The notes below the pieces were generated by a model that worked only from the letters and a program-made list of their open reading frames with translations, ran no database searches and was not told where the DNA came from. 64,000 nucleotides of DNA, taken from Lentinus brumalis (lineage: Eukaryota > Basidiomycota > Agaricomycetes > Polyporales > Polyporaceae). The stretch is taken from assembly GCA_001792895.1 (NCBI GenBank), contig MARA01000006.1, positions 1,116,001 through 1,180,000 on the forward strand, read 5' to 3'. A program made the position numbers and the translations under genes. Numbering within the stretch: the stretch's first letter is position 1; each line of letters begins with the position of its first letter. Below, in pieces: positions 1 to 64,000 of this stretch.

Positions 1-960
1 GGTGCGCGCGTTGTATTGTCAGTTTGGCTCGGCGTTGTGCTGCATACCGCATCAGCGAAGTGTCCCCAGCCACACAGCCCCCTGGTTGCGTTGGGCGTCC
101 GCTTCCTATTGTGATGACGGAGGGGACCATATGTACGTCGGGAGCGCGGTGACGGCATCGGGCGCTGTCGAATGTGAACGCCTCAAGCCTCAGGCACTCA
201 ATGCTCTAGAACGCAACGACATCGCTTGACCGGCTCACTACGTCTTTCGCTCCAGACGTCCACAGCCCATCGTCATGCAGGCATTCAAGCAGATACGTCC
301 ACAATCGCTACCGGGAGCCTCACTGGCAGGTGGGTAATTGTTGGGCATGGACGGCGTCAATGCGGGCTGAACATACTCCTCACAAGGTACGTGCCGCATT
401 GCACGAACAATACAAGCGGCGAGGCTACGCGTCAATGCACGCCTCGCCCGCTGTCAGACTAGTCACTGGCAGACGTCTGCGAAGAGCGTTAACGGCGGGG
501 CCTTGTACCGGACTGTCAGACTCCAAGGACTACTTGTGCCTGCGCAACGGTTCCAGAGCTTGAAGATCGCGTGGCTGACCAGAGTCAACAGGATGCCCGC
601 CGCCAGGGTGATCAAGGAGCCGTAGACTAGCAGTCGTCAACATCCTCAACCGGTGGCGTGGCAGGTGTCTTTATTCCGTGTCCGGACGTGATGCCAGCAG
701 TGAGGTAACTATGGAAGCTCGTACTCAGTCAGCACCTTGCATTGTACAAGCTCAATTGGGGTATGTACGATCGGAGACTTACCGTGCACCATCTTGGATG
801 CCTCTGTGCTTGGATACGGACTACCGCTGGTTATGGACTATCGCCGGGTCTTCGTAGGTACTAGGGACGCGCCATTTTTGTCATAGCGAGCGATGAGAAG
901 TCCGCCAGAAGGAGCTCAGAATTATGATGATGTACACCATACAGTGGGAATACGAGAGCA
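1..960. other. Left-edge stretch without a recognised gene
   Basis: Open frames here are under 80 codons, overlap each other and match no family I know. No intron-linked reading could be built. The part from about 960 onward is the conserved 3' flank of K1, also present next to K2 near 5180-5300. Confidence 0.5.
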
Positions 961-1080
961 GGGCCCAACATAACAACACAGCGAGGTATATCGACGGTAA
1001 CGAGTGCGAACAGCGATAATCCAGTCAGATCCAGCAACAGAGAACGCGACGGAGATGGGAAGCGAGAGAGCACCGCTCAG

Positions 1081-2397
1081 CTACGCCTGCGGAGTAGGGA
1101 GCGCGGGACGACGAGTGAGCAATAACGGCACTGTACGGAAGGAGACGTGGTGTAGGTCCTTGAAGATGTTCACGAGTATGTTGTCCTTCCGCTCTACGAG
1201 CCGTTCTCGGAGCTTCCAGCCGGACAGCTTGGACAGGATCTCCTTAAAAGACGCGACGACATCGTCCATCGTGGGGCGCTTGCTTGGGTCGTCTTGAACC
1301 ATGGTGGCGATGAGTGGCTCCATGAAGTTAAAGTTCGTGTATTCCTACGAAGCATCGAGCATCATGAGTTTGGGAGAGGTTGATGATGTGCACGTATACA
1401 TACCTGCAAGAAGTACTCCCGGACGAAATTCCCCATGTAGTATATATCGGTATGGAAGGGATTGCGCGGTATAGTCCGATCCTGCTGGAACTCGGGAACA
1501 GTTCTGTCGCCACCGAAGATCGGAATCTCGAGCGGGTTGGTCTCTTCCGCACTGTACCGCGTCGACAGCCCAAAGTCCGTGATATAGTACTTGACGGGGT
1601 GGGCGGTACGTGAACGCGGAGTAAGCCAACGCTTCATGTCGCGCGACATCTCCGGCGACTGCGGATGAAACGAATCTGGCAAGATGGGCTGGGAATCCAT
1701 CATCACGTTTAATTTAGAGATATCCCTGACAAAAAGTATCAATATGAGGAATATGAGCACGGCGACGCACAGAAAGACACACCGATGCGCGACGCGGTGT
1801 TCGTGCATGAACTGTAAGCCCTGCAGATGCATGCGTGCGAAGTTAGCGGATCGCTCGAGGTATGCATGGACATGGTCACCTCGAGCATCTGACGAAAAAG
1901 CTCCATGGCTTCTCCTACGGTCGCGAGTTTCGGGTCGTCGTATTCCCGAAGGAGCGGCATTACTATCAGCTGCACGTCCGGATCCTCCGGATCATCGAGG
2001 ACATCAAGGATGGGGCAGCAGTGGTTTCGCGGGTCCGGAGGGAGGGAAGAGAGGAAGCGCCCAATTTCGCTCTCGAAAGGATGCACGGACTTGAATATGC
2101 GTTTGATCACCACTGGGGTGCCGTCCTTCGTCCTGACAGCGTCCATGATTCTTTCAACCTATACTGATTCATTAGAGCCACAACAGCGCAGGAGGTCTCA
2201 AAACTCACAAACAAGGTGACCCCATCCTCGACATCCCAGCGGGACTTCTTGGACGCTTGCCAGGAAGGTACCCAACCGGGCCTGTATCTTGGCCGCAACT
2301 GGTACCCGGCACTGTTGAGGAACTCGTAACGGTGTGCCCAGTACACCTCCATTCCGCGCAGTCCGCCCGGAAATGGCTCGGGGTCGTCATACTTCAT
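1081..2397 (-). CDS. K1: kinase-like protein, subfamily A, paired with P1
   Basis: Protein-kinase-like gene of five exons, the plan shared by the whole family: (1) an N-terminal exon of about 65-80 aa holding FW/YW-R-x-[HY] and GYxLRPRY...W.PSW...EDG; (2) an N-lobe exon with the ATP-binding lysine (VVIKR) but no visible glycine-rich loop; (3) a 38-nt exon ending in the catalytic loop; (4) a C-lobe exon with DFGLS, a GGD..VPEF segment in place of APE, and the helix-F DIYYMGN; (5) a C-terminal exon with KRPTMDDV, ending in a PALPTP tail. Here CAT CG joins G GAT to give HRD. The start at 2397 is chosen because it matches K2 and is the first ATG in frame; the longer frame upstream begins with TTG. 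DFG is followed by LST rather than LSR. Catalytic residues are present, so activity is plausible; the substrate is unknown. Divergent from P1 by 464 bp. Confidence 0.8.
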
Positions 2398-2510
2398 GGA
2401 GACAGGGGTGTTGGTTGGGAGAGAAGGTGGAGGTCGGGGGCTGCGGCGCGAAGTCAAGGAGCATGTTCATGGACCCTGGGAACACAGGGCGCCTGGGTCC
2501 CTTGTCATTC

Positions 2511-2524
2511 TCCCACGTCACGTC
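2511..2524 (+). promoter_or_regulatory. CACGT-type element in the K1/P1 divergent promoter
   Basis: TCCCACGTCACGTC, identical to the site at 6765-6778 and the reverse complement of 14965-14978. It lies about 114 bp upstream of the K1 start. ACGT cores of this kind are bound by bZIP or bHLH factors; which one acts here is unknown. Confidence 0.5.
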
Positions 2525-2861
2525 TCCCGTCTCCTCCGCGTCTCCTTACGTACCTTGCCTTGAACCTGATGCGGATGCTGGGCCCAGTGGGTGCTCTGTG
2601 GGACTGTGGTTGCCTCGCCTGCTGGATTCTTCCTAGACTCATGACGGCGTCTTAGCTCCTCAACCGCGGAAACGGGCGGTGCTTCCTGAGATCGTTCGCC
2701 CCTGCTATTGTAAGTACCTTTGCTGGCATATTCGCCGACAACTTTACGTCCGGGCGATAAGTAGCCACCTCGAGCCTCATAAGTGCTGGGCTCTCGGCGG
2801 CTGCCTCATTGCCCTTCTTCTTCTCATCCTACGAAGTCCCGGCGACTTCGACTTTGTCCCC

Positions 2862-3864
2862 ATGGCAGAGACAGCTAAAGCCTTTGCTCCCGCAAACCTC
2901 TTCGCAGCGCAAGACGCTTCGGTGAGTTTCATCCGACCTCGAGTATCGCACCTTCTCATGAACGTATGCTGCGTCAGAAACATCTCTATGCTGACCGCAT
3001 CTTGACCGCAACCCGTGCTTTTTATTGGGTTTGGCCGATCAAGAAATTCATCCCTTCGTATCAAGTGCACAAGGGCCGTTCTTATCAACAGGAAGGACAG
3101 GTCATCCTCGAGCGTGCGGAACAGAGCGATCCCAGGTTCAAAGAGGGACCGGCTGAAAGTTTGCGCCAGGAGCAGGCTCGGTGCGTCCACAACCTCGATA
3201 CAATGAAGTACCGCTTACCCCTTCCCTCCGATAGTGTTGTACAGGACCTACAGGATATGTATCAGAACCCAGAGCTCATCAGTGTAACGGCCTCCCGCCG
3301 TTATAAGCGCCGCGCCCGAAGGACGAGGAACAACATTGTCGTGCGTCAATAGCTGCTGGCATCTGTTCTATACTCACAACTGACCCTTCATACAGGTATC
3401 ATCGGAAGCTTTCGGAGCAATGGGGATGTACCGCATACCAGGCGGAGCCAGAGACGACACCGGTATGCGTGAGTACGCCCTCGGTCCAACAGAGCGTATA
3501 GGCGTACTCAACATCTTCCCCCTAGCTCTATCGATTACGACTATGATAACTACCTCTACATCTCAGGAGCGGCCGCCGATGCATCCCATCATAGAGCCTA
3601 GGGCTCCTGCATCGGAGACACACTTGCGTAAGTACTGTGTTCGCTTCCCTTGTTCCCCGTATGTTCATTGACTGTCGTACAGTACCGCGCCTCGAGGTTC
3701 CGAAGACCGACCCTACCCCTGCCGTCCAGAATACTATCGCGTGGCAGTTGGCTCAGCTCTCAATCTCCCAAGAGGTTCCAGAGGAGTCTGCAGCTCCTCC
3801 CGAAGGGTCCGACGACGAGCCCCTCTGCCCGGGGCCTTCGAGTGCTATTCCAGTCGCGGCGTGA
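2862..3864 (+). CDS. P1: partner-family protein paired with K1
   Basis: Not a family I recognise. My model has six exons: 2862-2921, 2978-3180, 3235-3340, 3396-3468, 3526-3627 and 3683-3864. It totals 726 nt (241 aa), with intron phases 0,2,0,1,1. Exons 2-3 encode a charged, probably helical core with WPIKKF..SYQVHKGRSY, then a basic stretch rich in Arg. Exons 4-6 are Pro/Ser/acidic and look disordered (SSEAF, IIEPRAP), ending in PVAA. No signal peptide or membrane segment is seen. P2 gives exactly the same length and phases. The constant divergent placement next to a kinase suggests a substrate, regulator or antagonist of K1; this is inference. Confidence 0.65.
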
Positions 3865-5302
3865 CTAGGTTTGGTTCTCTATCGCTCCTCAGCGGCCTGT
3901 GTCGAATCAAACCGATAAAGTATATCTATCTTGTATGCTAGCCCTTCTCAAGGTGGACTCTGGACTCTGGACTGTGACACGCTCCCGCTCTTTGCATTCC
4001 GCTCATTCTTACCTCTGTATCTCTGTGAAATGTCTCGAAGACCGCCTTGACGGAATACCACGCTCATTGAACGCACCCACAACGTATCCGCGCCCATGTA
4101 GCGGCAGTACCGAGACCAATCCGATGCACAGGGCCGGCACTGGAGCCGCCGCGCCCTGACAGTGCATAAGTTTTCGTTTCCGCGTGAAAAGAATCTCTAT
4201 CGACAAAAGAAGCTTCACCTATGAGGCAATCGACGGCGATCAACAGCCTTGTCTTTCTGTCCTGGTGTCGCTTACCAACCATACGGCTTGAAGTACCCAC
4301 GACTAGGCCACCGGCATCTCCTGGGCGCGATGCGCCCTCCCAAGAACCACTTCCGACTGCAAGGAAGCGCTACTCTTCCCTGCAAGTGCCGTGCGTTCTC
4401 GACCTACATAGCATCATGACTGACCTCTTCACAGAAGTCCGGTTTACCCGCATGAGCGCAAGCTTCGAGCCGCCGTGGCCCCTCCGCGGGTATTCGCAAA
4501 CAGCTGCCGGACAACCCAGACGGTGCCATGCGTCCTCATGTCCGGTATGCATCATTGTCTTTCCTGACCGTCTGAAACGGGCCCGAAGACGCGTAGCTGC
4601 CAGACTTCGGGACTCGGGAGGGCCTCGTGCACATGAACCTGATGTCACTGTACGAAACCAGTGCTCATTTGCAAGTCCAGTCAACGTGTATGGAAGCACG
4701 AGGTTGCAGCCAGTAGCCGGAGAGAAGCTTCCAATCAATGCTCGTCTGTCGGGATGACTACCATACGGCGCGGCAAGGACCTGCACAAAGACCCCAACAA
4801 GGTCGGGAGTCGCATATGGGCATGTGTAGAACCGGAGCTAATCCTGTATGGGAGCATGACTGACAGCGGCACCGTGACGGGAGACCGGGTTAATTCAGGC
4901 GCGGCCGTGGTCTTTGTTTTCTCTGTTCGGGTGCGAAGACTCGACGAACCTTCGCAAGATACGACCATTGACCTTGCCGAATCCGAGCGCGAACTAGGCT
5001 GATACAGTTGTAGTGGAGCCTCTCCGCGACAACATGATGATCCATGGAGCTCGGAGGCCATCCCATTGCGCGAGGCTTCTCGCAATGTACCTATCAAACG
5101 ACGTCAACTGCCTAACAGACGACACCACACTAATCCGAATTATACCGATGTGTTCCATAGATGCGACGAGAACAAATGCAAGGCAAGATACTTAACAGCT
5201 ATATCAACGGTGACGAGTGTGGGCAGGAATAACGCAAGATCCAACGACAGATGACCAGAATACAACGGACATGAAGCGACAAAGCGAGAGAGCACTGCTC
5301 AA
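3865..5302. repeat. 3' flank of P1 / K2; conserved non-coding half of the tandem duplication
   Basis: No convincing gene. The stretches near 4539-4600 and 4780-4960 align by eye with 8682-8740 and 8930-9070, the equivalent flank of P2. They share CATC.TCTTTCCTGACCGTCTG-like and CGGGAGACCGG blocks. Open frames here are not conserved between the two copies, so I treat it as duplicated flank. Confidence 0.45.
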
Positions 5303-6623
5303 CTATGCTTTTGGAGAAGGGAGCGCGGGGCGACGGGTCACCCAGAACGGCACTGTACGGAGGGAAACGTGGTGCAGGTCCTTCAAGAAGTTCACCGCTG
5401 CACTATCCTGTCGCTCGACGAGCCGTTCTCGGAGTTTGCAGCTCGACAGCTTGGACAGAATCTCCTTGAATGACGCGACGACCTCATCCATGGTGGGGCG
5501 TTTACTTGGATCGTCCTGCACCATGCGAGCAATCAGCGGCTCCATGAACGCCATATTCGAGTAAACCTTGGAGTAGGCGCTCGCGTCAATGTACAGGACG
5601 ACGTAGATGACGGCGTGATGACACACCTTCAGAAAGTCCTGCCGGATGAAGTTGCCCATGTAGTAGATATCGGTGTGGAAGGGATTGCGGGGAGTCTGTC
5701 GGTCCTTCTGAAACTCCGGGACGGACTTGTCGCCTCCAAAGATCGGGACCTCGAGGGGGTTTGTCTCGTCCGGGCTGTAGCGCCTAGAGAGGCCAAAGTC
5801 GGTGATGTAGTACTTTACAGGATGGGCGGTACGTGAACGCGGCGACACCCAGCGCTTGAAATCCCGCGACATACGGATTGACTGAGGGTGGAACGAAGAC
5901 GGGAGAATGGGCGTCGAGTCCATCATCACGTTTAGCTTCGAGATATCCCTATAAACGTCGCCGTTACTGGATTACGCTGACGTAGAGAAGGACAAAGCCG
6001 AACCGATGTGCTACGTGCTGCTCGTGAATGAATTGGAGACACTAGGCAGATGTGTGGAGTTAGAGAGTGTTTGACGCGAAAATGCACAGAGCTACCTCCA
6101 GTGCTTGACGGAAAAGCTCCATGGCTTCTCCTACAGTGGCGAGTTTGGGCTCGTAGTACCGTCGGAGCAGCGGCATCACGATGAGTTGTACGTCGGAATC
6201 CTCAGGGTCGTCGAGCACGTCGAGAACCGGACAACAATGGTTCCGAGGGTCCGAAGTCAAAGGGGTAGATGAGAGGAAGCGCCCTATCTCGCTTTCGGAG
6301 GGGTGCACGGGCTTCAGTATGCGTTTGATCGTGACCGGGGTGCTGTCCTTCGTTCTGACAGCATCGATGACTCTCTCCACCTGCGCGAACAGGTCAGTGT
6401 CATGACATAAGTGTATTGGGTAGAGACACACCGGCGGGCGTACTCCATCCTCGCACTTAAATCGAGACTTCTTGGATGCCTGCCATGAAGGTATCCAGTC
6501 CGGCTTGTACCTCGGCCTCAGCTGGTATCCGACAGTGTGTAGCCAGTTGTAACGGTCTCTCCAGTAGACCTCCAGTCCAGAGAGCCCGCCAGGAAATGGC
6601 TCTTCACATTCGGCATAGTTCAT
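5303..6623 (-). CDS. K2: kinase-like protein, subfamily A, paired with P2
   Basis: Closest relative of K1 in the window. The start at 6623 is the first ATG in the frame that reads NYAECEEPFPGG...YWRDRYNWL. Visible parts: VTIKR lysine; DPRNHCCPVLDV and LIVMPLL hinge; the 38-nt exon, here CLQFIHEQHVAHR, whose usual first Gly is Cys; HRD rebuilt as CAT CG + G GAT; DFGLSRRYS; GGDKSVPEF; DIYYMGNF; KRPTMDEV; and a PALPSPKA end. The intron after the HR codon starts with an unusual GTTCGG donor. It lies in the second unit of the K1/P1-K2/P2 tandem duplication and is divergent from P2 by 485 bp. All catalytic residues are present. Confidence 0.8.
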
Positions 6624-6764
6624 GGAGGAGCGGATGCGGCGGCGGAGGTGGTGGAGGTCAAGAACATCGGGAAGCTCGCGACGAGAACGTTCAACGCGTT
6701 CATGATGGCCTGGGAACAGAGAGCGTCTATGGCCTGTCACACGTGGTTACAATTGTTGGGACTT

Positions 6765-6778
6765 TCCCACGTCACGTC
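6765..6778 (+). promoter_or_regulatory. CACGT-type element in the K2/P2 divergent promoter
   Basis: TCCCACGTCACGTC followed by AC, identical over 14 bp to the K1/P1 site. It lies about 142 bp upstream of the K2 start. Confidence 0.5.
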
Positions 6779-7108
6779 ACAGAACCTCCTCCGCGTCTGC
6801 GCCGCTGCCTTTGAACCCGATCTGGATGGTGCCCCCGAGTCTGTGGGACTGTGGTTGCCTTGCCTGCTGCATCCCGGGCCTTCCTCGACTCGTAACAGCG
6901 TCTTCGCACATCATCCCTGCCGAACCACGAGGCCGTGCTCCCGGAGATCTTGGCCCTGTTGTTGTACTCCTGCTGGCATGGTCGCCGACATATTTACGTC
7001 CGGGCGATAGCTCAGAGCCCTGGCCTCTTAAACCTCGAGACTTCGGCAGCAGCATCCTCACGCTTCTAACATTTCTTTCTGCGGGATCCTGGAGACCCCT
7101 GTGATCGC

Positions 7109-8133
7109 ATGGCTGAGGCCAACATAGGAGCTACTCCGGTGAGTCTTGTTGAACCTGGCGACGACCCAACCGGGCTTTCCTCATCATCACCGTCATCATT
7201 TTCTGTATAATCTATTTAGAAGAGGCTCGGTGGCGATCGCATTTTGGCTGTGGACGAGCCAGCCGGTCACTGGTTCTGGCCTTTGAAGCAACGCATCGCC
7301 AAATACCAAGCCTACAAAGGCCGTTTATATTTGCGCAAAGGGCAGGTTATCCTTGAAGACGCCATGAGGAAGAGTGTGCAGTTCCGGGAGGGTCCCGCTC
7401 CAGAATTGAGAAAGGCCATTGAAAGGTGAGTGCTCACGATCACTTCAATGCACAGGTCGCTCACCTCACTGACTCACAAGGCATGCGCGTGACCTGGAAG
7501 CGATGTATCAGAGCTCGGACTTGAGTGCGTCGACTCTCCGGCGTTGGAAACATGGTACACGAGAGAATATGGTCAACATCGTCGTAAGTTCACCCGCGCT
7601 TTCGATCTGTACTGGAGCCGCGAGTGAGCGTGATGATTTTGACCAGCTTTCATCCGAGGCGATCAGTGCAAGCGACGACGACTACGTGCCTGTTGGATCC
7701 GTAGATGATAGCGGAATGCGTGAGTATGCTTTGATATATTTGTACTGCCGTGCTCACCCTGTAGTTCAGCCTCGGCTTTCGCGTCTAGGTATCACTCACC
7801 GGTAATGCTATCACCATGGCACTCGCCTCCTGCGGCACCAAGACACGACATATTAGAGCCAGTTAGGCGGCCCACATCTCTAGGCAAGTACCCATGCGGA
7901 TGACAATCTCGGCTACATTGACTGGTCGTACAGGAGGACTCGCCCTTCAGCTGCAGCAGCTTGACCCGTTCAACGCCCCAGAGAACACCGTAGGAATTGA
8001 GATGGTCCAGCTCGATGCCGCGACGCACGGCGCCGAGGAGCCTCCCGCAGTCCCTCCAGGAGTGCATGACGAAGACGCTCATTACAACCACGGACTCCTC
8101 TCCCCGTCAGGCTCTACTGTAATTGCCGCGTGA
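7109..8133 (+). CDS. P2: partner-family protein paired with K2
   Basis: Unrecognised family. Six exons by my splice model: 7109-7138, 7220-7425, 7481-7583, 7647-7719, 7770-7883 and 7934-8133. They sum to 726 nt (241 aa), with phases 0,2,0,1,1, as in P1. The core reads WFWPLKQRIAKYQAYKGRLY then GQVILED, close to P1. The C-terminal half is acidic and proline-rich (SSEAISASDDD, ILEPVRRP) and ends VIAA. The fifth intron appears to use a GC donor (TCTAG|GCAAGT), which keeps the frame and aligns with the GT donor of P1. The first exon is only ten codons, beginning MAEAN. Confidence 0.65.
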
Positions 8134-9715
8134 CCGACGGCCTCGGCTTCACTCGTGTGTCGTATGTCTCGGCTTGTACATGTATCTCCTGTGCTGCTCA
8201 CCGTGCTGTTGACTCCCCTGCGTTCATGCGTACCGTGCCGGTCACTGGTGTTGCGAGTCTGACTCGCCTGTCATTATCTATGTCTTCATATGGAGCATGA
8301 GACAGCGGCGTTCCCGGATGCCCGCGTCAGCTGTACCCGCTTCGCGACACTCGTCTAGGACTCATCGCCATGTACGATTTGCCTGCGCAAGGGCAATAAC
8401 AATCGGGACAGCCGCATATCCTCCGCACGAGAGCATCAGAAGCTAGTGGGTGACCGCTGCTATGCACGTCAATGTGCTCTTGGCTCTTGTACTTTGGTTC
8501 AGTGGGGTTGCTCACCGACCGCCGATTGATTAGCCATTTGGAGAACCTCACGACTAGTGCTTGCATGCAACGCACTACGACACGTCACCATGCTGATTAC
8601 CCTCACGCACGCTGCACATACGCGACACTACCGATCCATCAGCCTGCCAAGCCTCGTGTGCCCGCACCAAATTCGCACATCACTCCGGTACGCATCATCG
8701 TCTCTTCTGGTCGTCTGAAACAGTCTCGGTACGAACGTCCGGAGCTACTTGAAGTGGAGGGCCGATGACTCCTTCATGCAAGATACCGCTCTTGTATCTA
8801 TTCCAGGGTCTTGTCTGGCGTCATGCTGACCAGTTGACCGGTACAACAGCAGCGGCTTCTTTGGGGTGGTTACAATGTCAAGTACCACAGCCATCGTCAG
8901 CCGCCGGCGACCAGAACAATATGTCTGGACAAGGTCCCACATATCGCATATGGACATGAGGGGAACCAGAGCTGTTCCGGTATGAGAGCTTGCTCGACCG
9001 TGACTGACAGCGGCACAATACAGTAACGGGAGACCGGGACATGTCGTCGTGGTATTTGTTTTCGTTCGGTGGTAACGACAATTCAATTTGCCCAGTTCGG
9101 CCATGAACTAGCTCGGTTCTAGCTTGGCCAGGTAATCAATACCAACTTATGTTGCCAGCCCTATCTTGCGTCGTAGGTGTCGATAGTCTAGGCAGGAAGC
9201 ACATGACCGTCTCAGAATGACCGGACGGACTCGCATGCCGTCAACCAGCATGACTGCATCACATCAGTGCGTCAGAAACGACGCCGCTAAGGAACAAAAG
9301 CCATACACGAGCGAACATTCGCGGAAGTCGCAACGCATTGCACTCCCCTAGTGCATCCTTGACTATTCATGTCTTCAGGAAAGACGATGAGGCGAATCAG
9401 AGCAACCGGGACAGTCTGCGACGCCGCTCATATGTACATTCTGTGTGTGTTCCGTCTCTTCCCAGACCACATCGGAGCCATATATCAGGAATTCAGTGCG
9501 CCTGCTCCCACGCACACGCAACCCGGAGACTTGACGCAACAAGGGGGAGGGGGGACTTGAAGAGGCAACAGGGAAGCCAGCGTATTTGCGCATGCGAGAT
9601 TGATTATCCGAGGAGCATAGAGAGCGTTACAGCAAAGCAAGATTAAAAGAGCACTATCACAGGAGAGCAACGTCCACGTAGCAAGCAGCCAGATACCAGA
9701 AATGATGGGCGACAG
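8134..9715. repeat. Flank between the 3' ends of P2 and P3
   Basis: No gene supported. About 8560-9110 resembles 4400-5020 behind P1, the other copy of the tandem unit. The remainder (9110-9715) has only short unsupported frames. Confidence 0.4.
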
Positions 9716-10655
9716 TCATACAACGGGGAGGTCCGGGTAATTGAGAAGAGGACGGGTAGACGAGGTATCATCGTCGGGGTATTCGCGTGGCGACATAGAC
9801 TGCGCGTCGGTGTCTGGAAGTGACGACAGCATTGAAGAAGCTGTGGAAGCTCGAGTTCAGCGAATCCTGGGATCGGTAGGATGCGATGAACGACTGACCA
9901 TCCGTCAATGCGCTTATGTCTGGGAGCTGAGGGCGCGACTCGATGACAACTCTCGTCACAGGAGCCGCTGAATCTGTTGGGGATAGCGGCGGCGGTGTGA
10001 CCTTTGCTTCTAGCAAGTCGAGATAAGTATCAGCGCAAAACGGGGATGTCGAAGATTGCTAGCAGCTCACTCTGGATTTGGACCGTCTTTCTGCGTGCCT
10101 CCTGCCTCACCGTGTTCGATGTTTGCTATTCGCGCGGCATTGATTCAGTGCAGCGTCGTCGCAGAAGAAAAATGCTAGGTTACCTTGGCCAGCGCGCAGG
10201 TGTTTCTTGCGACACGTTTGACATCAGTGGACTCCGATAGCGGCCAGTCCCGTTGACCAAGGAGCTTGTTGATTGTCTCACAGACCCTTCGCAGGCCTGT
10301 CAACGGACCGACACCGTCGACATACTGAGAGTGGTCGACTCACCTCCCGATGTCGTTCACAAGATACGCATACTCAGGCTTGGACCTCCACTCAGGACTC
10401 TCTCCGATTTCGTCAATCAACTCCTCCGCCAGTGCGAAATACTCCATAGCACGGGCAAGCTGATAGTCCGGGCTGAGAAGTTCGAAGGGATGCGGGCGGC
10501 CTTTTGGTGGTACGGGCAGTCTACACCCTGTGATCAACGTTGACCCCTTGACATCTAGGGCAGCCTCAGTCTCTTCCTGCAACTCTACCGTTAGTATTCG
10601 AAACCTATTTTACTCAGTAATTGCCACATACCGTGATTTCCGGAGGCGCTGGCAT
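9716..10655 (-). CDS. P3: partner-family protein paired with K3
   Basis: Unrecognised partner family. Exons, read on the minus strand: 10655-10632, 10576-10344, 10286-10184, 10125-10071, 10009-9899 and 9840-9716. They total 651 nt (216 aa), with phases 0,2,0,1,1. It starts MPAPPEIT. Exon 2 holds GRPHPFELLSPDYQLARAM and a helical stretch with WRSKPEY. Exon 3 is 103 nt, the same size as in P2 and P5. The C-terminal part is Pro/Ser-rich with VVIESRPQLP, matching IIEPRAP of P1, and ends YPDLPVV. The acceptor of exon 3 is AAG, as in P2. Divergent from K3 by 443 bp. Confidence 0.65.
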
Positions 10656-11098
10656 TGGGGCAGAGAGAGAGGAGGCCGTGATAGAGTGGGAGCAATGGGA
10701 GGGTAGTACTTAGTGTTGCTCTCCCGAGTCTCCTGATAGGGTTTTATGACGGGCCATCCAGATTGTCCACAGTGCGCGTTCGGAGAGTATTCGAAGGACA
10801 AGGACTGCCTGTGAAAGATACCATGCCGCTCGTGCTACGGCAGAGACAGCGAAGCAACCAGGATGCTGGGCGGTCTGAGCAGTGAGCGCGGCAATGTTCG
10901 CGAGCGGCGACTCTCACGACGGCACACAATTGGCCGAATTTGGCTCAAGGTGTCCGACAGACCAGCGTGGGAGAGTGGCAATGATGGTTCGGCCACGTCG
11001 GGCGCCCACAGGTTTCGCGTGAACTGACGTTCGCACCCGTACGACATGTTCGTCTCTTCCCCCACCTTCTCTGTGCATCACGCCGTTCCCCTACCGTG

Positions 11099-12407
11099 AT
11101 GAGCACTAAACAGGGCGCGGAATCTGTGGACAAGGAGTTCTTGCCAGGGGAGGAATACTGGCGCGATAACTACGACTGGCTTCTGCAATCTGGATACCAA
11201 CTGCGCCCGCGCTACCGTCCTGGATGGGTCCCCTCATGGAAAGGAACGAATAAGATTCCACTGTTCTGCGAGGACGGCTTGTATCCGAAGGTGTGTACTA
11301 GCGTCTGCGGTACGGAGCCACTATGCTCATCACATACAGCGTGCAGCATTACTCGACGCCGTCAGAGTGAAGGACGGTGAGATGGTAGTCTTCAAGCGCA
11401 TCTCCAAGTCTGTACATCCACACGAAGTGGAAATAGGACGCTTCTTGACGTCTCCTCCCCTCTCTGACGATCCCCGCAACCATTGCTGTCCCATACTGGA
11501 GGTGCTGCAAGATCCTCGAGACCCCGATATTCAGATTATCGTCATGCCGTATCTCAGGTCCTACAATGAGCCGAAATTCGCCACAGTGGGAGAAGCTGTC
11601 GAGTTTTTCAGACAGGCTTTCGAGGTGAGTGAGTGACGATGTCCTAGCACGCATTCGTACGATTGACCGAACAAACCAGGGTCTTCACTTCATGCACGAA
11701 CATCACGTCGCGCACCGGTTCGCAGCCATTCAGTTTTCAAATCGACGAACCGCTGACCGGCTTTGTAGAGATGCAATGTCGCTAAACATACTCATGGATG
11801 GGAGACCCCTCTTACCTGACTTGTGGCACTTCGTTTCACCATGGCGGACGCGGGACGACAAGAAGTTTGTGCGTCCAGGCTCTCGCACCGCGCATCCGGT
11901 CAAGTATTACTGGGCCGATTTCGGTCTGTCGCGCAGATACGATCCAGACGATCCCAATCCCCTGGAACATCCTATCCTTGGAGGAGACAAGTCTGTACCC
12001 GAGTTCGATGTGGATCCTGTGGTTCCGTGCAATCCTTTTCCGACTGACGTCTACTACGTGGGTAACTTGATCAGGGAGGACTTCTTGAAGGTTCGGTATT
12101 CCCTGAGGCGCGCTGTAGTCTTTGCACTGACTCGGTGGCCCAGGTGTTCAAGAATCTCACCTTCATGGAACCTCTGGTCACACGCATGGTCGATGCCGAC
12201 CCGTCCAAGCGTCCTACTATGGAAGAAGTGGTGTCCGAGTTCAAGAAGATATCCTCCCAACTGTCCGGGTGTCAGCTGCGGTCCCGGCTCCTCGAGTTCC
12301 GCGACACGCCGTTCTCGAACTTTTTGAAGACCGTCTACCACACATCTACGCGCAGCATACCGCACTTCATCATGCGTCGCTCCCCTTTGCCCACTCCGAA
12401 GGCATGA
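11099..12407 (+). CDS. K3: kinase-like protein, subfamily A, paired with P3
   Basis: Five-exon kinase-like gene starting MSTKQGAESVDKEF. Features in order: YWRDNYDWLLQSGYQLRPRY with SWKGTNK and CEDG; VVFKR with the lysine; DPRNHCCPILEV; VMPYL hinge; micro-exon GLHFMHEHHVAHR; HRD formed as CG + A GAT (HRDAMSLN); YYWADFGLSRRY; GGDKSVPEF; DVYYVGNLIRED; KRPTMEEV; and an SPLPTPKA end. No breaks seen. The 38-nt exon is followed by an intron with a GTTCGC donor. The tail after the kinase fold carries the family's usual FLKTVYH segment. Confidence 0.8.
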
Positions 12408-13520
12408 CCGGACATACCCTCCTTTGTCGTCTTTCCGTCATGCTTTCAGTGCCATCGCTTTCCTCCTCGCTATCGTACGACCGCTTGTGTACTGCTGTCA
12501 TCTACATCTCTGCTACTTATCTAGGATCCTTGGGAACATCGTTACGTTTGCATACCCTGCCTCAGGCTGTTATCCCTGCGCTGGCTTGGTGATGACCGCT
12601 CTGAAGCGCTGATCCCAAAGCTCAGCCTTCTGTCTGGCGGCGGAGGACAGCGCGACATGCGCCGTCGCCCCAAACGCCCTCTGGGCGGCTACCGCTATCA
12701 TGGGTACACGTGCGTGCGAAAACCACCCCGGCGGCGGCCGGCGTACCGGCGTCGGTTGCAGTACTGCAGAACCGGCGCAATATTGTGCGTCGTACGCCGC
12801 ATCGCAGTAACTTAACGATGTCGACAATCATGCTCAGCTTCCCGGGAGAGAACAATGCATGAGGGCACCTGCCAGTGGGCTTGAGCCAAGCTCGAGGAAG
12901 GGGGGTTAAGTGCCATTCCGGTGGTTATGCCAGCGAGGACAATGCAGCGGATCGGCCGTTATTGCGAGTACAAGGGTGCGGACGCGCAGGGCAGGTCTAA
13001 TACATACGCATCAGGTTATGCACCCGTACTCATTCTTATTGGCCTCTACTTCATCGATGCGTCGTGGCACATGTATGTGTCAGATTGTGCGGCACGTGTG
13101 CATCTCACTGAAGTCCCTCCCAGGCGACGATCTGGCCAGTGCAATAGGCAATTCTTACCGAATCTTTGCGCCCAGTGCACAGGAGTTTCATGCATTCGCA
13201 CCCCTGATCACCTCTGGCGACCTGGATACAAGCAGTGATATTGTACTGTCTCTAACCGCTAGCATGCGCTTGCCGCGAATAGAACAGACGACAGCTCATA
13301 GGGACGACTTTGTTCCTGACCGGGCAAATTCGTTCTCATTTAGTGGGGTTAGTGCCACGCATCTGATGCGCTGACAGGCCCAGAAGGCGTTCTGAGTGTG
13401 GCGCTGCCGCCGCGGTCACTTGGGCTGCAAGGCTAGGTAAGACGAGAGCGATTCGACAGCAATTACACAACACGATAGATACTACATCCGGAGAGGATAC
13501 ATGCATACTGAAGGTCCGAG
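12408..13520. other. Intergenic stretch between K3 and P4 3' ends
   Basis: The longest open frame (12910-13374, plus) begins with GTG and has low-complexity composition without a known domain. Nothing here could be supported as a gene. It lies between two convergent module ends. Confidence 0.4.
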
Positions 13521-14626
13521 TCAAATAATGGGCAGGGACGCAACACGACGGAGGCCTCGAGGATGCTGCTCCTCGACCCACACCGTCGCCTTGAGTATGG
13601 CCATTGCTATCGATTCCCCGGTAGCAGGGGCCGCATCCGGCGGCTGAGCGTCATCATACTCTTCAATGGTCTCGGGTTCCTGAGCGACAGATGATGTGGC
13701 CGCTTTCGGAGTGTCGGTGCCGCCATCAGCGAAGGGGTCTTGAGAGTCTGATGAACAGATCAGTCCCGCTTTCGACATAGTCATGCGAATTTCCACTCAC
13801 CAGTGATTAGTGGGAGCATAGTAGGTCCGCAAGCAGGCGTCCTTGACTCTATTATGACCTTGTTCCGCAAAGGTGAGGGTCTCCTGCTCCCGAACGAAGT
13901 AGCACTTCGTGGAGGACTAGTAGGTGCTGTTCATCCGTGAGCGGCGGACGGGGAGCGACGACTATGCGGTGACTCACCAGAATTCTTTGCGGCAACCGAC
14001 AGGATGCCGAGTTTACGTACCAGAAATTGTGCCTTCGCTTGCTGCGACGAGTTCTGCGGCACAGTAGGTATCCGTACAAGCTGGAGTAAGAATGAAAGGA
14101 CGAGACTCACCTCAGCATCCACCATGAAAGTGCGCACGTCTCGTTTCCAGTCTCTACATTCCTCCAGATCGAGACGTTGTCGGATTTCCGCAAGATCGTG
14201 CACGAAGCTGGGCAGGAGCGTCAGCATGAGATATTGAACGAGATAAGATATCACTGACATTGCGCTACTTTGCACGAGCTCGACGACTTCTTTCTTATCC
14301 CTCCAGTCGACGAAGTTCTCGACGACAAATTGTATATCCGCAAACCCCTTCTCCCAGTACTTCAGACCTCGATAGATATGGTGTTGTGGGTATCTTCTCC
14401 GGAGGGGGCCCAGCCAACGGCTGACAGGGCGAGCTACGCTACTTGCTGAAAGGACTACCTTTTGAACAGTCTCGAAGCTGTCCTGTGGGTTGATTGTCGC
14501 GACTGTCGGCTCAATCTGCGCAGCAGAAATGAGGGGAGTCGTGGTGGATGATGCAGAGGGAGCAATCTCAGAAGGGGCCTGCTGAGTGCTAACGCGTGAG
14601 GAGAGAAGAGAGATGCGGCGAGGCAT
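13521..14626 (-). CDS. P4: partner-family protein paired with K4, longest member
   Basis: Unrecognised partner family. Exons: 14626-14259, 14207-14111, 14053-13978, 13926-13801 and 13747-13521; 894 nt (297 aa). Exon phases after the first are 2,0,1,1, as in the other partners, but the family's first phase-0 intron is missing. The N-terminal 75 residues are a Ser/Thr/Pro-rich extension running straight into the core RWLGPLRRRYPQHHIYRGL. The C-terminal part has VIIESRTPACGP, an acidic middle (EPETIEEYDDAQ), and an unusual basic end (EEQHPRGLRRVASLPII) unlike the AA ends of P1, P2 and P5. The longer frame upstream begins with TTG, so I start at the ATG of MPRRIS. Divergent from K4 by 509 bp. Confidence 0.6.
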
Positions 14627-14964
14627 GGGGAAAGGAAACAAGCAGCAGCTGGCAACAACGGAGGGACTTTGCTAACAGGGCCAGTGGTTAGCTCACGCTG
14701 GTTGCGCGCATGGTCAGTTCATATACTTCAGTCAAGACGTAATATGAATGCGCCTCGGAGGTTTACAGAACAAAAGTTGCCTGAGCAGGCAGTTCGGACG
14801 GGCGTAGCGACGACGAAGAGGAAGCCATGGCGACGGAGGGTATCCATCTGTGCTGATAGCACTGGGCAGTAGCATGAGTACTTTGCCGACCCACTTGTGC
14901 ACAGAACCTGGTTGGCGGCGTATCTGGACTCGGAAATGGTTCAAGGCAACGAGCGGCAAAGCGT

Positions 14965-14978
14965 GACGTGACGTGGGA
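14965..14978 (-). promoter_or_regulatory. CACGT-type element in the P4/K4 divergent promoter
   Basis: GACGTGACGTGGGA on the plus strand, the exact reverse complement of the K1 and K2 sites. Because K4 points the other way, its orientation relative to the kinase is the same. It lies about 158 bp upstream of the K4 start. Confidence 0.5.
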
Positions 14979-15135
14979 GTCCCTCACACGTGGTCATCGC
15001 CCTGCGCGCTCGCGCACGCGGCACAACGAGCGCGACGCTCCGCCTGTTCTGATCCATGACTATTGTCTTCGACCTCATCCCTTCCTCCCCGACACCCTCG
15101 CCTCCCCCAAGTTTGCGTCCTTGAGCTTGACGTAA

Positions 15136-16439
15136 ATGGATACCCGGGAGGAGCCAGGTGTGCTCACAGATGGCGAGACATACTGGCGGGAACGGTACGA
15201 ATGGCTCAAACATACTGGTTATACCCTCCGACCGCGTTACGACCCCAAGTGGGAACCTTCGTGGAAACATACCGGGAAATCTCGCTTTCAAGCTGAAGAT
15301 GGCATCCGCGCGAAGGTCGGGGCCCCCTTCTCTGCTCGACGCCTCTGTGCTCACTGACACGCCCTTGCAGACATCTAAGGTCTTGGACGCTGTCAGAGCC
15401 AAGGATGGGCAGATAGTGGTCATTAAACATGAGTCGAAGTCGATACACCCCCATGAGTGCGACATTGCTGTCTTTCTCTCCTCTCCTCCGCTCTCGACCG
15501 ACCCTCGAAATCACTGCTGTCCCATCCTCGAGATTATCGACGATCCCTACGATGCAGACGAGTGTCTGATGGTTATGCCTCTCCTGCGGAAGTATAATGA
15601 CCCGAAATTTGCCACCGTCGGCGAAGCTGTGGAATTCTTTCGTCAGGCATTTGAGGTTGGCACTTGCTTTCATTCCTGGTCGTCCATCGAGTGCACTTAC
15701 ACCTCCTCCAGGGCGTCCAGTTCATGCATGAGCATCACGTCGCTCACCGGTTCGTCTGCGCGTATTCTGTCTGAACCATGCATTCATCTTCTTTAGTGAC
15801 ATATCGCGGCTGAATATCATGATGGACCCCAAGCCAATTCTACCAGAGCTGTTCCATCCACAGCGACCATGGCGCATGCTCGACGGTAGGAGAGAAGTAC
15901 GGCCCTACACGCGTACCGCACGTCCTGTCAAGTACTACTTTATGGACTTCGGGTTGTCCAGGCGTTATAGCCCGGAGGAGACCAATCCGCTCGAAGAACC
16001 TATCATAGGCGGCGACAAGACAGTCCCGGAGTTCCAGAACGATCCCGAGACGCCCCGCAACCCCTTCCACACGGATGTCTACTACATGGGTAACCTCGTA
16101 CGTCGAGACTTCTGCGAGGTGCGTACAACTGTGTTATGGGTATTCGCGTTCGGTGGTGGTCTCACATGTCGTCAGATCTACACGAACTTCAAGTTCATGA
16201 ATTCATTGATTGCGCGCATGGTTCAGGACGAGCCGAGCAAGCGTCCGACAATGGATGAGGTTGTATCGGAGTTCGCGGCTATTAGGGCTAAGCTCTCCTG
16301 CTGGAAGCTGCGCGAGCGGCTGGTCGAGAGACGAGACTCAGTCTTTATGAACGTCCTGAAGGACGTCCACCACGTATCCACCCGTGCTGTTCCGAACCTT
16401 CTTTCCCTCCGCAAACCCATACCCACCCCGTCGCCGTAA
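15136..16439 (+). CDS. K4: kinase-like protein, subfamily A, paired with P4
   Basis: Starts MDTREEPGVLTDGETYWR; the ATG matches the family's start region. N-terminal exon GYTLRPRYDPKWEPSW and EDG; N-lobe IVVIKHES with the lysine; DPRNHCCPILEI; micro-exon GVQFMHEHHVAHR; HRD as CG + T GAC; DISRLNIMMD; YYFMDFGLSRRYS; GGDKTVPEF; DVYYMGNLVRRDF; KRPTMDEV; and a KPIPTPSP end. The long open frame starting at 15158 is a shadow that merges two exons. No frame breaks were found, so it is predicted intact. Its 3' end faces K5 across about 590 bp. Confidence 0.8.
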
Positions 16440-17032
16440 CTCCTTCCCCTTCATTTCTGTCCTTGGATTGTTCTGCTACCTAGTCTCTCGGATGCGGTCT
16501 GCGGTCTGTGTTCCGAGTCGCTGCTTTGCTTTGCTGTCGCACGTTATCTACCTCCGCATCTGCTGTCCGAATACTTGCATATTAGTCACGTCTACATTTA
16601 TCCATGTGTCCTACGTACCGCCTCATCCGGTTCAACTTCTCCCCACAGCAGTCCAGCCGCGTCATGCTGAGCGGTTTGCATGATACGGAGCTCCTCGCGG
16701 TGATTACTGAAGACCCATCAACGCGACAGCGGAAGTCTGCGAGCCAAACAACACCGCACTCAGGCACGAGCCAAGGCTCGCAAACAGAACCCAGCTTGTC
16801 TCGGTCGCGCATCTCTTATATACACGCAATAAGGGTGACGATGAGTGTACTCAGTACAGTAGTATAATGATACAACGAAGTGGCCGTAGTGGGCGTATGA
16901 GTGTATGGTATCCGAATAAACTTTACAAAAGCTGTTGCCAGTTGGGCGACGACATAAGCAGAACTAGTCAGTGGACACGGGTCCTGTTCGTGAGCAGGGA
17001 CAAGGTATCGTTTGAGGAGAAGGTATGTTCAG
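16440..17032. other. Intergenic stretch between convergent K4 and K5
   Basis: A terminator/3'-UTR interval shared by two convergent kinases. No conserved frame, repeat or RNA gene seen. Confidence 0.4.
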
Positions 17033-18383
17033 CTACTCAGGTGCCGGACCGTAGGAATGCGAACACTCTGCCTTAGGCGTAGGGAGGGGTGAATTGGATG
17101 CGAGCAGGTCGGGAATGGTGCGCGAGGTGACATGATGCACACCCTTCAAGAAGTTCATGAATGCCCCGTCTTTCCGCTCCACTAGCCGCTGACGGAGTCG
17201 GCAACTAAGCTTCGGCACGATCCTGTAGAACTCCGAGACGACCTCCTTTATTGTAGGCCGCTTCTCAGGGTCCTCGCTGCACATGCGCGCAACCAAAGGG
17301 TCCATGAACGCAAGATTCTTAAATACCTGGAGAAGAGTCAATGACTCATTAGCATTCAGCGCGGGTGACATGCGAGTCTTCACTTACCTGGAGAAAATCC
17401 TCCCTGATCAAGTTGCCTAGGTTATAGACGTCCACGCGGAAAGGGTTACAAGGAGAATGAGGGTCCTTGTTGTACTCCGGCACCGTCCTGTCGCCGCCGA
17501 AGATCGGTACTGCAAGTGGATTCGTGTCCTCCGGATCGAATCGTCTCGAAAGACCGAAGTCTGTCCAGTAGTATTTGACGGGTCGAGCTGTGCGCGAGTA
17601 CGGGTGGACGTGGCCCTTGAAGTCCCTGGTCTTCAATTGCACAGCTGGATGGTACAGGTTGGGAAACAAGGGTTTCGGGTCCATCATGACATTGAGCGTC
17701 ATGATATCTCTGAACAAAGTATCAGCGCACGGGTGAAGAATATCGCACTGCATGACGCACCTATGTGCGACGTGATGGTCGTGCATGAACTGTAATCCCT
17801 GGTATCTGATCAGAATCGCGGCCAGCATGTAGATTGGTGACTCATACCTCGAGTGCTTGCCGAAAAAATTCAACAGCCTCTCCGACGGTACTGAACTTCG
17901 GGTCATTGTACTGCCTGAGAAATGACATTACGACGAGTTGAATGTCGGGATCGCGCGGGTCCTGTAGCACGTCGAGAATAGGGCAGCAGTGATTTCGAGG
18001 GTCGTCAGACAGCGGGGAGGAAGTTAGGTAGCGTCCAATGTCCACTTCGTACGGATGGACAGACTTCGGAATTTGCTTGATCACGACCACTCTTCCGTCA
18101 CTCGTCCGAACGGCGTCGATGAGCTGGGTGTGCTTGGGGCATGTGAGCGATACTCGCGCGTTTCGTCAATGTAAGCGGGACGTACAAGAAGCGCTACCCC
18201 GTCCTCGCATGAGATGATGAGCTTGTTGGTTCCCTTCCAAGACGGGACCCATTCCGGATGGTAGCGTGGACGTAGCTCATAACCCGACTGTCGTAGCCAG
18301 TCGTGTCTTTCTCGCCAGAATATCTCCCCTTCGGTCAGGAGTCCTCTCTCGGAGCGTTTGGAGCGTGACGGGTTTGAAACCAT
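17033..18383 (-). CDS. K5: kinase-like protein, subfamily A, paired with P5
   Basis: Starts MVSNPSRSKRSERGLLTEG. Order of motifs: FWRERHDWLRQSGYELRPRY and SWKGTNK; VVVIKQ lysine; DPRNHCCPILDV; VVMSFLRQY hinge; micro-exon GLQFMHDHHVAHR, where the Arg codon is AG|A rather than CG|N; DIMTLNVMMD; YYWTDFGLSRRFD; GGDRTVPEY; DVYNLGNLIRED; and KRPTIKEV. The C-terminus reads SPLPTPKA and then continues 11 more residues (ECSHSYGPAPE) because the stop codon used by its relatives is absent. Divergent from P5 by 490 bp, using the ATG I propose for P5. Confidence 0.8.
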
Positions 18384-18496
18384 GCAGTTGTAAGGCGTTT
18401 GCGGAGAGCTGAGCAGGGGCGGGCGGAAGGGGGCGTAGGTGCAACATGAAGCGCGGTCTGTTCGGCATCACTTGTGGGCGCTCAGAACCACAATAC

Positions 18497-18541
18497 CTCC
18501 CACGTGGCACAACAAAGGCACCGCCGTCACGTCACGTCACG
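18497..18541 (+). promoter_or_regulatory. CACGT-type elements in the K5/P5 divergent promoter
   Basis: Two blocks: CTCCCACGTGGCAC at 18497-18510 (a palindromic CACGTG core, about 114 bp upstream of K5), and CGTCACGTCACGTCACG at 18525-18541, three overlapping TCACG repeats. They resemble the sites of K1, K2 and K4 but are not identical. Confidence 0.4.
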
Positions 18542-18873
18542 CCGACTTCTGCTTGCCTTCAGCCACCTCCAGGCATCTGTGAGACCAGGCGCAACGCTGC
18601 CAGCGCGCCGGCTCCTTGAGTCGGCAACCTCACGCACTCTATGAGCGATCTATCTCAGGCAGCTTTTGTTCTTCGGACGGCTCCGTCCGCGTTTACGTCT
18701 ACGATGTACAGGATGGCCTGAACAAACCTCTGAAGTACCAGGCCCACGAGAGCTCGCAGTCTCTGCGCTGGCGAACGACGTTCGTTGTACCTTTTTGCAC
18801 CTCTCTGGTCCTAGACCCCTTGCGCGGACGCAGGCTGCGCCGAGTCCGTCGTAAGTACTTCAAGCTCACGTGC

Positions 18874-19812
18874 ATGCAAGCTTCATTGGTACGCGGTGTA
18901 GTCCCGAGGCTCGACACAATGGTGGAGTCTGATGTAGAACCTGCAGGTGTCGAGCACTCAGCCTGAGGCTGAGCTCCCCGTTGGCCGCCTGCCCAAGCCA
19001 CCCCATAAATTCCTCGGGCCTCTCAAGCACTTCACCGCGAACTATCAACTTTACGCCGCTCAACAATACCATGAGGAGGGTCAGGATCTTGTGAAGGGAC
19101 TTGGGGAGGAACATCCTGGATGGAAGGAGAAGCCGCAGTTCCGCATGTTAGTAACCAATGGCAACATGTACGTGGACTTCCGTGTAAGCTCTCGAAGTTT
19201 TACTGAAGGGTCCTTGCGATCATATCACTCCAGGGTAGCATCGTATCTCGAAGATGCGTTCGATCAACGCAAATGGGACCGCGAGAAGAACCGCATAATC
19301 AAGCACGAAGCTCGCAAGTATCGTACGTCCGCATATGTGAGAAGTTCGCCAGGTCTGTTCGGACTATGGTCTCTGATTTCCCGTGTCCGCAGCGGTCATC
19401 GAAGACCGCAGAACGGGAGTACGTCAACGATATGGTGCCCAGATTGTCAGAGACAGGTGAGCACAAGTCTGTTTCGACTTGCAATCTCTCTCTTCGTGCC
19501 GCTCACCGCTATGAGTAGATGACGATGAACAGCACGACGTTTCGGGTCCTCCGAGCTCAGGCATTGGTCCACGGTTGAATGCTCCATTGATCGAATCGAG
19601 GGCTCCAGTGCCACCCTGTTCTACCGATTGTGCGTAGAATGGTGTCTTTCACACGGACGGGCTGATCATGTTGCGTCCAATCAGACTCCTCTGTCTTCTC
19701 TTCTGCAACATCTTCCATCCTCAGTTCGACGTCGACCGCGCCAGATCCTGAGGACAGCTCCTCTGTCCATCCGCTGTTGGACATGCCAGATCCCCTCTCC
19801 GTCCCCGCGTGA
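18874..19812 (+). CDS. P5: partner-family protein paired with K5
   Basis: Unrecognised partner family. Exons: 18874-18888, 18947-19167, 19234-19336, 19393-19456, 19519-19629 and 19685-19812; 642 nt (213 aa), phases 0,2,0,1,1. The start is the least certain part: the five-codon first exon MQASL is chosen because it gives a phase-0 intron of 58 nt like its relatives. The core reads KFLGPLKHFTANYQLYAAQQ then WKEKPQF. Exon 3 is rich in Arg/Lys. The C-terminal half has PLIESRAPVPP and ends LSVPA. Exon 3 (103 nt) and exon 5 (111 nt) have the same lengths as in P3. Confidence 0.6.
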
Positions 19813-20148
19813 CTGTTTCAAGTGTTCCTTCTCGACTGCGTTGTATCTCATATGTGGACGCTCGGACTCGCAATACTGTTGTTCATCTGTACGCGGCGAC
19901 TGCAAGGGGATTGGCCCGACTTGCATGGCTCTCGAGGCGTATCACTGTCTTCTCGTCACTCGCTCGGAAGAAGCCCTTATGGACGCAACGGATTGCAATG
20001 CTATACGCCTGTTCTAGCACCTCGAGCCCGTTGGTTGATGTCTTCGTAGAAGAGCGAGCGACTTGCACCCGGGTCTCGTGCTGCGACATGCTCGGTTGAC
20101 GAGCGGTGGCTTTGCACGCGCGACCAGCGTGGCGCCCAAACGATTCTG
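19813..20148. other. Intergenic stretch between P5 and K8
   Basis: No conserved reading frame. It contains the 3' flank of P5 and the beginning of the K8 upstream region. Confidence 0.4.
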
Positions 20149-20180
20149 TTCACACGCGCGCCCACAAACCACATCGGGAC
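20149..20180 (+). promoter_or_regulatory. Subfamily-B upstream element of K8
   Basis: TTCACACGCGCGCCCACAAA followed by CC-A-CATCGGGAC. The same block stands upstream of K10 (25029) and K11 (28961), 140-161 bp before the start codon. Confidence 0.5.
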
Positions 20181-20301
20181 AGATCACATCCGCGATCCAA
20201 ACAACTTCCGCTCAGCACGACGACTCGGAGGGGCGGTCCCCTCTTTCTCTGCCACTCCCTCACTTGATTCCTCTTCCCCTCTTTGATGCAATGAACTAAT
20301 T

Positions 20302-21669
20302 GATCGGTCCCCCGCAGAAAGAGGATCCCCACAAAGACCACCCTCTGTATTGGAGGAATACTAAAGGCGGTCTCTTCGAGGAGGACTTCTTCTGGAGGGA
20401 ACACCAGAAGTGGCTTGCGCATGCAGGGTACATGCTACGACCCCGTTACCGAGAAGACTGGGAGCCGTCATGGTTGAAGTCGGGCAAAGCGAATTACCAA
20501 TGCGAAGACGGGAAATCCATACTGGTGAGCAACATTGGACTCCTGCTTTCCGGATGTGCTCACATCGTACTGCTATAGCGTGGCTCCATTATGGATGCGA
20601 CCCGGCTGTCCGACGGTCAAGTTGTTACTATCAAGAAAGTTGAGAAGTCTTACACTCCCTGGGAAGAGAACATTATACGCCTTTTCTCTACCGCCCCCCT
20701 CGCGTCTGATCCTCACAATCATGCTGTTCCTCTATATGACGTCCTTCAGTCGCCCTTGGACAACGACGCGACGCTGATAGTCATGCCTCATTTGGTTCGC
20801 ATCCACAAGTACCGGTATGACACGGTCGGAGAGGCCTTAGAGTGTTTCCGTCAGTTGTTCGAGGCAAGCCGACACTCTTCCCTTCGCTCTCGCGCAGTAT
20901 GCTTATGACGCGCCTCCATAGGGTCTCAAATTCATGCACGATAACCTTGTGGCACACTGGTAAGAGAAGTACCACGACACCCTTGCCTCCAACTCCCGTG
21001 ACACCCATCTACAGTGACGTACATCTAGTCAACGTTCTCATGGATCCTACACCGCTGCTATCTGAGATTCCGCATCCTATTCGTTCTGAGCGAAGCTACG
21101 ACTTCAAGCGCAAGGTCAAGCAGCGCACACGCACTGAACATGCGACCAGATACCACTTCATCGACTTCGGACTCTCGTGCAGATTATCTCTAGGAGACGA
21201 TCTGGTTGCGCCTGTGTCCTATGGAGGCGACAAGTCCGTTCCGGAGTATAAGGACCCCAAGCGTAGTGTGTCTAATCCATTCGCGATCGACGTGTACTGC
21301 CTCGGCAACATGTTAAGAGAGTGGTTCATGGACGTATGTCCTCGCCTCTCTTCCATTGCCCCGCGTGCTGACTGTCTACCGCAGAAGAGCCGCAGTCTGG
21401 AGTTCATGAGACCTCTCATCGATGAGATGACGCTAAAGGTCCCAGAGGAGCGGCCGACGATGGACGAGGCTTTCCAGCGCTTTGAAGAGCTGCGTTTGTC
21501 TCTCTCCCAGTGGACGCTACGGTCACGCTTCGTGTACCGGAACGAGTTCTTCGTCGGCAGGATGTACCGCGCTTGTCGCCATGTCATTCGCACGGCCAAG
21601 TACCTCCACCGTGGCCTTCCTGCACTACCTACACCCTCTCCTTCACCTCCCCGCACACTGTTCTCATGA
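20302..21669 (+). CDS. K8: kinase-like protein, subfamily B, start codon apparently lost
   Basis: The frame corresponding to the K10/K12 start reads TTG-ATC-GGT-CCC-CCG (TTG at 20302) where relatives have ATG, and the two nearby ATGs at 20286 and 20291 run into stops at once. The rest is intact: DPHKDHPLYWRN, GYMLRPRYREDWEPSW, CEDG; VVTIKKVEK; DPHNHAVPLYDV; micro-exon GLKFMHDNLVAH; HCD as CAC TG + T GAC; VNVLMDPTPLL; FIDFGLSCRLS; GGDKSVPEY; DVYCLGNMLREW; ERPTMDEA; ALPTPSP end. Either a spliced upstream exon supplies the start, TTG is used, translation starts at an internal Met, or the gene is dying. Confidence 0.7.
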
Positions 21670-23165
21670 CACGGGGGCCCCGGCGAACCTTCAGCGACCC
21701 GTTCGCTAACTCGTTGTTTGTCTTAGCTCTTGTCTTCGTTGTTATCGTGACAAATTTTATCTCAGATGCCCGTAGAAGACCTTCGGACGACGTTGACAGA
21801 TACTATCATCGCACAACGGCCTAGCGAGGGAATTGAGCTGTATGCACCTCGTTGCTATCCTCGCTGGACGGGAGCGTGATTATTGTTCAGCGGATGCTGT
21901 TCGACGCGCTGTAAGTGCGCTCATACCTTCTAGGTCAGAGAATTCGGACTAACGGAAACATCTAAAGGATCAGAGGACTTAAGAATGTCTCGCTTAACCA
22001 CGGGCTGTGCTGCCCTTGTGAACGTCCGTGAGAGCCCGCAACAAACCTACGGGACTCGGACTTCGTTCGTTCTCGCGTCTGTCTCACGCACTAACAATAC
22101 CCTCGAGGCGTCGCTCCTGTACGACCGGATGGTGTCGGAGGCTATGATCTTCTCAGATCTTCTCTCGCCGTCGGGGGCGCGCGTAAATTAGACCTCAAGG
22201 CGCGTCGACCGAATGATCTGTGCGCATGAATGACCGCATGCAGTACATTGTTTATCGTGATATATTGTCTGCCCTAGGCAGCCTGAGCCCACGATACGAC
22301 AAGTCGTGATATACGGCATGTCTTTCAGGTACGAAACACCGTTCTTTTGTTCAATGCCCATGGTGTTCCATAGGCGGCTCATGGGTTGCCACCAGCGAAG
22401 CTCAGGTGCTCTCAATCTTTCGCAGAACGTCTTGGTATCCAGTGAGGCTTGCCAGGACAAAACCTTCGTAACATGCATCTTCCAGATCACAGTTCGGAGT
22501 GGTCACCGGCAGTTGCCGGCGTATCGGCGCTCAGCGATTTGCTGTCCATCGCGAGTTCTTCGAGCTCTTGCCTCTAGGCTCTCTCGTTCACTCCTCCGCC
22601 AATAGAAATCTATACTCGGATATCTCTTGTGTGCTCTTCGGAACTACCTGCAGGTTTCGACTCGGAAGCCAACTAGTGCAGATCACTGGCAGTCTCTGAC
22701 CTGCCGCCGCCGCCGCCAACCTCAAGGACCTCCAGTCTAGCCATGCTGGAGGACCCACCGAAGCTGTGTGGATGTGTCTAGTGACGGGCATATGGGGCTC
22801 TGAAGGTTCTGATTATAAAAGCTGCACGAGGAAACTGCAGGTAAGACTCCAATCGATGGACGACCTCTTCTTCTCACCCTGCTGCGTCGAGGCTCACACG
22901 TGAATGAAGATACCAGTATCGAGTCTCTGAACGCTTCTGCCGTCGTTTGCGATGAGAACTTCTTAATAATGATGAGATGTGGCGGCGGATTTTGGGCGGG
23001 CGCCGGGAAATGCGGTAAGTACAATTAGATCCGACGTGAAGTCTCAGTTGTGATGTCGACGTTTTTTCGCCATCCCAAAGCAACTCCCGAGTCCTCACTC
23101 TTACTGCTTCCCTCGTCGGCACCCCTTTTCCCTGTGCTATCCCATCTCGTCCCGATCTACCGCCA
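21670..23165. repeat. 3' flank of K8 with dispersed repeat, and upstream region of K9
   Basis: About 21830-22490 belongs to a dispersed repeat seen again near 26750-26960, 33510-33900 and (inverted) 62140-62470. On the minus strand 22188-22490 can be read as RLWNTMGIEQ..GVSYLKD, similar to readings in the other copies. From 22500 to 23165 I see no gene; the subfamily-B upstream element is absent before K9. Confidence 0.45.
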
Positions 23166-24533
23166 ATGGCCCTTTCTCTCAGCCCAATAACCGCTCATCC
23201 GTGCAATGAACATCCTCTTCACTGGACGAACACTCCGGGCGGTCTGAAGAGGGCGGAATACTTCTGGAGAGAGCACCAGAAGTATCTCGCGGACTGTGGG
23301 TACATGCTGCGACCACGCTACAGCGAAAACTGGGAACCCTCTTGGCTCGGCAAGAAGACGGATCCGTGGCAATGCGAGGATGGTAAATCCACGTTTGTAG
23401 GCGTGGTCTGCTCCTCTCTGCGAGTCTTTCCCGTCGCTTACTCGCATATCTTGCAGCGAACGACTACCATGGACGCCATCCGTGTTGCCGACGGTCGAAT
23501 TGTCTCCCTGAAGCAAGTCAAGAAGTCCAATAACCCGACCGAACAGGACATCATCCGTTTCTTCTCGGAAGAGCCGCTCGCGTCCGACCCGCACAACCAC
23601 TCCGTCCCATTGTACGAAGTACTCCAGTCCCCGATTGACGCGGACGTCATCTTTCTAGTGATGCCGTACCTCATGCGCATCTATACGGTCAAGTTCACAA
23701 CAGTAGGCGAAGTTCTGGAATGCCTGCGCCAACTTTTCCAGGTAGGTCATCGTGCTCATCTGGGTTGTGCCGCATCGTGAGTTTATGCATCACAGGGATT
23801 GCAATTCATTCACAGTAATCTGGTTGGACATTGGTCAGAGACTCCAAGTATCGCCGTTGCTCGCTCGCTGACGGCGCGGTATGCAGCGACCTCCAGATCC
23901 TGAACGTCATGATGGACCCCACGCCGCTATTCTCCGATATGCCCCACCCTGCCTATCCCAAGAAGAGCTACGACTTCAAGAAGAAGGTCACAGGGTATAC
24001 CCGCACGGAGCGTCCTACGAAGTACTACATCATTGACTTCGGTCTGTCGCGGAAGTTCTCACCTGGCGACGCGTTCATCGCACCGACTTCCTTCGGAGGT
24101 GACAGAAGCGTGCCAGAGTACAAGGATCCGTCCGGATTATCCAACCCCTTCCCCATAGACGTGTATAGTTTCGGCAACCTGATTCGCGAGGACTTCCTTG
24201 AGGTACGTGGTCGCCCTCGTTGCTCTTAGCTGATTTACTCAGCTCTGTATACAGAAGTCGTCCAGCGTTGATTTCCTGAAGCCTCTTGTCGGCGAGATGA
24301 TGAGAGAGAAGCCGGACGAGCGCATCACCATACATGAGGCCGTCGATCTCTTCAACGGATTGCTGGCGTCGTTGTCTGAGCGGAAACTGCGGTCTCGATA
24401 CGTTTATCGAAAGGAGTTCTTCATCGCGAGGATATACCGGGCCTGCCGGCATGTCGTCCGTACTGCGAAGTACCTCCGCAATGACGTCCCCGCTCTACCC
24501 ACACCTCCACCTCCGCTTCCGCCCAAACCATGA
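23166..24533 (+). CDS. K9: kinase-like protein, subfamily B, divergent member
   Basis: Starts MALSLSPITAHPCNEHPLHW, lacking the DPHKDHP block of its relatives. Then YFWREHQKYLADCGYMLRPR, CEDG; IVSLKQVKK with the lysine; DPHNHSVPLYEV; VMPYLMRI; micro-exon GLQFIHSNLVGH; HCD as CAT TG + C GAC; LNVMMDPTPLF; YYIIDFGLSRKFS; GGDRSVPEY; DVYSFGNLIRED. The helix region reads DERITIHEA instead of ERPTIDEA. It ends PALPTPPPPLPPKP. Codon-split catalytic intron has a GTCAGA donor. No breaks seen. Its GNLIRED resembles subfamilies A and C, so it may be the most basal B member. Confidence 0.78.
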
Positions 24534-25028
24534 CGAGCGATGTCCTCCGAGCTTCGTCGTGTATATAGTATGCTTACCATTCGCGCTATTGTCGTGATTT
24601 GCGTTGACACTCGCGCATCTTGCAGTTGACAGCGGAACTCGTGGATACGAGACAGGGTAATAGGGCCAGATTCCGAGGTATAAGTCAGGCCTCAACTGCA
24701 ATTCTACATCTCCTGGAGGTGGATCATTTCAATTGAGCTAAGTAGAGCGACAACACTGGTGAGCAGGGGTTCGATGCTTTGTCGTATCCTTCGTCCTGGA
24801 ACGCTGGGACAGTGGTGTCGCCCTCCTCTTCCGACACCATGCCGAGTTTCTTGGCGGTCATTCTGTTCAGGCTAGGAGTCCCACCGGAGGAGATGGTTTG
24901 GGCGGAGATGGAAGGATAGAGAGATTGGAGGCCGCGACTCCATGAGTAGGCGGGTTTCCACTACGCCAACGCGCACGCAGCACGGTCACAGAAGGACTCG
25001 GAGTGCGCGCGCCGAGCTCTTGCGCCCT
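24534..25028. other. Intergenic stretch between K9 and K10
   Basis: No gene supported; short frames on both strands disagree with any family seen here. Confidence 0.4.
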
Positions 25029-25060
25029 TTCACACGCGCGCCCACAAACCAGATCGGGAG
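25029..25060 (+). promoter_or_regulatory. Subfamily-B upstream element of K10
   Basis: TTCACACGCGCGCCCACAAA followed by CC-A-GATCGGGAG; 161 bp before the K10 start. Confidence 0.5.
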
Positions 25061-25189
25061 AGTGACGATCATGCAAGTTGATCAAACAAACCCCGGCCTC
25101 ATGCAGCGACGACGCGGACGGGCAGTTGTCCCGCCGTCCGCCTTTCCTAGCTTCTACCTCGATTGTCCTGGTCTCTATCTCTGCCCGCC

Positions 25190-26558
25190 ATGGAACGACC
25201 GCCGCGGAAAGAAGACCCACATAAGGACCACCCTCTTTATTGGAAGAATATCAAAGGCGGTCTGTTCGAGGACGAGTTCTTCTGGAGAGAACACCAGCGA
25301 TGGCTAGCAGATACCGGATACATGCTACGACCACGCTACCGAGAAGACTGGCAGCCGTCGTGGCTGGGTTCGAAGAAGATCTATTTCCAATGTGAGGACG
25401 GGGTGATCATGACTGTGAGATCTGCTCCGTGCAGTGCTACTGAGACATGCTCACCAGCTCGGGCATGTAGGGCGGGTCCATTATGGATGCAACTCGCACA
25501 TCTGACAGCCGCATCGTAACCATCAAGAAGGTGGAAAAGTGCTACACGCCCTGGGAAGAAGACACCGTCCGCCGCTTCTCTAAGGAGCCACTGGCATCTG
25601 ACCCTCATAACTATGTTGTCCCGCTGTACAACGCTCTGCAGTCGCCGCTCGATGACAACATTACATTCCTAGTTATGCCATACCTCACACGCATTCACGA
25701 ATACAAGTACGCTACGGTTGGGGAGGCCGTAGAATGTTTTCGGCAGCTGTTCGAGGTAAGCTGAACGTCCCTTCTCCCGAGCGCATCTGCATGATCACGC
25801 CTGCAACTCCATAGGGTCTCCACTTCATTCATCACAATCTTGTTGCACACTGGTGAGTCACACAGCTCCCCTTCTCGACTCCTGCTTATCGTGTTCACAC
25901 GGCATCTGCAGCGACATCCAGTTGGTGAACATCCTTATGGATCCTACACCGCTGCTCTCGGAGACCCCACATCCTGCAGAACCGGAGAGAAGCTACGACT
26001 TTAAGCGTAAAGTCAAACAGCGCACTCGTACCGAGTACCCCACCCGATACTACATCATTGACTTCGGCCTCTCGCGCACGCTCTCCCCTGGGGACGAGCT
26101 AGTTGCACCGGTATCGTACGGAGGTGACAAATCTGTCCCCGAGTACAAGGACCCTTCGCGTAGCGTGTTCCAACCCATTTGCGATCGACGTCTACTGCCT
26201 CGGAAACCTGGTTCGAGAGTGGTTCGTCGATGTACGTCTGCAGTGCTCGAGTCGTCCCCGCTCACATACTGATCGGTCGTTCCAGAAGAGCCGCAGTCTT
26301 GACTTCATGAGACCTCTTGTCGAAGCGATGACGCGCACAGTACCGGAGGATCGACCGACCATAGATGAGGCGTTCAAGAGTTTCGAGGAGTTGCGTTCGT
26401 CACTCTCAGAACGGACGCTGCGGTCGCGATTCGTGTACCGCAACGAATTCTTCGTCGCGAGGATCTACCGGGCCTGTCGTCATGTCGTTCGCAAGGCTAG
26501 GTGGGTTCGGAGTGGGCTACCTGCTCTGCCTACTCCTCCTCTACCTCCGCGCACATGA
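25190..26558 (+). pseudogene. K10: kinase-like gene, subfamily B, with one-base frameshift
   Basis: Starts MERPPRKEDPHKDHPLYWKN. Intact through the N-lobe (RIVTIKKVEK, DPHNYVVPLYNA), micro-exon GLHFIHHNLVAH, HCD (TG + C), VNILMDPTPLL, YYIIDFGLSRTLS and GGDKSVPEY. At about 26167-26169 a run reads GTGTTCC where relatives have the equivalent of GTGTCC or GTGTCT. The extra T moves the frame so that NPFAIDVYCLGN lies in the next frame. As written, the protein would lose helix F and everything after it. Downstream sequence (DRPTIDEA, ALPTPPLPP end) is otherwise well preserved, so this is a very recent break or a base-calling error. Confidence 0.7.
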
Positions 26559-27260
26559 CACGAAGAGATACATACGATGTACTAGTACACCGTGACCCAC
26601 CGACCCGCTCCGCGCTCTCATTCCCCGCATCTTGTTTGTCGTACCTCGTACCCCGTTGCTGTTGCTTTTGTTCTTATCGTGACGAATGTAATCCCAGATA
26701 CCCGCCTTCCCATCGAATACCCCAGCACGACACCCACTGAAAGGCAGGCGATGCACAGTCTGCACTCGTTGCTATCCCGGAACTGGCACCCATTGTTGAG
26801 CGGGCTTGTCTTTCGACACGGTGTGAGTGCGCTCATACCTTCTGAATCATAAAAGTAAAACCAAAGTTAGGATACTTACTGAACAAACCCAACGATAGTA
26901 AGTATGACACACGGTACTCGCTTAATCACCGACTGTACCACCCTTACGAGCGTCCGTGAGAGCCCGTGTTATAACCAGTCCGGAGACACCGGACTTCGTA
27001 TCGCCGAGGAACAAACGCGCACTTCAGTCGAAGTCGATGGTACTTATTTTACGTTGTACGTGGTTCTCGTCATCAGGACTGCACCGACTGACTTGCTCAA
27101 TGCATCGCATGATCTAATGCGGCCCCAACAAGAATTTCATGGCCTGAAGCCTGAATGTCTGAAATGTCTTCGCAATCGAGGGACAATGAGGTCAAAATAT
27201 AATGACAGTGCAGGAAAATGGAACACATTGATTACGACGTAGGGCTCCCTGCAGAGCAAG
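26559..27260. repeat. 3' flank of K10 with a copy of the dispersed repeat
   Basis: 26750-26960 resembles 21830-22000 (GTGAGTGCGCTCATACCTTC, shared with one change, then CTCGCTTAACCAC-like). No gene is supported. Confidence 0.4.
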
Positions 27261-28566
27261 CTAATCACGAACTCGAGCGACATCTTCCCGACGCCGGCGA
27301 AGCATCTCCTGTATCTCCAGCTTCTCGTCCTCATCAAACATATAGATAGTCTCACGGTCCCCACCATATGTCGCCTCGAGGCTCGCGAGCGACACACGGT
27401 CGTCGTCCGCGGCGTGGTCAGGCGGGTAACTCCAGTACACCTCGAAGAACTCCAGTTCGTACCCTTGATTGTACCGGCCGACGACAATCTCCGATGCTCG
27501 ACTCGGATCGTCTGTAGCGTACAAGGAAGCAGTTAATTCCACACTGATGACGGTACATGCGACTGAAAGCTTACTACTACAGGGGATCAGTCTTGCGCAG
27601 CCGAATACTAGGAGCGGACTAGTCAGTACATGCACAACTAGCGATACGAGAACGATGCGATGATACCCACAGACGATATATCCGGATACAGGCGCATCGA
27701 TTAGTTGCTCTTGTAGATTGATGGTAACAGGGACATCGGCGACTTGCAACCGCGAACCTTTGGTCAGCAAGACCAACGTCTCATGCTTTGCAGAGGACTC
27801 ACCTCCGAAATGCAGAGTGATACGCGCGCTGGTCCCAGTAAGGACAGCGACATTGTCGAAGTATGTTGTGAGGGTATCATCGATGGTCATATTAGTAGAG
27901 TTGTACGCTGTCACAGGCGTCAGCACGCCGCAAACTTGAGCCTGAACTTTGAAGACATTCGTCGCACTTACAAGGGGATTCATCGACGTCCAGTAGCTCA
28001 GCACCATGCGGTCCGTCCCCTGCTGGGGTTTGCGGCTCCGGTTGGGGATCTGGATCGTCGGCGTTATTCTGGCCCGCAGATGCAAGCGCTTCCTCGTAGA
28101 CTGCCCGAGCGGAGGCGACCTGTGCATTGCGTTCAGCAACTGATAATCGAAATCCCTCAGCACGCGTGAATTTGGACTCACCCGGGCCTCGAACAAACAT
28201 TCGTCAGTGGCACTGTGATACTCGCGCGCACGGATGATGAGCTTAATCGGCTGTCTGAAGACGTCTTTCCACTTTGTGCCAGGGATTGCAAGTTTTGCCC
28301 TGCGGGCTCTAGCGTACAGCAAATCAGCTAAGTAACCATCGAAGAGGGGGGGGGAGAGATATTGCTCACTCTTTTCGCAACTTGATGATCTTCTGCCAGT
28401 CCTCTGGCGTGATGATCGAGCCGTTCTCTTTCAGGATAGCGGCCACCTTGAGCTCCTTCTTCACTGCCCTACGTACCATGACGGAAGGGGAGAGTTGCGA
28501 GCCTACAAAGACGAGAACTGTGACTAGGGCGTTGGTGCTAGCCATTGCGGACTTGGGATCAACCAT
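27261..28566 (-). CDS. Hypothetical protein, unrecognised
   Basis: Starts MVDPKSAMASTNALVTVLVF. My model joins about five exons: 28566 to about 28369 (ends KLRKE), a second from about 28308 (ARRAKLAIPGTKWKDVF... to LFEAR near 28186), an Ala/Glu-rich exon (SVAERNAQVASARAVYEEAL, acidic, about 28160-27985), then TIDDTLTTYFDNVAVLTGTS with a beta-rich look, and a last exon GRYNQGYELEFFEVYWSY ending RREDVARVRD. Phases fit at the later junctions; the junction near 28190 is not resolved. One hydrophobic stretch near the N-terminus might be a membrane segment. No family recognised. It is the only non-kinase gene inside the subfamily-B block. Confidence 0.5.
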
Positions 28567-28960
28567 GGTTGCAAGGGTGGGCGAGGCGAGCGGGGTGCTA
28601 GACAAACAGATGGGATGTGGTGAGTGGTGACTTTGGTGCAAAGTGCGCGACAATATATACCTTTCGCAGTTCACTTGAGGCCGCTCACGAAGCTCTGCGT
28701 TGGCGCGGGCGAGCGCAGACTGCGACAGGGTGACTGAGTCAGCGGCAGCTCGGGAACCGACTCAGCTGGGAACTCGGGTGCTGGTCTGATTGAAAACAAA
28801 ACCAGACCCTAGCAACGGGTTGTTCATGTTGCACAAACAAAAAGTGAGAATTCAGAAGCACTAGGAGCGGTTGTCGGTTGTATCGTATGGAGGCACAGTG
28901 CATTGTGGCACTTCAGCGCTAGAGGCTAGCTTGGAGAGCGCTCCGCGCCTATCTGAGTGG
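28567..28960. other. Intergenic stretch between the hypothetical gene and K11
   Basis: Divergent promoter region of the minus-strand hypothetical gene and K11; nothing further seen before the element at 28961. Confidence 0.4.
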
Positions 28961-28990
28961 TTCACACGCGCGCCCACAAACTCGATCGGG
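28961..28990 (+). promoter_or_regulatory. Subfamily-B upstream element of K11
   Basis: TTCACACGCGCGCCCACAAA followed by C-T-CGATCGGGA; 142 bp before the K11 start. Confidence 0.5.
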
Positions 28991-29102
28991 ACGCCGATGA
29001 CCACAACCTTGTCCTTGTCCTCATGCAGCGTCTCCCTTCTCGCCCGTCTCCCGTCGCCCGTCTCACTTGTCCTCCTCATACCCCTGCTCGCTCACGCCTC
29101 TC

Positions 29103-30501
29103 ATGACTTCCGCTATGGACGTACCAGGTCTTCACGAGACTGAGAAAGACGACCCGCACAAGGACCATCCTCTCTACTGGACGAACACCGAAGGCGGCCT
29201 GGTAGAAGAAGAGTTCTTCTGGAGGGAGCATCAGCAATGGCTTGCAGACCATGGGTACATGCTGCGCCCACGCTATTGCCAAGACTGGCAGCCATCGTGG
29301 CTGAAGTCGAACAAGCTGTACTTCCAGTGCGAAGATGGGAAACTCCCAATCGTAAGCTGTACTTACTTGGTACGGTGTCACATAACCGCTACTCACCGCC
29401 CACTCGCTGCAGCGTCCGAACATTATGGCTGCTACGCGAATCTCTGACGGTCGGATCGTCACTATCAAGCAGGTCGAGAAGTCTCACACTCCCTGGGAAG
29501 AGGGTGTCATACGCTTCCTCTCTAGTGATCCCCTCGCGTCCGACCCTCACAACCATTCCATCCCTCTCTACGACGTTCTCCAGTCACCTCTAGACAACAC
29601 GATAACTTTTCTGGTGATGCCGTATCTTATACGTATCCACAAACACAAGTACGCTACCGTTGGAGAGGCCCTCGAGTGCTTCCGTCAACTGTTCGAGGTA
29701 AGCCACCCGATGCCGCTTCGTTCCGCCGTTGTCTTCATCATGACTGTCCCTCTGCAGGGCCTGCAGTTTATGCACCATAACCTTGTCGCCCACTGGTAAG
29801 AGAGATCACTTTGCGTCTGCTATCGCTCATGACATTCCTACAGCGACATCAACCTGGTGAACGTCTTGATGGACCCCATCCCATTACTTTCAGAGCCCCC
29901 TCATCCTAACTTCCCGAAGCGAAGCTTCGACTTCAAACGCAAGGTTAAGGAGCACACCCGTACCGAACGTCCAACCAGGTACTACATCATCGACTTTGGT
30001 CTCTCGCGCAAGTTCTCCCCGGGACAGGAATTGATTGCGCCAGTTTCGTATGGAGGTGACAAGTCCGTCCCTGAGTACAGGGACGCCTCGCGCCGAGTGT
30101 CTAATCCGTTCGCGATCGACATATACTGCCTCGGCAGCATGATCCAAGAGTGGTTCGTGGATGTGCGTGTTCGCCTTTCGATTCTGAATTATCGGGGCTG
30201 CTGACGTCTATCGCAGAAGAGCCGCAGCCTAGATTTCCTGAAACCTCTCCTCGAAGAGATGAGGCGGAAGGTTCCTGAGGAACGGCCGACGATAGACGAG
30301 GCGTTCAAACACTTCGAAGAGCTGCGTCTATCTCTCTCCGAGTGGACGCTGCGGTCACGATATGTCTACAGAAACGAGTTCTTCCCCGGAAGGATGTACC
30401 GGGCTTGCCGCCATGTTGTTCGTACGGTGAAGTACATCCGGCGGGGACTCCCCGCCTTGCCTACACCTACTGCTGTCCCTCAACACTCCCTTCCATCGTG
30501 A
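29103..30501 (+). CDS. K11: kinase-like protein, subfamily B
   Basis: Starts MTSAMDVPGLHETEKDDPHK; a second in-frame Met follows at residue 5. Motifs: FFWREHQQWLADHGYMLRPR, CEDG; IVTIKQVEK; DPHNHSIPLYDV; VMPYLIRIHKHKY; micro-exon GLQFMHHNLVAH; HCD as CAC TG (29791-29795) + C GAC; VNVLMDPIPLL; YYIIDFGLSRKFS; GGDKSVPEY; DIYCLGSMIQEW; ERPTIDEA; tail GRMYRACRHVVRTVKYI and LPTPTAVPQHSLPS. No breaks seen. The last ~60 nt of its coding sequence and about 0.75 kb of 3' flank are present again, inverted, at 62.7-63.5 kb. Confidence 0.8.
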
Positions 30502-31240
30502 CTCGTAGGGCACTTACACAGCGCGCCATCGCAGCTCCGTCCCGCGTCGTTGACATATCAATCTGTAATTTTGACGTATCAGTCTTCAGGATCTCGTTAT
30601 GCATTGAAAAGGTCCGAGACGACAGTCCGCGTAGCGAAGACGTTGCCATAACTTGCCAACCCCGAAGTGTAGCGTATTGTCTACGGAACGCCGCTCTCGA
30701 TGAGAAGCCTGAGTTCGTGAGTGCGCCCATACCTTCCGAATCAAAGAAGTCACACTAACGACTAGGAACGTTCAAATGCGAAATAAAGAGCACCACTCGA
30801 ACTCGCTTAACCATGGAATGTGCCGCCCTGTGCCGCGTGCGAGCGTCGCTGAGGGCCCGCGAGCAACTGGGCACTGCAACCTGCCCTCGAGTCCGAATGC
30901 TCGGGTTGTCACAAAAGACAATGGACCGCTGCGACAACCGTTACGTCGGGAGCAGTGATCCCCCTGGGCTTCTGTCATAGCTAGACAGCCTCTCGGCGCG
31001 CGTCGTGCGAAGACCGGAGGCGTGCTGGAGACCTCGTGTGCTATGTCGCTTTTTTGTGTCCTTGTAATGAGTATGCGACGAACGGCGGAGATCCTCTCCA
31101 GACACTGCCTAGAGCGTTTTGTGGGTGGCTCGTGAGATGGATCACTTACTGTGCGCCCCGTGCGATAACGGCCAGACTCGGGATCCCGTTTCTTGCACCT
31201 TCTCTCGAGTGCTGGCGGGATCTTGCTTGAAGACAATCAG
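30430..31240 (+). repeat. Segmental repeat, copy 1 (3' end of K11 and flank)
   Basis: Matches 62735-63540 in inverted orientation by eye. It contains the last codons of K11 (PALPTPTAVPQHSLPS) and a flank whose minus strand reads GRTVSDPSHEPPTKRSRQCL. The other copy reads GRTVSDPSHEPPTKRYRQCL on its plus strand. Differences are mostly single bases and small indels. Confidence 0.65.
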
Positions 31241-31917
31241 AAGATCTAAGCGGCGTGCGAGCCCTGGAGTGGCCCTCCGCATGTTGACGACATCCAGATG
31301 GCACTGCAGTTAGGGCCGGTACGAAAGCTGTAAGTGGACTGATTGCCCCCTTTGCGGGCGAAGATTCAGCTTGTAAGCACGAAGGCCTCGACTTTGCGAA
31401 CACTTAGTTACTTACCGCTTAGTCTGAGTGCAGTCCTGGTTACTTACTACTTAGGTAGCAAATGTAGCAAGAACTCGGAGCACGGCCAGGCGGAGGTGAG
31501 TGCAAGCGCCCCGCGTGTCGAATTGGGATCAGATCAGACCGGATCAAACAGACCCCGACTCTCCGAGTCCCGACTCGCCCACACTCCAATCCCCACTCCT
31601 CCTTCGAAGTTCGGACTTCTATCCCTCGAACCTCTACGTCGTCTAGCTTGTTGTTTGCTATCGGTACGACCTATGACTAAAGAACAAGCTTATTCAGTCT
31701 GTTGTTTGCAATGCGTGCTGCGTTGTATCCGTTGTCAGTGCGGAGCTCTAGATCTCCGGCATCGTGAAAGAATACAAAGAAGCTCGAAGCTTCCTAGAGC
31801 TTCCTTCAAATAGAAGGCGCAGTGATCACGGTAAGTATCTCACTCACACCGCGTCTTATCACCACTGTTCCCTGGATTTCCCTCCAATCCCTTCGCCTCT
31901 TCTCCAGTCTCTTCGCT
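31241..31917. other. Intergenic stretch upstream of K12
   Basis: No gene supported. A stretch near 31500-31600 is weakly like the upstream regions of K10/K11 but lacks the full CACACGCGCGCCCAC block. Confidence 0.35.
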
Positions 31918-33288
31918 ATGGGACGACCGCCCCGGAAAGAGGACCCACACAAAGACCATCCGCTCCACTGGACAACTGTTGAAGGCGGCCTTTTCGAGCA
32001 CGAGTTCTTCTGGAGAGATCACGAGCGGTGGCTGGCCGACGCTGGCTACATACTTCGTCCACGCTTCCGAGAAGAATGGCAGCCTTCGTGGTTGAAGTCG
32101 AAGAAGTTATTCTTTCAGTGTGAGGATGGGCAGACGACGGTCGTGAGTTTTGTGCCTTATAGCAAACACGTCCAGCTAAGCTCACCGTCGCGGCAGCGTT
32201 CCTCTATCATGGATGCGATACGCGTATCGGATGGTCGCATAGTCACGATCAAGAAAGTCTACAGACGACTTACCCCGTTCGAGGAGAGCACCATACGCCG
32301 TTTCTCGGGAGAACCCCTTGCCTCTAACCCCCACAACTATCTCGTACCTCTGTACGACACTATACAACCGCCTGATGATGATGGCATTGTATTGCTTGTT
32401 ATGCCACATCTTATCCGAATCCATAAACACAAGTACGCTACTGTCGGAGAGGTCGTAGAGTGCTTTCGACAGGTATTCGAGGTAAGCTGAACGCCGCTTC
32501 GCTCCGCTTCTGTCCTCATGCCGCACAATACTGCACTAGGGTCTGCATTTCATGCACCGTAACCTCGTCGCACACTGGTAAGATACATCACTACTTTTTT
32601 TGCCTCGCTCTAACACTGACACGGCGTTATATAGCGACATCCAGCTGGCGAATATCTTGATGGACCCCGTGCCGCTGCTCTCCGAGATCCCTCTTCCTAA
32701 TCACCCTCAGCGAAGCTATGACTTCAAGCGCAAGATCAAACAGAGTACTCGTACTGAAAGCCCCACCAGATACTACATCATCGACTTCGGCCTTTCGCGC
32801 ACTTTCTCCTCTGGTGAGGAACTTATTGCGCCAGTGTCGTACGGCGGCGACCGGTCCGTTCCCGAGTACAAGGACCCCTCGCGCGTCGAGTCCAACCCGT
32901 TTGCCATCGACGTCTACTGCCTCGGCAACATGATGCGAGAGTGGTTTGTGGATGTGCGTCTTCGCCTCGACTATGTGATTGCGGGCGCGCTGACCATCTA
33001 CTGCAGAACAGCCGCAGCCTAGACTTCCTGAGACCGCTCATTGAGGAGATGACGCGCACGATTCCCGAGGAGCGTCCAACAATTGACGAGGCCTTCAAGC
33101 GCTTTGAAGAGCTGCGTCTGTCCCTTTCCCATTCCACGCTGCGGTCGCGATTTGTCTACCGCAACGAGTTCCTCGTGGGCAAGATGTACCGGGCTTGTCG
33201 ACACGTCATCCGTATCGTCAAGTACATCCATCGTGGTCTCCCCGCGCTGCCCACACCCGCACCTATATCTGCACGGGAATCCCACTGA
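31918..33288 (+). CDS. K12: kinase-like protein, subfamily B
   Basis: Starts MGRPPRKEDPHKDHPLHW. Motifs: FFWRDHERWLADAGYILRPR; SWLKSKK and CEDG; IVTIKKVYR; NPHNYLVPLYDT; micro-exon GLHFMHRNLVAH; HCD as CAC TG + C GAC; ANILMDPVPLL; YYIIDFGLSRTFS; GGDRSVPEY; DVYCLGNMMREW; ERPTIDEA; LPTPAPISARESH end. Predicted intact. Together with K13 it forms the closest B pair (PPDDDG/PPWDDD loop and HRNLVAH shared). The hinge reads LLVMPHLIRI rather than PYL. Confidence 0.8.
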
Positions 33289-34130
33289 CGATACGGAGAG
33301 ATGTATCCGGTATACCCATTCCGACCTACCTGCATAAACGCTGACATGTTTGTCGTACCTCTCTGTTTAAGTCTGTTATCGTTGTTGTCGTGACGAATAT
33401 GATTGCAGATACCCGCGGTGCTATTGCAGGACTCGGGACACAGTTCATGCTGACCCCATGACACGACACGAGGAGACGGGACGTTGCCTCCGTGGAGTCA
33501 ACACGAGAGAATTCGTGAGAACAGTGTGTACCTTGTTGCCATCCTCAAGTGGAGCTCATTGTGTAGCGGGGCGCGGTCGTCGACGCTCTAGTGCGCCCGG
33601 ATCGTCTAAACCAAGGAAGTCCGACTAACCGATAGAAACATCGAAAGCTTTGATGTTCTGCGGCGGGCGTAACCTGGACCTCAAGGCGCACCGTACGGAC
33701 ACTCGGAGCGTGCTGATGACTGCTTACGGGACCCCGTTTATTGTCTGTTATGTCACGCAGGTACGGGACGCCGCCCATGTCTTCGCTGCAGATGATGCCC
33801 ATGGTGCTTTGTGGGCGGCTCGTGGGATGGCCTGAGCTGCGGGCGCGATTGGGCCACGCTGAGGTTCTCCTGGAAGCTGCTGCGCGTTCCGTCATATCAG
33901 GTCAAACGCAGATGTCTGATTGAGCGTTATATGTAATGATCAAGGGTATGCATTCCTACAGGGCCATATCGTTGAAAAGAAGTTGGCGGGTACCAGTGAA
34001 GCGAGAGGTTGTGCCAGATAGCGCAGGTAAGTATATTCGAACTGAAAGCGGGAGCAGGAGAGTCGCGGGGCTGATCGTAAGAAGGACGACCCACGCTATC
34101 ATGAGAAGTATAGAAGGTGGAAGCGAGCAG
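33289..34130. repeat. 3' flank of K12 with dispersed repeat, then flank of K6 remnant
   Basis: 33510-33900 is a copy of the repeat also seen behind K8 and K10 and, inverted, at 62140-62470. Its minus strand reads STMGIICSEDMGGVPYLRD and DNKRGPVSSHQHAPS. The remainder up to 34130 lies in the ancestral frame of the K6 tail (see K6). Confidence 0.45.
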
Positions 34131-35616
34131 TTACTCTGCTGGGGGTCTGGGGACGCGTCGTTTGGAGGATACGAGGGCGCTTCGACAACGGGCGGCGTCA
34201 GTGAGACGGCAACAGCTGGAGAGGCAGCTACGGTGCTGGGTATTGGCTCCCGTTCTCGTGCAGAAGGGGGAATTTGCGCAGCAGCAGCAGCTAGCGACGT
34301 CGACGACTTGGGAGTCGGTCGCGCGGGACGTCGGGTGAGGACGTGAGGGATACTTAGTGCGGAAGGCAGTGTGGTGTACCGTCTTGACAAAGTTCGTGAG
34401 CGCACCATCGCGGCGCTCGACCAAGCGCGACCGGAGGCGCAAGCTGCACAGTTTTGACGTGATGATCTTGAATTTTGAGCAGACGGCGTCCATAGTCGGA
34501 CGCGCCTCTGGCGCATCTTGGACCATCAGCGCGACCAGAGGCTCTATAAACATCAGGTTCGTGTACACCTAGACATCGGACGCGTCAGCTCGTCGGTCAT
34601 GGACCGAGCAGGGTGAGCCAACCTGCAAGAAATCGCCCCGGATCAGATTGCCCATGTAGTACACGTCCGTGCGGAACGGATTCGCTGGCGAATACGGGTC
34701 CTTCTGGAATTCCGGCACCGACTTGTCACCTCCGAAGATGGGCACCTCCAGGGGGTTCAGATCGTTCGGACTATATCTTCGTGACAAGCCGAAGTCCGCC
34801 AGGTAATACCTGATTGGACGTGCCGTACGTGTATACGGCTGTACGTATCTCCTGAAGTCGCGCGTCTTCTGTGTCGCGGTGGGGTGGAACATGTCGGGAA
34901 GTATGGGCTTGGAGTCCATCATGATGTTGAGGGTCATGATATCTCTGGTTCGCGTTCTCGCCAACGCGAGCATGCGAACAGTGGCTGCGACAACATACCG
35001 ATGTGCGACGTGGTGTTCGTGCATGAATTGTAGGCCCTAGGCCGCAATGTCGACCGTCAATCAGACGTCTGTTCGAACGATGAGTGCGTACCTCAAACAC
35101 CTGATGGAAAAATTCGACGGCCTCACCGACAGTCGCAAATGACGGGTCGTTGTACTCTCGTAGGAGAGGCATGACCACTAACTGGATATCATCGACATGT
35201 GGGTCTTGCAGCACCTCGAGGTAGGGAATGCAGTGGTTATGAGAGTCGTCAGACAAGGGTGGTTCTGTGAGATAGCGCCCTATCTCCACTTCATGCGGAT
35301 GGTCCGACTTGTCTACCTGCTTGATAGCGACAATCTCGCCGTCCTTCGTCCTGACCGCATCAATAACCTGAGTGTGCTACGCCCAATCAGCATACAAAGC
35401 TTACCAGACAGCAAGAGCACACACCATGAGTCGCATTCCGTCTTCGCATGAGATGATCATTCAGTTCGTCCCTTTCCACGACGGCGTCCAGCCGGGGCTG
35501 AATCTGGGACGCAGTTCGTATCCCCGTCCTTTGAGCCAGTCATGTCGTTCGCGCCAGTATAACTCCCTCTCCGAGAGCAAGCCACGCTTGGAAGAATCAG
35601 TTCGTGGCTGACGCAT
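34131..35616 (-). pseudogene. K6: kinase-like pseudogene, subfamily A
   Basis: Starts MRQPRTDSSKRGLLSERELY and follows K5 closely, but the codon after SWKGTN is TGA (35463-35461) where K5 has AAG, stopping the protein at about 55 residues. Beyond it the gene is still recognisable: IVAIKQVDK, HNHCIPYLEV, micro-exon with HEHHVAHR, HRD, DIMTLNIMMD, YYLADFGLSRRYS, GGDKSVPEF, DVYYMGNLIRGDF, ARPTMDAV. Near 34355 one extra A (minus strand) shifts the tail; the ancestral frame would read IPHVLTRRPARPTPK and run on, without the usual stop, to 33956 through a hydrophobic stretch. Two independent lesions make loss of function likely. Confidence 0.75.
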
Positions 35617-35910
35617 GGCTGGTCCGGGATGTGGGAGGAAGAGGGTGAAGGAGGTCTCGGAGGGATTGCTGAACACGGAGCAAACTGCCACACGAGACGC
35701 GGGACGCGCGTGCCCGGTTCCTGGTTGCCGTGAGCCATATTTGGTTATTTGTGGGTGCACTAACATAGACGCTCGGACTTTGCCACGCACAGCGCTTGCC
35801 ACTTGCCGTGAACCGCTGGCCTGAAAGCTCTCATCGCGCTCGCCCCTTCTCCGATTCCTCGACTCAGATCGCAAGTTGTCGTACAAAGCACTTCTCCTTC
35901 TGCCCTCAGC

Positions 35911-36330
35911 ATGTCTCAGTCATCTGTATGCGCGATTCCCCGTACTTACGATGTGGTTACGTTGACTCATTGGATGCTACAGACGGCTTCTAGGCGTTCC
36001 GGCGATAAGAGCAGCAAGTCGGACGTTTCCAAGGGTAATTGCCGCCTGCAAAAGTCCCCAGCTCCCTTCTCGGAGCTTTGAAACGCTTCAGCGCAAACTA
36101 TCAGCTCAACCGCGCCCAAGATCTGCAACACTGTGTTCGCACATGTGTGATATCCATAGGCCGCCGCACTCCGCTCATAGCGCTGTCCCCGAAGAAGACT
36201 GTTGAAGGCTTCGTTGGCGCGTTCTTCAGCACCATCGTCTTCGGTCTGCTGTGGGTCACTTATTTACTTCTTGCGATTCGATTACATGATCTACCCCATG
36301 CACGACCATGATGATGAAGAGGAGGAGGGG
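35911..36330 (+). pseudogene. P6: partner-family remnant joined to a CDP-diacylglycerol synthase fragment
   Basis: MSQSS, then a GTATGC donor and a CTACAG acceptor, then TASRRSGDKSSKSDVSK; the core SLLGALKRFSANYQLNRAQD follows in another frame after a stop, so the partner gene is broken. From about 36156 the same frame continues RTPLIALSPKKTVEGFVGAF, a CdsA/CDS1-type phosphatidate cytidylyltransferase signature. The stretch continues with LRFDYMIYPMHD in the next frame. Only about 60 residues of that enzyme remain. It sits 295 bp from the decayed K6, in the position a partner should have. Confidence 0.65.
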
Positions 36331-36566
36331 GTATCTAGCACTGGGTTAACCGCCCGGGACACTGTACAACATGACAACTCGACGCGCTATCGTGCCGCGT
36401 GCGCGGTCATGGCGCGCGAGACGAGTTCGCTGAGCGCGATCTGATCTCGTTCGCGCTCAGTATAGCGCCGACTAGCCTTCAAGGTCTCAAGATCACAAGC
36501 CCTCCTTCCCTCTCATCTCATCGCAGAATACCTCCTACTTATCTGCAACCTGTCTCAGTCGAAGGC

Positions 36567-37989
36567 ATGCCCACATCCGCTGAAGTGGCTATGAAGCTGC
36601 TGGACCACGAGTTGTGGTGGCGTGACCGGTACGACTGGTTTCAAAGCTGCGGGTATACATTACGTTCACGCTACAAGCCGGACTGGGTGGCCTCCTGGAA
36701 GGGTTCACCGATACCGTTTGCTCACCTTCTTTCTTTTGATGGGATACCGCAATTGGTGAGTGGACATACTTACTCCGAGTCATCGTTAAGCGTTAACTGA
36801 TGTCATCATTACCAGGCACCCGTGGTGCTCGACGCCGTACGCAATTCTGACGGAGAGTTCGTTGCCTTAAAACGGATCAAGACGTCCATCCACCCTTTTG
36901 AGTTAGAGATCGGGAAATACCTTTGCTCCCCTCCTCTTTCCTCTGACAAGCGCAATCATTGCTGTCCCATCCTGGAGGTCTTGCAAGATCCCACCGATGC
37001 GGACGTACATATCATCGTCATGCCCTTTCTGAGAAAGTTCTACGATCCCAAGTTCGTGACTGTAGGGGAGGCTATCGACTTTTTCCGTCAAGCGTTCGAA
37101 GTAGGTCAGAGGCTCGGTCGATACCATCCGTATTCGCTGACAGTCATCCAGGGCTTGCAATTCATGCATGAACATCATGTAGCGCACCGGTAAGGTATGT
37201 CACCTCGAACTTTGCACTGCGTCTGACACATCTAAAAGCGACTGCATGAGGCTCAACATCATGTATGATCCCCGCCCTATGTTCCCCGAGCCCTACCACC
37301 CTATGTCCACGTTACAGTCGCTCAACCTTCAAAGAGACGTGTTCTATTATACGCGGACCAGACGCCCCTGCAAATACTATTGGACCGATTTTGGCCTATC
37401 TCGCCGATACGAACCGGACAATACAAACCCCGTGGAAGAGATCATCTTTGGAGGAGACCGTACCGTTCCCGAGTTCAAGGACCAGAACCTCTTCACACAC
37501 AACCCCTTCCACACCGACGTATACTGCCTGGGGAACCTGGTCAAAGAGGACTTTCTACAGGTTCGTCTTTCCTGTGTTTTCCGCTCTTCGCCGCGGTGGA
37601 CTGACCACGGGGATGTGGCCCATTTGCAGAAATACTCGAGCTTGGAGTTCATGTACGGTCTGATCGGCCAAATGATTAAGCCCAACCCTGAACATCGCCC
37701 CACGATGGACGATGCACTCGGTGCTTTGGACGCACTCATTTCCAAGCTTCCCTGGTGGAAGTTACGCGCGCGACTGAGGGATCGCCGCGACGACGCAGTC
37801 CTGGCTTTCCTGAAGGACGTTGTGCATACTTTCCGCACTACTTTCTACATACTCTTGCGTCTCCCTGCGATTCCATCCCTTCCCGAAAGGGCCCAACCGG
37901 TCGAACGCCGTGAACGCGCCGGACTGGGACGGCTCATCCCACGCTTCCATCGTAAAGCTGCAGCGAGTGCCCCTGGTCCGGTCGCGTAG
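36567..37989 (+). CDS. K7: kinase-like protein, subfamily A, unpaired
   Basis: Exons 36567-36755, 37152-37189 (the 38-nt exon), 36816-37100, 37239-37560 and 37630-37989 when listed without order; in order they are 189, 285, 38, 322 and 360 nt, giving 397 aa. Starts MPTSAEVAMKLLDHELWW. Lys82 in VALKR, HRD at 170-172, Asn177, DFG at 221-223 (YYWTDFGLSRRYE), GGDRTVPEF, DVYCLGNLVKED, HRPTMDDA. The C-terminus is longer than in its relatives, with a basic tail (ERRERAGLGRLIPRFHRKAA). The N-terminal exon lacks the EDG motif, reading FDGIPQL instead. It has no intact partner; the P6 remnant lies upstream on the same strand. Predicted intact. Confidence 0.8.
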
Positions 37990-38421
37990 CTTACCAGTGT
38001 CCCTGACGAATACCCTTGCTATCAAATTATCCTTATTTACGTCTGTGCCCTTCCAGTGACCTCCGCATGCTATCGCTGGCTCTCCCTCATACCTGTTGTC
38101 CCCGTGCTTCATCCTCAATATGTCTCTCCTCGTATCGTGGTGGGATTCATGCTTCTGGGCCTGACGGATTGCGTTTAGCCCATGAAGTAGACGGGCATGT
38201 ACAGCGACAAGCTACATTGAATTCTGTATGTAATGATGCCGCCGTGGAAGGCCAACAACTGAACAGTTTCCAATGCATCTGTCGAGTGAACAGGCATCTG
38301 CAAGGCTCGCCGGCAACAATGAAGGGTCTCCGAGGACGCGGCACAGGTATCCATCTCGAGAGACTACGCCGATTCCAGAGTACTGTACCACCAGAGTGGC
38401 GGCCATCGAACCCGTCTTGTC

Positions 38422-39191
38422 TTACCTCCGACTTCCCGCAGCCATGTGCAGATCGAGCTCACCGACGAGGCTCTGAGACTGGCGGTGGGTGCCGCGCTCG
38501 CGGTCCGGAGGGCTGCGCACCTTACGGTTGCGAGCCCGACCACTAGTAGTCAACCGTGGCGGGTGGTAGTCGTCGTCGTCCGGAAGGACAGGGGTCAGCA
38601 TCCACTGCTGTCCGTCGTAGATGGTCGAGATATTATCAGATGGATCCGAAAAATTGCTGGCTGACCGCGTGTCTGCAGAACAGTCGTCCATACGCAACTT
38701 GCTCCGGTTATCCGGGTTGTTGGTGGCTACCAACGTCACCGTACTCCAGTTGGCCGGGTCTGCACACCAGAATGCCCGCTTCTGGTGGTTGACGGCTCCG
38801 AGCACCTGCAGCTGCGGGGAGTTCGCCGCCTCGTCGGCGTAGCCATCAAGGTCGCTGACCACGTCGCCGAGCTCCGAGAGGGACGCGTTGTGGCTCGGAG
38901 CATCGCGCGACTTCGGCTCAGGTTCCGAGTCGCTCTCCTGCGGGACGGGAACACGACGAACGGAGCGACTCCGCACGCTGTAGTCGGCAGTGTCGAGGGG
39001 GTGTTGCGAGATGATGCCGTCTCATCACTGGGCGAGTGATAATGTCCCGACGAAGGTTCGGCGGGAAAAGAGGGTACACCGGGCAGCGGCTTGTTGAGTT
39101 GTTCCTCAGCCTCCGGAGCTTCGACGCTCTCCGCCGGCCCACTGAACGACTCGGAGTCATCGTGACTCTTAGGGTCACCGTAGAGTGCCAT
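38422..39191 (-). CDS. Hypothetical protein, possible frameshift
   Basis: Reads MALYGDPKSHDDSESFSGPA on the minus strand, Glu/Pro/Ser-rich, to HYHSPSDE near 39020. The good reading then continues one frame over as DGIISQHPLDTADYSVRSRS and on through VVSDLDGYADEAANSPQLQV, FWCADPANWSTVTLV and PVLPDDDDYHPPRL to a stop at 38422. GATGAGACGGC near 39020 would restore one frame if it were one G longer. The sequence looks largely disordered and acidic, with one short ordered block (WCADPANWSTVTL). No family recognised; exon structure is unresolved and the two parts may not be one gene. Confidence 0.4.
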
Positions 39192-39359
39192 GGAGTGCAG
39201 TCAGGCTGGCGGGGCGGCTTGGCGTGGGACGAGGTGTGGCCGAAGGATCAAGCAAACGCGTCCCAGGGAGCGAAGTATCGCGCAGTTCATGACAACGTCG
39301 AAGTACAAGATCGCATACCGCGCAGTCGCATCCTTTCATCGTGGACTCGCGAAGTAGCA

Positions 39360-40200
39360 GATTGTCACGGCGTAGCTGTGACTCGCAGACCGGGTATGCG
39401 TAGGACGGGAGCTGAGTGGGGAGTGTTGGGCAGGAGAGCTGCTGCCAGAACGACTATGGCCTGGGCCGAAGGAGCGGAGACGTGTCTACTACTGTCTCGG
39501 AAACTGGAAAACTTGAAGTGGCTCCCCAACGCGCCCCGCATCTGAATCTTCAGGTCCTTGACGGTGAGTGCCCCACGACGCTTCAGCCGGCGACCCATGT
39601 TCCCAAGCGCCTGGAGTGCGTGGTCGTCCTTTGCTCGAGGGAAGTTATAGCCTGACCGCAAGTCAGGTCATTCACGATGAATGATGGGGGCGGCGCATTC
39701 TACCCACGGATAAACAAATCGCCTCGGAGTCTAGGGTCAAAGACAGGAGTCGGAATCCGCTCCGGCACAATGAGCTGAGGGCCAGGTATCAGCTCGTGCA
39801 CTGTAACGTGGTCAACGGTAAGCTCGGGAATGAGAGGCGGTGCGTTGAGCAGGGAGTTGAGCGTAGGGAACGTCTCGTCATGAGCTTGCCAAAGGCTATA
39901 TGTCAAGCAGTCAGCATCATTTACACGTATTGGGCGACGCAACCCACCTGGACTTGATAGAGCGATTGTTAGACTGGTCCGCTTGCGCAGGAGATCGAAC
40001 AGAGGGTTCACGAGATACTACTCGTCCCATTTCGACAAGGTAGACTGGACGTCCGTGAGGGTGGTCTAAGTAACAGAAGGGGCTGTATTGTCGCGACGGC
40101 GAGTGCCTTCAATGACTCTTATGTCGTCCGAAGACCTTGCGCCGCCACACAACGTCTCGTGTCGCCCGGGCAACGAGTGAGAAAAATACCAAGCCCCTTC
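39360..40200 (-). CDS. Possible hypothetical gene, unresolved model
   Basis: On the minus strand a frame reads HGRPVYLVEMGRVVSREPSV, then a phase-2 intron (GTGGGT...ATATAG, about 39949-39898), then SLWQAHDETFPTLNSLLNAP and LIPGPQLIVPERIPTPVFDP to GDLFI. A GTGGGT donor in phase 1 can then join YNFPRAKDDHALQALGNMGR and RRGALTVKDLKIQMRGALGS. The start is not fixed; an upstream exon beginning MPPKLKGLG near 40210 is possible. No family recognised. The agreement of phases at two junctions is the only support. Confidence 0.3.
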
Positions 40201-40870
40201 AGTTTCGGTGGCATTTCGGGCAGTGTCAACGAGCCCCGTGAATCTAGGACAAAGACGGTAACTGCTGTTGTAACAGGTCGATGCGGGACATGAGAACAGG
40301 GCAGGAAGTGGAGGAGGAGTTGTGAAAACGTGTGTCCGCCGGAAAGCCAAGTTCTACGGAGCGCCTTTGCCTTCCCACGCGCGCCCACAACTGTCCTCCC
40401 GCCGTCATGGTTCATCGCATCTGGACGACTCCTCAATTCAATCTATGCGTCCCCTGCTCGTGTACGGCGAATATTTTGACTGCAGCCACCTCTTCGGTCT
40501 TGTCATGAACCCTGGTTGGAACTAGCCTGCCCCGGGGACGCGTCAAGTATCATACATACATACAGGTTCTTTGTCGTCAGCGGGAACCGTCGAGCATCGA
40601 ACAACACCCGGGACGTCAACTTCTTCCGAGTGAGGAAGCTCTGCTACGCTGTTGTTGTTGCCTCATGGAAACTGTGTTGTGTTGGTTGCCAAGCCGTGGA
40701 CCTCGGAACAGGTGAGTACTGAGTGCTCACTTCAAAGCTTCTCGATCAGAGAAGGCGAGTACAACAACGCTCGTGGCCGTCAAACAAAAGGCCTTCCTAG
40801 GCACTGATAACGCAGCTCGCCATCGGTGCTCTGAACTTCGCTCGCTTTCCCTCCTCTACTGTCTTTCGCT
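40201..40870. other. Upstream region of K13 with a partial subfamily-B element
   Basis: TTCCCACGCGCGCCCACAAC at 40372-40391 is close to the element of K8, K10 and K11 but stands about 480 bp from the K13 start; a 5'-UTR intron could explain the distance. A short CATA repeat occurs near 40552-40564. Confidence 0.4.
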
Positions 40871-42255
40871 ATGGGATCCCCACCTTCGATTGAAGACGAC
40901 CCACACAAGGACCATCCTCTCTACTGGAAGAACTTTGAGGGCGGCCTCCTCGAGCCCGAGTTCTTCTGGATAGATCACCAGCAATGGTTCGCAGACGCTG
41001 GCTACATGCTTCGTCCTCGCTTCCGACCAGACTGGCAGCCATCATGGCAGCCTAAATCGAACAAGCTGTGGTTCCAGTGCGAAGACGGGGACACAACCAT
41101 TGTGAGCTTCATCTCTGGTGTGTGGTCTACATATACTCACCTGATCGTCCCCGCAGCGTGAGTCTATTATGGACGCTGTCCGGATATCAGACGGCCGCAT
41201 CGTCACGATCAAAAGAGTTCAGAAACATTACACCCCCTGGGAAGAGAGCACAATGCGCCGTTTTTCCACAGAACCCCTTGCATCCGACCCCCATAACTAT
41301 GCGATACCTCTTCACGACACCATCCAGCCCCCTTGGGATGACGACATCATTTTTTTGATCATGCCACACTTCATCCGAATACACAAACACAAGTACGCTA
41401 CTGTCGGAGAGGCTATAGAGTGCTTCCGTCAGTTGTTTGAGGTAAGTTTGACATCACTTGGCTCCGCAATCCATTATATGTAAAGTATTTCTGCACAGGG
41501 CCTGCGTTTCATGCATCGTAACCTCGTCGCCCACTGGTGAGATGAATCGCGACTCCTCTGCTTCCCGCTCTCGTTGATGCAGCGCGTACAGCGACATTCA
41601 GATGGTGAATATCTTGATGGACCCCGTGCCGCTGCTCTCGGAGATCCCCCACCCCAACTTCCCCAAACGAAGCTACGACTTTAAGCGCAAGGTCAAGCAG
41701 CACACCCGTACCGAATGCCCCACCAGATACTACATCATCGACTTCGGCCTGTCGCGCACGTTTTCTCCAGGGCAGGACCTGGTAGCGCCCGTATCGTACG
41801 GGGGCGACAAGTACGTTCCCGAGTACAGAGACCCTGCCCGCGCTGTGTCCAATCCGTTTGCGATCGATGTCTACTGCCTCGGTAACCTGATGCGAGAGTG
41901 GTTTGTAGATGTGCGTCTTCTCCTCGACTCTGTGATTGCAGGCGCGCTGACCGTCTAGTATCTACTGCAGAACAGCCGCAGCCTGGACTTCTTGAGACCG
42001 CTCATTGAGGAGATGACGCGCAAGGTTCCTGAAGAGCGGCCGACGATAGATGCGGCGTTTAAATGGTTCGAAGAGCTGCGTATGTCCCTTTCCCAATGCA
42101 CGCTGCGGTCGCGATTTGTCTACCGCGACGAGTTTCTCGTGGGCAGGATGTACCGGGCTTGTCGACACGTCATCCGCACCGCAAAGTACCTCCATCGTGG
42201 TCTTCCCGCGCTGCCCACCCCGCCCCCATTGCCTCCCCACAAGTTCGACACATGA
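40871..42255 (+). CDS. K13: kinase-like protein, subfamily B
   Basis: Starts MGSPPSIEDDPHKDHPLYWK. Motifs: FFWIDHQQWFADAGYMLRPR (Ile replaces the usual Arg of FWR); SWQPKSNKLWFQCEDG; IVTIKRVQK; DPHNYAIPLHDT; micro-exon GLRFMHRNLVAH; HCD as CAC TG + C GAC; VNILMDPVPLL; YYIIDFGLSRTFS; GGDKYVPEY (Tyr replaces Ser); DVYCLGNLMREW; ERPTIDAA; LPTPPPLPPHKFDT end. No break. It lies apart from the main B block, tail to tail with the ABC transporter about 200 bp away. Confidence 0.8.
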
Positions 42256-42452
42256 GACGAGGGAGGTGTGCAGCGTCCATGCATCGATACGCTCTCACTC
42301 ACCTCAGCCTGTTGTAATCGTTGATGATATTAGATCCTTATCCGCAATGCGGACCTCGGCACGACGCTGCCTGATCTATAAATTTCCATGTAACCGTAGC
42401 AGCCGTACTTGTACTTGCAACAAACCGACTGGCCGCGCATCGGCCCTTCGCC

Positions 42453-45400
42453 TCAAATCGAACAGCCTTCGAGCGAACCCGAAGGTCGCGCAACACATCC
42501 CGCCATCGTGTACAAAACATCCTTGTCACTGCTCTCATCTACTAAGCCGCGGAAGTATCCGCCTTTCTTATGGAGTAAGTCACTGGGCTTGTCGTATTCA
42601 ATCTACACATGTTGCATCAGCAAACGCGTAGACCGGTGGAAAGCAGTATAACTCACGATGTTCCCTGCGTCGAGCACCATCTGATGTCACTCGGAGTCAG
42701 CACTGCAGGTATGATAGCTGACGACGATACATGAGGCGCCTTACAATTTTGTCTGCGTCCATGATGCTTTGGAGTCGATGCGCGACGGTCAGGACAGTTA
42801 CGTCTCGTCCGAGCTCTTCGCGCAAAGACTTCTGGATGATCGTATCCGTCTCATAATCTGTGCCTGCTAGTCAGTTCAGTTCGAACGAAATTGCACACTT
42901 CCCGACGCACCAACCGCGGATGTCGCTGTCAAGGTGTAACACCGTCAACCTACGGGATCGCCTCTGATTCGCTTGAGAATGCGCACCTTCATCCAGGATA
43001 AGCAACTTGCTCCGCCTTACGATAGCCCGAGCAAGCGCAATGATTTGCCTCTGCCCCACAGAAAGGTTGCTCCCCCACCGGCGACCTCAGAATCAAGCGT
43101 GATACGGGCATGGTCGCCTTCTTCCTGGAGAGAGAACAATCCTGCGGAGCGGAGTGCCTCGTTGAGCATCGCATCGTCGTGCTGGCCGAAGGGGTCGAGA
43201 TTCTGCCGCAGGGACCCGCTCAGGAGTTCTGGCTAACATAGACCCGCTCAGGAGTTAACACTGCGAGATGTGGAGGTAAGGAGGAAGGGCATACCATCTG
43301 GGGGATGATGGTGATGTTGGATCGCAGAGCGTCCAGGTTAATCGACCCGGTCTGAATGCCGTCGTAGTAGACTTCGCCTTCGGTCAGGATGCAGCGAAGG
43401 AGGGCGAGTGTCAGAGAGCTCTACAGACATCAGTCAGCCCGACCGTGTACGAAGATTAGATAGATTTGGAGGCATTGTCGACTTACCTTTCCGCTGCCTG
43501 TGCGGCCCACTGAAATGATCTCATCAGCATTCAGTCACCGAGTACTTCGATCCTGAGGCTCACCGATACCGATGCGCTCGCCAGATTTGACCTCGAATGA
43601 GAGGCTGTGGAGCACAGCTGGGCCGTCCTGTGGGCGAGATTATAAGAATTAGACGTCTAGGAAGGCGGTGAGAACCTACTGCGGAGTAGCGGGCAGTCAG
43701 CTTCTCGACGCGCAAGCCACCGCTGGCAGGCCAGTATGCGGGCGGCACACCCTCCGTCGTGGGCTTGGGCTCCTGCTCAATGATCATGTACTGCTGAATT
43801 CGCTCCAAGCTGTATCAACCAGATAGGTCAGACTACGCGATACCCCCTCCCGACGGTATGTGCTGACCTGTTGGCTGCATGAAGTCATATGTCAATTCCA
43901 TCAGATCGTGAAGAGCGAAGGACGCGACACGCACCCGTAACCTGGAACTCATAAAACATCTGCAGCCACGGAAGGATGAAACTGCTGAACCCGACTGCCA
44001 TTGCCATCGCAAAGCCGGCATTCGACGCGCTTAAAGTCGCGCCGTACGTCAGGTATACCGCAAGGACGGCGGAGAGTGCCGCGCCTAGGATGTCCACCCG
44101 GATCGTCACCCAGCTATGCCACGTATTACAGGGTCAGCACAATGTGGCCATGTAGAGATAGAGGAGGTGTGCTCACCGGTTGAGTGCCTCATACGTTAAC
44201 CCTGCGCGGTTATACCGGTCCATTCGGGCGTACGACTCCGCCTTAAACGCCTCCTGTGCACCATACGCGCGGATCGATACTGCGAAACGCTTGAAGTCAT
44301 GATACTGGCACAAACGCAAGACATTACTGCAAAGACACGCACCAAGACCAGCGATCGCGGACCCGAAGTGCCCCAAGACAGGCGCCTTAGCATTGCTCAT
44401 CTCGCGCTTTACCGACAGCTGTGCGCGCATGTAGACCTGGCTGATGAGTACCCGAGAACGGCGACAACGGTGGCGGGCACGATGAAGATAGGCAGCATGA
44501 ACACCACGGTGCCGACTTTTAGGAGCATGAATATCGCGCCTTCGACGACGGAGTGCAACTCGCGGGCTACTTCACTGTCGACTACATGAGGGTTAGCTTC
44601 GCGTGTGGAGAGACGTATAGGAGGGAGATAAGACCACACCGGATTGTATGTCTGCAGTGCAGCGTGCGATGATGCGGGAGGTCGGGGTGATGTCTAGCCA
44701 CCTGAGAGCGGCGAATGGTCAGCATCCACATGGACAGCGATAAGATCGCTCCAACGTACCTCAAAGTGGTGCCGAGCACGGAAACGACTAGTTGCTTGTG
44801 AATGAACCGCGAAGCGCGGATGTTCCCGTACACATATAGCCACCAGGACATCGCGTACACCGCGAGGGTAATCAAAACTACTAGACAGTAGACTGTAACA
44901 TAGCTGGCGGATATCCCATCAGGATGCGTCTTGAGTAGAGTCGCAAAGGGATGGACATACTAGGTATTCGAAACTTCAGAAGATGCACGGTCTTCGTATT
45001 GTGCCGCCCATAACCCGAGGAAGTAGGTCTGCACAACTCGCACTATGAGCGCTCGGCCCTGCTAATCAGGGAGAGACGTTCATACCTGACCGTTGATGAG
45101 GAGATGCGTCATGACCAGCGTGCCGATATAGAGCGTCCAGTACGCCGGGAGCCACGCTGCCTTCGCGACACTGCCAAAGTACACCATGACTGTCCGCGCA
45201 TGTTGTTCAGAAGATCTTCACCCCCTGCCCTCACTGTGCACTCACAAGCTTTCCACCCAACGCGACCAACGCTGATCTCTTCCGCAACGACAAGCTTCCC
45301 ATCCTTCTTCTCAGCTTCTCCTTCGAGCGGGGTCGCATCAATCTCTTCTTCCGCCTTCTTCATTTCCTCCTTCTCAGCTGCGAGTTCAGCCTGGAGTTCG

Positions 45401-48400
45401 CGGTCTTCCTTGAGCGCCTTGTCGAAGGAGCCCTCGCTGACGATGCGTCCGTCTGCCCCAAGCGCGACAACAAACTCCGCGACAGGTCGAGTGAGCGCTA
45501 CGTTGTGGCTCTGCGGGGAACTATGCTTTGAGTAATCCCGTAATGTACCCGAGAGGATGTCGGACTTACGACCAGGATGACAGTACGGCCACGGAGGAGG
45601 TCTCCCTTAAAGCACTTATCGACAATCCAGCGTCCCGTGTGCACGTCCAGGGCAGCGAGCACCTGCGCACGATGTCAGTTTCCTATGCTCTTTCTCGGTA
45701 GCTGGAAGGCAGGGATCGTCGAAGACTTACATCGTCCAGCAGCAAGATCTCAGCAGAGGAGTATACGGCGCGAGCGAGCGTGATGCGTGCCTTCTGTCCG
45801 CCACTGCCAAGGTCGCTGTTAGCACTTGTGTTCCACTGCCGGACATATTGACTAACCTCAATGTGATACCCTTTTCGCCCACCTCCGTCTGATCCCCGGC
45901 CTCGAACAGACTGAGATCGCGCTCCAGAGCACATTGCTTGATGACTGAAGAACCGCATCTAGACTAGACCCGCGAGACGCGCTTCATGTTCCCTCACCTT
46001 TGTTGTATCGAGCCTCGTCATATAGCGAGCCAAACAATATGTTGTCCTGGAAGCGACATGTCAGACTGAGCATAGCTCGGAGTCCATTCCAGCAGTTACA
46101 TACCCGGATGGTTTCGCTCTGGATCCATGATTCCTGCGCTGCATAGGCAACACCGCCACTTCTCGGGACGCTAACGAACGAGTCGGGTCCCGATGGTATC
46201 GCATGCATCTCGCCTGAACATGTTTGAGTTCAGCCAATGCCCATATGCCCAAGATGATTGCGGGACTGACCGAGCAACGCCATGAGCAGAGAGGTCTTCC
46301 CCGAACCGGTCGGCCCGACGACCAAGTTGATGCTGCTGCGCTTGAAGATCACCTCGTTCTCGATGTTTAGCACGAACATGCGCTGGCTGCTTCCCTCTGA
46401 AGTCGCGGGAGTGGCAGGAGTGGAGCCCGCCGCGTCCTTGGCCCAAGTGAAGGTAGTCCGCGCGATGCCAAGCACGTCCATCTCCTGCGCCGCACGCGCA
46501 AACACGGCGGCCCCATCGCTACCGTTCTTCTTCTCTTCGAACTCGTCGAGCAGCTCGGTCTATGTTTAGGTGAGCACGGAGACGCCGGGAAGCGCTAGTG
46601 ACGAGTCTACCTTGTGCATGAACTCATTGATGCGGTCGAGCGATACTCTGGCTGAGGGACAAGGGTGAGCGGTGTCGCTATTAGAAAGACGTTGGAACGA
46701 CGATCTGCAACATACCTTGGGTCAGGACCGGGATGACATAGAATATCATGTGTAGCTGATGTTGAATGGTCTCGAATGCTGCCATGCGTTGTCAAATGAC
46801 ACCCTTTGAAAGTCCTACTCATATGCGCTCACCCGCGTAGGAAGAGAACAAACGAGACGCTGCGAAGGGATCAGTCGCAAGCGAGGCTGTTCAAAGGACC
46901 AGTAACGAACCTGTCAACTCTCCACCGAAAAGCATCGTCTGAATTAGAAGCGTGAGCCATCCCGCTTCGTCGGCGTTCGAGAACTAAGCTCCTCACATAT
47001 GCACCGAACGTAAAGGCCATGGTGAAGAGCGGGATACTGAAGCTGCGATTCAAGGTGAATCTCTTCGGCACGGCGGGGGTAGAGAAGCCGCTACACTCAC
47101 TTGATGCAGTTGTTGACCAGCTCCAGGAACTTCGTCTTGCGGAGAAACTTGAGCTCTGCTTCTCTGCGTTCCTCAATCTGACCGGCCACACGCCGCTCCC
47201 ATCCGAAGAGTTTGATCATCCGGACGACGTTCAGAACTGCAGTATGTCAGCATAGCTATTTCTGTATCGATCAGTGGTCGGTACAACGCACTTTCGTTGA
47301 TAAGCTGCACACGCGCGTCGGTCTTGACATCCACTATAGGTCAGGCACGGGGCATATGGCATACTCAGACGGTAGTCGTACCTTGGCCATCTTGCCCGTC
47401 TGGAAGCTCTGTATCCAACTACTCAAGTAACCGGGCACGGGCAGCAGAACACACATGCATGCTAGGCCGATGAAGGCACTGTACAAGACGCACTCACGTC
47501 AGCGGCAGTTTCTCTACTTGCAAACGGACGACCGCTCACCTCCATCCCAAGATATTGTAGACGAAAATAATGGACGACCCAATGAGGACAGGAACCTCGA
47601 CAACTGGAACATTGCATCGGTCAGTGACTAAGTGTCAGTTTCCCGTACTCCAGAGACACACTCACATAGCTTTAGCCAGAACTTGTTACCGGTCTTGATA
47701 TTGTTCAGATCGCTAGTGACCAAGTTGTTCAGCCGTCCCAAGAGATGACCCTTATTGCCTGTGGTAGCGATACCGTCTTCAACGGCCTCCGCACCGTCGG
47801 ACGTCTCCGCTTTCACCCGGATGCGCAGAGCATGCTCGAATAGCAGCGCCGTGACTATTGCTTCGATGCGCGCTCCTACAACACTCTGCGAATGGAAGGT
47901 ATGACATGAAGGTCGTCACGCAGTAGCCTGACACGTACGGCGATCCACTGTGTCCACTCTTCGCAGAACGTGACCGCCATAGGCCCGACGAGCAAGAGGA
48001 TCGACCATGCCCAAGGGTAGATGTTTGACTTGTGACCGCCGACCTCGAGGTAGCTGGGCAGAGATTGATTAGCTTCGGCCAACTCTTCTACCTGGTCAGA
48101 CGTACGCAAGGAGCCCTTTTGCAGCGATGGCTCGGCTCAGTGCCAGGACGGACTGCAACGACAAGTTAGCTACGGCGTACACCGGGGGCTGATGTACATG
48201 ACTCACGCCTAACGCCGCAAGGAGAGAGAAAGCAAAATATTCCTTGCCTGGAAGATACTTAACGGTCAACGGGAGGGGACAACATTCATATTTGATCCCT
48301 TACGGAAGACTCTCAGTAATCCCCAGAACAAGTGTTCCTCTCTCCCGAGCTGGAACGGGTCAATTTTCTGTAGATGACCGTGAGCACGAGCATACCGCAG

Positions 48401-49367
48401 GTATTCGGGGGCAAACACACCTTGAAACTGCGTTCAGTGAGGTTCTTCGTAGTGTTCATATCGGCTAGAGGAGGAAAGTCATCGAGGGGAAGGTGCTCAA
48501 CGCGAGATGCCTTGGAGACAGTCTCGTTGAGCCAATTGAACAGCACGAGGGAGAAGATTGAGCTGGTCTGCTGTTTGCTGGGACTCGCCATGGGTTCCTA
48601 TTGTGAAGCATAAAGGTGAGTGAAGCAATCGAAGGTAGGTATGGACACCCACATTTAGCTTATATGGCTTGTAGACGCGGGGAGTGAGCAGCGGAAGCAC
48701 GACCGCAGCGTCCAAGAGCAGAAACATCTTCACCCAGAGGACGACACCATCCGCAGCATCTGCGGGGTCCCGGTCCCTAAGCATAAGCGGGAGTACGTCG
48801 CGGTATGCATATACGCCAAGAGTGACGAGCAACACCGAGTTGAAGTGTGCTGCGAGAAGCCGACTTTGCTGACGAGAGAGCAGCCATGCCAAGGCCAATG
48901 CGGATGTATAGCCCTGTGGGTTTATACAGTCAGCAGTGAGCACAGTACTACGACAGAGTAAGACTCACGTAGACCTCGCACTCGACAAAATCCGGCCACC
49001 ATGAGGCATTCGGATTGCGATCGTGGCGCCCGAGTAGCGTAGCAAGTGAAAGGCCTAAGAGCAATACGCAACAGACAAGCCGTGCAGACTTGGCCAAGAA
49101 TATGGCGGGTCCACCCGCTCGCTGTAAAAGACAATGGAGCGTGTTCCGCTGTACGACCGGTTCCGCGGCGCAGCCCTCGCCCTCCGGACGCAGCACAGGC
49201 GCGTACTTGGGTGAAGAACTCGTCCAGCGTGCTTGGACTACATGCAGGGCGAGCAACACCACCGACACCCCAGCACCATACAGGGGAATGATCCGCGTAT
49301 CCTCCTTGAAGTATCTGTGTAACTCGTCAGCGAAACAGTTCGCATTCTCATCTATCGAGGCACGCAT
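42453..49367 (-). CDS. ABC transporter, ABCC (MRP-like) family, two half-transporters
   Basis: Full-length ABCC exporter in many small exons. Order from the N-terminus: hydrophobic segments of an extra N-terminal domain (VSVVLLALHVV, LVCCVLLLGLSLATLL, near 48.5-49.3 kb); the linker SIFSLVLFNWLNETVSKASR and HLPLDDFPPL; TMD1 (46.6-48.3 kb); NBD1 with GPTGSGKTSLLMALLG (about 46.3 kb), LSGGQKARITLARAVYSS (rebuilt across a phase-2 intron) and ILLLDD; linker rich in Lys/Glu (about 45.3 kb); TMD2 (43.8-45.1 kb); NBD2 with GRTGSGK|SSLTLALLR, LSVGQRQIIALARAI and LLILDE; and the tail LLHKKGGYFRGLVDESSD ending SLEGCSI. The family exports organic anions, conjugates or drugs across the plasma or vacuolar membrane; substrate not predictable. 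The start at 49367 (MRASIDENANCFADEL) is tentative. Confidence 0.8.
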
Positions 49368-50449
49368 CGCAGACGACGAGACCGGATAACTGTCCGTTTG
49401 GTGCCGGTACCCGGTTCGTCGCGTTGAATATTGGCGACCGAAAGCAACGTGTTCAGGACGACTCCCGAAGGGGAGGGCACGCACCTAGGTTGCATAGGGA
49501 GGTCGTCGTAGTGAATGTGCAGGGGAGAAGGACGATGGACAGAGGGACACTGACTAGGTAGGTCCATATACTTGAACCGAACACTGACGCGTCGCACTGA
49601 CGCGTCGCGGTACGCGCGCGGCGCAAGCAAGAAGAACCTCGATTCCCAGGCGGGGGATGGTTGCCTTGATGCCGGAGTTGTCGCGGTCGTTATCAGCCGG
49701 GCGCCAGGAACTGCGTGCAGTGATATGGTATGGCATTGACTTGCGGGAGATGCAGCCCTTAGATTTGTAGCACCGAGCCTGTCGTACTACTACGGGCCTG
49801 TACCGCACAGTCTTCTTCAGTCCGCAAATCGAGTGTCGTCTTCATTCTCAATAAAAGGAGACTCGCCGTAGCTGGCCCCGGCGAGTACTTACTTGAAAGT
49901 TGAGGTTGAACTTGAAGCACGCGTTCAAAGACAGGCGCCGTGTCGGTCAATGCCGAGCGGGTCTTGCTGGCTTTGAACTCGCTCTGCGGCTATATGTAAC
50001 CTTGTCGACGTCCTCAACGTTATATGCTCGCAACGACACTCAGTATCTGATTCATCACCAGGTCTATATTGACCTCACCGTTGGAACCAGAACGTCGCTG
50101 TGGTACTCATGAGCGTCTTGTGGTCAGTGCTCGGCAAGCGATGGCACTTGAGGGCGATTCTGACGGCCTCGCGACAAGTTAACAGGTGTATTGTACTATT
50201 TTCGGCGCAACGGCTCCTGTGTCCAGAGAGGCTCGCGCGTGTGCTGCTCGGTGAAGCTCCAAGATGCATTTCCGTGCAGTGGGACCTCAGCGCTGAATCA
50301 GGTAATATTCCCCCAAAACGTATACGTGTAGTCCAGCTCACCATGTCCCTGTCTGTCGTGTTCAGGTACTTCCTGCCACACCGACGATACTCACATGATG
50401 GAGCTGAGTTGCGTGTACCCTCATCATCTTACGCTCGACGACAATTCCC
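49368..50449. other. Stretch between the ABC transporter and K14
   Basis: 5' region of the transporter and upstream region of K14. Minus-strand frames at 49352-49950 are short and may hold an extra upstream exon of the transporter, which I could not join. Nothing else supported. Confidence 0.35.
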
Positions 50450-50465
50450 ATCAAAATGATGAGCT
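50450..50465 (+). promoter_or_regulatory. Subfamily-C upstream element of K14
   Basis: CATCAAAATGATGAGC, one mismatch from the site before K15, about 119 bp before the chosen K14 start. Contains the inverted TCAT/ATGA pair. Confidence 0.4.
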
Positions 50466-50568
50466 ATGGAACGGCCGCCCCAGAGCGCCGTGGCGTGGCT
50501 CACCCTAGAAATACCGCAACTGCATGCCATCTTCGGCGGAAACCTCCCCTCCGCCTCGTCCTCAAACC

Positions 50569-51925
50569 ATGGAAGCTCGCGCGGACCACTCCTCTGATCC
50601 CATCTTCTGGAAGAATCTGTTTGGAGGGCTGAGTAACGCTGAGTTCTTCTGGCGCGACCATTACAAGTTCCTAGAGGAAAAGGGTTACAGGCTGCGCTCT
50701 CGATATAGCTCCGACTGGAAGCCCTCTTGGCTTAGCACGAATCGAAAGCCCGTTGAATGTGAGGATGGACAACCTCCATTTGTGAGTCCTTCTGCGGGTT
50801 GTCTGGGGACTCGGACACGTTCATCATGCTGAGCAATCAACAGAGAGTGACCACCATGCAAGCCACGCGGACCTCGGACGGTCGCGTTGTGGTATTGAAG
50901 CAAATTTGGGAGGAGGATACCCCCACTGAGGTGGACATTACGCGCTTCCTCTGCGACAAGCGCAACGCTTCAGCTCCGGAGAATCACTCGGTGGTTTTCT
51001 ACGACGTCCTGCAATCGCCCATCTACGACGTCTCTTTCCTCGTCATGCCGTTCCTGATGCGTGTACACGACATCAGGTTTGCCACAGTCGGCGAAGTCAT
51101 GGAGTGTTTCCGCCAGGTCTTCGAGGTGAGTTCTCCGTCATTCCGTGTGCCTCATCACTCAACTTTCACGCAGGGAGTACGCTTCCTCCATCACCATTTT
51201 GTGTCGCACCGGTGAGCCCGGTAACTTCCCTCTATCACGCTCATAAGCTGACGGGCATATATCGCACGTAGTGACGTGCAGATATTGAATATCATGATGG
51301 ACCCCATGCCGTTAATATCGGAAGTTCCTCATCCCGTCTGGGAGCACAGGAGTTACGTCAATCCCAAACGCAGAATCAAACGGCGCACCCGCACAGACCA
51401 TCCAGTCCGGTACTACATCATCGACTTCGGATTGTCGAGGAAGTTTTCCCCTGGAGAGCCGCACGTGGCCCCCATTGTCTTCGGCGGCGACAAGAGCGTG
51501 CCGGAATACAAGAATGCTCCTGGAGACTGCGATCCTTTCAAGGTCGACATCTACCATCTCGGGAACATGATTCGAGAGGACTTCATGCAGGTGTGCCGCC
51601 GAGTATCCTCCGTGGATGCCATGTCTTTGTTGACCACAGGGCGATCGTATAGGAAAGTCTTTCCCTGGACTTCATGCATCCGCTCGTGGAACAGATGACT
51701 CGCGAGGAGCCGAGCGACCGTCCCACGATTGAGCAAGCCATGCAAGAATTCGAGCAGTTGCTTGGATCGCTCTCGTATTGGAAGTTGCGCTCTCGCTATG
51801 TGTATCGCGACGAGGTCTTGGGGAGGCCGTTCCGTGCTGTTCGTCATGTGTTCCGGCTCATCAGGTGGATCTTGACCAGAACTCCTGCCGTACCCACACA
51901 CCAAGCCATAGCTTCCGATGCCTGA
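50569..51925 (+). CDS. K14: kinase-like protein, subfamily C
   Basis: Starts MEARADHSSDPIFWKNLFGG, matching K15; an ATG at 50524 would add 15 residues, but the shared upstream element then sits at a different distance from K15, so 50569 is preferred. Motifs: EFFWRDHYKFLEEKGYRLRS, SWLSTNR, CEDG; VVVLKQIWE with the lysine; PENHSVVFYDV; VMPFLMRVHDIRF; micro-exon GVRFLHHHFVSHR; HRD as CG + T GAC; LNIMMDPMPLI; YYIIDFGLSRKFS; GGDKSVPEY; DIYHLGNMIRED; DRPTIEQA; tail RYVYRDEVLGRPFRAVRHVF ending IASDA. It keeps HRD, unlike subfamily B. Predicted intact. Confidence 0.8.
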
Positions 51926-52403
51926 ATATACCTGACTTTGTGTGCGTTCGTCGCTGGCCCAAGCACATCAGTATGCCACTGCGGGATACATTTCCTTCAA
52001 GGTGCGCTTCATCATGGCTCGGCCTCATGTGCGACGATCACATCGCCAGGCCTCGGACGTATACATCCTTGTATGTGAGTACGATCAATTCATAACCAAG
52101 TAGAGATGCGGTATTCAGGATGAGGAGAAGATATTTCTAGAAGCGCAATCAGCGCGTCATGTTCCGTCCCCACGAAGTCACGATTCATTGCAAGTTTATA
52201 AGTTGCCTATGCCCCAAGGTGCGCTCTGCTGCAACTACTTATACGCAACAGACTAAGCGTCCCAAGATGAGACCAGCCGCAACGCTGCGTGTGTAATCTA
52301 CTAACCTTAACGTCCCATCATTCTGTCGTGCCTAGGTACATCTGGATCGATGTCACTCAAATGAAGGAGCTGGCAGCATCATTCCGCGCTCATCGAGAAT
52401 GCT
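51926..52403. other. Intergenic stretch between K14 and K15
   Basis: No gene seen; 3' flank of K14 and upstream region of K15. Confidence 0.4.
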
Positions 52404-52419
52404 CATCAGAATGATGAGC
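52404..52419 (+). promoter_or_regulatory. Subfamily-C upstream element of K15
   Basis: CATCAGAATGATGAGC, 114 bp before the K15 start; followed, as at K14, by a GGCCGCC/GGCGGCC-like block. Confidence 0.4.
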
Positions 52420-52517
52420 GACGGAGTGGGCGGCCATGAGCGCAGGTCAGCCTAAGTAGATAAGTCTACTGCAGGTGCAAGCGTGATTGCGTTGAACATC
52501 CCTCTCATTCTCGAACC

Positions 52518-53873
52518 ATGCAAGCTCGCGTTGACTATTCCTCTGATCCAATGTTCTTCAAGAATATGAACGGCGGGCTCAGTAATGCCGAGTTCTTCTG
52601 GCGCGATCATTACAGGTTTCTAGAGGAGAAGGGGTACAAGTTGCGTCCGCGATACAGCCCCGACTGGAAACCCTCTTGGCTCAACACGAACCGAGATCGC
52701 TTTGAATGCGAAGATGGAGAACCTCCGTGGGTAAGTCCTTTATCGAGTTCTACACAGGAATATCTGGGACGCATCCATCATGCTGAGTGCGACTCACTTT
52801 AATAGACAGTGACCACGCTCCCAGCGACGCGAATCTCGGACGGTCAGATCGTGGTGTTGAAGCATATCTGGAAGAAGAACACACCCACTGAGGTGAAGAT
52901 CACTCGTTTCTTCTGCAACAAGCGCAACGCCTCGGACCCCGAGAATCACTCGGTGTTCTGCTACGACGTCCTGCAATCGCCTATCTACGAGGTGGCCTTC
53001 CTCGTCATGCCCTTCCTGATGCGTGTACACGACGTCAGATTCGCCACAGTCGGGGAGGTCATGGAGTGTCTCCGTCAGATCTTTGAGGTGAATGGCTCCT
53101 TCGTTTGGTGGTTCTAACACTCAATCCTGCACGTAGGGACTGCGCTTCATCCATCGTCATAACGTGGCACATCGGTGAGAACGACGACTCCCTCTCTACA
53201 ACTATTGCTGACAGGGCGTAGCGACATCCACATATTCAACATCATGATGGACCCCATGCCCCTCCTCTCAGAAATTCCTCATCCCGTCTGGGAGCGCAGG
53301 AGTTACGTCGACCCGAAACGCAAAGTCAAACGATACATTCGCACAGACCATCCCGTCAGATACTACATCATCGACTTCGGACTCTCGGATAAGTTCTCCC
53401 TTGGAGAGCCGCACATATCCCCCATTGTCTTGGGAGGCGACAAGAGCGCGCCAGAATACAAGAACGCTCCTGGAAACTGCAACCCGTTCCACCTGGACAT
53501 TTATCCTCTCGGTAGCATGATTCGCCAGGATTTTATTCAGGTGTGCCAACGAGTCTCCTCTCCGGTGCGCCGTGTGTGTGCTGAGCATGGGACGGTTGTG
53601 TAGGAAAGCCTATCCTTGGGCTTCATGCAACCCCTCGTAGATCAAATGACTCGCGAGAGGCCGGACGACCGTCCTACAATTGACCAAGCGATGCAACAGT
53701 TAGAGCAGTTGATAAGATCGCTATCCCAGCGACAGTTGCGCTCTCGCTATGTGTATCAGGATGAGATCGTGGGGACCTTTCGCGCCATCCGTCATGTATA
53801 CCGGACCACCAGGTGGCTTGTGGCCAGAACTCCCGCCGTACCCACATACAGAGCTCGAGATGCAAACGTCTGA
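52518..53873 (+). CDS. K15: kinase-like protein, subfamily C
   Basis: Tandem neighbour of K14. Starts MQARVDYSSDPMFFKNMNGG. Motifs: EFFWRDHYRFLEEKGYKLRP, SWLNTNR, CEDG; IVVLKHIWK; PENHSVFCYDV; micro-exon GLRFIHRHNVAHR; HRD as CAT CG + C GAC; FNIMMDPMPLL; YYIIDFGLSDKFS, where Asp replaces the Arg after DFGLS; GGDKSAPEY, closer to the canonical APE than other members; DIYPLGSMIRQD; DRPTIDQA; tail ending RARDANV. No break found. The catalytic Lys, HRD, Asn and DFG are kept. Confidence 0.8.
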
Positions 53874-54089
53874 AAATCGAATGTACTCGTGTATGCTTCC
53901 ACTTACTGGCAGACAAGTAATGGTTGCCCGTTCTTCCGCAACAGAAGCACTGCGACGCCTGCATTCTCGACGCGGCAGAGGCCCTGACTAGTGACTTCCG
54001 GGACTTGCCAGGATAGCTCATCGAGGGTAGATAACAATCTAGACGTCCTTGTTAAATACAGCAACCGTCCTGAAACCCAAAGTCATGAA

Positions 54090-55409
54090 TCAGGCTTTCT
54101 TAGGAAGCCCATCCGAACCCAATAGTGAGTCCTCGGCACCCAGAGTGCGCGGACCATCGCCGACACGAGTATGGATGAGGCCCTTTACCGCGCCGACACC
54201 GTATGGCTTTGCAACGGCCTCATTGAACCCCGGGATCACCTTGGGCTGCACGCCGGCAGCGCCAAAGAGACCGAAGGGATCCTTGAACTTCTCGGCCTGG
54301 GGGAAGTACTTCACGATGAGCTCGACGATCTCCTTGATGTTCTCCTTGGGCGCGTAGATGACCGCGTTCGGGCCCGCGTCGTACGTGTAGGCGGCCTTGA
54401 GCTTGCCGCCGTTCGCGACGGCGACGCGGTTGTACTCGACGATGAGCGCGATGATCGCGCGCGAGACGTCGTTCATGTAGAAGATCGGGGGCTCGGTGTC
54501 GAGCGCGACGGCGTGGAACTGGTTCGAGTCCGCCATCGTGATCCGCGCGAATGCGTCAAAGTCGCGCGCGCGGATGGCCTCGGAGATGGCGGCCATGCGC
54601 TGCGGGACGACGTGCTTGATGCGGTGCTGGAGCAGCGGGGACGTCTCGACGGTGCGCTGCATGCCCGAGGTCGAGGACGTGCCCTTCTTCTCGTCGTTCA
54701 CGACGCAGATGAGCGCGTGGATGTCCGGCCAGTGCTCGCGCGGGGCGACCTCGACGGCGTACGAGTCGGAGCCGTCGGCGCGCTCGCCCATCTGCCACGC
54801 GACGAAGCCGCCGAAGAGGGAGCGGCAGGCGGACCCGGAGCCCTGCCGCGCGATGAGTGACAGGCGGGAGGCGTCCGCGGGGAGCTGGTAGAGGGCGGAG
54901 AGGGACGCGACGAGGGCGGCGAAGCCGGACGCGGAGGAGGCGAGGCCCGCCGCGGTCGGGAAGTTGTTGTGCGACGCGATGTGGACGGGGAAGGCGGCGA
55001 TCTTTCGAGGCGTCGGCGTCGGCGTCGAGATGCATACACGAGAACGTGCGGGCTCACCTTGGGCAGACTCGGGTCCTGCTCCTCGAGCTGTTTGCGGAGT
55101 GCTCTCATCTCCTTGATGCATGTCGCCAGCCGGCCGCCATCCTTGATCTCCTCCTCGACGCCGTTGAGCCAGAGCCTGTCCTTGTCGAAGGAGGGGTCAG
55201 CGCGGGATGTTGTCGTCGACCGCAGATGGTCCTGGTCGAGCGTGACGGAGAGGGAGGAGTTGGTGGGGAGGATGAGCTTCGTGTCGCGCTTGCCCCAGTA
55301 CCTGGGCGGTGTCAATCCTGGACGATGTCAATCGCATTGTGCAGATCAAGACGCACTTTATGCATGCGATGTTGACCGGCGCGGATGCGGTTGCTTGGTA
55401 GACAGTCAT
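54090..55409 (-). CDS. MVD1: Mevalonate diphosphate (pyrophosphomevalonate) decarboxylase
   Basis: Catalyses ATP-dependent decarboxylation of mevalonate 5-diphosphate to isopentenyl diphosphate, the last step of the mevalonate pathway to sterols and other isoprenoids; GHMP kinase superfamily, cytosolic. Three exons: 55409-55357, 55301-55058, 55001-54090; 402 aa, the usual size. Key features: N-terminal ASAPVNIACIKYWGKRD, with the Lys codon split by intron 1; LPTNSSLSVTLDQ; the ATP/phosphate-binding NNFPTAAGLASSASGFAAL; FGGFVAWQMG; DAGPNAVIYA. Codon use in exon 3 is very GC-rich, creating a long antisense frame that is not a gene. Divergent from CCR4 across 540 bp. High confidence. Confidence 0.93.
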
Positions 55410-55949
55410 GGCGGCGTATAGAGGAGGTTGGGGGAGGAGGAGAAGGGGGTTTGGCGGCTTAAGTAGCGACTAGAACTCATTGCACGATGTCTTCAAATCG
55501 TGAAATCGTACGGCTTGTGTGGACGAATTGCCTGATTGGGAAATGGAGATCTCCCAATTTACGCTCGACTCGGAGCGATGGAACAGCAGCAGATGCCTCG
55601 TATTTGTCGCAGTGAACCGCGCGATTTGTGGGACGTTCTCGCTCTATCTCGAGCTGTATGTTATGCCCGGCAAACTTGCGAATTGCGAAGGACTCTCGAG
55701 GAAAAGAGTCTGAAGTCCGTGTAATGGACTGCTTAGTCAGCGCCGGGCGCTCAGATTGCTGTGCTCGTCATCGTCGGCGGAGGGGGCAAACACTCCACGC
55801 TCGCTGTTCTTCACGACGACCACGACCATCCCGACGCCGACGACGCTCTCCTTCTCGCTGTTTCAATAGTCGTTCTCTCCTCTCCTCTTTTCTTCCCGCC
55901 CTTCCCCTCCCTCCTTCCTTTCAGACTGGCGACCCTCTCCGCCAATGCC
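55410..55949. promoter_or_regulatory. Divergent intergenic region MVD1 / CCR4
   Basis: 540 bp between two start codons. A strong pyrimidine tract at about 55860-55921 ends in TTTCAG, which could be a 5'-UTR intron acceptor of CCR4 or a pyrimidine-rich promoter, both common in basidiomycetes. Confidence 0.35.
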
Positions 55950-58882
55950 ATGTTCTATCCTCAACAATCTCCGGGCATTGCCCACAAACTCCCCACCCAC
56001 AATCATCCAGGCCAGGTGCACGACCAGTCGCCATGGGCCAGACATCCTGTGTTTGGTCCCGCGAACAACGGCCAACCCCCGACCTCCCCCGCCTACCCTC
56101 TCTTCACCCATGCGAACGGGACTATGACCGCGATGCAACACCATCCCCACCAACATATGCCCGGCCCCCTCACACACCATCACCACCAGAACTCCCTTTC
56201 TCACCCGCACTATCAGTCGCCACCCACCGGAAACGCGATGCAGGGCCCGCACGGAGCTTTGGGACAGGGTGGCTCACCCGGGGCGATAGCCATGCAGATG
56301 ATGACTCCCCACTGGCAGCAGCAGTTGCTCAAGTACGAGGTACGTTTTCACGTCTATGTTTTGGTATGATTTGGCCCCGATGGGGTATGGCGTTCGTCGT
56401 CGTGTGCATCCGATGCGAGAACGTCTGGGCTGTTTAGTCGTCTGTGAGCAATCCGCCGAACAAAGCTCCCAGCTCTGCGTACTATCACGAAGCAATCAAG
56501 GCGACTGCCCGAGCGCATTCTGCCCCTACCGCAAGACTTCGTTCCTTGTCCGCTGCCAACATTGTCCGATGTCGCGCGTGCATGCGGTCTCTCGGTGTGA
56601 TTACGCAAGCTGGGCAGCTTTCCTTCAAGGCCGGTCTCAGCATGCAGCACATATGCGGGCTAAGTGCCACCCTGGGACTGCTCCCATAATGTGACCATTA
56701 CTTCGCCGTCATTTTCGTCCTTGTGGACCCGGCTTCCTGTTCGACGCGCATCTCGCATGGTCGATCCCTTGGCACCGTACATGCGCGGATTGCGCTTTTA
56801 TGCTGCTTGTGAACCCATTCCTTCAAGGCTGACATGAGCGTTCCCTTCTACCGTAGATGGTTCGTGCATCAAAGTCGCCACACCATCGAGCCCGCGCAAG
56901 CGCCATGGCCGCGCGTACCGTCCACAAGTCCGCGATTCCCATCACGAACCCGAACGCGGTCAAGCCTCCGGAAGCAAACGGAGTTGCCAAGGACGGCGAG
57001 CTCACTACGTCTCCGTCGGCGAAGTCACAGACCGCGTCGGAGTCGTCCCCCACAATCGCGAGCGCCCTCGCCAATCATCCTTCTTCCACTGTTGCACCCG
57101 TCGAGACCTCCCGACCGACGGCGCCGAGACCGCCAGGGAACACCTGGCAGTCGTTAGACATGGGTGGTGTGGGTATCAAGAACATTCCTCCCACATCCGG
57201 CCTCTTCGGTTTCGAGTTCCTCACCAACCTTTACCTTAATCACAACCGGCTCGAAGCTGTCCCACCTCAAATATCCAAACTCTGTCACCTCGAGCTCCTT
57301 GATCTATCTTGCAACCTGCTGACTAGCCTCCCGCCGGAGCTCGGGATGCTCACGTCCCTCAAGGAGCTGTATGTGTTCGATAACCAACTGCACACACTAC
57401 CTCCCGAGCTCGGTACTCTGCACCAACTCCAGACTCTTGGGATCGAGGGGAATCCACTGGAGCACTCGCTGAAGCAGATCGTGCAGAAGGACGGCACGGC
57501 CGCGCTCATCTCATACCTCCGCGACTCTTGCCCCATCCCCACACCGCCTCCAGAACGTGTTTGGAAGCACTTCGTAGCGCAACCAGAACGAGAAGCCTCC
57601 GCGAGTGATGCCGCCGCGGAATCGTTTTCGGTTCTGTGCTACAACATTCTCTGCGAGCGCTGCGCAACTGAGAGGTTGTACGGGTACACGCCGTCCTGGG
57701 CATTGCAGTGGGACTACCGCAAGGAGCTCATCCTTAGTGAGATCCTCTCGCATAATGCCGACTTCATTTGTCTCCAAGAGGTCGACAACGCGCAGTACGA
57801 GGAGTACTTTTTGAAGCACTTGGGACAGCATGATTACGAGGGTGTGCATTGGTCGAAGGGTCGGTACAAGAACATGACGGAGCAGGAGCGACGGATGATA
57901 GATGGGTGTGCTACCTTCTACAAGGCGTCCAAGTGAGTGACATGTCCCTCGAATTTCACAACGCACTAATTCACATGTCTTGCACCAGGTACCAACTCGT
58001 CGAGAAGCATCTCATTGAGTTCAGCCAAGTGGCGATGCAGCGGCAAGACTTCAAGAAGACCGATGACATGTTCAACCGCGTCCTAGGCAAGGACCACATG
58101 GCCGTCGTGACTCTGCTGGAGAACAAAGAGACAGGCACGCGAATCATCATCGCGAATGCGCACATACACTGGGACCCGCAATACCGCGATGTCAAGCTTG
58201 TTCAGGCTGCGCTCCTCGTGGAGGAAGTGGAGAAGATCGCGCAGAACTTCGCGAAGTATCCCCCTCGACTCCCACCCACTCCCTCATCAGCCGGCTCCGC
58301 CACCGCACCATCCGCAGGTGAGAACAATGCGTCGTCGCGACCTCCACCAGTGTACAGCGACGGTTACAAGATCCCTGTCATCGTCTGCGGAGACTTCAAC
58401 TCGATCCCCCAGAGCGGTGTGTACGAGTTCCTCTCGACGGGCGCCATCCCGCCCAATCATGAGGACTTTATGCATCATACGTATGGGCGGTACACGACGG
58501 AGGGCTTGCGCCACCGCCTGCAGCTCAAGAGTGCGTATGCAGCTGCTGGGGAGTTGCCGATGACGAACTACACGCCGAGCTTCAAAGGCGCGATCGACTA
58601 CATCTGGTACTCCACGCCGAACCTGTCGGTCAATTCGGTGCTCGGCGAGGTGGACCAAGGATATCTGGACAAGGTGGTCGGGTTCCCGAACGCCCACTTC
58701 CCCTCAGAGTACGTCGTTACTTCAATTGTGTGTCGCGACTCGTCGCTGACGGTGCTGCGTCCGTCTTGTATCGCATTAGTCACTTGTGTATCGGAGCGGA
58801 CTTCCGCGTGCGGCCGCCTCGAGAACCGCAGCCCGCTCGTCCACCACCGGTGTTCCCCGAGTCCTCGCGCGTGCATACATAG
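55950..58882 (+). CDS. CCR4: CCR4-type poly(A) deadenylase (LRR + exonuclease-endonuclease-phosphatase domain)
   Basis: Catalytic subunit of the CCR4-NOT complex, removing poly(A) tails from mRNA. Exons 55950-56339, 56857-57932, 57989-58708 and 58780-58882; 762 aa. N-terminal 130 residues are Pro/Gln/His-rich (MFYPQQSPGIAHKLP, HWQQQLLKYE). Then SKSPHHRARASAMAARTVHK; leucine-rich repeats (FEFLTNLYLNHNRLEAVPPQ, LELLDLSCNLLTSLPPELG), which bind the NOT scaffold; and the EEP nuclease with CLQEVDN (catalytic Glu), NAHIHWDP, CGDFNSIP, YIWYS and FPSDH. The His of FPSDH is created by the last splice. The first intron is 517 nt, about ten times the local norm; an undetected exon inside it is possible. 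A frame reading through the last intron to 59414 is not the gene. Confidence 0.9.
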
Positions 58883-59533
58883 GGTGTCTAGTGACATTGC
58901 ACCTACGCTTCTCCTCCCCCACCGCTACCCCGTCACCCCTCCATTTGTTCATACTCTTTCTTGTAAATACTACTTCTCTTCTCACTCCGCTCCCCGGCGT
59001 AGGCCGAACGGGCGGATGTCCATCAACCGTTCTTTCACTGTGGGTGAAATCATAGCGAGGCGTTTATATGCCCTGTTGTTGTTCTTCGCCAGGTTTCTGC
59101 TGCGGACGTTCGTTTGTCTCGGCTCGGCTGTGGTTGTGATTGTGTTATTTCTTTATATTTTACACTGTTCGTTCCCGCATCACTGTCACTCTATCCCCTC
59201 TTCGCCATCGCCGTGTGACCCCTATCCGACCCCTACCCTGTCACCCTCTGTCGTCTCTGTCCATCGTCTGCTTGCTTTCCCGTGTTGGTACCTACATACT
59301 CTGTCGCGTTCGACCAGTCTGCAAAACTGTAGCATGTGCGTGTACGGCTCTGTTCAATATAAAGTTCCTTTCAAACCTCAACCTCGCCGATGCGCAGATT
59401 GGCCGACTACTTGATTGCTCGACATTCTGTCATGTGTCTCGCATAGATTCTGTGATTCGTAGCGGTGTTGAGAGGTCACCCTATAAGTACATACATTTCT
59501 CGAGTACCAGATTACCGGCAGGCGAGCGAGCGG
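58883..59533. other. 3' flank of CCR4 and of the aldo/keto reductase
   Basis: Convergent gene ends; T/C-rich 3'-UTR-like sequence (for example 59060-59340). No gene seen. Confidence 0.45.
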
Positions 59534-60647
59534 TCAAGCACGGATAATACTCAGCACCTTGTCCACCAAGGGCTGCACGTCGCTGAAGTCGAGCTTCTCC
59601 ACAGCGAGGGCCTCGTCCATGTGCAGCTCGTTCGTCGTCCCGCACAATGGCGTGACCCGTTCATCTGAGCGATCTTGAACAGGACCTGTGCAGGCGTGCA
59701 TCCCTTCGCGGTGCTTATCTCGCGCAGGGCGGGATGGCGCAGGAGGCTTGGCGAGCCTGACAGTGTCCAGAAGGACCTGCGAGGGCAGGTGCTGCGTCAA
59801 CGCATACTCCTGGGTCTCCAAGGGTAGAAGTAGGTGGACGTACTGATACTGAATCCCGTGTCGGACACAGTACGCCCAGACGTCGTTGTTCCACTGATTG
59901 CCCTCGAACCAGCGGTTCTGCACGACGTCTGGCCGCCTGCCGCCCTCGGCCTCGAGCGCCTCGAGGATCCCGACGTCGTACGTGTTGCTCACCCCGATCT
60001 TGCGCACGACGCCCGAGTCCTGCAGGCCGACGAGCGTGCGCCACGCTTTGACGGTCTCCGCAAAGGTATGCAGGGGCGAGTGCAGGAGGAGGCTATCGAG
60101 GTAGGTCGTGCGGAGGTTCTTGAGCGAAGTCTGGACGGACGCTTGGATCTGGGAGGGGATGTCTGCCTGGGGGTCATACGGGAGCGGCTGAGAGGGGTCC
60201 TGCCCGCCGATGGGCGTGTACCTAGATGCAGCGTGGTGAGCCGACGGTAAGCGATGCTTGATAAGTGGGAGGTGCGGACTTCGTCTGTATGAACAAGTCC
60301 TCTCTCTTGAATTCGTGCTCATCGTAGAGAGTCTGTAGGGCGGCGCCGACGAGGTCTTCCCTGCGAAGCCAGTCCAGTCAGGAGTGGTTCACCGAAGCCG
60401 ACGTACGAATCACCTGTAGTGCTTTGGCTGACACGCTTGGGTCGATGATGAATGACCTGTTATGTCTGGGTCTTGGCTATGCACTCACCCGTGTCGATCG
60501 CCCTGAAGCCGCGGAGGATCGCGCTCACGACTAGTGCTGTGGTGCGCTCTTTCTTCCTATATGCGAACGAGTGGTTAGTCTCTGAGTACCAGCGTTCCTC
60601 CGCACGGCTCACCAAGCGGTTCCGTAGATGATGTTCGTAGCTGCCAT
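59534..60647 (-). CDS. Aldo/keto reductase, NADPH-dependent
   Basis: Cytosolic oxidoreductase of the AKR superfamily (carbonyl to alcohol). Model: MAATNIIYGTAW, intron, KERTTALVVSAILRGFRAID, then ACQPKHYREDLVGAALQTLY, DEHEFKREDLFIQTK, an intron splitting the Lys codon, YTPIGGQDPSQPLPYDPQAD, LLLHSPLHTF, GVVRKIGVSNTYDVGILEAL, DVVQNRWFEGNQWNNDV, GIQYQSFWTLSGSP, and a last exon VTPLCGTTNELHMDEALAVE ending VLSIIRA. The AKR tetrad is visible: Asp in RAID, Tyr in PKHY, Lys in FIQTK, His in LLLH. The PKHY form is the type seen in small fungal AKRs. The open frame that reads through introns near 59650-59850 is partly out of frame. Confidence 0.85.
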
Positions 60648-60839
60648 GATGGTTGCGGGTGAGGCGGCTGTTAGTGAGACGCCGGCGATTGCCGTGACGT
60701 CATAAACAAGCACATACATCTACATACATACATCTCCGACTCGTATCGCTCGCAGCCAAATGTTCTATGTGTTCTGCCTTGACTCTTGCTGGGACTGTTT
60801 GGGTTATGCGAGTCGTACATGAGGCTATATCTCCTTGGG

Positions 60840-61584
60840 CCGGTCACAGACCGTAGCACTGACGAACTGTGCTTGCCAGCAGATTGTCCACTGTGCTCTC
60901 AAACAGAAGTAGTACAGTCTCGTCCCAATCATTCCTGAATTTCCTAAAGCCGAAATCGGAATGCCGCATCCTACACCAGCTTGTGGGCGTCGCTGTCTAG
61001 GACTTGAACAATGTCTTGCCTCTCGTACCTCTCGAAGATCGTCTGTCGGGAATGTCAGCCTCTGAACCTCGTGATCAGCCGTCCGGACTCCGGTGACCGA
61101 TGAGCATACCTCTGTGGCCTCCCGAAGGCCTCTGACGTTCCCGAGCCAGTCGCACACTCCCGAGTTCCACCCAGGGACCGGGCGCAGACAATACCCGACG
61201 ACTTTACTAGGGATTTCTGCGAGCCGATAGTATAAGTAGCGGTCAGGGAGATACCCAAATTTTATCGAGGCTACGTAGCAGCTGAGGAGCGTCTTGTGTT
61301 CGGCGAGGGGGATGACCACGACGCCGCGCCGGAGAAGTTCGAGCGTACGCGCCTGATTGACGTCGGCCGCTTTGAGAACGGTGGCCGCCTGGGAAGGGAG
61401 AGCTTCCTGCCAGCCTGGCGAGGTTGTACAGGAAGGAAGGAACAAACTGCGACGTCTACCCAGAAGGAGTCTGTCAGCACTACATAGGTTTCGCCAAAGC
61501 CAGGCTGGACAAGATCAACGTACAGATGATCAATGCGAGGATGGGGATGACGAGATCGGAGTTCGAGCTGGTGACGTCGGCCAT
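60840..61584 (-). CDS. Hypothetical protein, unresolved model
   Basis: A minus-strand ATG at 61584 gives MADVTSSNSDLVIPILALII, a short hydrophobic N-terminus, followed by a GTACGT donor or by read-through LILSSLALAKPM and a stop. A later frame reads LPSQAATVLKAADVNQARTL and ELLRRGVVVIPLAEHKTLLS, with possible GTATCT and GTGAGT-like donors after CYVASIKFG. I could not build a single model with matching phases. The hydrophobic start could be a signal anchor. No family recognised. Confidence 0.35.
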
Positions 61585-61609
61585 GGCAGGTTGAGCGTTG
61601 TGTTGCATT

Positions 61610-62734
61610 AAAAAGAATTAGAACGGGACTGTAAGTGCTTGCTGAGCCCCGATACGAGGTGCCCGCATACTCCTCCCGGAAGATGGCAACGGTGGGTGTT
61701 GTTGTTCTTGACGCAAAGCAAGCAAGTATTGCCCTGGACCTGCAAAGGAGCGACATAACCCTAGAATGGCAAATCGGTGCGAAACAATAGCTCGAGAGAA
61801 CAAGAAACCACCTTGTACCGAATGCGGTGTGGACCCATACCATCATGGACCCATAAAGTTTGCTAGTGGAGTCACTGGAGTAAGCCTCTAAACCTCACAT
61901 CGGCGAGCAATCACGTCCCTATGGCATGCATCAAAAGAGACATCAAGTCGAACGAAGTAGTAGCAGTCGACGAAGTGATACATTCTGAGCGCCAACGCCT
62001 CGGCAACTACCGAGGACCGCAGCGGGCAACCTCAACTGAGACTTCGTCCTCGGATTGCATATTGATACCAAGTCTCACCGCCGCGGGCTCCAGTCGACAG
62101 TGAGTACTAGTGAGTCATGACAATAAGTTCTGCTGAGTGGGCATGAAACGCACCAGGAGGGCTTTTGCTTGGTCCCATCGCGACCCACCACTGTCCCACG
62201 AGCCGCCTACAAAACACCATGGGCACTGACTGCAGACAAGACGTGGGCGGCGTCGCGTATATGCATGTCAATTCGGACAATAAACGTCGTCCCGTATTTG
62301 GTCATCAGCACGCTCAGGTGTCTTCACGACGCGCCTTCAAGCTTCAGCTTCAGGCAACGCGAGCCGCCGAGAACAAATGACAGTTGCCGACGCTGTCGTG
62401 GTTTCCCTCGCAGCGGAAGGTATCATTGAAAGACGGTGAATGTGGCTTAGCGAGCTCAATGAGTCACGCTGCCTTTTGTTATATCCTGCCCGTTAGTCTG
62501 ATGTGTTTGATGCACTCACAGCGATACTGTACATCCTGCCCTCGAGGAACTCGTCGCCCTATGTATCTATCGGCTGCAGTATTCCCTCGTGAAGAAGATG
62601 TTCCGTCAAGTTACAGTTCCTAACTTCATCGACTTCCTCAGCACAACTGCCGCGCAGGTGTACCGAACCCATGACGGGAGGTCGTCGTCATGCGGAGGGA
62701 CTGTCGTCATGCGGAGGGACTGTTCACCGCTCAT
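61610..62734. repeat. Repeat-rich intergenic stretch with an inverted copy of the dispersed repeat
   Basis: 62140-62470 is an inverted copy of 33510-33900 and 21830-22490; its plus strand reads SRLQNTMGTDCRQDVGGVAY and DNKRRPVFGHQHAQ. The rest (61610-62140) shows nothing I can name. Confidence 0.45.
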
Positions 62735-63540
62735 ATACTACCTGTTCTGATGATGCTGGCAGCTTTTGAGAGAAGGTGCAAGGGACGGGATCCCGAGTCT
62801 GGCCGTTTCCGCACGGCGGGACGCACAGTAAGTGATCCATCTCACGAGCCGCCCACAAAACGCTATAGGCAGTGTCTGGAGAGCAGACTTCGGCCGTTCG
62901 TCGCATGCTCATTACAAGGACACAAAAGCGATGTAGCACACGAGGTCTCCAGCACGCATCCGGTCTTCACACGACGCGCGCCGAGAGGCTGTCTAGCTAC
63001 GACAGAAGGCCAGGGGGATCACTGCTCCCGACGTAACAATTGTCGCAGCGGGCCGTTGAGTTTTGTGAAACCCCGAGCATTCGGACTCGAGGGCGGCTTG
63101 CAGTGCCCAGCTGCTCGTGGGCCCTCAGGGACGCTCGCACAGGGCGGTACAGCCCGTGGTTAACCGAGTTCCAGGCGCCATGCTGGCTTTTGTTCCCCAC
63201 AATGTTTCTATCCGTTAGTTTGACTTCTTTGATTCGGAAGGTATGAGCGCACTCACGAGCTCAGACTTCCCGTCCAGAGCGGCGTCCCGTAGACAATACG
63301 CTACACTTAGAGGTTGGCTGCGCGTGGTCACCGTCGACCAGTGTCGTCTCGGTCTTCTCAATACATACCGAGATCCTGAAGACTGATACTCAGGATTACA
63401 AGATAACATGACATTGAAGACGCGGGACGCTCAGACGGCGCGCGGCATATCCTGCGAGTTACGAGGAAGAGAGTGCTGAGGGACAGCAGGAGGTGTCGGC
63501 AAGGCGGGCAACCCCGGCGGACAATTTTCATCGTACGCCT
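62735..63540 (-). repeat. Segmental repeat, copy 2, with truncated 3' end of a subfamily-B kinase
   Basis: Inverted copy of 30430-31240. On the minus strand its beginning reads GLPALPTPPAVPQHSLPRNS, matching the end of K11, with sequence similar to the codons before it until about 63540, where similarity stops. It is a fragment only, not a gene. Continues through the same 3' flank as K11. Confidence 0.65.
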
Positions 63541-63709
63541 CACCTGCTCCACGCTCCACAACTTCGCCACCGATACAACGCAGTATCAATTCCAGGCAAA
63601 GTGGTGCTGAGGCTCGCTGATCTATTCGCTCTGAAGACGTTGAATAATGGGTATCGTAGCGGTTACATGAGCTAACGACGAGCACAAAACAGAGTGCACA
63701 CACATAAAA

Positions 63710-63985
63710 TCAGACAACTGCACTCCGCACTTCATATGTGGGTATGGCGGGAGTCTTCCTGAGAATCCACCTGACAGTACGGTACATATGACGGACAAAA
63801 TGGAAGGGCCTCGCCAATAAGAACTCATCGCGATAGACGTAGCGCGAGCGCAACCTCCACTGTGAGAGCGATCCTAGCAACTGCTCGAAATGTTGCATGG
63901 CTTGCTCGATGGTGGGACGGTCGCCCGGCTCCTGACGAGTCATCTCATCTACAAGTGGTTGCATGAAGCCCAAGGACCGGCTTTC
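63710..63985 (-). CDS. K16: kinase-like protein, subfamily C, last exon only
   Basis: Cut by the right edge of the window. The exon follows a CATATGCAG acceptor and reads ESRSLGFMQPLVDEMTRQEP, DRPTIEQAMQHFEQLLGSLS, RSRYVYRDEFLLARPFHFVR and HMYRTVRWILRKTPAIPTYE, ending RSAVV. It is closest to K14 and K15, on the opposite strand, 10 kb away. The rest of the gene should lie to the right of the window. No break in the visible part. Confidence 0.75.
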   Translation of the reverse strand, partial: ESRSLGFMQPLVDEMTRQEPGDRPTIEQAMQHFEQLLGSLSQWRLRSRYVYRDEFLLARPFHFVRHMYRTVRWILRKTPAIPTYEVRSAVV

Positions 63986-64000
63986 CTGCATATGCGCCGT

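Follow-up and report, generated by a model that had tools for sequence, protein, structure and literature searches.

The window analyzed here comprises 64 kb of the 2.35 Mb contig MARA01000006.1 of Lentinus brumalis (assembly 53.4 Mb), and all genomic comparisons below were made within this one genome. Short, densely spaced introns and the abundance of FunK1 kinases fit a mushroom-type basidiomycete. Near its start, the window carries five intact kinase genes, K1 to K5, each standing head to head with one gene of a second family, P1 to P5. K4 was modeled by hand and K1, K2, K3, and K5 by spliced alignment to it; P1 to P5 were hand-built from frames and splice sites. K1 (1081..2397, minus strand; 363 aa, five exons) faces P1 (2862..3864, plus; 241 aa, six exons), and K2 (5303..6623, minus; 366 aa, five exons) faces P2 (7109..8133, plus; 241 aa, six exons, one of its introns being GC-AG). 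K3 (11099..12407, plus; 366 aa, five exons) and K4 (15136..16439, plus; 362 aa, five exons) point the other way, opposite P3 (9716..10655, minus; 207 aa, six exons) and P4 (13521..14626, minus; 297 aa, five exons), respectively, and K5 (17033..18383, minus; 378 aa, five exons) faces P5 (18874..19812, plus; 213 aa, six exons). In model coordinates, the ATG-to-ATG gaps from K1-P1 to K5-P5 are 464, 485, 443, 509, and 490 bp, and the head-to-head layout is kept in both chromosomal orientations. The first-pass annotation of this DNA had described five pairs of a kinase and a second-family gene facing each other across 443–509 bp, which the spliced models of all ten genes confirm. Measured between ATGs, K and P begin on opposite strands 443–509 bp apart, inside the 1 kb limit used to define bidirectionally transcribed pairs.

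The kinases

K1 to K5 encode proteins of 362–378 aa and exhibit identical phases in their four introns (0,0,2,0). The VxxK lysine, HRD, and DFG are present in all five, and because these catalytic residues are retained, the K proteins are probably active kinases. Five of the 28 kinase models were scored against PF00069, and all exceeded its cut-off of 31.7 bits (K1, 41.2; K4, 42.9; B4, 47.8; D45, 43.0; C1, 40.5), which identifies them as eukaryotic protein kinases. For PF07714, K1 scored 23.7 bits against a threshold of 23.1 and K4 scored 22.6. When compared with solved structures, K4 matched only the catalytic loop of ordinary kinases (best E 1.1e-4).

FunK1 is described as a fungal kinase family enlarged by lineage-specific duplication, with a serine in the catalytic loop where most protein kinases have lysine (PMC3203195). 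K1, K2, and K4 have a serine after HRDI (HRDIS), K3 reads HRDAM, and K5 and the further kinase A6 read HRDIM. Four of the models that pass PF00069 fell short of the FunK1 PF17667 threshold of 24.1 bits (11.6–15.5 bits: K1, 14.2; K4, 15.5; D45, 11.6; C1, 14.7), B4 gave no match to it, and among the 138 FunK1 matches listed for the genome none lies within the window.

A kinase tree was built from 26 of the 28 models, with R5 (degenerate) and D46 (distant) left out. K1 to K5 fall together with A6 on one side of a branch with support of 93/92, the nearest row being A7; inside this group K1 and K2 are paired at 100/100, and K3 and K5 are paired weakly (82/66). A6 lies at 34359..35604 on the minus strand, and because its model requires a fifth intron, its N-lobe may be damaged. 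Divergent to it, at about 36033..36173 on the plus strand, is a relic of a P gene, closest to P5, with which it shares 42.6% identity across 47 aligned residues (E 1.3e-5 in a search of the five P proteins). Its spliced alignment score (z 7.2) was above all 120 controls, and in a profile control of 600 segments all five segments that scored 8.0, as high as the relic, contained the relic itself. A sixth module thus survives as kinase A6 and a P relic.

The P family

P1 to P5 run uninterrupted from ATG to stop over 207–297 aa. Intron phases are 0,2,0,1,1 in P1, P2, P3, and P5 and 2,0,1,1 in P4, which is missing the first intron. Full-length identity is 42% between P1 and P2, 32% between P3 and P5, and 16–24% in the remaining eight pairs, with ten invariant columns in the alignment of all five. 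Spliced alignment links P1, P2, P4, and P5 mutually with scores that exceed those of all 120 random segments, and by the same comparison P3 is tied to the family only via P5. P1 to P5 are one family. No Pfam match above cut-off was found for them (P2 being scanned through window ORFs and its kin rather than as the full model), and the best match of P among solved structures had E 0.96. The AlphaFold prediction for the P5 domain is mostly helix (mean pLDDT 53, pTM 0.31), from a query that carried residues of a read-through intron. The P proteins are without an N-terminal hydrophobic stretch (maximum 19-residue hydropathy 0.4–1.0). They look soluble.

A profile scan of the regions upstream of all 28 kinase models found P at K1 to K5 and the relic at A6 only, and genome searches with the P1 frame and full P2 to P5 gave, apart from the P genes themselves, nothing but weak matches elsewhere, on other contigs and at E 0.099 or more. 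Pairing with this family is limited to a single kinase clade, as had been proposed, since K1 to K5 and A6 with its relic share the branch described above.

The two members of the pairs have diverged in parallel. The dN matrices of K and P correlate with r 0.82, a value attained by 1 of 120 labelings, the true one, and P dN exceeded K dN 2.3- to 3.7-fold in all ten pairwise comparisons. The proportion of differing silent sites (pS) is 0.61–0.81 for K and 0.70–0.88 for P; since silent sites are near saturation and both genes are open, the pairs are old and have been retained. Because of this near-saturation, dN/dS values are rough (K1-K2, 0.12; P1-P2, about 0.26), and they give no sign of positive selection in either comparison. 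A tree of the five P proteins could not be used, since its rows have diverged too far and its long branches meet. The congruent K and P distances, together with the same head-to-head layout in both orientations, support the earlier suggestion that the pairs were amplified as a unit.

The gaps between K and P

The 11-mer CACGTCACGTC occurs four times without mismatch in the 64 kb; all four copies are inside K-P gaps, one per gap, and have one orientation relative to the pair. They lie at 2514..2524 (plus strand; 348 bp from the P1 ATG and 117 bp from the K1 ATG), 6768..6778 (plus; 341 bp from P2 and 145 bp from K2), 14965..14975 (minus; 349 bp from P4 and 161 bp from K4), and 18528..18538 (plus; 346 bp from P5 and 145 bp from K5). 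Neither the K3-P3 gap nor the A6 gap contains it, and no exact copy was found in 100 kb of sequence taken from other contigs or in the sequence flanking the window on its own contig. The shorter CGTGGGA is common to all five K-P gaps. A 10-mer common to four of the five gaps was matched by none of 1000 controls, in each of which the KP1 and KP2 gaps were kept real and combined with three random segments. ACGTCACG was not found within 700 bp upstream of any of the 23 other kinase models. With one mismatch allowed, the window holds five copies of CACGTCACGTC, which is not unusual (9 of 100 shuffles reach five), and CCCACGTCACGTC has seven copies genome-wide, three of them in the window, against three for its reversed control. 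The gap motif and the 10-mer give an indication of a promoter shared by the head-to-head pair, which the annotation had named as a possibility.

Small genes beside other kinases

Non-kinase frames from the window and from stretches of other contigs were compared all against all, and two further families, Q and T, were found. Q genes are divergent to D45 on contig C45 and to D51a and D51b on C51 (z 19–40 against 120 controls; blastp within a set of six proteins, E 1e-20 to 2e-11), and their second exon is 145 bp in all three. T genes are divergent to B4, a B-type kinase in the window, and to R1, a C-type kinase just outside it (z 21–25), with a second exon of 127 bp in both. The T gene at B4, of which the first three exons were modeled, lies at 27972..28566 on the minus strand, and B4 itself, modeled without its first residues, at 29172..30471 on the plus strand. 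Q and T have an N-terminal hydrophobic stretch (19-residue hydropathy 1.4–2.4). Their first intron is in phase 2, which was recovered in all five traced spliced alignments, in gene models that were set by hand with the P phases known beforehand. No 9-mer is common to three of the five Q and T gaps. Genome searches with the Q protein of D45 (six matches) and the B4 partner (four matches) returned kinase-linked places only.

These families change part of the earlier picture. The B and C kinases had been called partnerless, which is true for P only, since a small T gene stands opposite both B4 and R1; nor is pairing special to the A type, as had been argued, given that B4, R1, D45, D51a, and D51b all have a small gene opposite them. 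Partner homologs scattered away from kinases, which the annotation held would contradict a functional pairing, were not seen in this genome, where all significant P, Q, and T matches adjoin a kinase. A partner, relic, or candidate was found for 12 of the 28 kinase models (K1 to K5, A6, B4, R1, D45, D51a, D51b, and D68b), that of D68b being a candidate of similar look without relatives. For the other 16 no partner was found, which indicates that the kinases can exist alone.

Several candidate links were rejected. A P2-like match upstream of D45 (E 0.005) proved to lie in a low-complexity frame interrupted by a stop, the actual partner there being the Q gene. At D68a, a partner score of 53 exceeded the null maximum (45), but tracing gave only a short, weak alignment (score 20). 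For the idea that all partner families share homologous intron positions, spliced alignment recovered no intron of Q and T other than the first, in phase 2. Comparisons among P, Q, and T with hhalign were not significant (E 0.14–0.4). A link between P3 and B4 may exist: the score was 51 where the null maximum was 45, and although the traced alignment was poor, hhalign picked out the same helix at E 0.14.

Discussion

The role of the expanded kinase families of mushroom-forming fungi is not known, and experiments are needed (PMC3937382, PMC3203195). A kinase repeatedly placed back to back with a fast-changing small gene suggests a private partner protein for each kinase. P is small, changes about three times faster than the kinase, occupies the same divergent slot, and has no significant match free of a kinase in this genome, as would fit a dedicated regulator, anchor, or substrate. 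The independent Q and T pairs, with the same layout, also favor a module. The reading that we favor, and to which we give an even chance, is an old two-gene module of a kinase and such a partner. K and P would be transcribed in opposite directions out of one common control region, and both genes would have been copied together. A partner of this kind would most likely bind its own kinase as a subunit, regulatory or anchoring, that determines where or when the kinase acts, or else serve as its dedicated substrate. An anchoring role is plausible for Q in the D-type modules because of its N-terminal hydrophobic segment. Transcription, co-regulation, binding, function, and the direction of control in the K-P modules are all inferred.

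The motif, set between the genes and always equally far from the P ATG, would also fit shared control only, in which a bidirectional promoter turns on both genes for one process and the K and P proteins never touch. We consider this rather unlikely, as the parallel divergence of K and P exceeds what shared regulation would produce (although a shared history yields such a correlation too), and so does the presence of different partner families beside other kinases. That history might even be the whole explanation: if one divergent pair was duplicated repeatedly and its neighbors simply were not separated, descent alone would make the K and P trees agree, and the head-to-head layout would be inherited with the unit. 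This account is unlikely in our view, because both genes are open in five of the six modules even though synonymous sites are near saturation, the pair has survived inversions within the cluster, and homologous pairs occur on other contigs (C45, C51). Duplication as a unit does by itself keep neighbors together, a point that counts against a module, as do the 16 kinase models for which no partner was found, the non-significant comparisons among P, Q, and T, and the motif's absence from two of the gaps.

A bolder extension of the favored module, which we regard as distinctly doubtful, would make the whole kinase family an ancestral two-component recognition system. Each subfamily would have its private, fast-replaced partner in one and the same divergent slot (soluble P with A, N-terminally hydrophobic Q with D, T with B and C), P, Q, and T would belong to a single superfamily whose members are no longer recognizably alike, and the pair would act in self-recognition or in a killer-protector conflict.

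Such a conflict within the K-P pairs themselves, in which one member harms cells without the other, could account for the fast evolution of the partner, and kinases without a partner, with no partner found without a kinase, form the pattern expected if the partner is harmful. In the Spok spore killers, a nuclease and a kinase domain lie in one protein, and the kinase domain is part of fungal killer-resistance and is required for it (PMC6660238). The K kinases differ in standing alone (362–378 aa), and neither a nuclease nor a toxin domain was found in any of the three partner families. Many copies coexist, and P1-P2 dN/dS is about 0.26 with saturated dS and no sign of positive selection; a killer-protector or self-recognition role is therefore very unlikely. 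That P is no gene at all, an idea for which the missing Pfam family could be cited, is scarcely credible when introns and phases match in five copies and the frames stay open with conserved residues despite saturated silent sites.

The HD1/HD2 mating genes of basidiomycetes are a head-to-head pair with a common upstream region, unit duplication, and fast divergence. The K-P pairs are likewise head to head, unit-duplicated, and fast-diverging, but they join a kinase to a family without a Pfam match, and no homeodomain was found in K1, K4, P1, P3, P4, or P5. FslK is described as a kinase lineage that mushroom-forming fungi have kept and enlarged, with duplications specific to single species (PMC3937382). 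The K kinases, themselves multiplied in a mushroom-forming fungus, may be comparable, and as FslK members they would be placed in that clade, beside the tyrosine kinases; the portion of the FslK description considered here mentions no paired partner gene. Among titles and abstracts of the open-licence literature on head-to-head kinase pairs in basidiomycetes or Agaricomycetes and on kinase expansions, we recognized no such system.

If the partner is indeed dedicated, it would be the natural handle on these kinases, supplying a candidate binding protein or substrate for each of them, along with a candidate promoter motif. Paired, relic, and unpaired kinases stand in one cluster as natural contrasts.

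Introns, relics and repeats around the kinase genes

The second intron is 54 nt long in P1 and 66 nt in P5, two of the genes lying head to head with the A-type kinases, and its homolog in P4 is the first intron (51 nt). Because all three lengths are multiples of three and the reading frame stays open throughout, any of these introns, if retained, would still be coding.

A relic of this partner family, the P relic, lies between kinases A6 and A7, which are arranged head to head (window 35640-36567). Directly after it comes a CDP-diacylglycerol synthase-like gene fragment (window 36159-36308 (+)), identified by a PF01148 profile match (E 9.7e-9). A second ORF resembling the relic-and-fragment ORF (85% alike over 40 aa) was found ∼40 kb away, outside the window, at 76531-77616 (-) of C93, positions in C93 being given in window numbering. 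C93 also carries R5 (74892-76273 (-)), a degenerate kinase copy matching the A-type template, by which it could be aligned only if seven introns or gaps were allowed.

The catalytic loop reads HCD instead of HRD in kinases B2-B6 (window 20345-42228) and R1-R3, and HRD is kept in C1, C2, L1 and the A-type kinases; the B1 and D68a kinase models skip this stretch.

Comparison of non-kinase frames revealed that a ∼2 kb block upstream of kinase B6 (window 38323-40522) is repeated upstream of kinase R3 (C93, 70764-72808), with many ORFs 80-100% alike and a 404 aa open frame within the repeat. Two further pairs of repeated stretches lie 3' of kinase genes (window 30470-31310 and 62675-63430; 33548-33901 and 62147-62377), and no Pfam match was found in those of their ORFs that were tried.

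The whole genome holds at least 138 matches to the fungal kinase family FunK1 (PF17667), and none of the matches listed genome-wide falls in the window. Other genes in the window encode a mevalonate diphosphate decarboxylase (54090-55196 (-)), a leucine-rich-repeat plus Exo_endo_phos protein (56857-59414 (+)), which we take to be CCR4-like, and an aldo/keto reductase (59534-60388 (-)).
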